Below, piece by piece: positions 1-64,000 of a DNA stretch of 64,000 nt. Each line of letters begins with the position of its first letter. The stretch's first letter is position 1. The DNA is taken from assembly GCA_030280995.1 (NCBI GenBank), contig JASXTE010000005.1, positions 23,814,001 to 23,878,000 on the forward strand, written 5' to 3'. The notes under the pieces are model-generated. The model saw only the letters and a list, made by a program, of their open reading frames with translations, did not search any database and was not told where the DNA came from. A program made the translations under genes and the position numbers. Source of the stretch: Hemileia vastatrix. Its lineage: Eukaryota > Basidiomycota > Pucciniomycetes > Pucciniales > Zaghouaniaceae.

Positions 1-849
1 GATTTAGGGTATGGTTCAGTTTACACTTATACCAAAAGATGCATCACTGCCATCAACTCCTTGGAATCTCAACTTCTCACCTGGCCAACAAAAGAAGAGC
101 GACTTGAATCATCTCAGTTTATGCAAGCAGAGGGCTTCCCAGGATTTATTGGTTTTGTTGACGGTACTACTATTCCTTTGAGCCAGAAACCTGCTCAAAG
201 TGGAAACAATTACTTTGACCATAAAAAGAGGTAGATTATTTTTAACTCATTTCATTCTCTTTTAAACTAACACAAACAACTGTATCTTCTTTATGGATAT
301 TCAATTTCCATTCAGCTTATATGTGATGTTAAAAAAAAATTATATCATTTTTTTCTGGCTATCCTGGCTCATGTCATGACTCCTACGTTTTCCAAAGAAT
401 GCGAATTTCAAATGAACCTAAAAAATTCTTTGATGAAGATAAGTATCTTCTTGCAGATTCTGCTTATGTGAATGGAAAGTATGTACTTCCTGCTTTTTGG
501 GGAGCAGCTTCAGAAGACAGTAAAAATTCCAAGTTCAACAATTATTTGGCAAAGTCAAGAGTCTGTATAGAACATTCTATTGGAATCTTGAAAGGCCTTT
601 TTTCTAGTTTAAGGGAATTAAGAAGTCCTCTTAGAAATAAATCTGAAATGGAGGCGGTGATCAACTGGATTCTGTGTTGAACTATACTTCATAACCTACT
701 TGCTGACCTCAAAGTTCAATGGTTAGAGCTGTATGAAGATGAACAATTTTATTCACCTCTGACTATATCCAACACTTCTATTTCTCAATCAACTAGTATA
801 AGGGCAAAAATTCTTCCAATAACACTCCAAAATTTTTCAACACAATTTT
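1..849 (+). pseudogene. Harbinger DDE transposase remnant (copy B)
   Basis: Partial DDE_Tnp_4-type transposase. The first 234 bases carry the end of exon 1, including the first catalytic Asp in GFVDGTTIPLS, and end at a donor after KKR as in copy A. An intron of about 65 nt follows. Exon 2 is damaged: the block before position 399 that holds the second catalytic Asp (GSCHDS in copy A) reads with stops and a frameshift. From 399 the frame is clear again and includes the region of the catalytic Glu (RVCIEHSIGILKG). TGA replaces a Cys codon at 678-680 (ILC then stop), and the stop used by copy A is lost. N-terminal half is outside the window. Confidence 0.85.
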
Positions 850-1128
850 ATTTTTTTTTCATACTCTTCAAAAGAGGAATTTGCATGTTTTATTCACTGA
901 GAATGGTAATTTTTTTTGCATATTTATTTTGTTTTTGAATTTGCTGTTAAAGTCTTATTTTTATATCTCTCTGTGTTTTATTTCATCAACTCAACATGAA
1001 ATTTCATATTTTCTGAAAACACATATTTTTTCAGTCGCTCTCTTTTTTTTCTTCACTCATATCTGTTTCCTCTTCTCTTCTTACATCACTCAAACAATTT
1101 CAATTCTATTTCTTTTTTCTCAACTCAT

Positions 1129-2080
1129 CTCTCCAGGTAAGTCATTTTTTCTTTTTTACTTAATTTTTTTCTAATTTTTTTTTTTGGTTTTTTTAAAGTG
1201 CTTTTTTTTAATTTTATAGGTAAAATTAACCTTTTTTTACTCTCTCCCTTCCCTCTTTTCTCTCATTCATCCTATTCTTTATCCCCCCTTGGCCTGGGCT
1301 TTTTCCCACATTTACGCTCTCCTTGGAATGGATATATCCCCCTTTTCCCCCCTCCTTGGCTCACTCTAACCTCCCTTTTCTCCCTCTTTGGTCTCATCTC
1401 TCCCTTTCTCCCCCTTTTTTGGTGTCCTCACTTCCTCCCATAATTCATTCCTCTCCAACCCTCCTCCAAATCCCCCAAATCCCCCCTCCAAATAACCCCC
1501 AATCCCCCCCCTCCAATCTCAACTCCTATCCCCCCCCCCTTCAATTCCCCCTCCAATTCCCCTCAGTACCCCCCAAACCCCCCCTGAAATCCCCTCTCCT
1601 ATCCCCCTCAAAATTCCCCCAATCCCCCCCTCATTCCTCCTTAACAATATGTTAGAGAATTGTTAAGGGGGAATGAGGGGGGGTAGGAGGTTCTTAGGGG
1701 GATTGGGGGTGTTCTGAGTGGATTGGAGGGGGTGATTGGGGGGGCTCTGAGGGAAGGATTGGGGGGGTTGTGTGGGGGATAGGAGGGGGGTAGGAAGTTC
1801 TTAGGGGGATTGGGGGTGTTCTGAGTGGATTGGAGGGGGTGATTGGGGGGGCTCTGAGGGAAGGATTGGGGGGGTTGTGTGGGGGATAGGAGGGGGATTG
1901 GAGGGGGGGATCGGGGGGTTATGAGGAGGGTTGGAGGGGATTTGGTGGAGGTATTTGGGGGATGTGGGGAGGTTGGAGGGGGGGTTTGTACAAGGGTTTT
2001 GGGGAGGGGGGAGCGGAGTTTGGAGTGGGAAATTGAGGGGAATGGGGAAGGGATAAAAAAAATTCACAGTTTTTTTGAAT
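1129..2080. repeat. C-rich then G-rich foldback tract in copy B
   Basis: A conserved splice donor (CTCCAG/GTAAGT at about 1136) and acceptor (TTTTATAG/GTAAAA at about 1219) bracket a likely 5'-UTR intron of the dioxygenase transcript. Then comes pyrimidine-rich DNA that turns into repeated CCCCC-AAAT units up to about 1640. A short inverted repeat follows (CCTTAACAAT ... ATTGTTAAGG around 1638-1669), and then the complement, GGGG-rich units, to about 2050. A 100-bp G-rich block is directly duplicated (about 1690-1790 and 1800-1890). Single-stranded forms could fold as a long hairpin or G-quadruplexes. Reading frames through it are composition artefacts. Confidence 0.8.
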
Positions 2081-2245
2081 TTTTTTTTTGAATTTTAGAG
2101 AAAAATATTCATCAAGTTCAAGTGAAATAAAAAAAATTCTTATTCATCTTTTGAGAAATTTTTTTTTAATTTAAATTAAGTGAGTTTTTTTTAATGTATA
2201 TATTTGGGTATTTGAAAAGTAACAAATTTTTATGTAGAAAAAAAC

Positions 2246-3429
2246 ATTTCTTTAACTTCAGATTCACCACTTACCTCACTCTCTTCTTCTTTAACTTCAT
2301 TATCATCTTCAAATTCAACTTCTTTTAAATCATCATCTAAAAGATTGACAAAAAATGAACAGTATCGAAATAAAAGAAATTTTAAAAAAAATTCACTTGG
2401 ATCAAATATTTGGCCACATTTCAAAAATCAAGTACTATAAAACTAAAGTTGAAAAAAAACAATATCCAAAAACGTTACCTGAAAATATACATTATTTAAC
2501 TGAAACTGGAGGTGATGAAGTTAAAGCTGTTATTAATAATACTTTCAAAACTCAATTTATTTTCAAAAACCTTTTTTTATTGGTTTACAAGATGAATCAT
2601 TTAATCAACTCTACAATCTTATCATAAAACTCTATCAAATGGCTTTGGTTTGCTTACCTTTAAGGAATAAGAATTTGTTGGGTGGTATTATGATTGTTAT
2701 TGGATGGAGACCTGGATTTGATAAAGGTTTTTCTCTTGGTATGATTAAAAAAATTTCTGGATTTTTTAATATCATATTACTGAATTTAGTTATATAGGCA
2801 TATATTCTTTACTCAGATCTTTATCTAAAGCTGAATTAGATAATGATTTTCAAAAATGGAATAAATTACCTTCAATTAATTCATTTCTTTCTCTTTGACT
2901 TAAAAAACTCTTCAATAAAGCTTTTGAAAAAAATCATGAATTTGCTACGAGACTTGGAATACCAAATCGGTGCAACTCTGAATGGGAAGATATTAGCAGT
3001 GATTATCTAATTTTTTCAAATGTTATAATCACTCATTCTGGATTTAATAACCGAATTCACACCAACTCAAATGATGCCAATTACCTTACTTATGGAATTT
3101 TCTCATATATTAATCCTATTACTGGACAACCTATTCCATCACCTGCTAAAATTAAAGGACATGGATTTTATTTCCTGTATCATAGGTGTATAATCGATTT
3201 TGGATTAGGAAATGGAATCATCAAAACAGTTTGGAGTTCTTCTTACAATAATCACCAAACCACAAAGGCTCCTCCATGTTTGGAATCTTTTCAAGACTTC
3301 ATGTATTTCGGTTGCTCTTTCCAGACCAGTCAAAAGTTAATCCAACAAATAAACAAGTTAAAAAAAGAAGAAAAAGGTAATAAATTTAAAAATTCTTTAG
3401 GTAAATCTAAAAAGTATGGGGATTTGTAG
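2246..3429 (+). pseudogene. Tet-like 2OG-Fe(II) oxygenase remnant (copy B)
   Basis: Aligns over its whole length with the intact gene of copy A. The start codon is ATT instead of ATG, there is a frameshift near 2550, and stops occur downstream (for example a TGA near 2898). The 60-nt intron is present (GTATGA at about 2738 to TATATAG at about 2798) and here contains an in-frame stop, which supports its being a real intron. The core still reads RIHTNSNDANYLTYG, IDFGLGNGII and NHQTTKAPP. The residue after HT is Asn, not the Asp of copy A, so the HxD iron motif may be lost. Not functional. Confidence 0.8.
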
Positions 3430-4148
3430 AGTCACCAAATATTTAATATTCTTCCATAATTTTTTTATAAATAAATCTGATATGTCACTTTACTAAAATA
3501 AATTAATGAGCCAATGACCTTTGGTTGTATAAAAGGTAATCATGACAAAATTAATTTTTTTCATGGGTTTCCTCTAGCCTATACCTGTTGAAAGTCCCAA
3601 ACTTAGTTTCTAGACTTGATCTGCATTTTGGCATGAGGTATTGTCATTACTTTAAAAGTAGTAGATTTGAAATATCTTATTTATATATTAATTAATTTAT
3701 GTAATTATATTAAATTTTGGTGACTTTCACCCTTTACTTCAATAAAATGCAGGGGAGGGTATTGCCAATATTTTAAATCTGACATGTGAAATTGATGACT
3801 TAAAAAATTTGGTGGTACCCACCCCTTGTTTCAATAAAATTCAAGGGGAGGTATTGCCAAATTTTCAAAAGAGATATAGAATTTTAATGACTTAGTAGTA
3901 TTTAGATAAGAGAACTTATTGACTTGAAAGTAAAGATAGAAAAATTGTATTATATTTTCAAATTTTTGTCAAAAAAAAAGTATAAGCTAACTTATTGACT
4001 TGAATGTAAAGATAGAAAAATTGTATGATATTTTCAAATATTTGTCAAAAAAAAAGTACTATATTCAAGACCTTTTATAAGTCAGAATATAAGAAAATAT
4101 TACCAAAAAGAAATCAAACAGAATTAATTTAACTGGAAAAACAATTTA
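3430..4148. repeat. Intergenic hairpin repeats between convergent genes (copy B)
   Basis: AT-rich spacer between the two convergent gene remnants. It carries two copies of a module with a CCCC-rich arm, a CAATAAAATGCA-like loop and a GGGG-rich arm (about 3725-3775 and 3815-3865): CACCCTTTACTTCAATAAAA then GCAGGGGAGGGTATTGCC. The same module lies at this place in copies A and C. A second short repeat (GACTTGAA.GTAAAGATAGAAA, near 3920 and 3995) follows it. Confidence 0.7.
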
Positions 4149-5447
4149 TCAATTGAAAAGGTCAAGCAATTTTTTAATGTCCTCATAAGATTGGCAATTT
4201 TTTACACATTCCATAATGAAATATTTTTTTAAAAAACTTTCTTGTTTTTCCAATTCATAAGTAGCCATTTCTCTTTGAAATTGACGGTCATTTAATCTTT
4301 TCATATGCTCTGCCTCAATTTTTTTTTCTTCCAAATCTAAGGCTTTCTGATCTTTCCTTAGCATATGATCAAACTTCATCTTCTCAAAGTCAAGGGCATT
4401 TTTTGCAATACATCTTTTTGCTACAATAAGAGAAATAAAAAAATAAGTTAATGAATAAGATATATAGTAAACAAATCTTACTTATATCTTTTTTTTCAAA
4501 ATAATCCTCAAGGAAGCCAATTGAGCTTGTTGAAGTATTACCACGTTTTAAAAGTTGGTTCAAGTTCATTGAAATTGAAGGTTGTTTCTTTAGTTTGGAG
4601 TTTGAACAAGAGGCTTCAAGAAGTTCATCTAAAGCAGCTTCTAAAGCGGGATTCACATTTCCAGAATCAAGATTATTTAATGGAGTTTGAGTTTGAGTAG
4701 GAGGAGACTAGAAAGAAAGATAAATTTAGAGAAGAATTGAAGAAAAAAGAAAAAGTAAACATACATTTAAAATTTGGGGCTCTGAGGATTCAGATCTGCT
4801 GTGATATAATTTTTCTTCTTGATAGTCAGGATCATCTTCAGCTGAACTATGGTTAGATGGTGGAGGGGATTGATCTCCTTCATGTAAAGGTGTGTTGGGA
4901 GGATTATAGGAAGTTTTGGATCCAGAGGGTATATCCTTAGTAGTAATGTGTAGAAAACAATGGTTTACATCAACTCGGGAGCCAAAAGATTATCCATTTC
5001 CTCATAGAAAGGACACATGACATTGAGCTTTTTGGAAACAATAGTAATTCCAATCTCCAAATCATCATCATCAATACCAAAGCCAGTTTCATTTGCAGCA
5101 TGATGAGCCTTTTTATATTTTGATTGATAACTCTTAAATCTCTCCTTCATTTGTTAAGGATTGATATTGATTCTCCCCCTTGTTTTCTTCCTTACTTCAT
5201 TGGCCATCAATAAGTAGCCATTAACCTTTGAAGAAGGTGGACATCCAATATGAGTGGACTTTTCACATCCAAAACATGCATCATAATTTGATTTTATTTT
5301 AAGGAAGTTGATTAGGATGAGATAATCATCCTTTTTTAGCTGACCTGACTTTGATTTTTCAGGTGTGGGGCTTGCTTTACAAGGAGACTTTTGTGACAAA
5401 GAAGATTTTTGAGTTACCTTTTGAGATTTGGAATTTCTGGGAGGCAT
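4149..5447 (-). pseudogene. Myb/SANT-like accessory protein remnant (copy B)
   Basis: Same three-exon gene as copy A. It starts MPPRNSKSQKVTQ at 5447 and ends with the coiled-coil tail IKKLLDLFN at 4149. A TAA interrupts INPKQMKERF near 5153 (Lys codon expected), and a frameshift changes NLFGSRVD to NLLAPELM near 4985. The donor and acceptor of both introns are still recognisable. The DNA-binding region LKKDDYLILINFLKIKSNYD is intact in sequence. Two lesions only, so this copy died fairly recently compared with E and F. Confidence 0.85.
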
Positions 5448-5784
5448 TATAAAACTGGCACATAACAAGAAAATAGATTAAGAGGTAGAAGAAATAAGTA
5501 AAAAAGAATGTAAACATGCCTGGTCAAAATGTTGTAATAAAATGTTGAAAATGTTAGGAAGGGGTGTGTGCCAAGGATTTATGGGTAGGGAGTGAGGAAG
5601 ATCAGTGTGTCAAATGTGACAGGGATGGGGTAAGAAAAGAAGGGATGTTGTGGCCAACATGTGGTTGTGAAAAAAATGGGATAAAAGTGCTGATTTGAGG
5701 TCATAACTGACACCCTTTTTTGAAATAAGTGACTTTTTTGCAAAATTTAAGTGCTGATTTGGTTTGAAAATCCGCACCTAACTT

Positions 5785-5815
5785 AAGTGCGTATTTTCCA
5801 GAACTGAAAACCCCT
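5785..5815. repeat. Right terminal inverted repeat of Harbinger B
   Basis: Degenerate copy of the family-A TIR, including the CCGCAC...TTAAGTGCG subterminal palindrome (5771-5792) and CCAGAACTGA. AAT follows at 5816-5818. Confidence 0.75.
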
Positions 5816-6129
5816 AATATTGAGCAAGATTAAAAGACCTAGGTAATAGCTAAATACAAAGTCCAACCTTATAAAGATAAAATAGAAGCAGTTGTTAATA
5901 AACTGATCTGCACTTATGAGTGGTCTTTGCTGCTGTTACCCAAATACAATGATTACAGATTAAATAAAAGTTAATAGATGATTGTAAAAGAAAGAATCAG
6001 TTAAACCTGAACTAAATAATAAGAATAAATAAATAATATTGAGCGAGATTAAAAGATGGGCAAAAAGAACAAAGAGAGCCCACTATATAAGTTAATGTCT
6101 CACCTAATATGAATAGATATGATTTAATA
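5816..6129. other. Intergenic, AT-rich, with a short direct repeat
   Basis: No gene seen. TAATATTGAGC.AGATTAAAAGA occurs at 5815-5838 and again at about 6033-6056, differing at one base, so the DNA next to the transposon end carries a direct duplication about 218 bp apart. Confidence 0.6.
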
Positions 6130-6322
6130 CAGCCATATTCAAAACGGTTGGTGCAGTTTTATGAAAAAATTCAAAACTTTTGGTCAGCTCAAGTGACATT
6201 TGACAGCAAAATTAGCCTTCTTTCACTAAAAATTTGCCAGTTTCTCTGTCAAATGTCAAGCATTCTGTCTAAATGTTTTGATTCTTTTTTCAAAACTGCA
6301 CCAACCGTTTCTAATTTAGCTG
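6130..6322. mobile_element. Mariner-type foldback MITE
   Basis: A 193-bp near-perfect hairpin flanked by TA (6128-6129 and 6323-6324). Both ends start CAGC, and the arms share AAACGGTTGGTGCAGTTTT and further matching blocks (GACATTTGACAG). TA flanks with CAGC ends fit a non-autonomous Tc1/mariner element. It has no coding capacity. Confidence 0.75.
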
Positions 6323-6487
6323 TAGCAAACACAAGAAATCCATAGAATGACACATGTATACATCTACACATGTAAATTAACATCTATAGCTATAAATGGA
6401 AAAAATAAAAAATATAATAACATTCAACAATTAAGCATTCTTACACTCAGCCTTCCATATGTGAGATTTGCAAAATCTTTACAGCTG

Positions 6488-6601
6488 ACACCACAAGAGA
6501 ATTGATGGTGTTTTGTGTTCTTCACCACCTGATAGTTAGAACTGTCAGTCAAGAAATCTAACATTTATTGGCTTGAGAAATTTCAAACAACTTTTTTTTT
6601 G
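6488..6601. mobile_element. Half copy of ACACCACAAGAGAAT MITE
   Basis: Matches one arm of the 260-bp MITE at 25671-25930: ACACCACAAGAGAATTGATG, then TTTTGTG, GTCAGTCAAGAAATCTA and TTTATTGGCTTGAGAAATTTC. The other arm is missing; a T-run marks the break with the LINE fragment. Confidence 0.65.
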
Positions 6602-6996
6602 CTCACTGTGCAATCTTCTCACCCCTGAAACTCCAGAACATGTTCTACTCACTTTTCCTGCTCACTCAGCCTCTCGCTGGTTGTTACTTAAAGATTTTCC
6701 CAAACACAAGTTGTATCTTTCTACTTCCTCTCTTCTCTCTTCTTCCCCGGCTATCAGTAGCGTGTCTAAGTTCTTGATAGAGACTGGTAGATTTATTAAT
6801 AATGTACCTTTAACCCAATAGCACACATATAGTTTTTCCTATCCTTTTGTACTCCTTTTAATTGCCATAAGACATCCCTCAGCGTCTCTCCTCATACCAT
6901 GTTTATAGATATCTTCCCACTTATCCAACCTTTTCCTTCATGCCCCTCGTTGGGTGAGATTGTAAGAAATAAAAAAATAAAAAATAAAAAAAACAA
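6602..6996 (+). mobile_element. LINE (non-LTR retrotransposon) 3' fragment
   Basis: The translation CSLCNLLTPETPEHVLLTFP followed by a Leu/Ser-rich stretch and SKFLIETGRF is the Cys-rich C-terminal tail seen downstream of reverse transcriptase in fungal LINEs (C-x2-C ... ETPEHVLL ... P). The frame stops near 6821. About 135 bp of 3' UTR follows and then an A-rich tail (6967-6996), as expected of a target-primed insertion. It is strongly 5'-truncated, starting in the middle of the last domain. A Copia element sits 25 bp downstream. Confidence 0.6.
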
Positions 6997-7025
6997 CTTT
7001 TGTTTTGCTTCCAACAGGTCAACAT

Positions 7026-7200
7026 TGTTATGTATATACACATATTATAGATTTTGCTACCACGTGATCTGTGTATATAGGCTTTATTTTACACATCTGG
7101 AAAACTCTGATTCTTCTCAGAGTTTGCCACTGACGCTAAACTACAGGTAAAGTAATAAAATTGGATTCTCCTTGGAGTTTGCCACTGACGCTAAACTACA
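7026..7200 (+). repeat. 5' LTR of Copia element
   Basis: 175 bp. The first 120 bp match the 3' LTR (TGTTATG ... CTAAACTACA). The last part, GAGTTTGCCACTGACGCTAA and flanking bases, is repeated once more (about 7120-7145 and 7176-7200), making this LTR 55 bp longer than its partner. LTRs this short are unusual for Copia. Confidence 0.9.
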
Positions 7201-7213
7201 GGTTATGGGACCC
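7201..7213 (+). promoter_or_regulatory. Putative primer-binding site
   Basis: GGTTATGGGACCC directly follows the LTR. It resembles the complement of the anticodon arm of initiator tRNA-Met (CCCATAACC), the half-tRNA priming style known from Drosophila copia, rather than the usual 3'-end complement. Inference from a short match. Confidence 0.5.
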
Positions 7214-7308
7214 TTGTGCACTTTTCATTAAATAATTAAGCGCTGTACTTGAAAGATTCAAATCCCGTCTTTTCAGACATTAAATCTTTATAGGGGCAAT
7301 ACACCAAG

Positions 7309-8200
7309 TTGCCGCATTTTCATTCTTCACTGCCAATACACCGATTTGGAATTACCCAATTACTTCTCCCTGGTCATTACACCAATTTGACCCTTCCCAT
7401 TTTCCCATCAACATCCCTGTTGAAACAATTTTTTTATTTTCCTCATTCACCAATACCTTCCTCCTATATGACTATTACCCCTTCTACCCCTTCTAACCCA
7501 TCTAATATGAACTCGCAATCTTATCCTTCCCACCCCTTATCTCTTCATGAGCTTGAGCAATGCCAAAAGCTAATCAATGGTGTGAATAAAGCAACCATTG
7601 GTGTCATGAAACTACTTGCGGATGGATCCAACTGGTAAAACTGGTACTGGCAGGTCCAAACTGCAATGACAAACTATGTTGGCTCATCTTCATATGCAAC
7701 CATGGATGCTGATACTTCAAGCAATGATTTTTTTGATAAATTAGCTTGGATTATTATTTTTAATACCATCAATATTTCACTCCAATGTCTATTACCACCC
7801 AACAGCTCATGTTGTGCTACATATCTAGATTTGTTCAAAAAATTTAATAGAGCAAAGCACACATCTTGCATATCACTGTTCAAATCAGTGCTATCAGTGC
7901 CTCTTCAACCTTTTGAGTCCATCATCAAACATTGCAAATAGGTGAAAGAAATAATATACTGCATCATGAAAACTGGTTTTAATTTCACTAATGACTCCTT
8001 AAAGGCAATCATGACTCAAGTACTTCTTCCAAATTCTCTCTCTAATCTTTCAGCTGATGTAAACCGTGCGATTGAGTTACAAGAAAATAGTCTAACAATG
8101 TCATCCAATGACTACACAACAATTATGATGAATGAAGAGATAAACCACAACCTCTGCAAACAGTATCAAATGACTATTTCAGCTTGTGACAATACAAAAG
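7309..8200 (+). pseudogene. Copia gag remnant
   Basis: Reading frame 1 shows a gag-like order: a Pro/Ser-rich N-terminus, NKATIGVMKLLADGSNW, NWYWQVQTAM, then an FESIIKHCK ... VKEIIYCIMKTGFNF segment and LPNSLSNLSAD, like the UBN2-type gag of Copia elements. TAA at 7636-7638 and TAG at 7939-7941 interrupt it; both fit single-base changes of sense codons (CAG to TAG in the second case). The Cys-rich knuckle that normally follows is absent. Confidence 0.7.
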
Positions 8201-8369
8201 TAATTCATGATGGTGAAATATCAGAGGATGATACTTATCATGTAAATACAAATGTTTGTAATTCTTTTGCTTTTATTGGTAATAAAGATTTAGTTCCAAG
8301 TTATTCTGCTGCTCCTGCCACCATAGCAACTACACAAATTTCACTCTCAAATTTGTTGATTGAAGATGT

Positions 8370-9280
8370 TAATTCTGCTTCAATTCATCGACCATATGCT
8401 GCTCCAGGTTCACTGCTGGATTGGCACCGTCAATTGGGCCACACTAGTGATCAAGTCCTATGCAAACTCATAAAACTCAACCTTGGTATTAGCCTACCTT
8501 CTGAATGTCCTAAAAGAAAATTTGATTTCACTTATTGTGCTATTGCAAAAAGTGTACGTAAAAATACAGCTCAACATGAAAGGGTGCCAGAATCCTTATT
8601 GTCATTGGTAGTTGGAGACTTGATTGGACCAATCAAAGATGCAACAGTCAATGGTGGTTATAAATGGGCAGCTTTATTCAGGGACTCATTCTCTACTTAT
8701 GGCGATGTCTTTCTTCTAAAAAATATAAGTGATGCTATGGGAGCTTTCAAAACTTTTCATGAGCAACTCACTACTGTTACTGGAAAGAAATTACTTGTAC
8801 TTAGGAGAGATGGTGGTGAACTTCACAGTAATGCAATGAAATCATATCTTACTTCAATAGGTGCTGTTCATGAAGTGACTATGCCATATCATGCTGAACA
8901 AAATGGAACAGTGGAAAGATTTAATTGGACAGTTGGTGATATTGCACAGACTTCTCTTTTGGCAAGTGGACTGCCAAAAAGCTTTTGGGGTCTTTCTTAC
9001 AAGTGGGCATCTTTCGTTCATAAGCGCATACCAAACAGCAAGATCACAGAATCAACAGCTCTTCAAGTAGTTTATGGTACTTGACCAAACTTCAACAACA
9101 TGAGGACTTTTGGTGAAAAGGCCTTTGTTCATCTTCACAAAGAGGTAAGAACCAAGCTAGATAATCAAGCACTTGAGTGTAAAGTTGTTGGCTATTCACA
9201 AAATAACTATGGATGGCTATTCTGGCATGAAGAATCTGGCTGACTCTTTGAATCTGAAATGGCTATGTTTCCCACCAGTG
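8370..9280 (+). pseudogene. Copia integrase remnant
   Basis: Same frame as gag. LDWHRQLGHTSDQVLCKLIKL is the pre-integrase (HHCC) start; of the expected C-x2-C pair only one Cys remains (FTYCAIAK). The catalytic core shows Asp in GDLIGPI, Asp in LRRDGGE and Glu in NGTVERFNW, a complete D-D-E set. TGA at 9082-9084 (VYGT stop PNFNN) and at 9241-9243 fall where Arg is usual, so both look like CGA to TGA changes. After about 9280 the frame is lost by an indel and continues in the RT frame. Confidence 0.8.
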
Positions 9281-9284
9281 ACCC

Positions 9285-10982
9285 CAAGCACATGATATTG
9301 CACAACAGGCTCCAAATCTGCCTCCTTCCAAAGGATCTCTTGAATCTATTCTTAATTCACTTTCTTTTGGTGATTTCACTGCTGAAAAAACTATTGATGA
9401 ACAAGATCTATCTATTGAAGCAATGCAAATTGCCACTGCTTGTTCTCCAATCCCTATCCCTAACACCTATCTGCAAGCTATGAAATCACCAGAAGCTGCG
9501 GAATGGAAAATGGCCTGCAATGCTGAAATGGATAACATGTCATGCTTAAAAGTTTGGTCAGAAGTCCCTCTTCCACATGGTGCTGTTCCTCTTAAAGGAA
9601 AATGGGTTTTTGCTATTAAACACTCCCAGAAAGAATCACCTATCAAATTCAGGGCAAGATTTGTGGCCAAAGGTTTCAAACAACATGAGGGAATTGAATA
9701 CAAAGACACTTTTGCTCCTACTGCAACCTTTGCTTCTCAAAGAATTCTATTAACTCTTGCTGCTATGTTTGGTTGGAAGGTGAGATCTTTTGATGTTACA
9801 GCTGCTTATCTACATAGCAATGTGGAAGAAGATCTTTGGATTGAACCTCCTCCTGGTATGAATATAACAAGACCTGGAAATGTTCTCAAACTTCATAAAG
9901 CCCTTTATGGCACAAAACAGGCTGCTCGTTGTTGGTGGCTTCATATTGCTGAAAAACTCAAAACTCTAGGTTTTCATGCTAGTCAATATGATACAAGTCT
10001 TTATGTTCTAAAAGATGGTTCATCAACTGGTGTAGTATGGTTGCATGTGGATGATGGAATAGTTACTGGTAGTAGTGATGCTGTTTTAGAGAAACTAGAA
10101 AAGGGGCTGGATGGGGGGCTAGAGGTGAAATGGTTGGAAGGTTTGAATGGTATTGTTGGAATGAATGTTAGGAGGGTAGAAAAGGGTTTTGAACTGGACT
10201 GTCACAAGCTGATTAAAAAAGTTTTACAAGATCATAATCCTGGTGGTTTGAAATGCAAGACTCCTCTCCTGGCTGACATCACACTAGATTCTGCCAAACC
10301 TGAAGATCAAGGCATCAAGTCAACTCAATATCTTTCAATAATTGGTAGTTTAAATTACATAGCAATTGCAGCACACCCAGATATTTCATTTGCAGTCAAC
10401 TTGCTGGCCAGGTTCTCATCCAAGCCTTTAGATTGTCATTGGAAAGCTTTAACTCATTTACTCAGATATCTACAGGCAACCAAAGATCTCAAACTTCGCT
10501 TATATCCTGACTCAAGGTCAAAGCCAACACTAACTGCTTACTCTGATGCTTCTTGGGGTGGTGAGTGGTCTAGATCTACAAGTGGCCACATAATCTATCT
10601 GAATGGATGTCCTATCTTATGGTCTTCAAAACGTCAAACTACAGTTGCTGATTCCACCTGCTTTGCTGAATGTATAGCAATGTGCCTGGCAACAAAAGAT
10701 GGTATCTGGATACGCAATCTTCTCACTGATATGTGTGGACCAATTGAAAGTGTTTGTTTGAAGTGTGACAATAAAAGTGCAGTTTCCTCAGCAAAATACA
10801 ATCCCTCAAACAAAAGGACCAGACACTCTGATAGGTATTTCTTTCTTGTGAATGAGCAATTATACAGAAAAAATATTGTATTAGATTGGGTGGCAGGTAC
10901 AGAGCAGTATGCAGATATATTGACTAAGAATGTAGGACCCATCCATACTGTAGAGAAACGTTATCATTTGGGTGTTTCTTAA
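9285..10982 (+). CDS. Copia reverse transcriptase/RNase H domain ORF
   Basis: Open without interruption from at least 9423 to the TAA at 10982 (519 residues from the first Met; the frame opens about 45 codons earlier). RT (RVT_2 type): KGKWVFAIKH, FRARFVAKGFKQ, the first catalytic block SFDVTAAYLHSNVEED, KALYGTKQA, and LHVDDGIVTG as the YVDD-box variant. RNase H: YSDASW, FAECIA and CDNKSA supply the acidic residues, ending ADILTKNV. It would normally be part of a gag-pol polyprotein, so it has no start of its own; I list the open frame. It copies element RNA to DNA and removes the RNA strand. Upstream stops make expression unlikely. Confidence 0.9.
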   Translation, partial: QAHDIAQQAPNLPPSKGSLESILNSLSFGDFTAEKTIDEQDLSIEAMQIATACSPIPIPNTYLQAMKSPEAAEWKMACNAEMDNMSCLKVWSEVPLPHGAVPLKGKWVFAIKHSQKESPIKFRARFVAKGFKQHEGIEYKDTFAPTATFASQRILLTLAAMFGWKVRSFDVTAAYLHSNVEEDLWIEPPPGMNITRPGNVLKLHKALYGTKQAARCWWLHIAEKLKTLGFHASQYDTSLYVLKDGSSTGVVWLHVDDGIVTGSSDAVLEKLEKGLDGGLEVKWLEGLNGIVGMNVRRVEKGFELDCHKLIKKVLQDHNPGGLKCKTPLLADITLDSAKPEDQGIKSTQYLSIIGSLNYIAIAAHPDISFAVNLLARFSSKPLDCHWKALTHLLRYLQATKDLKLRLYPDSRSKPTLTAYSDASWGGEWSRSTSGHIIYLNGCPILWSSKRQTTVADSTCFAECIAMCLATKDGIWIRNLLTDMCGPIESVCLKCDNKSAVSSAKYNPSNKRTRHSDRYFFLVNEQLYRKNIVLDWVAGTEQYADILTKNVGPIHTVEKRYHLGVS

Positions 10983-11035
10983 TTTTATTTGTATGTTCCT
11001 TTTCTATTTCTATTTCTATTTTTTTCACCCTGGTA

Positions 11036-11048
11036 GCAAAATGGGGGG
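11036..11048 (+). promoter_or_regulatory. Polypurine tract of Copia element
   Basis: GCAAAATGGGGGG immediately precedes the 3' LTR, the expected place for the plus-strand primer. Confidence 0.75.
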
Positions 11049-11049
11049 C

Positions 11050-11169
11050 TGTTATGTATATAGACATATTATAGATTTTTCTACCACGTGATCTGTGTAT
11101 ATAGGCTGTAGTTTACACGTCTGTCAAACTCTTATTCTTCTCGGAGTTTGCCACTGACGCTAAACTACA
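11050..11169 (+). repeat. 3' LTR of Copia element
   Basis: 120 bp, TGTTATG ... CTAAACTACA, followed by the AACAT duplication. It lacks the 55-bp internal repeat of the 5' LTR and differs from it at several positions, so insertion is not recent. Confidence 0.9.
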
Positions 11170-11222
11170 AACATCAACAGTCTTTTTGTTATGTACTTAA
11201 TCCATATGTACTTAGCGAGTTA

Positions 11223-11960
11223 CTATTTAAACCTGTAGAGACACGTACACTTAACTCCGGTTCCTCTCGGAGTAGTGTATCTGATCCTGTCTCTATAGGT
11301 AAGCAATGTATCTTCGGGTTCCTCTCGGAGTAGTGTATCTGATCCTGTCTCATTTTTAAAAGCTGAGGGCTCATTGGGTATTATTTTTTTGGTAATCTCT
11401 TGATTAATAACGTGCCATACGACAGAAAACTTGGCAAATTTTTTATGAAGACAGACTGATTTCGCTGTGAAATACCAAGCTACTCTCAACTGATTTCGAA
11501 AAGTTGCGGAAAAAAGTTTCAAGTTTTTTTATATCTCCTGTACTTACCTCATTTTCGCCAATTTCATTTACACTGGTGGCTCCCTCGCCAGTTATTATGA
11601 TTTCTTTTATCTTTCGCCAATAATTTTCCAACCCTTCAATATTTAAATAATAATTAAACGAGCATTGTTCATTTAAATATCTCCTAATTATCATCACCTA
11701 TCTGCCAGTGTATCATTGGAATAAAAAATAATAAAGAAGAACGTAGGCTTATTTACTTGGCTTGAATGGTACGCCGAGCCCAAGATGTATAGGGATGGCC
11801 GGCCCATAGGGCCACAGTTGAATGAGTTTGTAGTGGGACTGGAGTCCAACACTGTTCCTGAACCTAACATTACTTGTAAAATGAGTTTTACTATCCTAAA
11901 AATAAAAGACAACTTAAATGGTGAAATGGGACTGCTGCAGATAAAAAAAAGGTAACTCAA
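11223..11960 (-). CDS. Unrecognised spliced gene-like region
   Basis: No family recognised. On the minus strand three blocks join in phase: an upstream exon ending ILGSAYHSSQ at about 11758, an intron (GTAAATAAG ... GGCAGATAG, about 11757 to 11699), an exon VMIIRRYLNEQCSFNYYLNI ... NEIGENE, a second intron (GTAAGTACAGG ... CGAAATCAG, about 11549 to 11490), and an exon LRVAWYFTAKSVCLHKKFAK onward, open to 11223. Both junctions keep the frame and have GT-AG ends, which argues for a real gene or a recent fossil. The 5' start is unclear; an acceptor at about 11865 suggests an earlier exon. The 3' part runs into a 34-bp direct repeat. Confidence 0.4.
11259..11350. repeat. Direct duplication, 34 bp, 58 bp apart
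   Basis: GGTTCCTCTCGGAGTAGTGT and the next 14 bases occur at 11259-11292 and again at 11317-11350 without a mismatch. The motif CTCGGAG also occurs in the neighbouring Copia LTR. Confidence 0.85.
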
Positions 11961-12221
11961 GGACGGTTGAGTTCATTTTCCTATTATTCATAACAAATGA
12001 AACGGCGTGCACGGTTAAGGGGGATGCAGATTGGCAACTGAAGATAAATATTTAATTCAGATAAATACTACTAAAACACCCACAAAATTATTCATCATTA
12101 AATGCAAAAGTTCATCATGGGGAAGATAATAATCATTTTTCAAACTTTGCGCGTCATGTGATTAAGTTAAATTATAATCAGTTCCTATATCAATAATATA
12201 TTAGTTTACCCTTACATACAG
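11961..12221. other. Intergenic, upstream of tRNA
   Basis: AT-rich; no coding or repeat signal recognised. The internal A and B boxes of the tRNA gene are its promoter, so none is expected here. Confidence 0.5.
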
Positions 12222-12318
12222 GACACTTTGGCCGAGTGGTTAAGGCGATGCCCTGCTATCAATTCATGAAGTGAGGCATTGGGTTCTGCCCGCGCGAGTT
12301 CGAATCTCGTAGGTGTCG
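12222..12318 (+). tRNA. tRNA-Ser(GCT) with a 15-nt intron
   Basis: The acceptor stem GACACTT pairs with AGGTGTC (7 bp); discriminator G at 12318. D arm GCCGAGTGGTTAAGGC contains the A box. Anticodon stem ATGCC/GGCAT; anticodon GCT at 12255-12257 reads AGC/AGU serine codons. A 15-nt intron (12259-12273) sits at the canonical place after base 37. The long variable arm (TGGGTTCTGCCCGCG) is typical of serine tRNAs. The T arm has GTTCGAATC as B box. A T-run at 12320-12328 terminates RNA polymerase III. Confidence 0.95.
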
Positions 12319-12319
12319 A

Positions 12320-12336
12320 TCTTTTTTTTCTCTTTT
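12320..12336 (+). terminator. Pol III terminator of tRNA-Ser
   Basis: Run of eight T followed by CTCTTTT directly after the tRNA 3' end. Confidence 0.8.
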
Positions 12337-12826
12337 ACGATATGTAATGAAGCATTTAACATTATTGTCGTTATACATCTCACCATCAGTAGAAGAAAAA
12401 CATCATCTATCAATGTAATTTTAATGTTGAATCTGATTCTCTCCATTATTTTTTTTTCATTCAAATTATTCCTGCCTAAATATTCTAGCTCCTATTCACT
12501 TTCCAAGATGTTTTGTGATTTGTGACATTTTTCTTTTTAGCTCATATTCTTACTTGTGCGTGACGAGCTGAAGCACTCAAACGCATATTGTCCAGATCGT
12601 TTCTATATCAATAGAAGAAAATCTCCCACAATCCAAGTTTTCTGGAGCGTGCACAGTGCCCGGAAGCAAATCCACCACACCCTTTTTTTCTTACTTTACA
12701 AACTCAATTTTTTCTTCCTTTTCATTGCAGCTACCAACCCAGGATGAAAGGGATGTGAAGTTTCATATTATCTAATAAAGAAAACAAGTACCTTTTTTTT
12801 ACATTATTTACTTTCCTTAAACCCCC
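12337..12826. other. Intergenic, no recognised gene
   Basis: Two short open frames (12313-12525 and 12556-12747) have no recognisable motif. A moderate-GC patch at 12555-12665 could be a gene relic. Confidence 0.4.
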
Positions 12827-12829
12827 AAT

Positions 12830-13028
12830 AGGGGGTATCAAAGTTAGAAATCTTCCATTTCAAAAACCTCTTTTTTCCACCAAATCGACCATGATTATTT
12901 TTTCATACATGCCATATTGTGCCCCTAAAACACCTTTTTACTCAGAATTAATGCAAAGTTTGTGGCTTTCTTTTTGTGTTGTGAAATACCTTTTAAATAA
13001 TTAAAAATTTCTAACTTTGATAGCCCCT
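12830..13028. mobile_element. Harbinger-type MITE (copy 1)
   Basis: 199 bp with TIRs AGGGGGTATCAAAGTTAGAA at the left and the complement of AGGGGCTATCAAAGTTAGAA at the right, flanked by AAT (12827-12829 and 13029-13031). The first ten TIR bases equal those of Harbinger copy C and the duplication is the same, so that family's transposase is the likely driver. Non-coding. Confidence 0.85.
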
Positions 13029-13139
13029 AATATCTAAGTCAAGCAATAATAACCTCCAAACCATGATAATAGTATTTTTGGATAGCCTAATAATCATATA
13101 AATGATACCAAAAAAATATTAAAAAAAAGAAATCAAATT

Positions 13140-14240
13140 TCTTACCTTCGTCACAAATGGCTGGGTCAACCAGAGACATCAGCAACAGCACATATACAAT
13201 GCAAAATTGATGACTTTGAATTTCCCAAGATACTGCAGGGAAATCCAGCCCATACCTTTGATGTTAGGCATTGATCATCTTGGTTTTTAATTGAGGTTGG
13301 TAATACTCAAGAACTTTATTTTAATCTTCATCCATAAATTTTAAACATGATTCAAGTCAGGCAATGGTGATAAACAATTGTTAATCTTACATAAGTTAAC
13401 TTGATTTTAATATGCTTCTACATTCTTAGAAGTGTGCATCGGAGCATTATCTTCTTGAAGAATGGGCCAGTTTTTTTATTATGTTGTTCCAAAAAAGTGA
13501 GCGTAATTGCAATATATACTTGGCCAATCATTGTTTGTGAGGTCTGATTTTGGGGTGGGAGTACCACAAGAGGTACCTTGGTGGTATTGATGAAGCCTCC
13601 CCACACCATTACAAATATGCACCCACTCTTGAATGTCAGCTGAAGACTATGGTGTTATCATTTGATTTGTGTGTAAAATACCAACATGGATTATGAAGAC
13701 TTTCTGACCTCAATTGATGAATCATCTAGCCAAATTATAAATTTTCATCTTTGATTGACTAAAGCAAGTGATTCTGGGAAAATTTGCCACACTATTGGTA
13801 GTGAAATTTTCTTATTAACAGCTTCTTTGCAGCAATAATTTTGAAGATTCCCGATTCATGAACTTGCTTGTAGAATATATGGCAGGATCTTAATTTAGTG
13901 AATTCTTCGGCTATAGGAGATAGTTAAGAGCATCTACCTCCATGTTGGTACATGGGTTTGGTATACATGTTTTACTGCATTTTGACATGAAAATTAACCC
14001 TTGCCTCATTAAAGGCACCTATTAGCTAATGAATTCAGCATATACTGTTCACTGTCAACTAAAGTTACTGAGCTCCTTTTGATCTCATTTGGTAATTCAA
14101 TATTCTGCCAGCCAATTCTTTTCACTTCAACTTGTAGCTGCTGAACACTTTCACATTTCAGAGCATCTCCACTTGTTTTGGTTAGCCCCTTTGGTATGCA
14201 TATTTTGAGCCCAGCAACAACACTTGTCCCATTAAGACGA
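13140..14240 (-). pseudogene. Tc1/mariner transposase remnant
   Basis: Minus-strand fragments in family order: a degraded region with VRKSS and VFYTQIK, then VMVWGGFINTTKVPLVVLPP (13540-13615), FLEQH, ILQEDNAPMHTSKNVEAY (13411-13464, the second catalytic Asp in DNAP.HT) in a shifted frame, and LPDLNHV then a stop and NLWMKIK (about 13325-13360), the damaged SPDLNPIENLW block that carries the third acidic residue. Frameshifts and stops throughout. Such proteins cut at TA-flanked inverted repeats; I could not place the element ends. Confidence 0.7.
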
Positions 14241-15795
14241 TTTGGTAAGTCATCATTATGGAGATTTTTTCAATAAGAGCAAAAAATATTACTGGACAAT
14301 ACCCCTTGAAAATCATGCACTCACCCTCATGCCTTCCAAAAGTTTTCACATCTCAAGTTTTTTTCTGAAAAAACAGATGCATCTGAAGGTTAATGACTTT
14401 TTTTTATTTCTCCATTACACAGCACTATTTTGGCTTCATATCATCATTTCTTAGCATATTATAGTACTTCAGAAAACTATATAAACCTCCCCACTAAAAA
14501 CAACACCAATATGTCCTCTTATTTGAAAAAAAAATGATTGCCTAATCGGAGCCCACAAGAAGAACAGCTCATGTTGTTGTGGATATGCATCAGTGAGAAG
14601 CCCAAATATGCAACATATAAAAATGGGGTATAGTATACTTCAATTAAGTTACATTGAATGTTTTTTTAGCTTGTTCTTCATTTTCTAGTAAAATGATAAC
14701 ATTAGTTCTTACTCTTCTATTGAATTGAATTCCTCAAGAATTTAGTATCTGTATGGATCCATATGAAACTTCTATTGAGTTTTGGTGTGTTTGAAAGGTC
14801 ACATTGTGTTTACAGAAGAGCTATTTTTTCCAAGCACAAAACATGAGTGATGAATATTTTGAAAATATTGAGTTAATTGAGATTTACTTGATAAAATGTT
14901 GGTTGAATACAAATCAGTAAGCAAAGACTTAGTAGTATGAAAATAGTTATTGATAATTTGATGCAGCAAGTGGAGATTCCCTCACTAATTATTGAAAAAA
15001 AAACAATTTTAATTTTAATTCACAATTGTTACTACAAAACACTTCCTTTTAACACAATTTCACATTTCCCCTCTTTCCCTGCAACCCCCAAATTTATATA
15101 AAGTGATGAAATTTCTTGATCCAACAAAAATTGATCCCCAAATTGGAACCACCAAGTTTTAAGGAGTTACCATACTATGTACTTAGCTAGTCTCCTGTTA
15201 GTATATAGTATAGCCTCTGAGTGCACCAGATATATATTTTTGATTCTGCAAGACATCAGTCTCCACAACAAGAAGTTAAATACAATTAAATCTTCTTCCA
15301 CTTTGAGAAATTTGTCAATTATGAGTTTTTCCATCTGAAAAGTTGAGGGGAGTGAAACAAGCAGTGAAAATTTGAGAAGGAAAACAGTGAATTTTACTGA
15401 ATGGGCCACTCAACATGAGGGTACAAAAAGTTTCCCTAGTTTTTTTTGCTAACTGAATCTGCATACAAGGGTATCAAATCCCATTTCAGCTTCAATTCCA
15501 ACAGAGATTATGCAATTATCTACAAGAATTTTACTGCAATGGAGGTAGATGCTATAAATTGTGTGTTGGTCTTGAGTTGTTGGGAGATTCCGCACATCCT
15601 GTGAGGTTGTTTTGCCTCAATGAGTCAGTCTATAATACTCTTTCAGCCACCTTTCCTCAAGAAGAATATAAAGAGGGTATAGAAACCAGTGAAGCTATGT
15701 CCTTATAAGTAAAAACATGATACTTAATTTGATAAAAATATTAAGTTTACTTTTTGAATTAATTTAAAAGATAAATTTACAAAGAGTGAAACTAG
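14241..15795. other. AT-rich, no gene recognised
   Basis: Short frames only (14242-14454, 15167-15409), without motifs. Some of 14240-14640 may be flank of the Tc1 element. Confidence 0.5.
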
Positions 15796-15900
15796 CACCA
15801 CACAATATTTGGGGGGAACTTTCTAGCAAGTCCTTGAATTGAAGTCAGAAGAAATTCAGATGGAAGTCAGACTGAAATGTGAATGAAAACCAATTTGAAC
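15796..15900. mobile_element. CACTA-like element, left end fragment
   Basis: Starts CACCACACAATATTTGGGGG and continues ACTTTCTAGCAAGTCC and TTGAATTGAAGTCAGAAG, matching the left end of the element at 41835 (CACCACACAATATAGGGGG ... TTGAAGTCAGATGG). No matching right end was found nearby. Confidence 0.6.
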
Positions 15901-17069
15901 TCTTGTAGAGATATAATTGAATATTTTCTGCTATCATACTGAAAGTGAAATTAATTCATTCTAATATTTATTAGAAATTATTCCAAACACTATACACTTT
16001 AAGGCCATATATTTTACTTGGTTTATAACCTACCATTCAAGATGGGGCTGAAAAGCCATTTGAAATTGTCTATTTTTCAAGTATTTACTTTATTCCAAGT
16101 TTTTATTCTTGTAAAGTTAATTAAAACAAATTAAATGCCATAATTGATTGTTTGAAATTGCATCAAGAATTTTACTCAACTTTTGCAGTTAATTATTGTT
16201 AGAAAATTCAGATAATTTGAGGGGCTTTTAGATAAAATTTTTGATATTTTACAATTATTCACAATTATTTTGATTTAGGGACAGTTTAATTGAATTTTCA
16301 CTTACAAGGTGGTAATTAGTATGTTAAGGTCAATTAAGAGTTTATATTTATATATTGAAAGTGATATTGAATATCCATACAAAAAATGATTAATAAAATT
16401 CAAATTTATATTTAATATGCTTATGAATATTTATACTTGCAAAGTCATATTACATATTAACATACAAAATAATTTTAAATATACAAATGAAAAATTGTAC
16501 TACACATTCATATGCAAGCCTTTTTGGGATGCACATATGAAGTATTGAATTTCATATAAATCTTCATATTTTTCTTGAATATGCAGATTGAAATTGTTAT
16601 TGAATAAAATTATTGAAATTAATTTTTTCAGTATTATTTTTTTGATGTTATATTACAAAATTTGTTTGATTTGATTTGAGTTGATTAATTTTGCGTTAGT
16701 TTTCTGCATTGTATCATATTATTTTGTATTTTTATTAATTTTATCATATTTGATTACACTTATCTTAGATACTTCATCACATTAAGATATATTAAATTAT
16801 ATTAAATTATACTTTATTGTATTATATTGTATTTTTTTGATTATGTGTTATATTATATTATATTATATTATATTATTATATTTGAATTTAATTTAATTTT
16901 ACTCCACTTTATTACATTCATTTTTATAACATCATACTTTATTTTATTTTTTTTATCTCACTTGTCTTTATCTTTATGTAGCTTTTTTTCCTATAATCAT
17001 TTATTTATTTTCCTTTTTTTACTTTATATTCTATTGAGTCCTAATTTATTTGTTTTTTGGATGAAGTGG
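15901..17069. other. Very AT-rich DNA with TATTA microsatellite
   Basis: No gene. An imperfect (ATATT)n run at about 16845-16877. The open frame at 16827-17114 is a by-product of T-rich composition. Confidence 0.6.
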
Positions 17070-17415
17070 TACAGCCATACAAGAGCATTCTGCTTCCAAA
17101 AATTGGCTGGTTAACTCTGATGTATGGCTGTACATCAAAATTCAAATGCATAAATTTTGCTGGTGAACTTTCATGTACAGCTATTCATCAGCACTCACAT
17201 ATATAAAGTTGGCTTGTAAGCCCTGCTTTACAGCCATAAATAAGATTTCATATTTATGAAATTTGATGTTTAACTCTGATGTAAGGCTATATATGAGAGT
17301 TCACATGCATAGAATTGATCAGCAAAATCTGATGAAAAGTCATACATCAGAGTTCATGTGCTCAAAATTTTCTATTGAATTCTGTTTTATAGCAATACAT
17401 CAGCATTGGCCAGCT
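17070..17415. repeat. Minisatellite, 53-bp period, about 6.5 units
   Basis: Units begin near 17070, 17123, 17176, 17229, 17282, 17335 and 17388, a strict 53-bp spacing. The consensus starts TACAGCCATACATCAGAGTT and goes on CACATGCATAAAATT and GGCTGGTGAACTCTGATG. Units are 60-80% alike by eye, so the array is old but has kept its register. Confidence 0.8.
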
Positions 17416-17630
17416 AATTTTAAAAATTAGAGCACTTTTATTTTCATATAAAATTTTACCTTTTAAAATAAATAATGAATGAATAAAGTAAAATAAAGTG
17501 AAATGTTAAATATAAAAATATGTATAGATAAATAAAAATTAAGTTAAAATGAATAGAAAATTATTATATTGAATAAATTAAAACATATAATATTGCAATA
17601 TTTTATTATATAGTAGAATATGATAAAATA
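17416..17630. other. AT-rich spacer
   Basis: Nothing recognised. Confidence 0.5.
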
Positions 17631-17633
17631 TAT

Positions 17634-17850
17634 CACTGCGCAACATGGGGGGTGGACTTGCTAGCAAGTCCACAACCTTAAACTCAAATTCACCACATAT
17701 TGAACACACATTGAGCTATTGACAAAGGAACCATACAATCAGGGATGAACACCACTTAGAAGAACAGTTTTAGGTGGGCATTCAAGTAGAGTTCAGTCTG
17801 AGTTCAGGTTGGGGACTTTCTAGAAAGTCTACCCCCTATATTGTGTAGTG
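17634..17850. mobile_element. CACTA-like MITE (copy 1)
   Basis: 217 bp, flanked by TAT (17631-17633 and 17851-17853). Ends CACTGCGCAACAT...GGGGGG and the complement of CACTACACAATATAGGGGG. Next to the left end is the perfect palindrome GGACTTGCTAGCAAGTCC; the right end has a degenerate version. Terminal CACT(A) and 3-bp duplications are CACTA/EnSpm features. Non-coding. Confidence 0.75.
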
Positions 17851-17853
17851 TAT

Positions 17854-20800
17854 TAAATTATAAAAAAATTTATGCAGTAGAAATTGATAAAATAAATCAA
17901 AATGAAATAAAATAAAAAAATAGAAATAGAAATTCAAAATTGGACTCTAAAATTAAGAAGATTTTTAACTCCTTCAGACAATTATTGAAAAAAATTACAT
18001 TCTTCAGGAATCAAGTTTTTTAAATGTAACTTAAAGAAAATAAATCGCACAAGGTATTATAATATATATCATGAATGAAATTAAAATTTGAAAATTTTTT
18101 ATGGCTTAGTTTAGTGGTAAGCAAATTATATTTTGTGAATAATACTCTCATAGTTCTCATTCAATCACAATTGAGTTTAAGTGAGCTTATTAGCTGTCTT
18201 TAATTATAGAAAATTATGTTATTAAATTTATTTCTTACAAATTACATCATATGCCAGTTTTTTCATTAAAAAAACTAGTGTGAAATACTCAAATAAAATA
18301 AATGATTAAATTTTAACTTAAGTTGAGAACTTATGATGACCAGAATAATATTGGGAGTTCAATCTAAGATAAATCAAGACTGAGATATACCTTATTTTAA
18401 AATATTAAATAAATTTTAAAAATAGAATTTTATTAACAACAATAAATTGGAAACCAGATTATGTTACTTAGACCACAGTAGGAGGAATATTTAAACAATA
18501 TATTGAAATTATGTAATTTAATTTTCTAAAAACAAAAGAAATCAACTTTGTGTAGATGGTTACTTCAAAAGTAAAAACTAAAATTAAAATTGAAGATATT
18601 TTAGAAGATCTTGTATTAAATGCTACATGTTATTTCATTGAGATGGTGCAAATTTTATGTACCTTATCAGCAATCTGCAAGAGATTCACGTTTATCAATT
18701 TTACTCTAATTTTTTTATTTTAAAATGTGGCATACTTTTTAGCCATAGAACTCATCAAGGGCCAATACATTTTTCTAATTTTTACCAAATTCTTTTGGAG
18801 TTTTTAAATTAAAAAAAATTTTTTTCACAATATTTTTATAATATATCAACTTTCCTTATTTCATCACCATATGTTTCATAATCAACTATGTTAAATGAAA
18901 TTAAACTCAAAAATAAATGGCCTACTGTTAAGTGTGAAAGTTTTATTTTTATTATTTCTAATTCTTTGTGTTGTTTAATTATATAAGTAGTAAGTAATTT
19001 TTTATGTTCAATTACTGGCGATTAATAGAAATGGTAAGACCATAATTGATTATAGTTTAATACTATAAGTTAACTTTTAGCTTTACTATAACAGGTAAAA
19101 AAAGTTTTCATCTTAGTGAAATACATGTGTTTCTGTAGCCAGAATTAATAATCTATGAAGGTGGATGCTGATGTTCAGCCAAAAAATAGTGTTCACCTTC
19201 CCTATTTTCATACTCTTTTGGCACTCTTCCCCATCAATTTGTCATATTTTTACCCTCATACATACAACTTTTATTACCTTTTCACCCATTCAAACCACTT
19301 TTTCTACATTCTTTCTTCTTTTTCTCATCTCTTTTTTCCTTTAACTCACTAACCACCACCTTTTTTTGGCTTCTCTACCCTTCCAAGTGCTCACCACCCC
19401 TCACAGCCCCCTTCAATCAACTCCAAAAACACTTGCCATTCCTTTTTCAGCCCTCAAAAACTAATCCCACCACTTCAAATCCCTTTTTCTTTCATCTCCA
19501 CCCCCTTTGCTTTGACCTCCAACCTTCTATTTTATCTCCCTTCCCTCACATTTTACTAAACTCCCCACCCCTCTCCCGTCTTTTTCTTCCATTTCAGCCA
19601 AAATTCTCTTGCTTTCTATGAGTAAAAGAAGGGAGATAGATTCCAAGCAAAGCAAGTACAATGGGTAAAACTTGAAAGAGGTGGAGAGGGCCATAGAGGG
19701 TTGAATGGAAGTGAAAAGGGGTTAAGTAAATGTAAGAATTCTAGGAAGATAGGAAAGAAAAAATATGTAAGAGGGGGTGATTATATGGTATAACTTTTCA
19801 TGAACAAGGGAGGAGAGGGAAAAAGAGGGAAGGAATAGAATTTTAATAAATAAGGAAATAATGAAACATCAAAAATATTTTATGGGTATTGAGAAGGTGA
19901 TTGACTGAACCCAAGAAAACCAGCCGAAATCAGACATGTTATTTTTTTTTGCAATGAATATTATTAAAATTAAATTTTTTTTAAGTGTTGAAGATGAAAG
20001 GCTAATAATTTTAAAAAGTACCAATATCAACATATTTTTTCCACCTACTGGTTGGAAAATAGAATATATATTAATTTTAGAGTTTAATTGTACAGCCAGA
20101 TGATACTTCACTTTTTTTTATAAGTGTTCCACTCTCTTCAGATACTTCAAAGATTGATAAGATTAAATATAATATGGTCACATCATTTTAATTGAGGTTT
20201 TTTATTGAAATTTTTATTAAGAGAATTTTTTTTAATAAAATCAATTCAAAAAAATATTCTTTTTGAATTATTTCTCACTTGATCTCATCATCTCTGTATG
20301 TATTAATATCTATGTAAAAATCTATGCACATTTAAAATCAAATTTGACTCATTCCAAATTGGGGATTTTTTACTCTAAATTAAAAAAACAAAGAATTTAT
20401 TTTAAATATTATATATTTTAATGCTTGACTTGGTTGTAGGGTTCAGTGATTCCACAATAACTTTAAATAATTGTGTTTCTAATATTTTGCCAAATATTAT
20501 CACTTATGTTTCAATAAATAACCATGACAGATTCATTGAAAGCTCAATATAATTTCACCCTTGCTCACTTAATGTTTCATCTCAACCTCAATGTGTGTTT
20601 AATTTGATAGGAATGGGGGTTCATCCCACATTTTGTGGTGTAAGACACGTAAGGACCTGTGAAAAAGAAACTTTTAAAATTTAACAAATTTTACATCTGC
20701 TAAAAATATGAAATGTGAAAAAAGCTACACCAGTTTAATTAATTAGCACATTTTTTTCATCCGTTCCAGTGACATAAAATTACTCATCAACATTTTCTAA

Positions 20801-22237
20801 CTTTTTCCTGAGACTAAAATATACAAGAAATTCCACCAAGGAAGCTAATGCTTAGTATAAGTTATCACACTTATATCAGAGACAGCAATATTTAGTGCAT
20901 TCTCCAAGCCACACCAGAGACTGAAGTGAGTTATCAAGGAAAAATATGAAAAATTCTTTATTTTAAATAAATTTTATAATAGAAATGTTATATTTGAGTA
21001 CCAAATATTGAGAAGTCTCAAAGCTGGGGAATCAGCCAACCAAAATAACCCATTTATTTTTTTCAAATATCCCAATTTTTAGTCATTAGGGGATCTTAAA
21101 TATGGTAACTGTGGAACCACATCAAAATTGTTCATAGTCACAAAGAAATAGGAACAACATATATATTAACTAATAAGAAGAAGGATATATAACTTTAAAA
21201 ATGATCATAGTTGAAATTTTATTAGCTGTTTTTTGATTTAAATTATAAGATTTTCTAATGGCTGATTTATGATACTTGAGACACCCTATTATTGTGTACC
21301 CAACATAAAAATTAAATGTCCAATTAAACTCAAAACATGATATTTACCACACAAAATAGCCTTTCAGAAGGATGATTTCAAAAAGAACTTAATACCATTT
21401 TTCAGAAGTAAAGTAATAAATGTTCCAGTATAAAATTAAGTTTTCCAGTGGCCAGACAGTTTTTACATCCTTCTGATGAAGAATTATTTTTTTCACTCCT
21501 TTTCTCTTTCTATCTCATAAAAAAACTACATCTACTCACAACTCATAATAATACTAATTTTATAATTTAAATTCCACATTTTGGTAATGTTTCCTTTCTC
21601 CCTCTTTTCAAGAAAAACAGACTCATTAATCTCTTATCCAATATTTGCTTTTTTTTTGACTATTCACTTCAAATATGACAAGCTCCTAAGCTCAAAAAAA
21701 TGTCTCATACATGAGATAAAGATCACAATAATTAAGATATCAAAATATTATTCCAATTAATACAAAACCCAAACACCTGGCACAAACCAATCATACTATT
21801 AAAAACCTTTTGAAAACACATGAAAACACCTCCAAAAATGAGTTTAAAATTTTATTACCAAGTGAAATTTCCTTTAAGCCTAGGATTTATCTTCCAAGAA
21901 TATTTAAAAAGACTTCATTGCATTCAGAAGAAAAAAAACTGTCACCCTCTTTTAGGTTTCTATCTCTGATTGCATTACTGCAATTCAATTATTGGGTGGC
22001 CACTGTTAACAGGAGCCAAATTTATTTTCATGGTGATCTATGCTTTCAAAGATTCAAGTTTCAAGGGAAGAAAAAGGTGAAGCTACATGTTGGTGATTCT
22101 TTTTTTTGTCAATTTTGTCCCTTTCTCACTAATCTTTTTTGCTCAACTTAGGGAGGCATATGAAAATAAACAGGTGGAAATTATTTTTTCCCACTGTACA
22201 GTAAAATTTTTAAACAGTGATAATTATTGATAGATTT
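17854..22237. other. Long AT-rich tract without genes
   Basis: No coding or transposon signature recognised in 4.4 kb, apart from a pyrimidine-rich stretch at 19155-19620. Open frames (19433, 19869, 21810) are short and without motifs. It may be very old repeat DNA. Confidence 0.5.
19155..19620 (+). other. Pyrimidine-rich block with an ORF start shared with 42243
   Basis: The first 20 codons (MKVDADVQPKNSVHLPYFHT) resemble the ORF start at 42243 inside a CACTA element (MEVNSVLRPKNRVHPPIF). The rest is C/T-rich low complexity in both places. Function unknown; probably part of a repeat. Confidence 0.4.
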
Positions 22238-22935
22238 AAATAAAGATCATTTTACAGACTTCAATGGACTAAGTGGAGGAATGGACAAGTGAACTTGGGA
22301 AAGAGACTAAAGAGGGACAAAAGACCAATGTAGGACAAAAATATAGTTTACCCAATGGATTGAAATATAGATTAGATTATAGACTTAAATGAACTAAGTA
22401 GAAGAATGGACAAGTAGACTCAGGAAAGGGGCTGAAGAGGGACAAGGGACAGATGAAGGACAAAAAGACTTCAATGAAAGAAAAATATACAAGGTTAATA
22501 AATAAATAATAAGAGGAGTAAAAGTGGATTCCATTTCCGTAGAGTAGAAAATGTAATAGTTTAACTGATATATTGAAATAAAGATTATTTTATAGGCTTT
22601 AATGGACTAAGTGTGAGAATGGAAAAGTGGACTTGTGCAAGAGACTGAAAAGACTTATATGAAAAAAAATATCCAAGTTCAACAAATAAATAATAAGAGC
22701 AGTAAAAGTAGATATCATTCATGTAGAAGAGAACATGTACCAGCTTATCTAATATATTGAAATGAAGATTATTTTATAGACTTAAATGAGCTAAGAAGAA
22801 GAATGCACAAATGAACTTGGGCAACGGACTGAAGAGGGGCAAGGGACTGATGAAGAAAAAAAATACTTTGATAAAAGAAAAATATATGAGGCTAGAAAAT
22901 AAATAATAAGAGGAGTGAAAGTGGATGATAAACTG
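22238..22935. repeat. Four imperfect tandem repeats, about 125-210 bp each
   Basis: Units start near 22238, 22364, 22574 and 22761 with AAATA.AGAT.ATTTTA.AG, then ACTTAAATG.ACTAAG and AGAATGGACAAGTG.ACT, then GGGACAAGGGA.TGATG. The longer units end with AATAAATAATAAGAGGAGTA. Purine-rich on + and without an open frame. Confidence 0.75.
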
Positions 22936-23045
22936 TGAAAGTTCCATCAAAAATATGTAGGAATTCTCTATAATTAACACAGTATTAAACCAAATAGAAA
23001 TTTGCATTACTAGGTAAATAAGGAAAAAAATTTATATAAATCAGT

Positions 23046-23243
23046 AGTGGGTATCAAAGCTAAATACTTGTGATTATTTAAAAATAATTTCACAACACAA
23101 AAAGGAAGTCACAAACTTGAAATTAATTCTCAGTAAAAAGGAGTTTTTAGGGTACAGTATTCCATATATTGAAAATAATCATGGTTGTTTTGATATAAAA
23201 ATAGTTATTTTTAAATGGAATATTTCTAACTTTGATACCCCTT
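23046..23243. mobile_element. Harbinger-type MITE (copy 2)
   Basis: 198 bp, the same family as 12830-13028 in inverse orientation: left end AGTGGGTATCAAAGCTA, right end TTTCTAACTTTGATACCCC. Flanks AGT (23043-23045) and AAT (23244-23246). The inner block with ACAACACAAAAAGGAAGTCA matches the complement of copy 1. Confidence 0.8.
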
Positions 23244-23249
23244 AATAGG

Positions 23250-24072
23250 TAGATTTTAATTAAACATTGATAATGAGTAAAAATTCAAAATTATAAGGTT
23301 TAAATAAATATTCAGTTTAATAATATTTAATATTATATTAATGGTCATTAATGGTCAAATATTACAGACAACATAAAAATAGTAAAAATAATATTTTGAA
23401 GTATTATGATATTTCATTAGTATTAAAAAAGACTGTAATATTTTTTATAAAATACAATATAACTTTGAATGATTCAATGGTAGTGAAGAATTTGGAATAT
23501 AGTTCCAAAATTCTCCTCCTTATATATAATAAAAAACAGAACCCATTGACCCAAAAAAATAGAAATAAAGCATACCAAAAGAATCAGAAAAAGTTCCTAT
23601 TTTAGCTAAAAAAAGAACCATCATTCATACCATGAAAATATAATATAAGAACCAAAAATAGTAAATTAAAAAGGAGCCAAATGAAATTACCCAAGAAATG
23701 AATGAAATATTTTATCAAGGAAACAAAGAAATTAAGAAAGAAATAAGAAATAATGCAGGAAATAATTAAGTAATTAAGGAAGCAAAATATTTTTTAAAGG
23801 GAACAATTTTAAAATCCAAAAACCAATCTTAAAACTCCAAAGCTCAAAAACTAACCTGAAAAACAGTGAAGAACACGAATAGAGGTAATAAAATCACTCA
23901 TCTTAAGTGTCAAAAAGAGAAAATATACAAGAGTAAGTCACATATTAAATTACACATATTCTCTTCAAGCAGAAGTGAAAATAGTATTCTCTTTGAATCA
24001 CATTTACATGAAATTTATTATAATATCCAAGTTATGTTTTTTATTATCAGTGTGTTACAGTGAGACTCTTAC
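23250..24072. other. A-rich spacer
   Basis: No gene recognised; AATTAAGGAA-type short repeats around 23680-23790. Confidence 0.5.
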
Positions 24073-24181
24073 ACAGGGGAAAAAATAGCAACCAGACATT
24101 GGATTCAGTTCACATACTGAATTGAATCAATTCAGTATGTGAACTGAACCCAACATCTGGTTTCCAATTTTTAACCCCTGT
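24073..24181. mobile_element. Foldback element, 109 bp
   Basis: Near-perfect hairpin: ACAGGGG, AACCAGAC, TTGG and TTCAGTTCACATACTGAATTG on the left arm, with the complements at matching distance on the right and only about 4 nt at the centre. Ends ACAGGGG/CCCCTGT. No target duplication is obvious. Confidence 0.7.
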
Positions 24182-24684
24182 TTTATTTATAGCTTATTTG
24201 TTACTTTATAGATACAGATATCGTTTATTAAAATATCCTCATAAAAATTACTTTGAAAAAAAAAATAAAGGTACAAAAACAAAAAAGTAATTTACATCTG
24301 AATAAAATCTAAAATAAGTGATTTAATAGCTATTAAAAATATCATTTTGCCTGATATTTGTCAGCCAGTAAAAAGGTGGCTACAGCTAGCCTTCCAAAAA
24401 TTACAAGTGACAATTAATGGCTGCAACTTATAGGAATCTGTCAGTGTATGCTAGTATTTGAGTAGGATTTAATGATAAATATTAATGATCCTACTAATTA
24501 TTATTAAATGATTTATAGATTAAACCTCAGGGGAAGACTAATAAAATTGTTATGACCAATATTAACTCACAATATTTGGATTGGTGTGGACTAGTGGTGG
24601 AAAATAGGCTAATAAAATATAGTTATAGCTAATATAAAGATAATATCAATTTATAAGGGCCTTTAAATATATTTGTATATTATT

Positions 24685-24901
24685 CAAAACACAATATGGG
24701 GAAAGGACTTTCTAGCAAGTCCACAACCTTGGACCCAAACTCACCACAGATTGAACACACATTGAGCTATTGATAAAGGAACCATACAATCAGAGATGAA
24801 CACCACTCAGTAGAACAGTTTTAGGTGGGCGTTCAAGTAGAGTTCAGTCTGAGTTCAGGTTGAGGACTTGCTAGAAAGTCCACCCCCTATATTTTGTAGT
24901 G
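24685..24901. mobile_element. CACTA-like MITE (copy 2), nested in LTR
   Basis: 217 bp, clearly the same family as 17634-17850 with about 85-90% identity by eye. Flanked by ATT (24682-24684 and 24902-24904). The other LTR lacks it, so it is a true insertion whose empty site is visible near 44160. Confidence 0.85.
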
Positions 24902-25670
24902 ATTATAATTGTTAAATAATGTTTACTTGATGTGTAGTAAGTAAGATATTTCTAATAAACTGTCAAATCCTCCCTTTTACCCAAATCCACTGGAGTGCAC
25001 AGACCTTTAATTCAGATATTGTCACTGCTATCCCTGGAAATCACAGAACTATGAGGGCTGACCACCTACCCATGGAGTCTACTTCAAGCAGTTTCAAAAC
25101 CCAGACTTCCAGTAAGGACCCTGCATTGCAATTAATGATATCATACACCCATACCATAAATAGAGAAATCAGATAAAAGAAGATACCATAAAGAAAAAGC
25201 TAAAATAACTCATCCAAAGAGAATAAGATAAAACCCAAAGCATATAAATGAATCAAATCAGCTTTCAAAGCCCCCAATAACATCCACAAGCATCCATATT
25301 AACCCAGTAATCATATCTCAACCCATAAATCCATGAAAATACATTAAAGGAAGAAGATTAAGCTGTCCAAACTGGATATATGTGCTTGGAAAAGGTGTAT
25401 ATGATTATGTAGGCATGGTGAGTCCATTAAATATGTCCATATGACCTCAAATAAGCAGAAAATTAAAGCTTATAGGCTATATAGAGGATTAAACCTGGAT
25501 ATAGGTCTATATATACATAATATAACTGCATATTTCACTGAATATGATGGTTATGCATACAAACAAGCTATGTATGTCTATAATTACTTAAAATCACTAA
25601 AGATAAGTTTATTATGACTATATAAGCACCTTAATAAGTGTTATGGGGCTATGGATAAGCTATTTAAACT

Positions 25671-25930
25671 ACACCACAAGAGAATCAATGACATTTTGTG
25701 CTTTTTGTCACCCAATCATTTGACCTGTCAGTCAAGAGATCTATCATTTATTGGCTTAAGAAATTTCAAAAAACTTTTATTTATGGAAAAAACTGTTGAT
25801 TTTCACCTGTTTTAGGAAAAATAAAAGTTTTTTAAAATGTATCAAGCCAATAAATGATAGATTTCTTGAATGACAGGTCAAACAATCAGGTAGCAAAATA
25901 CACAAAACATCATTGATTCTCTAGTGGTGT
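25671..25930. mobile_element. Foldback MITE nested in LTR
   Basis: 260 bp with long inverted arms: ACACCA(C)AAGAGAATCAATGA, then GTCA, TCAAG.ATCTATCATTTATTGG and its complement. The other LTR reads straight through at this point (TTTAAACGTTTATAAGTC at about 44917), which proves insertion. A half copy lies at 6488. Confidence 0.8.
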
Positions 25931-26110
25931 TCCATAAGTCATTTAATAGTGTAATAAATATATATATAAGCATAATACCCATATATATAAGCATAATACC
26001 CATATATATAAGTATTATAACCATAATATTAACCATTAAGCTTATTTCAATTAAGGTTATCTTACTTTAAACATAAGAAATACTCAGTCCTGGGGATACC
26101 TAGGCTGACA

Positions 26111-26204
26111 CTCCCTCACCCAAATAAAAAAATAAAAAATGGTAAGATATTTTAATTAATATGTAAGGAGTGGATAGAAAAAATCTTTTAAACATTTCTA
26201 TTTT
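26111..26204. other. Gypsy 3' untranslated end
   Basis: Between the polypurine tract and Harbinger G; AT-rich. Confidence 0.5.
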
Positions 26205-26471
26205 AGCAGGTTTCAGTTCTAGGAAATCTGCACTTATTTAAGTGTGAATTTCCAAAATACACTAGCCCCAAAACTGGTGGATTTCAAAATGAAATAAGTC
26301 ACTTACTTCACTCAAATAAGCACTTTCTCAACTAAAAGTTCTGAATTCAACATAACCTCCCATTTCACTGATTTTTCAGCATCATCCCATTCATACACAG
26401 CACTACACAGCATAACACTTCATAACTAAAAACATTTTACATCATTTACATCTTTATACTGTATAAGAGTC

Positions 26472-26700
26472 ATGCCTTCCTCACTCTCAAATCATTGTAA
26501 GCTACATCAAGCAATGAATTTCAGAGCTCTTGATCTCCTCTTGGACTCTGATTGTGAATCTGATTCTAATTTTGAAGAAGATTTTTTTTTATCAAAAGTG
26601 TCCTGGAAATTTTACCTTCTTACAAGACAGCCTCAAGTACTTCATACCTCAAGTACACCATTAAAACACTTCTATACATATATGTAACCAGTTTTAGACA
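26472..26700 (+). pseudogene. Harbinger transposase N-terminal fragment (copy G)
   Basis: MPSSLSNHCKLHQAMNFRAL matches the start of the copy A transposase, followed by an acidic run and LTRQPQVLHT. It breaks off after about 75 codons; the catalytic region is deleted. Confidence 0.8.
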
Positions 26701-27900
26701 GTTTTTCAGGACTTCACAGGAACTTTTCCTTAGAATGAATATTCTTATTTGCATATTGACTTTGATTTTGAATTTTCTGCTATAGTCTCTTTTTTTCAAG
26801 TCTCTTTGTTTTCCTTCTTCATCTTGACATGAAATTGCATACTTTCTGCAATTGCATAATATTTCAGTCATTCTTTTTTTTCTTTCATCACTTATATCCA
26901 TTTCCTCCTCTCCTATTTCATCACTCAAATAATTTTAAGTCAATTTTTTTCTCAACTCATCTCTCCAGGTAATTCATTTTTTTGTTTTTACTTATATATT
27001 GGCTAATTAATTTTTTTTTTTTTGTATCTAAATTTTTTAGTAAGTGTTTATTTTTTGATTTTAAAGGTAAAATTAACCTTTTTCCTTCTCTCCCTCTTTT
27101 CTTTCTTTTTTTAGCTTCATCATCCTACTCTTCAACCCTACTTGGCTTTGTCATTATTCCCCCTTTCTCCTATTTCACTTTTTTTTGTTTCCATGTCATT
27201 GAAACACATATATTGCACATTCTTTAAGAATTTAACTTGCTCCATATTCTATTTCCCCCAAATTCTAACTTCAATCTTTCCCACTCTATTTTTCCTACCT
27301 TTCAATCAAGTTAAGTTTCATCTCATTTTTTTCATGTCTATATAATATCTCATTCTTTCTATAAAAATTTAATACTTAAATATATGTAGGACTCATATCT
27401 GGATAAGAGTGGACTTATTCAACTCTTCATGTTGTAATTTTTGTTATCACTTTTCAAGTTTTTGCAAAATTTTGAGAATCAGACTTGGAATTAGGGTTAG
27501 TTTTATTTGAATCTAATGCCCTTTTATTTGAAGATTCTCCTGAAGGCTATCTTCTATTTCCCACAAACAGATTTCAATTTGCTTCAGTGGTTGCTGAGAT
27601 ATTGACCTTTAAAGTTGAGCCTTTTTCTCCCAAGCTCACATGTATTTATTTCATAATACATAACATAATGTTATATCATGCATTTATCCTTCCAGATTCC
27701 TCAAACTACCTTTCTCTTTACTTATTATTCTGCCCTCAAATCAAGGTGTTTTTTTCTTTTTCTTACCATTTTCATGTGTCTAACCCTTCACCCATTTTTG
27801 CATCACTTATCAAATCACTCAAAAGTTAGTCCATTAAATCAACAAGGTAAAAAAAGAAAGTAAAATTAATAAATTTACAAACCTTTAGGTAGATAAAAAA
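26700..27900. other. Deleted transposase/dioxygenase spacer of copy G
   Basis: Contains the conserved donor CTCCAGGTAATTC (about 26967) and acceptor AAAGGTAAAATTAACC (about 27064), a C/T-rich stretch, and a 140-bp block (27480-27620) that recurs twice in copy C (38187-38500). Its frames are low-complexity. Confidence 0.6.
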
Positions 27901-28370
27901 AGTTTGGGGATTTGTAAAGTCAGTGAATATTTTTTTTTATTTTATAATTTTTTAATAAATAAATCTGATATTTCAATTTACTAAACTAAAGTATTGAGCC
28001 AAAGACCTTGTGTTCTATAAAAGATAATCATGATAAAATTAAATTGTTTTATGAGGTTCATCTCACCTATACCTGTGGAAAGTCCCAAACTTAGTTTCTA
28101 GAATTGTTCCACATTTTGGCTTGAGGAATTTTCATTACTCTAAAACTAGTGAATTTGACTTATCTTATTTATTTATTTATTAATTTATGGAATTATTCTA
28201 AATTTTGGTGATTTTCAACCCTTTTTTCAATAAAATTCAGGGGATAGTGCTGTCAAATTTTCAAATATGACATGGAAGATTGATGACTTAAAAAATATCT
28301 TGATACACACCCTTTGCTTCAATGAAATGCAGGGGAGGGCATTGACAAATTTTTCAAACAGATATAGGGT
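27885..28370. repeat. Dioxygenase 3' end and hairpin repeats (copy G)
   Basis: The last codons of the Tet-like gene (AAAAAAGTTTGGGGATTTGTAA region) and the spacer modules with AATAAAATTCAGGGGATAGTG and ATGAAATGCAGGGGAGGGCATT. Confidence 0.6.
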
Positions 28371-28559
28371 TTTTTTGACTTAGCTTTAATTATAGATGCA
28401 AATTGGTGGTGAGGTAATAAAATTATGTTGATGATGAGGTTTTTTACACAGGTGTCAGTACCATTTTACCATCTGAAATAACAAAAGTGGGATATTTTAG
28501 AGTCTGCTAAGGATAAATGGTGTTATCAGAATCTCATGATATAGCGTTTTTTGATAAGA

Positions 28560-28800
28560 TTAAAAGTAACTATTATATTGGGAGCCAAAATGAATATCCA
28601 TTTCTTCATAGAGAAAACACATGACATTGAGCTTTTTGACAACAGTAGTAATTGAATTCTCCAAATCATAATCATCAATACCAAATCTAGTGGAAGTGGA
28701 AGCAAAATAAGGCTTTTTATATTTTGATTGATAGCTTTTGGACCTCTCCTTCATTTACTTGGGATTGATTTTTATTCTCCCTTTTTTTTCTTTTTTACTT
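28560..28800 (-). pseudogene. SANT-like gene fragment (copy G)
   Basis: MKERSKSYQSKYKKPYFAST and FGIDDYDLE, KKLNVMCFLYEEMD match the middle of the copy A SANT gene. Flanking parts are lost or shifted. Confidence 0.8.
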
Positions 28801-29214
28801 CATTTGATATCAACAAAAAGTAATTGACCTTTGATGAAGGTCAACATCTGATTTGAAAGGTTGAAAACATTAAAAAAGAAGGAAACAAACATGATTGGTT
28901 AAAATTTCACAATGAAATGTTTCAAATCTAAGTGAGGGGTTTGTGCCAAGGATTGATGAGAGGATTGAGGTCTGAGTGTCACATGTGACAGGGATGGGGT
29001 GGGCAAGGAAGTGACAATGTGGCCAACATGTGGTTGTGAAAAACAATTGAGAAAAAAGTGCCAATTTGAGGTTTTAACTGACACCCATTTTTATAGTAAG
29101 TAAATTTTTTGAAAAATTCAAATGCTGATTTAGTTTGAAATTTGCACTTAAGTTAAGTGCAGATTTTCCAGAACCGACACCATCTATTACATATACTGTA
29201 TTTTACAGTATTAT

Positions 29215-29660
29215 TTGGGTTTAAATTTTTTCAAGAGTTTTTTAAGATCAGAGATTTCAATTTCAGGAATCCACTGGTCATATTCACTTGATTTATTTTT
29301 AAAACTTAATTTATACTCAACTCCCTTTTCTTTAGTAAGGTGTCTCTTTTTAAGTATCTTTTCAATTATTTCTTCAGGTTGCTGTTTATGTCTTCCTGAT
29401 CTCCTTTGAAATAGAGAAGTATCATTAGAATGGTGTGGTTTTATAAAAGAATTAGGAAATTCTGTATTTTTTTATCATATGGTGCATATAAGATAACTTT
29501 AACAGTGTTGTTACCAACCATCTTTTCTACTAAAAATGGTCCAATGAATGGATCTTTCAATCTAAAATTACCATTTAAATTGAAATTTAGTGTAGAAATA
29601 AGGAGTCCATCACCCTCTTTGGACATTTTATCTTTATGGGCTTTATCTCATCTTTTCTTC
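29215..29660 (-). pseudogene. Gypsy integrase C-terminus and chromodomain-like tail
   Basis: Minus strand: a GPFLVEKMVGNNTVKVILYA-type integrase C-terminal barrel, then YKLSFKNKSSEYDQWIPEIE and a final KKLLKKF (29215-29330). The aromatic and acidic spacing (Y-x-L-x-F...W-x-P-E) is that of the truncated chromodomain of fungal chromoviruses, which steers integration toward silent chromatin. Stops between segments. Confidence 0.65.
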
Positions 29661-30690
29661 TCATACTCAAATGCCTTATTAATACATTTTTGAGCATGAT
29701 TTAAGCATAGTTGTTGCATTTGGAAAAAAGACTTTGTACCAGGATAGATATAAAATCTTGGTAATTTATTAATAGTTTTAGAAGGGTTATTAGGTACATA
29801 ACCCAATTATAACTCGAATGGCTTTTTTCCAGTGACAGAATGTACTGTACTATTGTATGCAAATTCTAAACCAGGGATAAGGGTTACCCAATCATGAGTA
29901 AATTTGTCATTTTGTTTAAAGTCAAGACCAAAAGCACAATATCTTCTTATCATATCTTTTTAAGTTTTTATCATTCTTTCTTCCAGCCCATCAGTTGGTA
30001 GATGGTGTTCTGTAAAAAGTTTTATTTTACAACCTGAAACATCTTTAAGTGATGTCCACAACTCAGAAGGATATTTTGGGTCTCTGTCTGAAACTATTTC
30101 TTTGGGGAAACCTACTATATTTAACATTTGGGTCCACCATAAAAAAGCCAAGTCCTTTGCAGAAGCCTCTTTGTGGGTAGGAATAAATTTACACATTTTT
30201 GTAAACCTATTTACAATTACCCAGCGGGAGTTATAACTCTTAATTTCTGCTATTAGAAAGCCTGTTAAAAAGTCCATTTTTACTATTTCCCATCGATCTT
30301 TTGGTTGCTCAATTTTTTGTAACAAACAAGCTCTTTTTACCATCAATCTTTTAGATTCTTGACAAGAATCACATGTCTCAACATATTTTTAAACATCATC
30401 AGACATGTTAATCTACCATGCTGTATTTTTTACTCTGGTTAATTTTTTATGGAAGTCAAAACAAGCTGCTAATATATCATCATGACATATACTTAACATT
30501 AACTCCTTCATTGAAGGAGGAATTAAAATTACATTACTTAGTCTTTTTCTATAATATATAATACAATCCTCAATGAAAAATTTACCTTTCTCTAATGCTT
30601 CTCTATATTTCAGTGGAAATGTTTTTATTAAAACACTCAATGAAGAATTAGATGAATCATTCAATATTGTAGTAAGTTTACTCAAGTTGG
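29660..30690 (-). pseudogene. Gypsy integrase remnant
   Basis: Zinc-binding region reduced to CHDD...FDFHKK and YVETCDSCQESK. The catalytic core has Asp in VKMDFLTGF, Asp in IVSDRDPKYPS (then ELWTSLKDVSG) and Glu in DGLEERMIKT, a full D-D-E. GLEFAYNSTVHSVTGKKPFEL follows. Several stops (for example after RVKNTAW and after RMIKT). Confidence 0.85.
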
Positions 30691-30718
30691 GATCTGAAGC
30701 ATAATTATCAAGAACTGA

Positions 30719-31290
30719 TTACATAAATTCATCCTCAAGATCTACAATATAAATGCAATAGATGTTAATAATCTCTATTTCAGGAACATAAGCTGGATTA
30801 TCATCATTATTAGGTAAAAGTAACCTAGATAACAGATCTACATTAGAGTGTAAAGTTCCTGCTCTATGTGTAATATTCATCAGTCCTCTGTACTCTTGTA
30901 CAGCTAATTTACATTTAAACACATGCCTATTAGGAATCTTCATATTAAAGAGTTACTTAACTGCACTGCAGTCAGTTATCAACTCAAATTTTTGGTCCTC
31001 AAGGTAATAATGCAGCTTCTCAAGAGCCCATACTACTTCCAAGAATCAAGTTGAGTAGCACCATATTTCAATACACTACATCTTAGAGTATGTGAAATAT
31101 AGCAAATTAATACTTCTGACATTTTTCCTTCAATAAGTTGTTTTTGATGCAAAGAAGCACCCAAACCAATAAAACTTGCATCAGTATACAAGACAAAAGG
31201 TAGTTGGAAATCTGGTAATCTCAAGATGGGAGCTTCCATCAAACTCTCTTTCAACTTATCAAAAGCCTGTTGTCTTTCATTGTTCAAAGT
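30719..31290 (-). pseudogene. Gypsy RNase H remnant
   Basis: FDKLKESLMEAPILRLPDF, FVLYTDASFIGLGASLHQK (first acidic residue of RNase H), YISHTL, then a broken block with HVFKCKLAVQEYRGLMNITH and the NVDLLSR motif. Frameshifts near 31030 and 30950. Confidence 0.85.
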
Positions 31291-31399
31291 GAAAGCTTCT
31301 TATTTCCTTATCAGTGTGGTCAATTGTTCAGAAATTAATTGGTAGTTCTTTATATATTTTCTATAATAAGCACTTATACCAAGAAAAGATTGTACATCC

Positions 31400-32070
31400 T
31401 TAACCATTTTAGTAGTTCAAATATTCTTTATTGCAGCAACTTTGCTTTGGTCAATACATATTTTTAAGCCAGATACAATATGAACATGCACCTTTAAAGA
31501 CTCAAACCCAAATTTACAATTTTTCAATGCAAGGGTCATTTTTATTTCATCCATTTTCTGAAATACCTTCTTCAAATTGAGTAATTGCTCATCATATTTC
31601 TTAGAAAGCACTATTATGTCATCAATGTATACCATTAACCACCCTTCAATCATTTCATTATGGAATTTTATATCCATTAACTTCTAAAATACTGAAGAAG
31701 AATATTTTTTGATTAAATGGAATCCTGACATATTTATAAATTCCTAGGTGTTTTATTTTCAATAAAAATTTCTGTGTTTTCTTTTCAACATAAATTTGAT
31801 TATATCCTTAATTTCCATCTAAAAAACTTATATACTTAGCCAATTTCAGGGTAGCATGTATAGAGGCAATCCTTTGCAAGGGGTAAATATCATCTACTGT
31901 AAATGTATATAATGATCTATAGTTAACACACAGTCTTGCCTTTTCTTTTTCATAAGAAATAGGCACTGGTGATATCACACAATATTTTGGTTTAGTTTCT
32001 ACCTTTTCAATAATGTTCATTTTTAACAAAATCTTAATATTATCCTCTATGTCTTTCCTCTTCATTGTTG
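31400..32070 (-). pseudogene. Gypsy reverse transcriptase remnant
   Basis: IIEKVETKPKYCVISPVPIS, ARLCVNYRSLY, VDDIYPLQRI, FLDGNxGYNQI and GWLMVYIDDIIVLSKKYDEQ. YIDD is the polymerase active-site box. Stops and frameshifts around 31680-31800. Confidence 0.88.
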
Positions 32071-32083
32071 AAGAGGGGTATGG

Positions 32084-33060
32084 TTACTTTTTAAGACTAG
32101 CAGGAATTTTATCCACTTCACAGGTCAAACTAATTTTCATCTCATTATCTTTCATAAGGCCAAGCTCATTGTTCCCATGTGCAAAAGCCATTGGAAATGC
32201 CTTAACTAAGTCCAAAATATTTGTCTTCTCAGATTCACCTATCTGAGTTCCAAATGATGCTTTTGAAATTTTTGTTTCTAGAATTTCCATCTCACTGGTT
32301 TCTCTTCCTTTGCAAGAAATATCTATTACTGACTTAATGTTCAAGACTTTCTTAAAAGAATTTACTTTAAGTTTTTTTTTACCATTCATGCCAATGGTAA
32401 AATTATTATTAGCAGGGTCTAATTTTACACCAAAATTTTTCAGAATGTCATTACCAATGATAAAACAGCTACTAAAATTAGTATTATCCAGTACCACAAA
32501 GTCACAAGTTACTCTAACATTATCATGTTGAAGTTAAATGAAAACAGAAGCTTTGTATTTACCAATGGGGTGTAGTACTGATCAAAGCCCTCTCCAATAT
32601 TTACTTTGAAGGGGTGAAGCTTTAGCTTATAATCACCATTAATTTTCTATACTTTATGTGCAGAAACAACAGAACCAGAAGCTCTTGTATTCAATACTAT
32701 ATTTACAGTTTCTCCAGAAATTATTGTTGGAACTGTGATAGGTGACATTCTTAAATTATCAGCTTGTATATCTTTAATGATTTCAGCATCTTCAAAGTTC
32801 ATTAATGATAAATTTGAGTCCATACTAAATATTGGATTTTCAAAGCTTAAAGAATCATTTTTCAACATACAGACCTCATTTTCATCACTATATGAGATAT
32901 TACTGTCACAATAATTTGAATCTTAACTTATTTCAGTTTCATTTTCATATTATTGCTGATTTACAACAATATTTATATTTTTCTCACATTTGTGACATTA
33001 AACCAAAGGCTTATTACACTTATAACAAGTATTTGTCTCATACTTTTTATGTACTAAAGG
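32084..33060 (-). pseudogene. Gypsy zinc knuckle and protease region
   Basis: CYKCNKPLV then CHKC (about 32985-33030) is a nucleic-acid-binding Cys cluster. VNIVLNTRASGSVVSAHKV at about 32647-32710 is a retropepsin site in which the catalytic DTG has become NTR, so the protease is dead. The following 137-residue block (32084-32497) links protease and RT. Confidence 0.7.
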
Positions 33061-33149
33061 TGCATTAGGTTTTTTCTGCTTTTCTTGGAGTGCTTTTAAA
33101 TTCTCAATTTTCACAGGCTCGTTATTTTGTTTATAAGTGGTTTACCTTT

Positions 33150-34606
33150 CTTAATACTTATGGTTTAATAGTATTTCATTAAAAATATTAATAAATTCAG
33201 AGTACTCATGTACCATTATTTCTCTAGCTACAACAATGTCTCTGACAGATATGGGTAATTTATATATTATTTTAACTTTCCATAAGTTAAAATCTATATT
33301 TGGATCAATAGCTTTTAATATTTTATTTAAATTCATTAAAAATACCATAGGTTTGTCACCATTCAACAGATTATACCTTGTTTTCTCATATAATCTTTTC
33401 TGAGTTATTCTGAATTCAGAACCTCCAAATTGTTTTTCAATTAGTTGTTTATATTCAGCCCAAGAGTAATTTTTACCCTCACTTAATACAGCTTCAAACC
33501 ATAATAAAGCAACATCCCTAAATAATGAAATTAGTTTTGATGTTATTTCTTCATCTGGTAACTTATATGAGAATTTTAAATTTTCAATTCTTTGAATAAA
33601 ATGTTGCCAATAATAGCTGGAATCCCCATCATAGGTTGTGTACTGATCAATTTTTGGCTAATTCTTCTGATTGGATTTAGTTTCACTAATCCTGGGCAAA
33701 TTCAATAACTCATTTACTTTAGATAAATGGTGTTTTATTTCCTCTTTTACTGATTTGTGACTCACATTTGTTCTTTCAGACTTGGAACTTCCACAAGATA
33801 TTTTTATATTTGGTGGAAATGGGAATGATTGAGATTCATTTTTTCAAATGAAAGGATTATTATTATACTGTTTATACTTATGATTATCCTGATTCATTAG
33901 TAGATTGGAATTTTCAATCTCAACCTTAGTTAGTCTTTGTAACAAATCAGAGACAATTTCATTTGTTTGTGAAAAAGATAACTTTGCTCTTGATTCATAT
34001 GTGGATAAATGTGCTTCATAAAATTTATCTAACTCACTGAATTTTTTTGGAATTTCACTATATTTATTACTTAAAGAATAATATTTAAGAGTTAGAGCCA
34101 AGTGTTCTTTCTCTAATTCTTTGTTCCTTGATCTAGTTGAGAAATATTCAATTTTAAGGAAAAAATAGTTTCACTTATGAGGTTCATTGCCTGTTCCTCA
34201 CACTCAGTCATTATACTCCATCATGCTGAAACAATTCTATGGACAGTTGGATTTTAATTAAAATACTCAAAATCTTCCTTTTCACATTCTTCACTATTTA
34301 GTGAAGCTCTCAACTCACTGATAAGTGGTGGCAACTGAGGGTCAACTGTATTATTATTATAAATATTACTATTTTTATTGACAAAATATAAATCAGTTGT
34401 ATCTACATCAAAGCCCAATTGTCTCAAGTCCTGCTCAATCATCTTAACAGATTTCACATCAATTAAATTACCTGCCTTGTAATATTCAGTATTATGTGAA
34501 ATCTTATAAGGTAATTTATTTACCAAGGAATATGAACAAGCCCTGTCTTTTGAAGCTGGAAGTGGTCTGATGAGGGGCTGTGTCAGCCAGGCTGTCTCAG
34601 GAGCCC
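33150..34606 (-). pseudogene. Gypsy gag remnant
   Basis: Starts inside WAPETAWLTQPLIRPLPASK (34606), then a 90-residue acidic segment and a coiled-coil-like stretch (33844-34101). The capsid-like core follows: YDGDSSYYWQHFIQRIENLK, DVALLWFEAVL, SWAEYKQLIEKQFG and YNLLNGDKPMVFLMNLNKIL, the usual Retrotrans_gag order. Multiple stops. Confidence 0.75.
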
Positions 34607-34826
34607 AGTAAAATGTATAATATTTTATTTGAGGGAATAAAGTGATGTTTTTTATGCATTTAAAATAATATTTTATTACATAATAAAATTATATAAACAT
34701 TTTATTAAAATATGTAAAATAAGTATTATATTAATTTTATTATTTAAATAAATTATTTATAAAGTTACATCAAACATAATATATATCATATTCTATAAAT
34801 CACGGCATAGTTATTATGTATTTAAT
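34607..34826. other. AT-rich spacer left of Harbinger C
   Basis: Almost pure A/T between gag and the transposon end; nothing recognised. Confidence 0.5.
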
Positions 34827-34880
34827 AGGGGTATCAATGTTGACCGATCTGTAATTAAATTAATTGCGGAAAATAATCTT
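34827..34880. repeat. Left end of Harbinger C
   Basis: TIR followed by the subterminal pattern TTAATTGCGG; the element D end at 52925-52973 carries the same motif order. Confidence 0.8.
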
Positions 34881-35193
34881 CATACCAAAATTATCTTCTG
34901 CAATTATTTTCGCTAATAATTGGGTTATTAGACACTTTACGTGTCAATGTTCACCTCTTATCCATCATTTTTTTACTCAATTTTTCATAACCACATCTTG
35001 GACAACTTTCTGTCATAACCACATCTTGACCTACTTTGTGCCATAACCACATCTTGGAATACTCTCTGGACATGGCTTCTACCTTGCTGCACACTCACAT
35101 TCTCATCCCATCCTGTCCATTCTATCCACTCAGAACCCCTCACTATCTCATCTGCTTGTTTCTGCTCCGTTTCATCTTCATTTATATTTTAAC

Positions 35194-36597
35194 ATGCCTT
35201 GTCGTCCTAGATCTTCTCAAAGGCAGCCATAACCCAGTTGTTCTTCAAATCCCACTACTCCCTCTTTCCCCCGCTCAGCTGAGAAATCTAAGACTTTTCA
35301 ATTAAAAAAAGATGATCATCTCACTCTTATCAACTGGCTGAAAACCAAATCTAACTATGATTCTTGTTTTGGTACTGAGTATTCAACTAAAGTAGGATGG
35401 CCCCCAGCATCAAAATTTAATGGCTATCTTTTAAATGGCAAATGAATTACGGAATAAGACCAAGGGAAGGATTAATCTTTTGCCTAAACAGATGTCTGAA
35501 CGCTTCAAGAATTACCAAGCCAAATACAAGAAGGCAAAGGCTCTTTCATCTTCCACTGTTTTTGGGGTTACCGACATTGATATAACTAAGGGTATCAAAT
35601 CCATAGATGATAAACTTGAATCTTTATGTCCTTTCTTTAAAGAGATGGATGCAATTTTTGGAGAGTGAGCCGATGTTAATCCTGTAAACATTTTGGATGG
35701 AGAAGATCTTATCTCTGAACATGATGTTGAGGCAAATCTTTTCCCATCCTGTTTGTCCACTCAAGCCTCCCCTCATTTGAATGAGACAAATCTAGATAGC
35801 TTTTCTGTAGATCCTATAAGTGATTTAACCCAACCAAATCTAACTCAGGTCTGTCTCTTTTTTCTTTTATCTTATCATTTCTATTTTTTATTTACTTATG
35901 TTTTTCATATTTCTTAAAAGGCTGACGAACAAACCCAGAATCCTCAATCAACTGAGTCTGAAGGTAGTGACAGTGATGAGGAGGAAAATATGACCCTGAA
36001 CAAGAAGTGTAGGGCTTCATGTAGTCTAAATTTCCACTCACAAAGAAGACGAAAAAGTGATACTTCATCACAAACCCCTTTTTCATCTATGGAACAATTT
36101 TTAGAGAAACATGATGCTGGTAAGTGATACCATACCTCTTATTACTTTACTCTACTTTTCTTCTACTTTATATTAATTTTTTTACCACTCTAGAGTAAGT
36201 AGAAATTTCTAAAGAGACTCTAAGCTTTGAAAAGAAGAAATACAATCTCTCTTTAAGGAGGGATGATAGGCTACAAGATTTGGAAGAGAGGAATTACAAG
36301 CTCTCTTTACGGAAGGATGATTGGGCCCAAGATTTGGAGTATAGGAAGTAAGAGATCTCTTTATGGAAGGATGATCAGGCCCAAGATTTAGAGGAGAAGA
36401 AGATTGAGTTAACTCTAAGTATTAAAAAATCAAAAAAAGAGGAGAAAACACTTGAACATCAAAACCTATTAGAGCAGATGAAATATAAGTTTGATCATGA
36501 AGAGAATTCCAAAAAGAAAGATTTCTTGATAGAATGTGTTAAAGCTAATAAATCTGTTGAGGAAATTGAACGTTTAAAGAAATTATTGGATGACTAG
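35194..36597 (+). pseudogene. Myb/SANT-like accessory protein remnant (copy C)
   Basis: ATG at 35194, in the same position as in copy A. TAA near 35230 and a one-base insertion near 35427 (LL then MANELRNKTKG) break exon 1, and a TAA near 36349 breaks exon 3. FQLKKDDHLTLINWLKTKSN and KTKGRINLLPKQMSERFKNY are the DNA-binding block. Introns at about 35849-35920 and 36120-36194 have GT-AG ends. Exon 3 repeats a Glu/Lys-rich unit (LRRDDRLQDLEERNYKLS) three times before the coiled coil and LKKLLDD. This triplication is specific to the C subfamily. Confidence 0.85.
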
Positions 36598-36729
36598 TTT
36601 GTTTTATTTCTCTCACACTTCAACTGTTCATATTTATTTGTACATAAAATTTACAATAATTTCCTGTATTTCATTACTCTATCAATCATTACTTGAATTT
36701 TCGTATTTTAATGTTAAATATTCTTTTTT

Positions 36730-37160
36730 TAAGTAAAATTTTCATGTCTCCTTTGAAAATTTGACAATTTTTGAAGTAAGGGATGGGTATCACAAAAATT
36801 CTTTCATGTCATGAATCTTGAAAGTCTTATATGAAACTTTGGCTTTACTACCCCCTGAATTTTACTGGTATTCCCAAAATTCTTCCATGTCAAGAATTTC
36901 ACAAGTCTTATAAGAAATTTTGGCAAAACCCCCTATGGATTTTATTGAAGTAAGGGACGGGTATCACCAAAATATTTAGAAGTTAAAAAAATTCTATATC
37001 TGTTTTAAAAAATTGGCAATACTCTCCCCTGCATTTTGTTGAAGCAAGGAGTGGGTATCACCAAAATTTTTCTAAGTCATCAATTTCACATGTCAGATTT
37101 GAAAATTTGGCAATACCCCCCTCCTGCATTTTATTGAAGTAAGGGGTGGAAGTCATCTAA
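36730..37160. repeat. Four intergenic hairpin modules (copy C)
   Basis: Modules with TTTGGCAATACCC.CCCCTG, a CATTTTATTGAAG loop and AAGGGGTGGGTATCACCAAA at about 36840-36885, 36925-36980, 37010-37070 and 37100-37150. The arms pair across the loop. They separate the convergent SANT and Tet-like genes. Confidence 0.75.
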
Positions 37161-37491
37161 ATTTAATATAATTACATAAATTATTAAATAAATATCTAAT
37201 ATATATTAATTTCCCTAGTTTAAAGTAATGACGATCCCTCAAGCCAAAATGCAGATCAAATCTAGAAACAAACGTTTGGGACTTTCCACAGGTATAGGCT
37301 AGAGGAACCTCATGAAAAAAATAAATGTTATCATGATTACCTGTTATACAACCAAAAGTCATTGGCTCATCACTTTACTTGAGCAAATTGATATATAAAA
37401 AATATTTATTAAAAATTTATGAAAAAATTAAAAAATTTCGATGACAACTCTAATCCCCATACTTTTTGGATCTAGATAGAGTTTTTTTAAA

Positions 37492-38080
37492 TCAATTAAA
37501 TTTACCTTCTTTCTTAACCTTGTTGATTCTTTGAATCAACTTATGACTGATTTGAAATGAGCAACCAAAATTTGTTAAATCTTGACAGGATTCCAGACCA
37601 GGAGGAGCTTTGGTCGTTTGATGATTATCCTTAGAAGAATTCCAAATAGTTTCAATGATACCATTTCCCAAACCAAAATCATTGATGCACCGGTGGTCTG
37701 GAAAGTATAAACCATGTCCTTTGATTTTAGCTGGAGATGGTATTGGTTGGCCAGTTATTGGATTGATATATGAGAATATACCAAAAGTAAGAAAATTGGT
37801 GTCATTCCTATTGATATGAATCCTATTGTGGAATCCAGAATGAGTGATAATAACATTAGAAAATAAAAGATATTTGTGGCTGATATCTTCCCATTCGGAG
37901 TCACACCAATTTGGTATTCCAACTTTGGTTTCAAGTTCATGATTTTTTTTAAATGCTTTATTATAGAGCTTTTTGAGTTGAAGAGCAAGAAAAGAGTTAA
38001 AGGAAGGTAGAGTGTCCCATAAGCAAAAATCTTCATCTTTTTGAGCTTTAGTGATATTCTTGAGCAATGAATATATGCCT
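37492..38080 (-). pseudogene. Tet-like 2OG-Fe(II) oxygenase, C-terminal half (copy C)
   Basis: 190 open codons matching residues about 195-380 of the copy A protein: FNSFLALQLKKLYNKAF, IPNWCDSEWEDIS, NRIHINRNDTNFLTFGIFSY, NDFGLGNGIIETIWNSS, NHQTTKAPPGLE and FGCSFQIS. The position of the HxD Asp is Asn (HIN), as in copy B. The N-terminal half is missing; beyond about 38090 the sequence is unrelated. Whether the C subfamily ever had the longer N-terminus cannot be told from this window. Confidence 0.8.
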
Positions 38081-38164
38081 ATATAATTGGAATGCCTAGA
38101 TAATAATCAGATAAGAGTTTCAGAATCCTTATCCTCTAAATATGCAATATAAAAATGTGAAATA

Positions 38165-38530
38165 AGATAAGTGAAATTTGGAAAAAAGGCTCAACTCCAA
38201 GGGTAAAAATCTCAGAAACCACTGAACCTAACTCAAAACTGTTTGTGGTAAATGAGAGATATGCTTTAGTAGAATCTTCAGTTAAAGGACATGTGATTTA
38301 AATAAACCTAACCCTAATTTGTTACATAAAAAATAGAAATAAAGATTTAAATTTGAAAAAAAGGGCTCAACTTTAAAGGTCAATATCTCAGCAACCACTG
38401 AATCAAATTCAAATCTGTTTGTAGGAAACGAAAGGTAGCCTTCAGGAGAATCTTCAGTAAAAATAAAATTAGATTTGAATAAACCTAACCCTAATTCCGA
38501 GTCTGATTTTCAAAATTTTACAAAAACTTG
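38165..38530. repeat. Tandem duplication of about 175 bp in copy C
   Basis: GGCTCAACT, ATCTCAG.AACCACTGAA, CTGTTTGT.G.AAA, GAATCTTCAGT.AAA and AAATAAACCTAACCCTAATT appear in order at 38187-38320 and again at 38363-38500. Copy G carries one unit (27480-27620, other strand). Confidence 0.8.
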
Positions 38531-38599
38531 AAAAGTGGTAATGAAGATGAGATCAAAAGGAGTTTAATAAGTTCACTTTTATCCAGATAAAAGTTATAC

Positions 38600-39330
38600 A
38601 TATATTTAAGTATGAAGTTTTCATAAAAGGAATATGATATCATATAGATATGAAAAAAGGAGATGAAACATACCTTGATTAAAAAGTAGGAAAAATAGAG
38701 TGAGAAAGATTGATGTTGGAATTGTGGGGAAATTGAATATGGAGTAAGTGAAATGCATAAAAAATGTGCAATATATTTGTTTCAATGAAATGGAGCCAAA
38801 AAAAAGTGAAATAGGGGAAAGGGGGGATAATGACCATGCCAAGGAAGGATGAAGAGTAGGGTGATGGAGCTAAAAAAGAAAGTAAAGAGGGAGAGAAAAA
38901 AAGGTTAATTTTACCACTGAAATCAAAAATAACCACTTACAAAAAAAATTTAGATAAAAAAAATAAAATAAACAGAAAAAAAACAAAAAAAAATTATAAT
39001 TAGTAATCAAAAAATCAAAAAAAGAATAAAATGACTTACCTGGAGAGATGAGATGACAAAATAAATGAAACCAAATTGTTTGAGGGATGTTGGAGGAGAA
39101 TAGGAAAAAGATATGAGTGATGAATGGAAAAAAAAATCACTGACAAAATATGCGATTTCAGAAAATATGTGATTTCATGTTGAGCTGGTGAAAGAAAACC
39201 ATTGAGCCATCCAAAAAAAAGATATTCACCGTAAATTCCAAAAAAAAAATGAATATGCAACAAACCAAAATACCAAACCAAGTGAATAAAGTACACAAAG
39301 AGGACATTTGGAGAGTACAAAAAAATAATT
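38600..39330 (-). other. Transposase/dioxygenase spacer of copy C
   Basis: C/T-rich (minus strand) block, then the conserved intron acceptor (TCAGTGGTAAAATTAACC, about 38915) and donor (CTCTCCAGGTAAGTC, about 39040), as in copies A, B and G. Long frames here are low-complexity. Confidence 0.6.
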
Positions 39331-40578
39331 TAAGTTGCTGGTGAAGAGAAATGTTGGAGAGTAATAGGCATAATGACAGAGCGTATGCTGGTTGAATGAA
39401 TGTTTTGTGATTCAAGGGAGGGGAGAGCCGGTGCTGGTTCAGGATCCTCTTCTCATAAAGATCATTCCACTCATCCTTTAAATCAGCTAGGATATTGTGG
39501 AGTATAATGCAAGTCATGATCCAATGATTTGCAGTTTTGATCTCCAATTTTTTTTGAAATCGGATTCTGAACTCCCGAAGACTAGAAAATTGTCCCTTTA
39601 AAATACCTATAGCATGTTCAATTTGTACTCTTGATTGGGAAAGGTGATAATTAAAGGCAGTTTTGGGGTCACTTTCTAAACTTGCACCATGTAAAGCAGG
39701 TATAATGTACTTTCCACTTGCATATTCTGAGTCTGCAAGGAGGTACTGAGATTTGTCAAAGTATGAGTCAGGGGTTTGAGAAATCCTCATTCTTTGGAAG
39801 ACAGAAGAGTCATGACATGAGCCAGGGCAGCCACTATGAAAAGCAATAAATTTTTTATTGACATTGCATACAAGTTTAACGGCAATAGAGTATCTAGAAA
39901 GAAGATAAAAAGTTAGTTTATGAAGGATGAGAGATCGGAGAATATTTTGAAGAAACCTTTTTTTGCAATCAAAATAATGGTTGCCATCATGAGCAGGCTT
40001 TTGACTCAAAGGTATAGTTGTGCCATTAACAAATCCTTCACAGCCAGGGAAACCTTCAGCTTGCATTACTTGAGAGGATTCAAGTCGCTGTTCTGGAGTT
40101 GGCCAAGCAAGTGTTTGAGACTTGAGGGAAAGGATAGCAATCATACAGCGCTTTGTGTATAATATCACGGTACCATATCCTATGTTAAAGAGATTATCCA
40201 AACGTCTTACAACAGCACCGTTTCCATTTGAGCCAAAGCGGCATAGTGCAACAGCAAGTTGGATGGCAGGGTTATGCTGTTTGTTATGAAAGATAGGATG
40301 ATCAGAGATGAGTTGATCAAGTTTGAAGAAAGAATCGGGAGAAGTTCTAAAAATTTGGGTGAAGTTTAAATGAGGAATGTTGAGAATGGAGGCCAGTTCA
40401 TTTTGGGGATCATGATAAAGATTTGGCCCCCTGGTGATGATGTAACGCTTTTTGGAAAGAAAACACATATAAGCTAAAGCATCTTCCAAATCAGAGTCAG
40501 ATTTATAGTAAAGAACTAAAAAAAAGTAATAGCATTCATTGTTGAGTGAAGTAGCTTCCTAGTAGAGAGGTGTTTCAT
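39330..40578 (-). pseudogene. Harbinger DDE transposase, catalytic mutant (copy C)
   Basis: ATG at 40578, TAA at 39330. A T-run insertion near 40535 shifts the frame in the N-terminus; from 40489 there are 443 open residues. The first catalytic Asp is Asn (GFVNGTTIPLS, where A and B have GFVDG). The second Asp (GSCHDSSVF) and the Glu (RVQIEHAIGILKGQFSSLRE) are kept. A 63-nt intron (39894-39956, GTTTCTTC ... TTTCTAG) sits at the same place as in copy A and happens to be open in frame. A late frameshift precedes the conserved end MPITLQHFSS. It cannot catalyse transposition. Confidence 0.88.
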
Positions 40579-40845
40579 TGTTGCCGGTGGAAGGGTTATG
40601 TGATGAGGGAAGTGGGAATTCACCACCAAATGTGCAGTTGGGGTGTGTAGAAAGAAAAAAAACTTAAGTGTTTGCCACCAAAATTAAGTGTGTTCATAGA
40701 GTGAGGAAAGACTTAAGGATGGCATCAGCAATTATGAGTCATGTGACTTTCTTGCAAATCCATCATGGATGAGATGAGTTTGAGATCAGGAATTAGGAAT
40801 GGAAATTGGGGTATAAGAGGTGGGATAATGCATTATTGTGGATTC

Positions 40846-40877
40846 CTTATCCACTAGCCCTGGCGCTAGTGGATAAG
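40846..40877. repeat. Perfect 13-bp hairpin near the right end of Harbinger C
   Basis: CTTATCCACTAGC (40846-40858) and its complement GCTAGTGGATAAG (40865-40877) with a 6-nt loop. It lies within 115 bp of the transposon end, the zone where family A has its own palindromes. Confidence 0.85.
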
Positions 40878-40960
40878 AATCTTCCGCAATTAATAATGTC
40901 TGAGCCCGGAAAAAAAATTCCTGATCCCTAATTGCGGATCCCTGAACATTGATACCCCCT

Positions 40961-41834
40961 AATATCAATAAATTAATAATTAATTAATTGTAAATCTATA
41001 TTATAATTACAATTGAAAAAATAAAAGTATAATGTAATTAAAATTTAATTAATTAAAATTATATATTAAATAAATCTTCTCATATGTTATAATCCATAAA
41101 TTTTGGGTGCTTTTTTGACCTTTAACTTTGTTAAAAAACTTTTATTAAATAAGTTAGAATACTTACTTAATAAAAATTAAAATACTTAATTTTAATTTTT
41201 GTTCATTAAATTAATTACTTGTTTCACTTACTTGAGTTATTACTCAAATGGAATAGTTAAAAAAATTACTAATTTCTGTTTTGGGCTTAAATTGATTATA
41301 TAAATAATTGCTTAAAAATAATATTATTGTATTGGTTCAATTAAAACCATTTTAAGACTCATTATAATGACTGTTTTTTGATAAACTACTCACAGTTTAC
41401 CATGTTACAAATTTACATAGTTACTCAATATTTTAATTAACTGGGTTGGGAAATTAGTATGAGAAAATTATTTCTTATTTGATAATTTAATTATTTGTTT
41501 CATATTTTTCTCTCAATATCCAAGTTTCACTTATTTTCTTTTATTTTCTTGTTTCAATTTATTACTACTTTGTATATACAAATTTGTGGCGCTTCAGAGG
41601 ACCCCTTACCTATAAAAAGGTTATGGGTAATCCCCTTCAGCCCATCACTTACAGTACTCATCTTATTTTTAAAATATTATTATCTATTTTATTGTTTTGG
41701 GGCATCTTACCCCTTAAATACTAAATAAGTATAATCAGATTGTTTTAAGAGCCTTTTAATAATTAGAAGTTGATACATAAGCAGAGAGGAATAAAATACT
41801 TACTGTTATTAAACTTTTACCCATTGTCAATAGT
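40961..41834. other. AT-rich remnant, possibly Gypsy 5' region
   Basis: No frame with recognisable motif; a patch at 41580-41660 has higher GC. It lies between two nested insertions. Confidence 0.4.
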
Positions 41835-42721
41835 CACCACACAATATAGGGGGAGGACTTGCTAGCAAGTCCGCAACTTGAAGTCAGATGGAAATCAGAT
41901 GGAACTCAGACTGAAGTAATACTGAACTTTCACTTGAAGTATCACACAAATAACAATGGATCTATATTGAAAACATAGTGAAAGTGTGAGGATAACTGAA
42001 TGGAAGCCAGAAAAAATCATTCCATGAGTCTACTCAATGCAAAGTATTTTTTGAAACAGCTTATTAAAATAATACTTTATTAAATTAATTTGATCAATAA
42101 AAATTGATTGACAATATTGCAATTCTTAAATACAATAATTTTATTAAAAAATTTCAGATTACATATAAAAAAAATCAGTGACTTTTTCTATTACTTACAA
42201 CTGTTTTTACAGAATTGAAAACTATGTTTCAGCTAATATTTTATGGAAGTGAACTCTGTTCTTCGCCCGAAGAACAGAGTTCATCCTCCTATTTTCACAC
42301 TCTGTTTGCACCAATCTCCATCCCTTTCAATTCTATCAACACATGCTTGTCTTCCCTTCCCATGCCTTTCGCTATCCTCCCAGCCCCATTGTATGCCATC
42401 CTCTTTTGATCCCCATTTCACCCCTCTCAACCTCTCCCAGACCCTTTTCTTCATTTAAAATGCCTCGGAACCCTTAATCTTCCCTTCAAACTCTTTCCCA
42501 ACCTTTTCGCTACCCCATACACCCTTCCTCACCCCTCTCTCCAGCCTTTCCAGCCCTTGTAGCCCCATTTGTGTTCACATGAGCTTCAAGGTGTGTTCAA
42601 AGTAAATTCAATACTTCTTCATGATGGTTTCATCACTTCCTCAATGTGTGCTCAAAAAGATATGAATTAGGGTTCAAGGTTGCGGACTTGCTAGCAAGTC
42701 CGCCCCCCATATTGCGTGGTG
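41835..42721. mobile_element. CACTA-like element (copy 3), 887 bp
   Basis: Flanked by AGT (41832-41834 and 42722-42724). Both ends carry CACCAC(A/G)CAATAT, a G-run and the perfect palindrome GGACTTGCTAGCAAGTCC next to CGCAAC. It is about four times longer than the 217-bp MITEs and includes a pyrimidine-rich ORF start at 42243. No transposase. Confidence 0.85.
42251..42282. repeat. Perfect 15-bp hairpin with 2-nt loop
   Basis: GAACTCTGTTCTTCG (42251-42265), CC, CGAAGAACAGAGTTC (42268-42282). It lies 5 bp after an ATG inside the CACTA element. Confidence 0.9.
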
Positions 42722-42779
42722 AGTCCTATTAAATCCTTGAAATGTATTGTCACTTTACTTCTTAAATTCCTTTTCTCTC

Positions 42780-42930
42780 CTCTCCTATTTTATCTTTTAG
42801 TTTTCCTTCTTCTCCTTCTTTCTCTTCCTCTATATTTCTCCTTCTTCCTCTTCCTCTATATTTCTCCTTCTTCCTCTTCCTCTATATTTCTCCTTCTTCC
42901 TCTTCCTCTCTATTTCTTCTTCTTCTAGAC
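42780..42930. repeat. Pyrimidine microsatellite
   Basis: TCTTCCTCTATATTTCTCCT units repeated about four times (period 27 bp). Confidence 0.85.
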
Positions 42931-42934
42931 AAAA

Positions 42935-43402
42935 TTGCCAATAGTCTGGATCCCTGTTGCAATTGTGGCTGGCCCACTGTTGGTGAAACCAATCCCATTT
43001 CCATTTTTCCATCAAGATCTTGTGCTGGAGCTTACCAGATCGTCCTTAGGTTGGGAATGGATGGTTTTTCTGTACTCCTTTCAGCTCTTCCGGTGTTTTT
43101 TTTATTGCTGGAGTCCTATTCTAAAATTGTTCTCCACTTTCTCCACCTCTTTGATGATGTAAGACTTTGACTCCTCCAGCTTCAGAACTTGTCCGGCCAA
43201 GTAAAAAAGTTGATCCTGAAGAGAAGGTGATGTCTTCTTTATAGTTACCTTTCTTAAGAGGGCATTTTTTTCCTCTATGCTGAGTTTTTCTGGTTGAAGA
43301 TAAGACTGTCCTTCCATAGTTATGTCCTGGTACATTGTTTTTAATTTTAGACCTGGTATTAAAAGCAGGTTTATCACTTACATTGTCTTGTGGAGCACTC
43401 AT
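42935..43402 (-). pseudogene. Gypsy gag N-terminal fragment
   Basis: MSAPQDNVSDKPAFNTRSKI at 43402 (an N-terminal TRSK motif is common in fungal Gypsy gag), then after a frameshift LQDQLFYLAGQVLKLEESKS and VEKVENNF, a coiled-coil-like segment, then stops. It lies about 510 bp inside the upstream LTR, as gag should. The link to the gag core at 33.2-34.6 kb is interrupted by two insertions. Confidence 0.6.
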
Positions 43403-43913
43403 AATGTCTAAAATAACTATTTAAAGTGCCTAAAAGAGGTAAAAACTGTATGGTAATCAGTAGATAAAAAATATTAGTAATATAAGTACTAATAAAAGCA
43501 CTGGAGCTTACCCTGAATTTATATTTATATTTAATTAAATATAATATAATAAAAATTTGAAAAAAATCACTTAAAAATAAAATAATAAGCTTAACTAGAC
43601 CTTTATAATAGTGAGTAATTAGTTTACCAAGATTTAATAAAATACCAAATTAATTGGGTGTTATATTGGTGACCAAATACCAAGTGTAACTGGGTTTAAA
43701 TTGGGTACAGTTACTACTGCAAATAACTAATTTTTATTTAAAAAAATTAATAAAATTATTATAAAGGTTCTTCTCCGCAATCACTGAGTTATTATGACTC
43801 AAAAATGCTCTTCAGAACCGAATATTTGGTTTATATGAGCTATACTAGAGTAAAAATCATGTCCAAAGGCTTATACTAAAATAATAAGTAATGAATTAGG
43901 AAAGACCCCCAAT
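43403..43913. other. Gypsy leader between LTR and gag
   Basis: AT-rich. In minus orientation ATTGGGGGTCTTTCC directly follows the LTR and would be the primer-binding region; I cannot assign the tRNA. Confidence 0.5.
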
Positions 43914-45065
43914 TGTAAGTGTATGCTAGTGTTTAAGTATGATTTAATAAAGAATATTAATAATCCTACTAATTAATATTGTATGATTTATAGATTGAAC
44001 CTCAGGGAAGGACTAATAAAATAGTTATGCTCAATATTAACTCACAATATTTAGATTGGTGTGGACTAGTGGTGGAAATAGGCTAATAAAATATAGGTAT
44101 TGCTAATATAAAGATTATATCCATTTATAAGTGATTTCGAATCTATTTGTATATGATAACAATTGTTTAATAATTTTCATTTGATGTGTATTAAGTAAGT
44201 GATTTCCAATAACCTGTCAAATCCTCCCTTACTTATACCAAAATCCACTGGAGTGCAGACCTTCAAAACAGATGATGTCACTGCTATCCCTGGCAATTAC
44301 AGAACTGTGAGGGCTTATAACCTCCAATGAAGTCCACTTCAAGAATTTTCAACACCCAGACCTTCAGCAAGGACCCTACATTGCAATTAGTGATATCATA
44401 CACCCATACCATAAATAGAGAAAACAGATAAAAGAAGATAACATAAAGAAACAGCTAAAATAACTCATCCAAAGAGAAAAAAGTAAAACCCAAAGCATAT
44501 TAATGAGGCAAATCAACTTTCAAAGCCCCCAATAACATCCACAAGCATCCATATTAACCCATTAATCATATCCCAACACATAAATCCATGAAAATCCATT
44601 AAAGGAAGCAGATTAAGCTGTCCAAACTGGAAATATGTGCTTGGAAAAGGTGTATATGATTATTTAGGCATGGAGATTCCATTGAATATGTCCATATGAC
44701 CTCAAATAAGCATAAAATTAAATCTTATAGGCTATATAGAGGATTAAACCTGGATATAGGTCTATATATACATAATATAACTGCATATTTCACTGAATAT
44801 GATGGTTATGCATACAAACAAGCTATGTATGTCTATAATTACTTAATATCACTAAAGATAAGCTTATTATGACTATATTAGCACCTAAATAGGTATTATG
44901 GGGTTATGGATAAGCTATTTAAACGTTTATAAGTCATTTAATTATTTAATAAATATATATATAAAAGCATAATAACCATAATATTAACTCATAAGCTTAT
45001 TCCAATTAAGGTTATCTAATTTTACACATAAGAAGTACTCACTTCTGGGAAAACCTAAGCTGACA
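43914..45065 (-). repeat. Upstream (5') LTR of Gypsy element
   Basis: 1152 bp, TGTAAGTGTATGC ... CTAAGCTGACA; it aligns throughout with 24439-26110 apart from the insertions there. Numerous substitutions between the pair indicate an old insertion. Confidence 0.85.
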
Positions 45066-45070
45066 AAATC

Positions 45071-45699
45071 AGTTTTGGTAAATTAAATTTTTTTTTAAAA
45101 TCTTTAAATCAAATTTTGTGCTTTAAGTGCCAGTAAAATTGTATATATAATTATAAGCAAGTAATTTATACAAATGAATTTACCACCAAGAAATATATAC
45201 TTTATATATGTAATATTGGGTGAAGCAGGTGAAAATTTTAATTTCATATTCAGGTATACATAGAATAGCTAGAAACATTGTATACTAAGATAGAGATATT
45301 AATATGACTTTTATGGGTATATCATTCCCAAAAAAACAATTTTAATAGGTTTTTTCAAACATGGCACATCAGCCATTAGAAAGACTCATTTTTCAATAAA
45401 AAATAAAAATTACCTGTCAATTATAATTATTTTTAATATTAAGAAACCTTATTTTTTACTTAAAATGGAGGTGATTTCATTTTTTCATGACTAAAAATGA
45501 ATTTAATGTGTTTCCACATTTGCCATGTTTGAGACCCACTAATAAATGTAAATAAAATAACTATTATTGTCCCTAAAATTTAATAAAAAGACTAAAATAA
45601 ATAATAATACTATGACAGATTATTGATCTTTATCCAATACTCAAAAAATATTTTATAACAGAAAATAAGGTAGACACAAGTTTAAATGATAGGAAATGT
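45071..45699. other. AT-rich spacer
   Basis: No gene or repeat recognised. Confidence 0.5.
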
Positions 45700-47282
45700 A
45701 AAAATAACAGATCCCCAGTTAAATTAATTTCAGATAAAAATCTTTAAATCCCAATTAATTTTAGATATAATTTGGTTATTAGATGTTTTATGTGACAAAG
45801 TTCACCTCTTATCTGACATATTTTCCTCAATTTTTCATAACCACATCTTGGAAAACTTTCTGGATGTGCCAGCCTCCCTACCTTGCTGCACACTCCCATC
45901 CATAAAGATTACTCCCCATCTCATCTAATTATTTCTACTCCTTTTTATCAGCAAATATTTTAAAATGCCTTTTTGTCATATATCTTCTCAAAGACTGCCT
46001 TCCCCCACTTGTCCTTCAAATCCAACTACTCCCTCTTTCACTTCCTCAGCTAAAAAATCAAAGACAATTCAACTAAAGAAAGATGATCACCTCATACTTA
46101 TCAAATGGCTAAAAAAATAAAACCAATTATTATTCTTGTTTTGATACTGAGAATGCAACTAAAGTAGGATGGCCCCCCATATCAAAATTTAATGGCTATC
46201 TTCTAACAGAAAAAAAATTAAGAAATAAGACAAAGGGAATATTTATATTTTTTCAAAGAATATTTCTTAATCTTTCAAGAACTATTCAGCCAAATACAAT
46301 AATGCTAAAACTCTTTCATCCTTCCCTGTTTTTTGTATTACTGACATTGATATCAGTAAGGGCATTCAATCTATAGATGATAAAATTGATTCTTTATGTC
46401 CTTAATATAAAAAGATGGACTCTATCTTTGGAGAGCAAACTGATTTTAATCCCACAAACATGCTGGATGGAGTAGATGCTCTCTCTGAACATGATATAAA
46501 GAGAAATATTTTTGAATCCTTTTCCTCAACTCAATCCTCCCCTTTTTGAATTGAAACAATCAAAATATCTTTACAATTGATCATTATTTTGATATCAACC
46601 AGCCAAATTTAACTCCATTGAGCTTTTTTTGTAACTAGTCAATTTATTTTTTATTTAAGTCTCTTTTTCTTATTTGTTAAAAGGCCAATGAACAAAACCA
46701 GGTGCAGCAATCAAGCAAATCTAAAGATAGAAAAAATGATTATTATTACAAAAAATACCAAATTCCCCCAACAAAAAGCAATTACCTCCAACTACTCTAA
46801 ATTTAAGCATTCAAAGGGAAAAAAAAGATATAGTACTTCTCAAAACCCTATTTCCTCTATTGAAGATTTTTTAGAGAAACTTTATTCTTGTAAGTAATAG
46901 GATACCTCTTAATAATTAAGACTTTTTTTGTTAATATTTCTTAACACCTTAGGTAAATTCAAGCAGCACAAGAGACTCTTAATTTTCAAAATTAAAAATA
47001 TGAACTCACTTTAAATAGGGATGATAGGGAAAAAGACTTGGAGGAGAAGAAAGTTGAGCTCTCTTCATGTAGGAATTATTGTGAACAAGACTTGGAGGAG
47101 ATAAAATTAGAGCTAACTCTAAGTATTGAAAAATCAGAGATAGAGGAGAAAGCTCTTGTGTATAATTTCCTATTAAATCAGATTCAACTAAATTATCAAC
47201 TTGAAGATGCTTTAAAAAAGAAATTTTTCATGATAGAATGTGTTCATGCAAATAAATCTATTGAAAAAATTGAATGCTTAGT
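45700..47282 (+). mobile_element. Harbinger fragment E (C subfamily)
   Basis: The left part resembles the subterminal region of copy C (GATCC, AATTAAATTAATT, CACCTCTTATC, TTCATAACCACATCTTGGA), but the outermost TIR is missing. It contains only a SANT-like pseudogene and stops at the first base of fragment F. Confidence 0.75.
45965..47282 (+). pseudogene. SANT-like gene remnant (fragment E)
   Basis: ATG at 45965 with stops soon after. LKKDDHLILIKWLKK, KVGWPPISKFNGYLL, KSIDDK-like text, a second-exon fragment with EDFLEKL (46855-46885), and the Glu-rich coiled coil EEKKVELSS to MIECVHANKSIEKIECL (47038-47280) follow the copy C gene in order. It ends where family-A sequence begins. Confidence 0.8.
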
Positions 47283-47642
47283 AGAGGATGTCAGTTCTGG
47301 AAATTCCACACTTAACTTAAGTGTGGATTTGAACCAAATCAGCACTTAGATTTTGCAAAAAAGTCATTTATTTCAAAAATGGGTGTCAGTTATGACCTCA
47401 AATCAGCACTTTTTTCCCAATTTCTTACACAGCCACATGTTAGCCACATTATACCTTCCTTTCCCACCCTGTCCCTTTCACATGTGACACACTGACCTCC
47501 ATCCCCTCATCAATCCTTGGAAAATACCCCTCACTGATATTTGAAAACTTTTATTGCAACATTTTATCCAGGCATGTTTTTCCGCTTGTTTTTTTAGGTT
47601 TTCAAAATCTTAATTTCTTTTTTGTAACATACCAGTTTCATA

Positions 47643-48480
47643 ATGCCTCCCAGAAATTACAACCCTCAAAATGAAACTCAAAAAAATGTTTCATCACAAA
47701 GCTCCTCCCATAATTCAAGCCCCTCACCTGAGAAATCAAAGTCTGGAGATCTAAAAAAGGGCGATTATCTAATCATCATTAACTTCCTCAAAATTAAATA
47801 AAATTATGACAATTTTTTTGGATTTGAGAAGTCCACCTGAAACTTTAATGGCTTCTTGTTGAGGGAAAATGAAGTAAAAAAGAAAACAAAGGGGAGAATT
47901 GAAATCAATTCTAAGAAAATGAAGGAGAGGTCTAAAACTTATCAATAAAAATATATAAAGTTCATTTTTCTTCCACTCCCACTGGTTTGGTATTGGCTAT
48001 AATAATTTGTAGAATAGAATTACTACTTTTTCTGAAAATTTCAATGTCATGTGTCCTTTCTATAAGGAAATGGATATTTTTTTGATTTCCAAGTTGATTT
48101 CAACCCTTGGTCTCTACACAATACTACTAAGTATATACCCTCTGGCTCTAAACCATCTAATAATCCTACCAAAACACCTTTAATTCAACATTATTAATCC
48201 CCTTCATCTTCTAACCATAGTTCACCTGAAGATGATCCTAACTATTAAGCAGAAACATTATTTCAGAGCACATTTGAGTCCTCAGAGACCCGATTCTTTG
48301 ATTTATGTTTACTTTTTTTCTTTTTTCATAAATTCTTTACTAAATTTATTTTCAAAAATAAATAATGATTCCAGAAATTACAATCCTGCTTTTGAAGCTG
48401 CTTTAGATGAACTTCTTGAACCCTCTAGCTTAAACTTCAAACTAAAGCATCAAGCCTCAACCTTAATGAACCCGAAAAAA
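47643..48480 (+). pseudogene. SANT-like gene remnant (fragment F)
   Basis: MPPRNYNPQNETQKNVSSQS, then LKKGDYLIIINFLKIK, a stop, KERSKTYQ, NPWSLHNTTKYIPSGSKPSN, and NPAFEAALDELLEPSSLNFK (48382-48441). Many stops. It is joined to hairpin sequence after about 48485, so exon 3 is deleted. Confidence 0.85.
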
Positions 48481-48489
48481 TTTGAAGAA

Positions 48490-49060
48490 ACCTCCCCTGA
48501 ATTTCATTGAGGCAAGGGGTGAGTATCACCAAAAGTAATCCTAGTCATCAATTTTGAATGTCAAATTTTATAATTTGGCAATAACCTTCCCTGCATTTTA
48601 TTGAAGTAAGGGTTAAAAATCACCAAAATTTAATATAATTACATAAATTAATAAATAAATAAATAAGATAAGCTAAATTAACTAGTTTTAAAGTAATGGT
48701 AATTCCTCAAGCCAAGATGGAGATTTAGTCTAGAAACTAAGTTTGGGACTCTCCACTGGTATAGGCTAGAGGAACCTCATGAAACTAATTAATTTTATCA
48801 TATATACCATTTATACAACACAAGATTATTGGCCAGTTACTTTGGTTTAGTAAATTTAAATATCAGATTTATGTATTAAAAATTTATTAAAAAATAATAA
48901 ATATTTGATGACTTTGCAAATCCCCATACCTTTTTTGATCTACCTAAAGTTTTATTGAATTTATTTCTTTTATGTTCTTTTTTTACCTTGTAGACTCATT
49001 GGATTAACTTTTGACTGATCTGAAATGAGAACCCAAAATTTGTTAATTCTTGAAAAGAAT
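48490..49060 (-). repeat. Hairpin modules and dioxygenase 3' end (fragment F)
   Basis: Two modules (CCTCCCCTGAATTTCATTGA and CCTTCCCTGCATTTTATTGA, with GGGGTGAGTATCACCAAAA), then the region matching 55340-55720 of copy A up to the FQIS codons. Confidence 0.7.
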
Positions 49061-51180
49061 GAAAACATGCACAGGGGGAAAAAGTGTGAGCTAGATGTCA
49101 AGTTCAGTTTTGTGACCCTATTCCAGTCATGGGTACATTTTTGTGACAATTCATGGAATTTCACTTTTTGGGCCAAGGGAATGACTCTAGAAGTAACCAT
49201 TTCAGAGACCTTGATTATTTTGTTTGTCTGAAATTAATATCTCTCTTGCTTGCTCCTTTTGCTACTCATTCATTTGTCCTAAATCTCTTCAATCTTCATA
49301 AGTGATTTGTTCTTTTTTTTTGGATTTCATCATGAGTTCTTGTTTTCAATCTCTTCATTAGATGCTTCTCTCATCTTTGTGAAATCATCAACTCCCCCGT
49401 GTCAAAAATATAATTATGTCTATTTTTTATTATTTATCCATCATGAACATCTACTTTAGTTTTTCTCTACTCCCTTCTCCTCTTCCTAAATTCCCTAATA
49501 TCCTAATCTCACTCCTTCTCTCTCCCCTCACACTGCCTCTGTCTTTCTCCCTGTTGCTTCACCATTATTTATCCATCTTTCTTTTTTCTGTCACTGCTTT
49601 TTTACTCTACACCATCCTTCTCTTTATCTTGAATGATTCTCATCTCTCCTCTGCACAGTCCTAAATCCACCTTTGGTAAGAAAATAAAAATTAAAAAACA
49701 TTTAAATCTAAAATAATAGCAAGGAATATGCCTAAAAAACTATAGACTAAGACACCATAAGCTACATGATTATTGGACATGTAAAATTGCACAAATATTT
49801 CTGGTTCATGAGATTTTAACATTCCCCAGTATACTTTGTTGAACAAATGGAGTTCAGAAAAAACTGAACTATTTAATTCTATCTTCCAAATCGTTCAATA
49901 AAAAACACTATTCCCTTAGATTTTCAACAAAAGAAAGGCTTTTTTCTATAACAAAACAAGAGATATTCAATGTATTATAAGAAACAAATTGTTTTGCACA
50001 TTTATAATTTACATCTTCAATGACAGATAGGGGAAAATTGCATCAACCAAGCTTCTCGCTGAAAAATTATCAAAAATTAAATGTTAAATCATTTTTGGAC
50101 CACCATGTAATTGTCAAAAGTCAAAATTTATGAGGGCAAATGTACAGTACCCCACAAGAAGTTCTTGCAATTTTGTTTTTCTAAATAACAACCTAAATAA
50201 TGGCTCATTATCAACATTGTGAGTCATTTTCTGGCTTTTCTAAGTCTCTAGATTACATTTATGAAGCAAGAAATTGCATTACTCCAACAGTTTTATTATA
50301 AATTTGAGTTTTCAGAAAAATGCAATAGAATAAATTAAGAGTGAGACATCCCACAGGGATAAGACTTCCTTACAATGAAAGATAGACACACATGATGATG
50401 ATTTTAAACCATAAACTGACAAAAATAATATGAAAATGAGGTGAAAAAATTGATTTTTGGATGAGGGTCACCAGGGATCATCAGAAAAAAGATAGCCATT
50501 TGAGTGGGTTATATTATGAATAAAAGTCTTGGAAGGACATTTAGAAACCATATATTTGTGTTTCTGCTAAAAAAGATAAGGTTTTGTGAGTTTTGGTTGC
50601 TGTTTTGATGGTGGCAAAAAATGACAGGGGAGTTGGCATGAAATAACAACAACTTTGAGGTTCAATATATAGGTTGAGGAAAGGGTCATTAGGTCATATT
50701 TAGCTTCATTTTACAGTTTAGAGGTAGGAGAGCATTATTTGATATTCCAATCTTGTTATTGAGGACTAGTATCCTATCCACAGCCCTTTCCATCTGTAGA
50801 AAAAAGTGAAAAAAATAACTTGAATTTTGTCAGCATCTAAATCAATAAAGCTTGAGAAAAATGAGAAAAGAACTGCATCGTATTATATATGATAAGCCAA
50901 TTAATCATATCATGAGGATAATCAAGTGTTTTGAGGAGACAAAAGCACTGGAGAATGAGATGAGGTGGTGGTTGCTGGAAGGTCCTATGCATAAAAAATT
51001 GCAAGGACATCTTGCAGGGTACTGTAAATTTATCTTGCTCAACATATCTACACAATATGCAACATGATATTGAATATCCAACTGTAGCCCTCTAAGGGTA
51101 TTCAAAAAAATGTATAAACTCAAAGAAAACCAATTAATATCAAAAACAATCGTTAAATAAGTATAAAGAAAATTGAATAA
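49061..51180. other. No recognised gene
   Basis: Moderately AT-rich. Open frames at 49025, 49416 and 50837 lack motifs; 49416-49664 is pyrimidine-rich. I see no TIR or LTR boundaries. Confidence 0.5.
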
Positions 51181-51660
51181 AAAATTATAAAATTCTGAAA
51201 ATCATAATCTTCATCAAATTCAAAAAATTCAAAAAATCAAAATAGTCAAAAAAATCAAAAAAAAATTTAAAAAAATCACAAAGATTAAAAAAAAAAAACC
51301 AAAAAAATTCACAAAATTCAAAAAAATCAAAAAAAATCAAAAAAAAAAAATCAAAAATTTCAAAAATTTCAAAAATTTCAAAAAAATAAAAAGATAAAAA
51401 AAAAAAAAAAGTTAACAAAACTTAAAAATTATAAAAATCTTAAAAATCTTACAAATCTTATAAAACAAAAATTTCATAAAGATTAAAAAAATTTAAAAAA
51501 TCATAAAAATAAAAAATTTCAAAAAACTCAAAAAACAATCATAATCAAAAAATTTAAAAAAATCAAAATCAAACAAATCATAATAATCAAAAATTTCAAA
51601 AAAATTCTAAAAACCATAAACTTTCCAAAAGTGTAAAAAATGCTGAAATAAAAAAATAAA
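51181..51660. repeat. A-rich low-complexity tract
   Basis: About 480 bp of AAAAATTCAAAAAATC-type units, nearly without G. The Phe-rich frame on the minus strand (51185-51418) is an artefact. Confidence 0.85.
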
Positions 51661-52390
51661 TAAAACTATATGAATTATACAGTTCTTGAAACTCATGAAA
51701 ATCATATAAATTGTAAAAAATTTTAAAGCTATATGGCTACCTCAATTTATTTTGTTTTTGTTGAAGCAAAGTATAAGGTGGTAAAAATTTCAGAATCTTT
51801 AACTTTGATTTTTTGTGTTGTCTGCAATTAAGTCAGTTGGTATTCATATTAAAGAGGATTTTACAAGTTTATCTTTGAATGTTCTGTACATTTTCTTATT
51901 TTCTATAATCAATTATAAAGACAGTTTAAGTGCTCATTTGTTTTTAGGAGCCTGTATTATTACTAAAGGTCATTATATGGCTTTACTCAAAATATATCAC
52001 AATTTTTTTTAGTTTTACATGTAAGTATGATGCACAATGATTTTTAAGGGTCTTAGTTAGTATTTATTAATGTCTCATGGACAAGTGCATTCATATTTAT
52101 TTGATTTTCATACGAATTTTTCACATGCCATTTTTCTTAATATGAAACTCATTCATCTATTTCTATAACTATCAAATAAGATTTGGATGTGGACTTCAAT
52201 TAATCTTTAATAAAAGCATATTTGGAATATCAAGTGACTAAAAAATTTTAAATATCAAACACTGAAATTGTGATATTCTCATGAAAAAAAAAATTCTTTT
52301 TAAAATTTGTTAAGTAGTTTTAATTCATCCCCCCTTGATAATCCTTAGTAAAATTGAAAATTTGATGATGTTTAATTGGTAAAAACATTC
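51661..52390. other. AT-rich spacer
   Basis: Nothing recognised. Confidence 0.5.
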
Positions 52391-52973
52391 TTCATGAAAG
52401 CATTTCTTTACCCTTGAGGACTGTCATATGTTTTAGATTTAGTTCTCTTAGTATATGTATTACATTCTCAGTTCCAAAACAAGAATCATAATTAGTTTTA
52501 AGTTTCAGCCAGTTGATAAGTATGAGATAATCATCTTTTTTTAATTGAAAAGTCTTTGAATTTTCAGCTGAGTGGGAGAAAGAGGGAGTAGAAGGGTTTG
52601 AAGAACAAATGGGGGAAGGCTGCTTTTGAGAAGATTTATGACGATAAGGGATATTAAGATATTTGATGAGATGATGATGATGATGAAAAGGATCAGAAAG
52701 GAGCAGATGAAATGGGGAGGAATCTGAATCAATGGAAGAAATAGACAGGATGGGAGTGTGCAGCAAGGTAGGGAGGCTGGCACATCCAGAAGGTTGTCCA
52801 AGATGTGGTTATGAAGATATATGGATTAAAATGTCAGATAAGAGATGAACATTGACATGTAAAATGTCTAATAACCCAATTATTGTCAAAATTAATTGGG
52901 GAAGATAATTGGGGTATAAGGATTTTTATCTGTAATCTAATTAATTGTGGATCAGCTAACATTGATACCCACT
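52390..52973 (-). mobile_element. Harbinger fragment D (C subfamily end)
   Basis: The right end AACATTGATACCCACT (52958-52973) is a C-type TIR. TTAATTGTGGATC and the GTGAACATTGACATG region match the left end of copy C. It encodes the first part of a SANT-like gene on minus (FQLKKDDYLILINWLKLKTN, 52490-52560), truncated at about 52400. Confidence 0.8.
52400..52700 (-). pseudogene. SANT-like gene N-terminal fragment (fragment D)
   Basis: SSNPSTPSFSHSAENSKTFQ followed by the DNA-binding start LKKDDYLILINWLKLKTNYD and SCFGTEN, then unrelated sequence. Confidence 0.75.
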
Positions 52974-53213
52974 ATTATGTTAATGAAGTACTATATGATG
53001 GCTTAGCATCTTTGTTGTGGATATCTACTAATTAAAATTTAGCTGACATCATGACAAAATCACTTGGCAAGATAATGATTCAACAGTTCCTACATACTTT
53101 GAAAATACAATAGGTATTTTGTATGGTTGAGGGCGGCGGTGTTGAGTATCGACCTGTTAGTTGTTAGAATGTTGTAGAAGATTCTAGTAAATCATGTAGA
53201 TAGATATAACAAT
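52974..53213 (+). mobile_element. Second Copia fragment: pol 3' end and LTR start
   Basis: ISTN stop NLADIMTKSLGKIMIQQFLH (about 53022-53110) is the C-terminus of Copia RNase H. A purine tract (GAGGGCGGCGG) then leads into TGTTGAGTATCGACCTGTTA at 53140, a typical Copia LTR start. Harbinger A interrupts the LTR at 53213; the LTR may resume at 59822. Confidence 0.7.
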
Positions 53214-53320
53214 AGGGGGTGTCAGTTCTGGCAAATCCGCACTTAAATTAAGTGCGGATTTCAAACCAAATCAGCACTTACAAATCAGCACTTAAATTTT
53301 GCAAAAAAGTCACTTATTTC
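53214..53320. repeat. Left TIR and subterminal palindromes (copy A)
   Basis: TIR 53214-53245. AAATCCGCACTTAA and TTAAGTGCGGATTT form a perfect palindrome at 53233-53261. GCACTTA recurs at 53239, 53274 and 53288. Likely binding sites for the transposase or SANT protein. Confidence 0.9.
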
Positions 53321-53584
53321 AAAAAAGGGTGTCAGTTATGACCTCAAATCAGCACTTTTTTCCCGTTTTTTTTCACAACCACATTTTGGCCACAAAACAT
53401 CCCTTCCTTTCTTACCCCATCCCTGTCACATGTGACACACTGACCTTCCTCGCTACCTACCCATCGATCCTCGGCACACACCCCTTCCTGACATTTTCAA
53501 TATTTTGACCAGGAATGTTTACATTCTTTTTTACTTATTTCTTCTACTTTTTAATCTTTTTTCTTGTTATGTGCCAGTTTCATA

Positions 53585-54899
53585 ATGCCTCCCAGACATT
53601 CAAAATCTCAAAAGGTAACTCAAAAATCTGCTTCATCACAAAAGTCTCCTTGTAAAGCAATCCCTACACCTGAAAAATCAAAGGCAGATTCAGGTCAGCT
53701 TAAAAAGGATGATTATCTCATCATAATCAACTTCCTTAAAATAAAATCAAATTTTGAAGCATGTTTTGGATGTGAAAAGTCCACTCGTATTGGATGTCCA
53801 CCTTCTTCAAAGGTTAATGGCTACTTGTTGATGGCCAATGAAGTAAGGAAGAAAACAAGGGGGAGAATCAATATCAATCCTAAACAAATGAAGGAGAGAT
53901 TTAAGAGTTACCATTCAAAATATAAAAAGACTCATCATGCTGCAAATGAAACTGGCTTTGGTATTGACAATGATGATTTGGAGATTGGAATTACTACTGT
54001 TTCCAAAAAGCTCAATGTCATGTGTCCTTTCTATGAGGAAATGGATAATCTTTTTGGCTCCCGAGTTGATGTAAACCCTTGGTTTCTACACGATACTACT
54101 AAGCATATACCCTCTGGATCCAAACCTTCCTATAATCTACCCAAAACACCTTTACTTGAAGGAGATCAATCCCCTCCACCTTCTAGCCATAGTTCAGCTG
54201 AAGATGATCCCGACTATCAAGCAGAACAATTATATCGCAGCATATGTGAATCCTCAGAGGCCCAAAACTTAAATGTATGTTTACTTTTTGTTTTTTCTTC
54301 AATTCTTCTCTGAATTTCTCTTTCATTCTAGTCTCCTCCTACTCAAACTCAATCTCCATTAAATAATCTCAATTCCCGAAATGTGAATCCCACTTTAGAA
54401 GCTGCTTTAGATGAACTTCCTGAAGCTTCTTGTTCAAACTCCAAACTAAAGCGTCAAGCCTCAACTTCAATGAACTTGAACCATCTATTAAAACGTGGTA
54501 ATACTTCAACAAGCTCATTTGGCTCCCTTGAGGATTATTTTGAAAAAAAAGATATAAGTAAGTTTCATTTACTATATATCTTAATCATTAACTCATTTAT
54601 TTATTTATTTCAATTTAATTTTCTCAGCAAAATCAACTATTGCGAATAATGCCCTTGACTTTGAGAAGATGAAGTTTGATCATATGCTAAGGAAAGATCA
54701 GAAAGCCTTAGATTTGGAAGAAAAAAAATTTGAGGCAGAGCAGATGGAAAGAGTAAATGACTGTCAATTTCAAAGAGAAATGGCTTCTTGTGAATTGGAA
54801 AAACAAGAGAGTTTTAAAAAAAAAGATTTCATTATGGAATGTGTTAAAAATGGCCAATCTTATGAGGACATTAAAAAATTACTTGACCTTTTCAATTGA
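53585..54899 (+). CDS. Myb/SANT-like DNA-binding accessory protein of Harbinger A
   Basis: 395 residues in three exons: 53585-54274, 54332-54557 and 54628-54899. Introns GTATGTTTAC ... TTCTAG (57 nt) and GTAAGTTTC ... TTCTCAG (70 nt); both joins keep the frame. The start is the first ATG (MPPRHSKSQK). A basic Ser-rich N-terminus of about 40 residues leads to a trihelix/SANT-like domain at about 45-150: LKKDDYLIIINFLKIKSNFE, CFGCEKSTRIGCPPSSKVNG, KKTRGRININPKQMKERFKS. Exon 2 is acidic and Ser-rich; exon 3 is a Lys/Glu-rich coiled coil ending IKKLLDLFN. In PIF/Harbinger elements such proteins bind the transposon ends and bring the transposase into the nucleus. It is convergent with the dioxygenase gene. 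Family assignment by pattern only. Confidence 0.85.
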
Positions 54900-55609
54900 T
54901 AAATTGTTTTTCTAGTCAATTTAATTTTGTTTGATTTCTTTTTGCTAATATTTTCTTATATTCTGACTTATAAAAGGTCTTGAATATAGTACGTTATTTT
55001 TGACAAATTTTTGAAAATATCATACATTTTTTCTATCTTTACATTCAAGTCAATAATTTTGCTTATACTTAAAATTTGAAAATATAATAAAAAATTTCTA
55101 TCTTTACTTTCATGTCAATAAGTTTGCTTATCTAAATACTTCTAAGTCAATAAAATTCAATATCTCTTTTGAAAAGTTGGCAATACCCTCCCCTGCATTT
55201 TATTGAAACAAGGGGTGGGTACCACCAAATGTTTCTAAGTCATCAATTTCACATGTCAGATTTAAAAAATTGGCAATACCCTCCCCTGAATTTTATTGAA
55301 GTAAAGGGTGAAAGTCATCAAAATTTAATATAATTACATAAATTAATTAATATATAAATAAGATATGTCAAATGTACTACTTTTAAAGTAATGACAATTA
55401 CTCTAGCCAAAATGCAGACCAAATCGAGAAACAAAAGTTTGGGACTTTCCACAGGTATAAGCTAGAGGAACCCCATGAAACAAATTAATGTTATCATGTT
55501 TACTTTTTATACAACACAAGGTCGTTGGCCCATTACTTTAATTTCATAAATTGAAATATCATATTTATTTATTATAAATTTATGGAAGAATATTAAATAT
55601 TTGGTGACT
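54900..55609. repeat. Convergent spacer with hairpin modules (copy A)
   Basis: Two modules: 55177-55228 (TTGGCAATACCCTCCCCTG, loop CATTTTATTGAAA, CAAGGGGTGGGTACCACCAA) and 55270-55323 (weaker right arm). The GACTT.AAAGTAAAGATAGAAA repeat lies upstream. The site suits a two-way transcription terminator. Confidence 0.75.
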
Positions 55610-56797
55610 CTACAAATCCCTATACTTTTTAGATTTACCTAAAGAATTTTTAAATTTATCACCTTTTTCTTCTTTTTTTAACTTGGTTATTTGTTGGATT
55701 AACTTGTCACTGATCTGGAAAGAGCAACCAAAATGCGTGAAGTCTTGACAAGATTCCAAACCTGGAGGAGCCTTTGTGGTTTGGTGATTATCGTAAGAAG
55801 AATTCCAAACTGTTTTGATGATTCCATTTCCTAATCCAAAATCGATTATACAACTATGATCCAGGAAATATAATCGATGTCCTTTAATTTTAGCAGGTGA
55901 TGGAATAGGTTGTCCAGTGATAGGATTAATATATGTGAAAATTCCATAAGTGAGGTAATTGGTATCATTTGAGTCGGTGTGAATTCGGTTATGAAATCCA
56001 GAATGAGTGATTATAACATTTGAAAACATTAGATCATCACTAATATCTTCCCATTCAGAGTCGCACCAATTTGGTATTCCAAATCTCGTAGCAACTTCAT
56101 GATTTTTTTGAAAAGCTTTATTGAAGAGTTTTTTAAGTCGAAGAGCAAGAAATGAATTAAATGAAGGTAACGTATTCCATTTTCGAAAATCATTATCTAA
56201 TTCAGCTTTAGATAAAGATCTGAGTAAAGAATATATGCCTATTTGAATTAAATTCAGTAAAATGATATTAAAAAATCCAGAAAAGTTTTTAAACATACCA
56301 AGAGAAAAACCTTTTTCAAATCCTGGTCTCCATCCAATTCCAATCATGATTCCACCCAACAAATTCTTATTCCTTAAAGATAAGCGAACCAAAGCCATTT
56401 GATAGAGTGTTATGATGATATCACAGAGTTGATTAAATGATTCATCTTTTAAACCATTAAAAGAATGGGTTTCGTAAATAAGTTGAGGTTTGAAACTATT
56501 ATTAATAACAGCTTTAACTTCATCACCTCCAGTTTCATTTAAATAATGTATATTTTCAGGTAACATTTTCGGATATTTTCTTTTTTTTTCAACTTTAGTT
56601 TTATAGTACTTGATTTTTGAAATATGGCCAAATATTTGATCCAAGTGAATTTCTTTTTTTAAATTTCTTTTATTTCGATACTGTTCTTTTTTTGTCAATG
56701 TTTTAGATGATGATTGGAAAGAAGTTGAATTTGAAGATGATAATGAAGTTAAAGAAGATGAGAGTGAGGTAAGTGGTGAATCTGAAGTTAAAGACAT
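55610..56797 (-). CDS. Tet/JBP-like 2OG-Fe(II) oxygenase carried by Harbinger A
   Basis: 395 residues if unspliced, 375 if the in-frame 60-nt intron (56239-56298, GTATGT ... AAATAG) is removed; copy B has a stop in that intron, so splicing is likely. A Ser/Thr-rich N-terminus of about 35 residues and a basic patch precede a conserved block. The catalytic fold lies at about 250-365: H273 and D275 in RIHTDSNDTNYLTYG (HxD candidate), IDFGLGNGIIKTVW, H338 in NHQTTKAPPG (distal His), and FGCSFQIS near the end. This order matches the fungal Tet-like oxygenase domain. TET/JBP enzymes oxidise 5-methylcytosine or thymine in DNA. D275 is Asn in copies B and C, and D278 is the alternative metal ligand. 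Role in the transposon is inferred. Confidence 0.8.
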   Translation of the reverse strand: MSLTSDSPLTSLSSSLTSLSSSNSTSFQSSSKTLTKKEQYRNKRNLKKEIHLDQIFGHISKIKYYKTKVEKKRKYPKMLPENIHYLNETGGDEVKAVINNSFKPQLIYETHSFNGLKDESFNQLCDIIITLYQMALVRLSLRNKNLLGGIMIGIGWRPGFEKGFSLGMFKNFSGFFNIILLNLIQIGIYSLLRSLSKAELDNDFRKWNTLPSFNSFLALRLKKLFNKAFQKNHEVATRFGIPNWCDSEWEDISDDLMFSNVIITHSGFHNRIHTDSNDTNYLTYGIFTYINPITGQPIPSPAKIKGHRLYFLDHSCIIDFGLGNGIIKTVWNSSYDNHQTTKAPPGLESCQDFTHFGCSFQISDKLIQQITKLKKEEKGDKFKNSLGKSKKYRDL

Positions 56798-56939
56798 GTA
56801 TTTTTCTACTTAAAAATTTGTTACTTTTCAAAAACCCAAAATTATACATTTAAAAAAAAACTCACTTAATTTAAATTAAAAAATAAAAAATCCTCAAAAG
56901 ACTAATAAGAATTTTTTTATTTCACTTGAACTTGATGAA

Positions 56940-57760
56940 TATTTTTCTCTAAAATTAAAAAAAAAATCAAAAAAAAAAAAGAAAATCAATAAACTGTTAA
57001 ATTTTTTTAACACTTCCCCATTTCCCTAAATTCCCCTCTCCAAAGCCCTCTCCCACCTCCCAAAAACCCTTGTAAAACCCCCCTCTACCCCCCACCAAAT
57101 CCCCCAAATCCCCCCTCCGAATCCCCCAAATCCCCCCTTTAAATCCACCTCCAAATCCCCTCCAAACCCCCCTCCAAATCCCCCTCCAAACCCCCCTGCA
57201 AATCCCCCTCCAAACCCCCTGCAACCCCCCCAAACACCCCCTTCAATCCACCTCCTTTCACCCCCTCCAAACCCCCTCTAACCCCCCTTCAAATCCCCCT
57301 TGAAACCCCCCCAATACGTCCCTCTAAACCCCCCTAACCTCCCGTCCAACTTACTTAACGATTTGCTAACGAATCGTTAAGTTAATGAACGATTAGCTGC
57401 AATCGTTCATTAGCAAATCGTTAAGTTAATGAACGATTTGGTGCAATCGTTCAATAACTTAATGATTCGTTAACGAATTGTTAAGTGAAGTTTAAGGGGG
57501 GTAGGAGGGATATGAGGGAGGATTTGGGGGAGTTTTGAGGGGGATAGGAGGGGGATTTGGAGGGGGGGTTAGAGGCGGGTTTGGTGGGGATTTGGTGGGA
57601 GGATTTGGGGGATTTGGTGGGGGGTGGAGTGGAATGAGGGGAAGATATGAGGAGACCAAGAAGGGGGAGAAAGGGAGAGATGAGACCAAAGAGGGAGAAA
57701 AGGGAGGTTAGAGTGAGCCAAGGAGGGGGGAATTAGGCAGCCAAATGGGGGAAAAGGGGG
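56940..57760. repeat. C-rich/G-rich foldback with nested palindromes (copy A)
   Basis: 57000-57350 is CCCCC-AAATC units, 57490-57760 is their G-rich complement. Between them 57354-57485 is a set of nested palindromes built from CTTAACGATT, GAACGATT, GCAATCGTTC and AATCGTTAAG. The whole is an imperfect hairpin about 750 bp long lying between dioxygenase and transposase. Copy B has the same layout. Confidence 0.85.
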
Positions 57761-58272
57761 ATGTATCCATTCCAAGGAGAGGGTAAAGGTGGGAAAAAGA
57801 CCAGGCCAAGGGGAGATAAAGATAGAAAAGAGGGAGAGAAAGAGAGAGAAAAAAAAAGGTTAATTTTACCTATAAATTTAAAAACAACCACTTACAAAAA
57901 AAAAAAAAACAAAAAAAAAAACCCAAAAAACCAAAAAAAAAAAAAAAATAGCAAAAAATTAAGTAAAAAGAATAAAATGACTTACCTGGAGAGATGAGTT
58001 GAGAAAAAAGAAATATAAGTGAAATTGATTGAGTGATGTAGGAAGAGAGGAGAAAATGGATATGAGTGAAGAAAAAAAAGAGAGTGACTGAAAAAATATG
58101 CGTTTGCTGAAAATATGTGATTTCATGTTGAGTTGATGAAAGAAAACACAGAGAGAAAAAAAAATAAGACTTTAACAGCAAATTCAAAAACCAAAAAAAT
58201 ATGCAAAAAAATTTACCATTCTCAGTGAATAACACATGCAAATTGATAATTTGAAGAGAAAGAAAAAAAAAA
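57760..58272 (-). other. Conserved intron in the transposase/dioxygenase spacer
   Basis: Minus-strand donor CTCCAG/GTAAGTC (about 57986) and acceptor TTTATAG/GTAAAATTAA (about 57871) are kept in copies A, B, C and G. They probably belong to a 5' leader of the dioxygenase mRNA or to a read-through transcript. The hydrophobic open frame 57870-58241 is not conserved as protein. Confidence 0.6.
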
Positions 58273-59532
58273 TTAAAATTGCGTTGAAAAATGTTGGAGT
58301 GTTATTGGAAGAATTTTCGCCCTTATACTAGTTGATTGAGAAATAGAAGTGTTGGATATAGTCGGAGGTGAATCAACTTGTTCATCTTCATACAGCTCTA
58401 ACCATTGATCTTTGAGGTCAGCAAGTAGGTTATGAAGTATAGTGCAACACAGAATCCAGTTGATCACCACCTCCATTTCAGATTTATTTCTAAGAGGACT
58501 TCTTAATTCCCTTAAACTAGAAAAACGGCCTTTCAAGATTCCAATAGAATGTTCAATACGGACTCTTGACTTTGCCAAATGATTGTTGAATTTGGCATTT
58601 TGACTGTCTTCTGAAGCTGCTCCCCGAAAAGCAGGAAGTACATACTTTCCATTCACATAAGCAGAATCTGCAAGAAGATACTGATCTTCATCAAAGAATT
58701 TTTCAGGTTCATTTGAAATATGCATTCTTTGGAAGACGTAGGAGTCATGACATGAGCCAGGATAGCCAGTGAAGAATGATATAAATTTTTTGTTTACATC
58801 ACATATAAGCTGAACGTTAATTGAATATCTATAAAGAAGATATATTTGTTTGTGTTAGTTTCAAGGAGGATGGAAGGAGTTAAAAATAATCTACCTCTTT
58901 TTACGGTCAAAGTAATTCTTTCCACCTTGAGCAGGTTTCTGGCTCAAAGGAATAGTAGTACCATCAACAAAACCAATACATCCTGGAAAGCCCTCTGCTT
59001 GCATAACCTGAGATGATTCAAGTCGCTCTTCTTTTGTTGTCCAGGTGAGAAGTTGAGATTCCAAGGAGTTGGTGGCAGTGATACATCGTTTGGTATAAGT
59101 GTTAACTGAACCATACCCTAAATCAAAGACATTTTCTAAACGTTTCAAAGCGGCTCCATTACCATTTGAACCCAAACGACATAGTGTGATGGCCAATTGA
59201 ATTGAAGGATGTCGTTGTTCTTTTTGAGAATTATTGTGAAATATGGGATGATTCTGAATAAGCTCAAGCAATTTAAGGAAACATTCCTGAGAAGTCCTGA
59301 ACAGCTGTCTAAAACTGGGTGTAGATAGGTTAAGAAGTGTTTGGATGGTGTACTTGGGGGTATGAAGTACTTGAGGCTTTCTGGGAAGAAGGTAACGTTT
59401 CCTGGCCATTTTTGATAAAACGACAAAATCTTCTTCTAGATCAGAATCAGAATCAGAGTCCAAGAGCAGTTCAAGAGCCATGAAAGTCATTGCTTTATGT
59501 AATTTATCACGATTTGAAAGTGAGGAAGGCAT
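58273..59532 (-). CDS. Harbinger DDE transposase (copy A)
   Basis: 397 residues from two exons, 59532-58895 and 58828-58273, joined in frame across a 66-nt intron (GTAGATTATT ... TTTATAG). The N-terminus MPSSLSNRDKLHKAMTFMAL leads to an acidic run and a helical region (FRQLFRTSQECFLKLLELIQ). Catalytic triad of the DDE_Tnp_4 fold: D190 in GFVDGTTIPLS, D241 in GSCHDSYVFQR, E305 in RVRIEHSIGILKGRFSSL; LADSAY lies between. It cuts the element at its ends and joins it to a 3-bp target. All key residues are present and there are no internal stops, so it is potentially active. The first ATG is supported by copies G and B. Confidence 0.92.
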
Positions 59533-59639
59533 GACTCTTATATGATATGATATGAAGATGTAAGTGATGTACGATGTTTTGAGTTATGAAGTGTTATGCT
59601 GCGGAGTGCTGCGTATGAATGGGATGATGCTGACAAATG

Positions 59640-59818
59640 AGTGAAATGGGACTTGATGGTGAAATCAGCACTTTTGGTTGAGAAAGTGCGGATTTGAGTG
59701 AAATAAGTGACTTATTTCATTTTGAAATCCACCAGTATTGGGGCTAGTGTGTTTTGGAAATCCGCACTTATTTAAGTGCGGATTTGTAAGTGCGGATTTG
59801 CCAGAACTGACACCCCCT
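59640..59818. repeat. Right TIR and subterminal repeats (copy A)
   Basis: TIR 59787-59818. AAATCCGCACTTATTTAAGT and GCGGATTT form a palindrome, and an extra AAGTGCGGATTTG unit is inserted next to the TIR. AAAGTGCGGATTTGAG at about 59680 is another copy of the motif. Confidence 0.9.
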
Positions 59819-59821
59819 AAT

Positions 59822-60932
59822 GTGTGAGCAAGTAATGCACGGATATATTTGGCTCCACTACAACCCCTAATAGTAATAATGAATAATATGATGTCAAAAT
59901 GAATAGGTTGTTGTGAAAACTCTTAAAATTGATTATTTACCTGACCTTACTATGAAACTAAGTTTAAACACATTCACTATTCTAAATAAATTATATATAA
60001 TTGATATATATAACTTATAATATAATAAAAGATTTTTTATTTAATAAGCCAGGTGCAACCAGCAGTAAAACAAATAATAGTATTTAATATTTATTGTGTA
60101 AGGGAGGAATGGTTAACAAAATAATAAATACATATGTATAGTCAACACTTATATGACATACATTCGGGCCAATGGTCCAGATGTATAATCATGATTAACA
60201 TGCGATGTATGTGCGAGGCTGCTGGCTGTCTGCGTAGCAAACAAATAGCAGGCTAGTTTTCTATTATTATTATTTTAGTAAAGTCAATTAACCATTGTAA
60301 GATTTAACTGGTGCGTATCATTCCTTCACGCTATCTAAGCTCTCACAACTCACACTTCTCCCAATTTTTCCCACTCTTAAAATCTTAGTAAAGAACAAAA
60401 ACACAATGTAGAAAAATACATTTGAAGAAACGAGAAATATTTTATAAAAGATTGAAGTAAATTTACAAAAGATCTAATAGACTGCCATGGAAAACATTGA
60501 AAAGAAATAAATGAAAAAAGATAAAATACAATATACAACATGGAGCAACAAAAGAGCCAGATTATGCCCCCATACAAAACGGAAACCCACTTTATAGTCC
60601 TAATCCTCCAACCTCATCAGCCATGTCAATTAACAATAGATCGGGATTGATCAAGGAGTTAGGTATGTTAGTATAATTGAATATCTCAAATTAGTTTGTG
60701 TACAGATACAGTATAATATTCTTTTTCCCATTGCTTAATCCTAAATACAGTAGATGTGGTAGAATACGTGACCAGTATCAAAACTGTATATTTCTTGTAC
60801 AATAGTAGATACGTAACATACAGAAGACAACAGGTTATAGATACTGCACCAATAACATTTGGTTCAATCATCTCTTTTGTCTTCGTATTTTATCTTTTAC
60901 TAAGATACTATTCTATCCACACTTGTACTAGC
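59822..60932. other. Possible remainder of Copia LTR, then unassigned DNA
   Basis: The first bases after Harbinger A may continue the interrupted LTR; its end could not be fixed. No gene recognised in the rest. Confidence 0.4.
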
Positions 60933-61153
60933 AGGTTAGCACGCCACTCTCAGCAGCTCCAGCTCTCTCGTGATTATTTACTATTGGAGAGTACTTACGC
61001 TCTGTAAAAGGATAGCACATCTGTCTAAGCGTTACTAGTGTATAGAAGGGATATTGATTACTTTCATCCCTACTCAGGTTAGCACACCACTCTCAGCAGC
61101 TCCAGCTCTCTCGTGATTATTTACTATTGGAGAGTACTTACGCTCTGTAAAAG
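60933..61153. repeat. Direct duplication of 78 bp
   Basis: 60933-61010 and 61076-61153 are identical except for one base (AGGTTAGCACGCCACTCTCA versus AGGTTAGCACACCACTCTCA), spaced 143 bp. Probably a recent tandem duplication. Confidence 0.9.
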
Positions 61154-61249
61154 TTCTCCTAATCAGGTATACTTGGACTGGGTCTGGTTTTGCATCATGA
61201 ACCCTAGGTCTCCGTCCCGGATCGCTGTGAGAAGATCCAGCCATCATTT

Positions 61250-63550
61250 CTCTGAAGTTGATTGTTAGGATTCTAGATTTGGATCAATCGCGAAATCAAC
61301 AGTAGCTGTCATTGATGGAATGTTGTCACTGGAGCTGTGACTGGTTGAAGTAGGATTCACGCCAGCAAACAGATGTAGATTCAGATCAACCTCAAAATCA
61401 CGAATCTGTGTCATCGACGAATCTTAATCACCGCTGTAGTCACTAGCTGGAGGGGTTTCTGGGACAAGGACTCTAGACGTTTGGGGGGTCTGTGGTTGCT
61501 GCATCTAGACAGTTCAATGTTGGTGGTACATTATATGATAATATGATCAGTCAACATGTTGAAAATTAACAATCAGACAAAAATATTTATTTTTTTATTT
61601 CATAGGATCTCTCGCCCATTGGGCATGAAACCACGACCGTGGTAACAGGAAGGAATATGAGGATCATAAATACCTGCTGTACTTGAGAAGACAGGGAAGT
61701 TTACCAGGCCAGTCAAGTGTGTTGCTGTGGGTGGCGATGTAGCAACTGAGGACGGACTTGATGACTTTGGGTTGCCACTCAAGTACCCATGAGGTGAAAA
61801 CTCTTCATGACACAGGAAATATCCACCAGCACCTTGAGGAGCAGCTGTGAATGAAGACGGCAATCCAGAAAACTCATTAAATTCGTATCAAAGGATCGTG
61901 CCTCCTGTGCGGCTGCTGTGGCTTGACTTTCATCGGTGCCAGCAGGAACTGGTAAGAACCCAAAGGTGGACGATCCTACTTGGTCCTGGTGAAGAGTAAC
62001 TGTTTCATGTTGACTTCCGGGGTATGAGGCCGTACCAGCAAAATGTTGCATTGCAGGATATTCAGCACCGAGATACCCTCCTTGGAGATCAGTCTAGTAA
62101 GGCTGGAAGGAGCCCAAAGGGCCCCACCTTGGCATGATTGGCCTGGCAGAAGATCGCGCGGCCACGCTGTCCATGCCAGAAGGTATTCACCTTCCATGGG
62201 AAGATATTCTTGACACCACGGGAAGATATTCTTCTCACTCCATGGGAAGAGATATTCATTCTCCATCTCTGGAGGTATACATGTGGTATACACTTGAGAA
62301 GCGCATGTGACTGGCATGTCACTAAGTACCGAAGGTGGCTGAACCAAATTTCCAACAACTTTAAGCTCAGATGGAAAATGGCCGCTGTCTCTTCAAGGTA
62401 AACTCGGAGGTACTTGACCAGAATATTCAATCAAGATGGCCTAAAAGATTAAAAAAAATTACTTAGTAAATTAGATGTAACTTCCAGTAGCAACAGCGTC
62501 TCAATGACTTCTGATGGCAAAGTATCTTCATCAATTTTGATTACTTTTCTCTTGTGGCCACCTTCAGTTCAATCAGCGGTAGCGCGGCGTTTCCCGTTCG
62601 GTGATGCGTTGGATTTCGCGATTAATTCACCTTCTTCATTTGGGTCATCAATGATAATTGTTCCCAAGTTGATCCTGTGACTCCAAAAGCGGCGACGAGG
62701 TTCTTTTTCATTCGTCATCCAAGTCTTATCAGACAAATAATCTAGTATGTCTTCAAGACAACGTTCTCGATCGATCGTCGCTTGGGTGACAAATGGAACA
62801 GTAGGCGCCTGTGAATGTTGGCGCTACAGATACAACACATTATTATAGAACATGGATAGATTGATTAGTGTATAGCACTATAAATATAAATTTAACACAA
62901 GATAGACCTCAAAAAAAGACTTACACCTCTGAATGTTGAGCATTTTCTACCATAATTCATAACGCCACTGAGTGTCGTCAAGAATTCTTCAAAATTGAAT
63001 TCTGGAAGAGGATCTGGTTCTGTTAAAAAAAGAGCGGTCAATAATTCAGATGAAAAAAAAGTGAAAATATGAAAATTGAAAATAATAAGATTGTTCATGA
63101 CTTACTCTCGCCATAAAAATTCAATCTGGGCACCTTTGAACCTTGATTTTGATTTTCTCTCGACACAAGCTCTAAAGCGCCAAAGCGTTTGCAAGGTGTT
63201 CGCTTCTTCCTTTCTTCAACTTTACTCCAACGAAGGCTTTCGAATGATTCACAGAGATTATTGTCCCTGTGAACATTGATGAAGCAGTTTCTTTGCGCTG
63301 GTGCGCGAAGAACTGCATTACATTTTCGCAGCGGTTGGAAGCACGGCGGCGCGTGAAGAGAAGAGTCCCAGTCTCAAATTGCTTCTCTGATGGCATGAGA
63401 ATTTTGGGCTTGGGGACAGCGTGACGGGATGATAAGATAGGGGATTTTGCGGATTTTGGTTCAGGGAGGAGAAGAGCCTGATCTGCCCGGGGACTAAGAG
63501 CAGGGACATTATGAGGCAACAGATTTCTCAGGATGTGCAGTTTCATCTAC
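61250..63550 (-). pseudogene. Decayed multi-exon gene, function not recognised
   Basis: Higher GC than the rest and canonical introns. Minus strand: an exon ending GSKVPRLNFYGE joins (intron 63110-63020, GTAAGTCATG ... TTTAACAG) to KPDPLPEFNFEEFLTTLSGV and YGRKCSTFRG. This joins (intron 62925-62825, GTAAGTC ... TATCTGTAG) to RQHSQAPTVPFVTQATIDRE, LEDILDYLSDKTWMTNEKEP, FWSHRINLGTIIIDDPNEEG. A TGA then interrupts before TEGGHKRKVIKIDEDTLPSE. Further frames (VQPPSVLSDMPVTCASQVYT; GYLSGNPKSSSPSSVATSPP; TQIRDFEVDLNLHLFAGVNP to LES) continue to about 61275 with at least two frameshifts. The Ser/Pro-rich tail suggests a regulatory protein, but I recognise no domain. It could be a host gene or an unknown repeat. 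Confidence 0.5.
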
Positions 63551-64000
63551 TCGCACAAGATCGATGTTACAAAGGGCCTGTAATTTCAACAACACCCACA
63601 AAACTATCGCGTAGATGAATTCTATGAGAGACGAAAAGTCCACTGTATAGATTGTATAAAGAGGAAAGGATAATGAAAAGATAATATGGGAGTAAAGAAA
63701 ATATAACAACTTGAGAAAGAGATGGGGAAAACAGAGAGAAGATGTATCAAATTTATAGCAAAGCCTTAGAAAACGACGCTCCAAAAACTCTTGTGTCATA
63801 CAGCCAAAATCCAAGAAAAACAATATTCCCATGGGGCTTGCATGCTGAATTAGAATTCTGAGTAATTGATTTCTGAGCTAGCGTATGCTCGGCGCGATAT
63901 AATTAGTTAACTGGTGGAATTTCAATTTTCTTGTGTTTTCGTTGGTCTACGTTTGTCTAGATGAAAACGTGAGGATCGCAATTAATTTTCACCAAAAAAA
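63551..64000. other. Upstream flank of the decayed gene
   Basis: No clear coding signal; the frame at 63509-63832 (-) is hydrophobic and unsupported. Possibly promoter or leader of the gene at 61.2-63.5 kb. Confidence 0.4.

What the first reader, a model, noticed from the sequence alone, without database searches (positions are those of the whole stretch)
53214..59818. A PIF/Harbinger transposon that carries its own Tet/JBP-like DNA dioxygenase
Seen: one element with perfect 32-bp TIRs and a 3-bp target duplication encloses a DDE transposase, a SANT-like protein and a 375-395-residue protein with a Tet-like 2OG-Fe(II) oxygenase pattern (H273xD, H338, C-terminal FGCSFQIS). The same three-gene order recurs in copies B and C, so the dioxygenase is a stable part of the element. 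Known: fungal TET/JBP genes have been linked to the KDZ class of DNA transposons; Harbinger elements normally have only transposase plus Myb/SANT. Inference: the enzyme removes or alters 5-methylcytosine on the element so it can be expressed or cut, an anti-silencing module built into the transposon.
Basis: partly seen in the sequence, partly recalled or inferred. Interest (0 to 1): 0.95.

Follow-up and report, generated by a model that had tools for sequence, protein, structure and literature searches.

The report
Jumping gene carrying a TET-like enzyme
A DNA transposon in a large, probably rust-fungus genome carries, beside its transposase, a gene for a predicted TET-like DNA dioxygenase that likely strips the methyl marks used to silence it; such elements were described in 2025, but here the enzyme gene appears to have been exchanged between related transposons, and a shortened relative without it has multiplied.

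Summary
Window 53214-59818 is a complete Harbinger element: perfect 32-bp TIRs, AAT on both sides, a DDE_Tnp_4 transposase, a divergent Myb/SANT-like protein and a PF20515 (Tet-like) protein. TET is a stable part: each of the 30 best TET loci fetched from this 748-Mb genome has a companion transposon gene beside it, and TET shows purifying selection between families (omega 0.06-0.22). The concept is not new: Kojima (2025, PMC12730594) described TET+ Harbinger transposons (PHISTA) in rusts and proposed the anti-silencing role. Different here: a 3-bp AWT duplication, supported by paralogous empty sites, where PHISTA is defined by TA; a weak Myb/SANT match in the third protein, where Kojima reports none; and TETs incongruent with backbones (two elements with 85-89% identical transposase carry TETs of 59% identity with saturated synonymous sites), implying TET exchange. 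Old copies lose CpGs massively, also at terminal motifs, consistent with methylation. Against a strictly cis role: 8 of 11 sampled copies of the commonest transposase type share a TET-less deletion junction. Enzyme activity is untested, and an arginine recalled as usual for 2OG binding is not seen.

The parts
53211..53213 (.). left target-site duplication AAT
   Evidence: matches the right copy AAT
53214..53245 (+). left terminal inverted repeat, 32 bp, AGGGGGTGTCAGTTCTGGCAAATCCGCACTTA
53233..53294 (.). iterated subterminal motif AAATC(C/A)GCACTTA: two copies with CpG, two with CAG
53585..54899 (+). third gene, predicted 395-aa Myb/SANT-like protein; proposed exons 53585-54274, 54332-54557, 54628-54899 (GT/AG by eye)
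   Evidence: sub-threshold PF13837
55134..55608 (-). conserved non-coding block 3' of TET with about 93-bp repeats and AATAAA-containing hairpins
55610..56797 (-). Tet-like 2OG-Fe(II) dioxygenase gene, 395 aa, single exon; H273-x-D275, H338
57020..57850 (.). C-rich/G-rich foldback between TET and transposase (arms 57110-57208 and 57526-57624, 78% complementary)
58273..59532 (-). PIF/Harbinger transposase, two exons (58895-59532 and 58273-58828), DDE_Tnp_4
   Evidence: same split in L031
59683..59799 (.). iterated subterminal motif, four CpG-bearing copies at this end
59787..59818 (-). right terminal inverted repeat, identical to the left
59819..59821 (.). right target-site duplication AAT
1..5815 (-). 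copy B, same three genes, 90% identical, truncated by the window edge, TET broken
34827..40960 (+). copy C, a different Harbinger family with the same gene order, AAT duplication, TET broken

Best explanation
Window 53214-59818 is a complete PIF/Harbinger-type DNA transposon that also encodes a predicted Tet-like 2OG-Fe(II) dioxygenase, which likely oxidises 5-methylcytosine on transposon DNA and so would counter CpG-methylation silencing and keep the terminal binding sites usable. Shown: complete ends with a 3-bp AWT duplication; three genes; the same three genes in four families of this genome (one or two loci read per family); purifying selection on TET between families; heavy CpG loss in old copies, including at the iterated terminal motif AAATCCGCACTTA. 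Inferred: CpG methylation of the copies, 5mC as the substrate, binding of the terminal motif by the Myb-like protein or transposase, and relief of silencing. TET probably acts in trans, since copies with a TET-less deletion have amplified. TET genes appear to have been exchanged between Harbinger backbones.
Against: No activity data and no confident fold: AF2 pLDDT 33.5; no homologue among PDB sequences (one search gave two weak, unrelated hits). At position 355, where I recall an Arg in PU-type TETs, His stands in 31 of 31 rows and in 16 of 16; decayed copies C and D have Asn and B Tyr. The main copy has G308R, absent from the other 29 loci, and since its split from B counts 7 amino-acid to 2 silent changes in TET 186-395, one of the 7 (N275D) more likely decay in B and C; TET omega against the recent copy M2 is 0.91. 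138 of 150 scored transposase hits have one same score; of 11 of these that I looked at, 8 share a TET-less junction, so a copy's own TET is not needed for it to amplify. CpG depletion is not special to these elements: the rest of the window has CpG o/e 0.155, below the main copy's 0.37. Methylation itself was not measured.
Confidence: 0.6

Rival explanations
1. The Tet-like enzyme does not erase methylation but writes a further base mark (5hmC-type, CMD1-like or base-J-like) that labels the transposon ends for its own Myb-like protein or transposase, or blocks methyl-readers.
For: Kojima names CMD1 among the nearest solved structures and cannot exclude another activity. The presumed 2OG/cofactor region is unusual: His355 conserved, K342 invariant. 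The iterated terminal motif contains a CpG.
Against: No direct evidence; the CpG decay only shows that methylation-like mutation hits these elements, which fits either reading.
Confidence: 0.15
2. TET is passive cargo that persists because it helps the host or other elements, with no role in Harbinger mobility.
For: TET-less deletion derivatives make up 8 of 11 sampled copies of the commonest transposase score class. TET appears to have been swapped between backbones.
Against: Purifying selection between families and presence in all four families looked at are hard to keep in a mobile element without benefit to it. The one derivative read whole is also without most of the Myb gene and has a frameshifted transposase, so it is non-autonomous in any case and says little about the need for TET in trans.
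Confidence: 0.15
3. The Tet-like proteins of this clade have lost 2OG oxygenase activity and serve as 5mC- or DNA-binding proteins.
For: His instead of the recalled Arg at position 355; a residue other than Asp at 275 in 9 of 30 loci (7 Asn, 1 His, 1 Val).
Against: H273 and D275 stand in 16 of 16 rows and H338 in 15 of 16, down to 51% identity to the main copy (rows chosen for being stop-free); D275N fits CpG decay at ACC|GAC.
Confidence: 0.09
4. Chance capture or assembly artefact.
For: None found.
Against: A second full-length copy (L031), 30 of 30 loci linked, matched duplications.
Confidence: 0.01

Closest known systems
PHISTA, TET+ Harbinger transposons of Puccinia and Austropuccinia (Kojima 2025, PMC12730594)
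   Same: Harbinger transposase, Tet-like gene and third gene in one TIR element; the anti-silencing hypothesis; TET transfer between transposons
   Different: PHISTA is defined by TA duplications, here 3-bp AWT with paralogous empty sites; Kojima found no Myb/SANT in the third protein, here a weak, sub-threshold match. His figures and supplement were not seen, so he may have parsed similar ends differently, and this family may already be in his Table S1
Nuwa / canonical PIF-Harbinger
   Same: DDE transposase, Myb/SANT-like second protein, 3-bp duplication (as described in PMC12730594)
   Different: Two proteins only, no TET; canonical target recalled as TWA, here AWT
TET+ KDZ (Kyakuja, Dileera, Zisupton) transposons (Iyer et al. 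2014, recalled, and as cited within PMC12730594)
   Same: Transposon-borne TET/JBP gene
   Different: Unrelated transposase; the transposase here matches DDE_Tnp_4
CcTET of Coprinopsis, human TET2, NgTET, CMD1
   Same: Tet/JBP superfamily by the Pfam name and by Kojima's comparison
   Different: No sequence-level match found here; activity of this protein unknown

Membership tests
PIF/Harbinger superfamily | DDE_Tnp_4-type transposase with D, D, E | tested here: met
   PF13359 E=6.3e-26 and 3.1e-25 in L031; D, D, E by eye
PIF/Harbinger superfamily | short TIRs and 3-bp target duplication | tested here: met
   32-bp perfect TIR; 12 of 14 insertions with both flanks read have matching AAT or ATT; L004 and decayed copy E do not match
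PIF/Harbinger superfamily | second protein with Myb/SANT domain | tested here: inconclusive
   PF13837 is the only Pfam hit in 4 of 4 third proteins (E 0.0014 to 0.42, all below cut-off); it hit 2 of 5 pieces (main and one of two pieces of C; not the other C piece, the B piece or F). AF2 model poor, pLDDT 40
PHISTA (Kojima 2025) | Harbinger transposase with a TET/JBP gene and a third gene | tested here: met
PHISTA (Kojima 2025) | TA dinucleotide duplication | tested here: not met
   Paralogous empty sites for L002 (in L046 and L070) and for C (in L072) align with no gap at the junction and lack the 3 extra bases that the TA reading predicts
PHISTA (Kojima 2025) | position in the PHIS transposase tree | not tested
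   reference transposases were not fetched
TET/JBP, PU type | Tet-like 2OG-Fe(II) domain | tested here: met
   PF20515 in 16 of 16
TET/JBP, PU type | HxD...H iron triad | tested here: met
   H273, D275, H338
TET/JBP, PU type | 2OG-binding Arg after the distal His (recalled) | tested here: inconclusive
   His355 in 31 of 31 rows; no structure to say which residue takes its place
TET/JBP, PU type | oxidation of 5mC | not testable with these tools
   needs an enzyme assay
TET/JBP, PU type | double-stranded beta-helix fold like TET2/CMD1 | tested here: inconclusive
   AF2 pLDDT 33.5 with a 4-row alignment

The most novel reading that the evidence does not exclude
The TET gene is an exchangeable anti-silencing cartridge: it is swapped between Harbinger backbones together with its conserved 3' block, is kept by selection, and works as a public good in trans, so that a TET-less, Myb-less derivative rides on it and has swept the genome. 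This would be a three-player race of host methylation, TET+ transposon and TET-less freeloader inside one genome.
Probability: 0.35. Interest if true: 0.78.

Novelty: new variant of a known kind. Interest (0 to 1): 0.56.

Why it matters
It extends the 2025 picture of TET+ fungal transposons with a genome-scale case in which selection on TET, exchange of TET between backbones, CpG decay and non-autonomous freeloaders can be seen together. If TET acts in trans on methylated ends, it would be a natural demethylation module maintained by a transposon, and the CpG-bearing terminal motif gives a direct binding test. For a specialist the existence of the element is no longer a surprise; the TET exchange, the 3-bp target and the TET-less burst are.

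Tried and rejected
Tried without result: homologous-protein search with the TET protein (3880 candidates, none E<=0.001) and with alignment A1 (7987 scored, none E<=1); viral contigs (8 pattern matches, none a relative); PDB sequences; AF2 of TET with 4 window rows and of the third protein with 7 window rows, both too poor to use, so no fold search was run. Rfam found only a tRNA. The TIR count and a genome-wide Myb search never returned (server busy), so total copy numbers are unknown. The dN/dS script ended in a division by zero at the Myb pair M-M2; the Myb pairs after M-X were not computed.

Rejected: the TA reading of the duplication (the empty sites are paralogous, 75-84% identical, not alleles); chance capture; copies B and C as proof of a working enzyme (both have Asn275). 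Considered: that the high identity of the 3' block between M and C reflects recent transfer alone; adjacent TET synonymous sites are far more diverged (dS about 1.5), so constraint on the block is likely as well.

Dropped rows and caveats: genome counts are lower bounds because only 105 of 18623, 150 of 10849 and 150 of 10897 candidates were scored. Only 8 of the 150 transposase hits lie within 5 kb of one of the 105 TET hits, 4 of them in the 412.9-bit class; with both lists capped this does not show that TET is absent elsewhere. The direct look covers 11 copies of that class, picked by me from the minus strand: L081 and seven of L082-L091 share the TET-less junction, L083 and L088 have other breaks, L090 is unrearranged over the 501 bases read. 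Only L081 was read whole, so the transposase frameshift is known for it alone. End checks were made on 8 chosen TET loci (L026's right end was not found, so it is not among the 14) plus L029, main, C, E, L078, L079 and L081; L029's right end has one G more. In families X and Y one locus each was read.
Full report
What is there. The element runs from 53214 to 59818 (6605 bp) with perfect 32-bp TIRs and AAT on both sides. On the plus strand lies a three-exon gene for a predicted 395-aa protein; on the minus strand a single-exon 395-aa gene and a two-exon transposase (exon borders by eye). Pfam: PF20515 Tet-like 2OG-Fe(II) oxygenase E=2.1e-31; DDE_Tnp_4 E=6.3e-26; Myb_DNA-bind_4 only E=0.0016 and below its cut-off.

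Copies. The window holds copies B, C, D and E and a fragment F. When the source genome answered (747.6 Mb, 791 contigs), 105 TET matches were scored from 18623 candidates, 82-100% identical, many with open frames. PF20515 gave 150 scored places from 10849 candidates, all over the cut-off, and none in 14 control genomes. Of the 30 best TET loci, 29 have the Myb-like gene and the remaining one (L028) the transposase beside TET; L001 among them is the window copy. L031 is a second full-length copy (6.57 kb) whose TET frame, transposase exons and first Myb exon are open.

Four families. The 30 PF20515 loci fall into four TET types by similarity (sorted by eye). One or two loci per type were read in full: main and L031; C and L078 (Z); L079 (Y); L080 (X). 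All have Harbinger transposase, TET and Myb-like gene. The ends read in M, Z and Y start AGGGGGT.TCA; C has one G fewer at its left end; for X only one end was found.

Target duplication. Both flanks were read for 14 insertions: main, C, E, L002, L003, L004, L005, L011, L020, L029, L030, L081, L078 and L079. Twelve have matching AAT or ATT; L004 (AAT against ATT) and the decayed E do not match. Because the intact ends read ..T|AGGGG, the duplication could also be read as TA. Paralogous empty sites bear on two insertions: the joined flanks with one AWT align with no gap at the junction to L046 and L070 (L002 insertion, 84% and 82% identity) and to L072 (copy C, 75.5%); the TA reading predicts three extra bases there. 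A further candidate for L003 in L066 is too gapped to use. This differs from Kojima's PHISTA, defined by TA.

Exchange of TET. Z and X share a backbone: transposase 0.89/0.85 and Myb 0.87 identity, transposase dS 0.29/0.24. Their TETs are 0.59 identical with pS 0.76, that is saturated. M and Z, with transposase 0.58/0.65 and Myb 0.57, have TETs 0.81 identical. The non-coding block 3' of TET follows TET: 85% over 478 bp between M and Z, while with X and Y only shorter, repeat-containing stretches match. The simplest reading is replacement of the TET region by exchange between elements. Kojima reports TET transfer between superfamilies; here it is between close backbones in one genome.

Methylation footprint. 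Of 54 main-copy CpGs aligned without a gap in B, 10 remain and 29 became CA or TG; of 108 GpC, 80 remain. CpG o/e: main 0.37, B 0.14, C 0.26, D 0.10, E 0.03, the rest of the window 0.155, the flank after 59818 0.69, so depletion is general outside the gene-like flank and the main copy is above the rest, which its youth alone could explain. No clear TCG preference: CpG cytosines with a transition are preceded by T 17, A 9, G 4, C 3 times, kept ones by T 22, A 16, G 8, C 14 times. The terminal motif AAATCCGCACTTA occurs 6 times with CpG in the main copy; in E and D all six are lost with C>T or G>A changes, in B both are kept. In 16 end pieces plus L031 the count is 42 CCG, 6 transition-lost, 29 CAG, 3 other. 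The iron-binding Asp codon sits at ACC|GAC, a CpG; Asn is found in B, in C and in 7 of 30 loci, His and Val once each. That methylation causes this is inferred from passages on the rust Austropuccinia psidii, not measured here.

TET-less burst. A search with transposase exon 2 gave 150 scored hits, none with a stop, 138 with the same 412.9 bits. One of that class read whole (L081, 3915 bp, ATT/ATT) keeps both ends, a five-fold repeat of the region with the start of the Myb gene, and the transposase with a frameshift in exon 1; TET and most of the Myb gene are gone. Seven of ten further copies share its junction, two have other breaks and one is unrearranged over the stretch read; at least 4 of the 138 have a TET nearby. 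So in this sample the commonest form is a non-autonomous derivative. It argues against TET acting only in cis; it does not show that TET is dispensable.

Catalysis. H273 and D275 are in 16 of 16 and H338 in 15 of 16 TET pieces, K342 and H355 in all 16; decayed window copies C and D have Asn and B Tyr at 355. I recall an Arg at this place in other PU-type proteins; this was not tested. AF2 failed for lack of depth.

Prior work. Kojima 2025 (PMC12730594; abstract, passages, Results parts 1 and 2 of 3, Discussion part 1 of 2 and figure legends seen) covers TET+ Harbinger, PU-type TET, transfer and the anti-silencing hypothesis. Paper searches listed no title or abstract start describing another TET+ Harbinger; apart from the three papers named here, the listed papers were not opened. 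Supplements were not available, so whether this very family is in his Table S1 is unknown.

Odds. After re-checking the calls, the confidence of the main reading was lowered from 0.62 to 0.60, because the commonest transposase class includes TET+ copies and CpG depletion is general in the window; the other odds moved by 0.01 or not at all.

Noticed in passing
55134-55608 (-): Non-coding block 3' of TET: 87-93% identical between M and C in four 60-base windows and 71-83% in others, against 72-83% in the TET coding windows; contains about 93-bp repeats that can fold as hairpins with AATAAA in the loop. Over 70 distinct units, 278 of 1050 pair cells fail on the TET-sense strand and 432 on the other.
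   Followed up: partly
L081:2906-6820 and L082, L084-L087, L089, L091: Recently amplified TET-less 3.9-kb derivative; the copy read whole has a five-fold repeat of the region carrying the start of the Myb gene.
   Followed up: partly
57020-57850: Long C-rich/G-rich foldback upstream of TET with a palindromic AT-rich core; partly present in copy B too. Possibly quadruplex-forming.
   Followed up: no
55973-55976 (codon 275 of TET and the base before it): The catalytic Asp codon begins at a CpG, so methylation-type decay tends to remove the iron ligand.
   Followed up: yes
7942-10979: Copia-like retrotransposon remnant: gag_pre-integrs (weak, below cut-off) and RVT_2 E=1.3e-51.
   Followed up: no
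12222-12318 (+): A tRNA gene, 97 bp, likely with an intron; ARAGORN's selenocysteine label is doubtful.
   Followed up: no
45965-47286 and 52395-52808: Further remnants of the third gene that resemble copy C more than the main copy, so the window holds remains of several Harbinger families.
   Followed up: no
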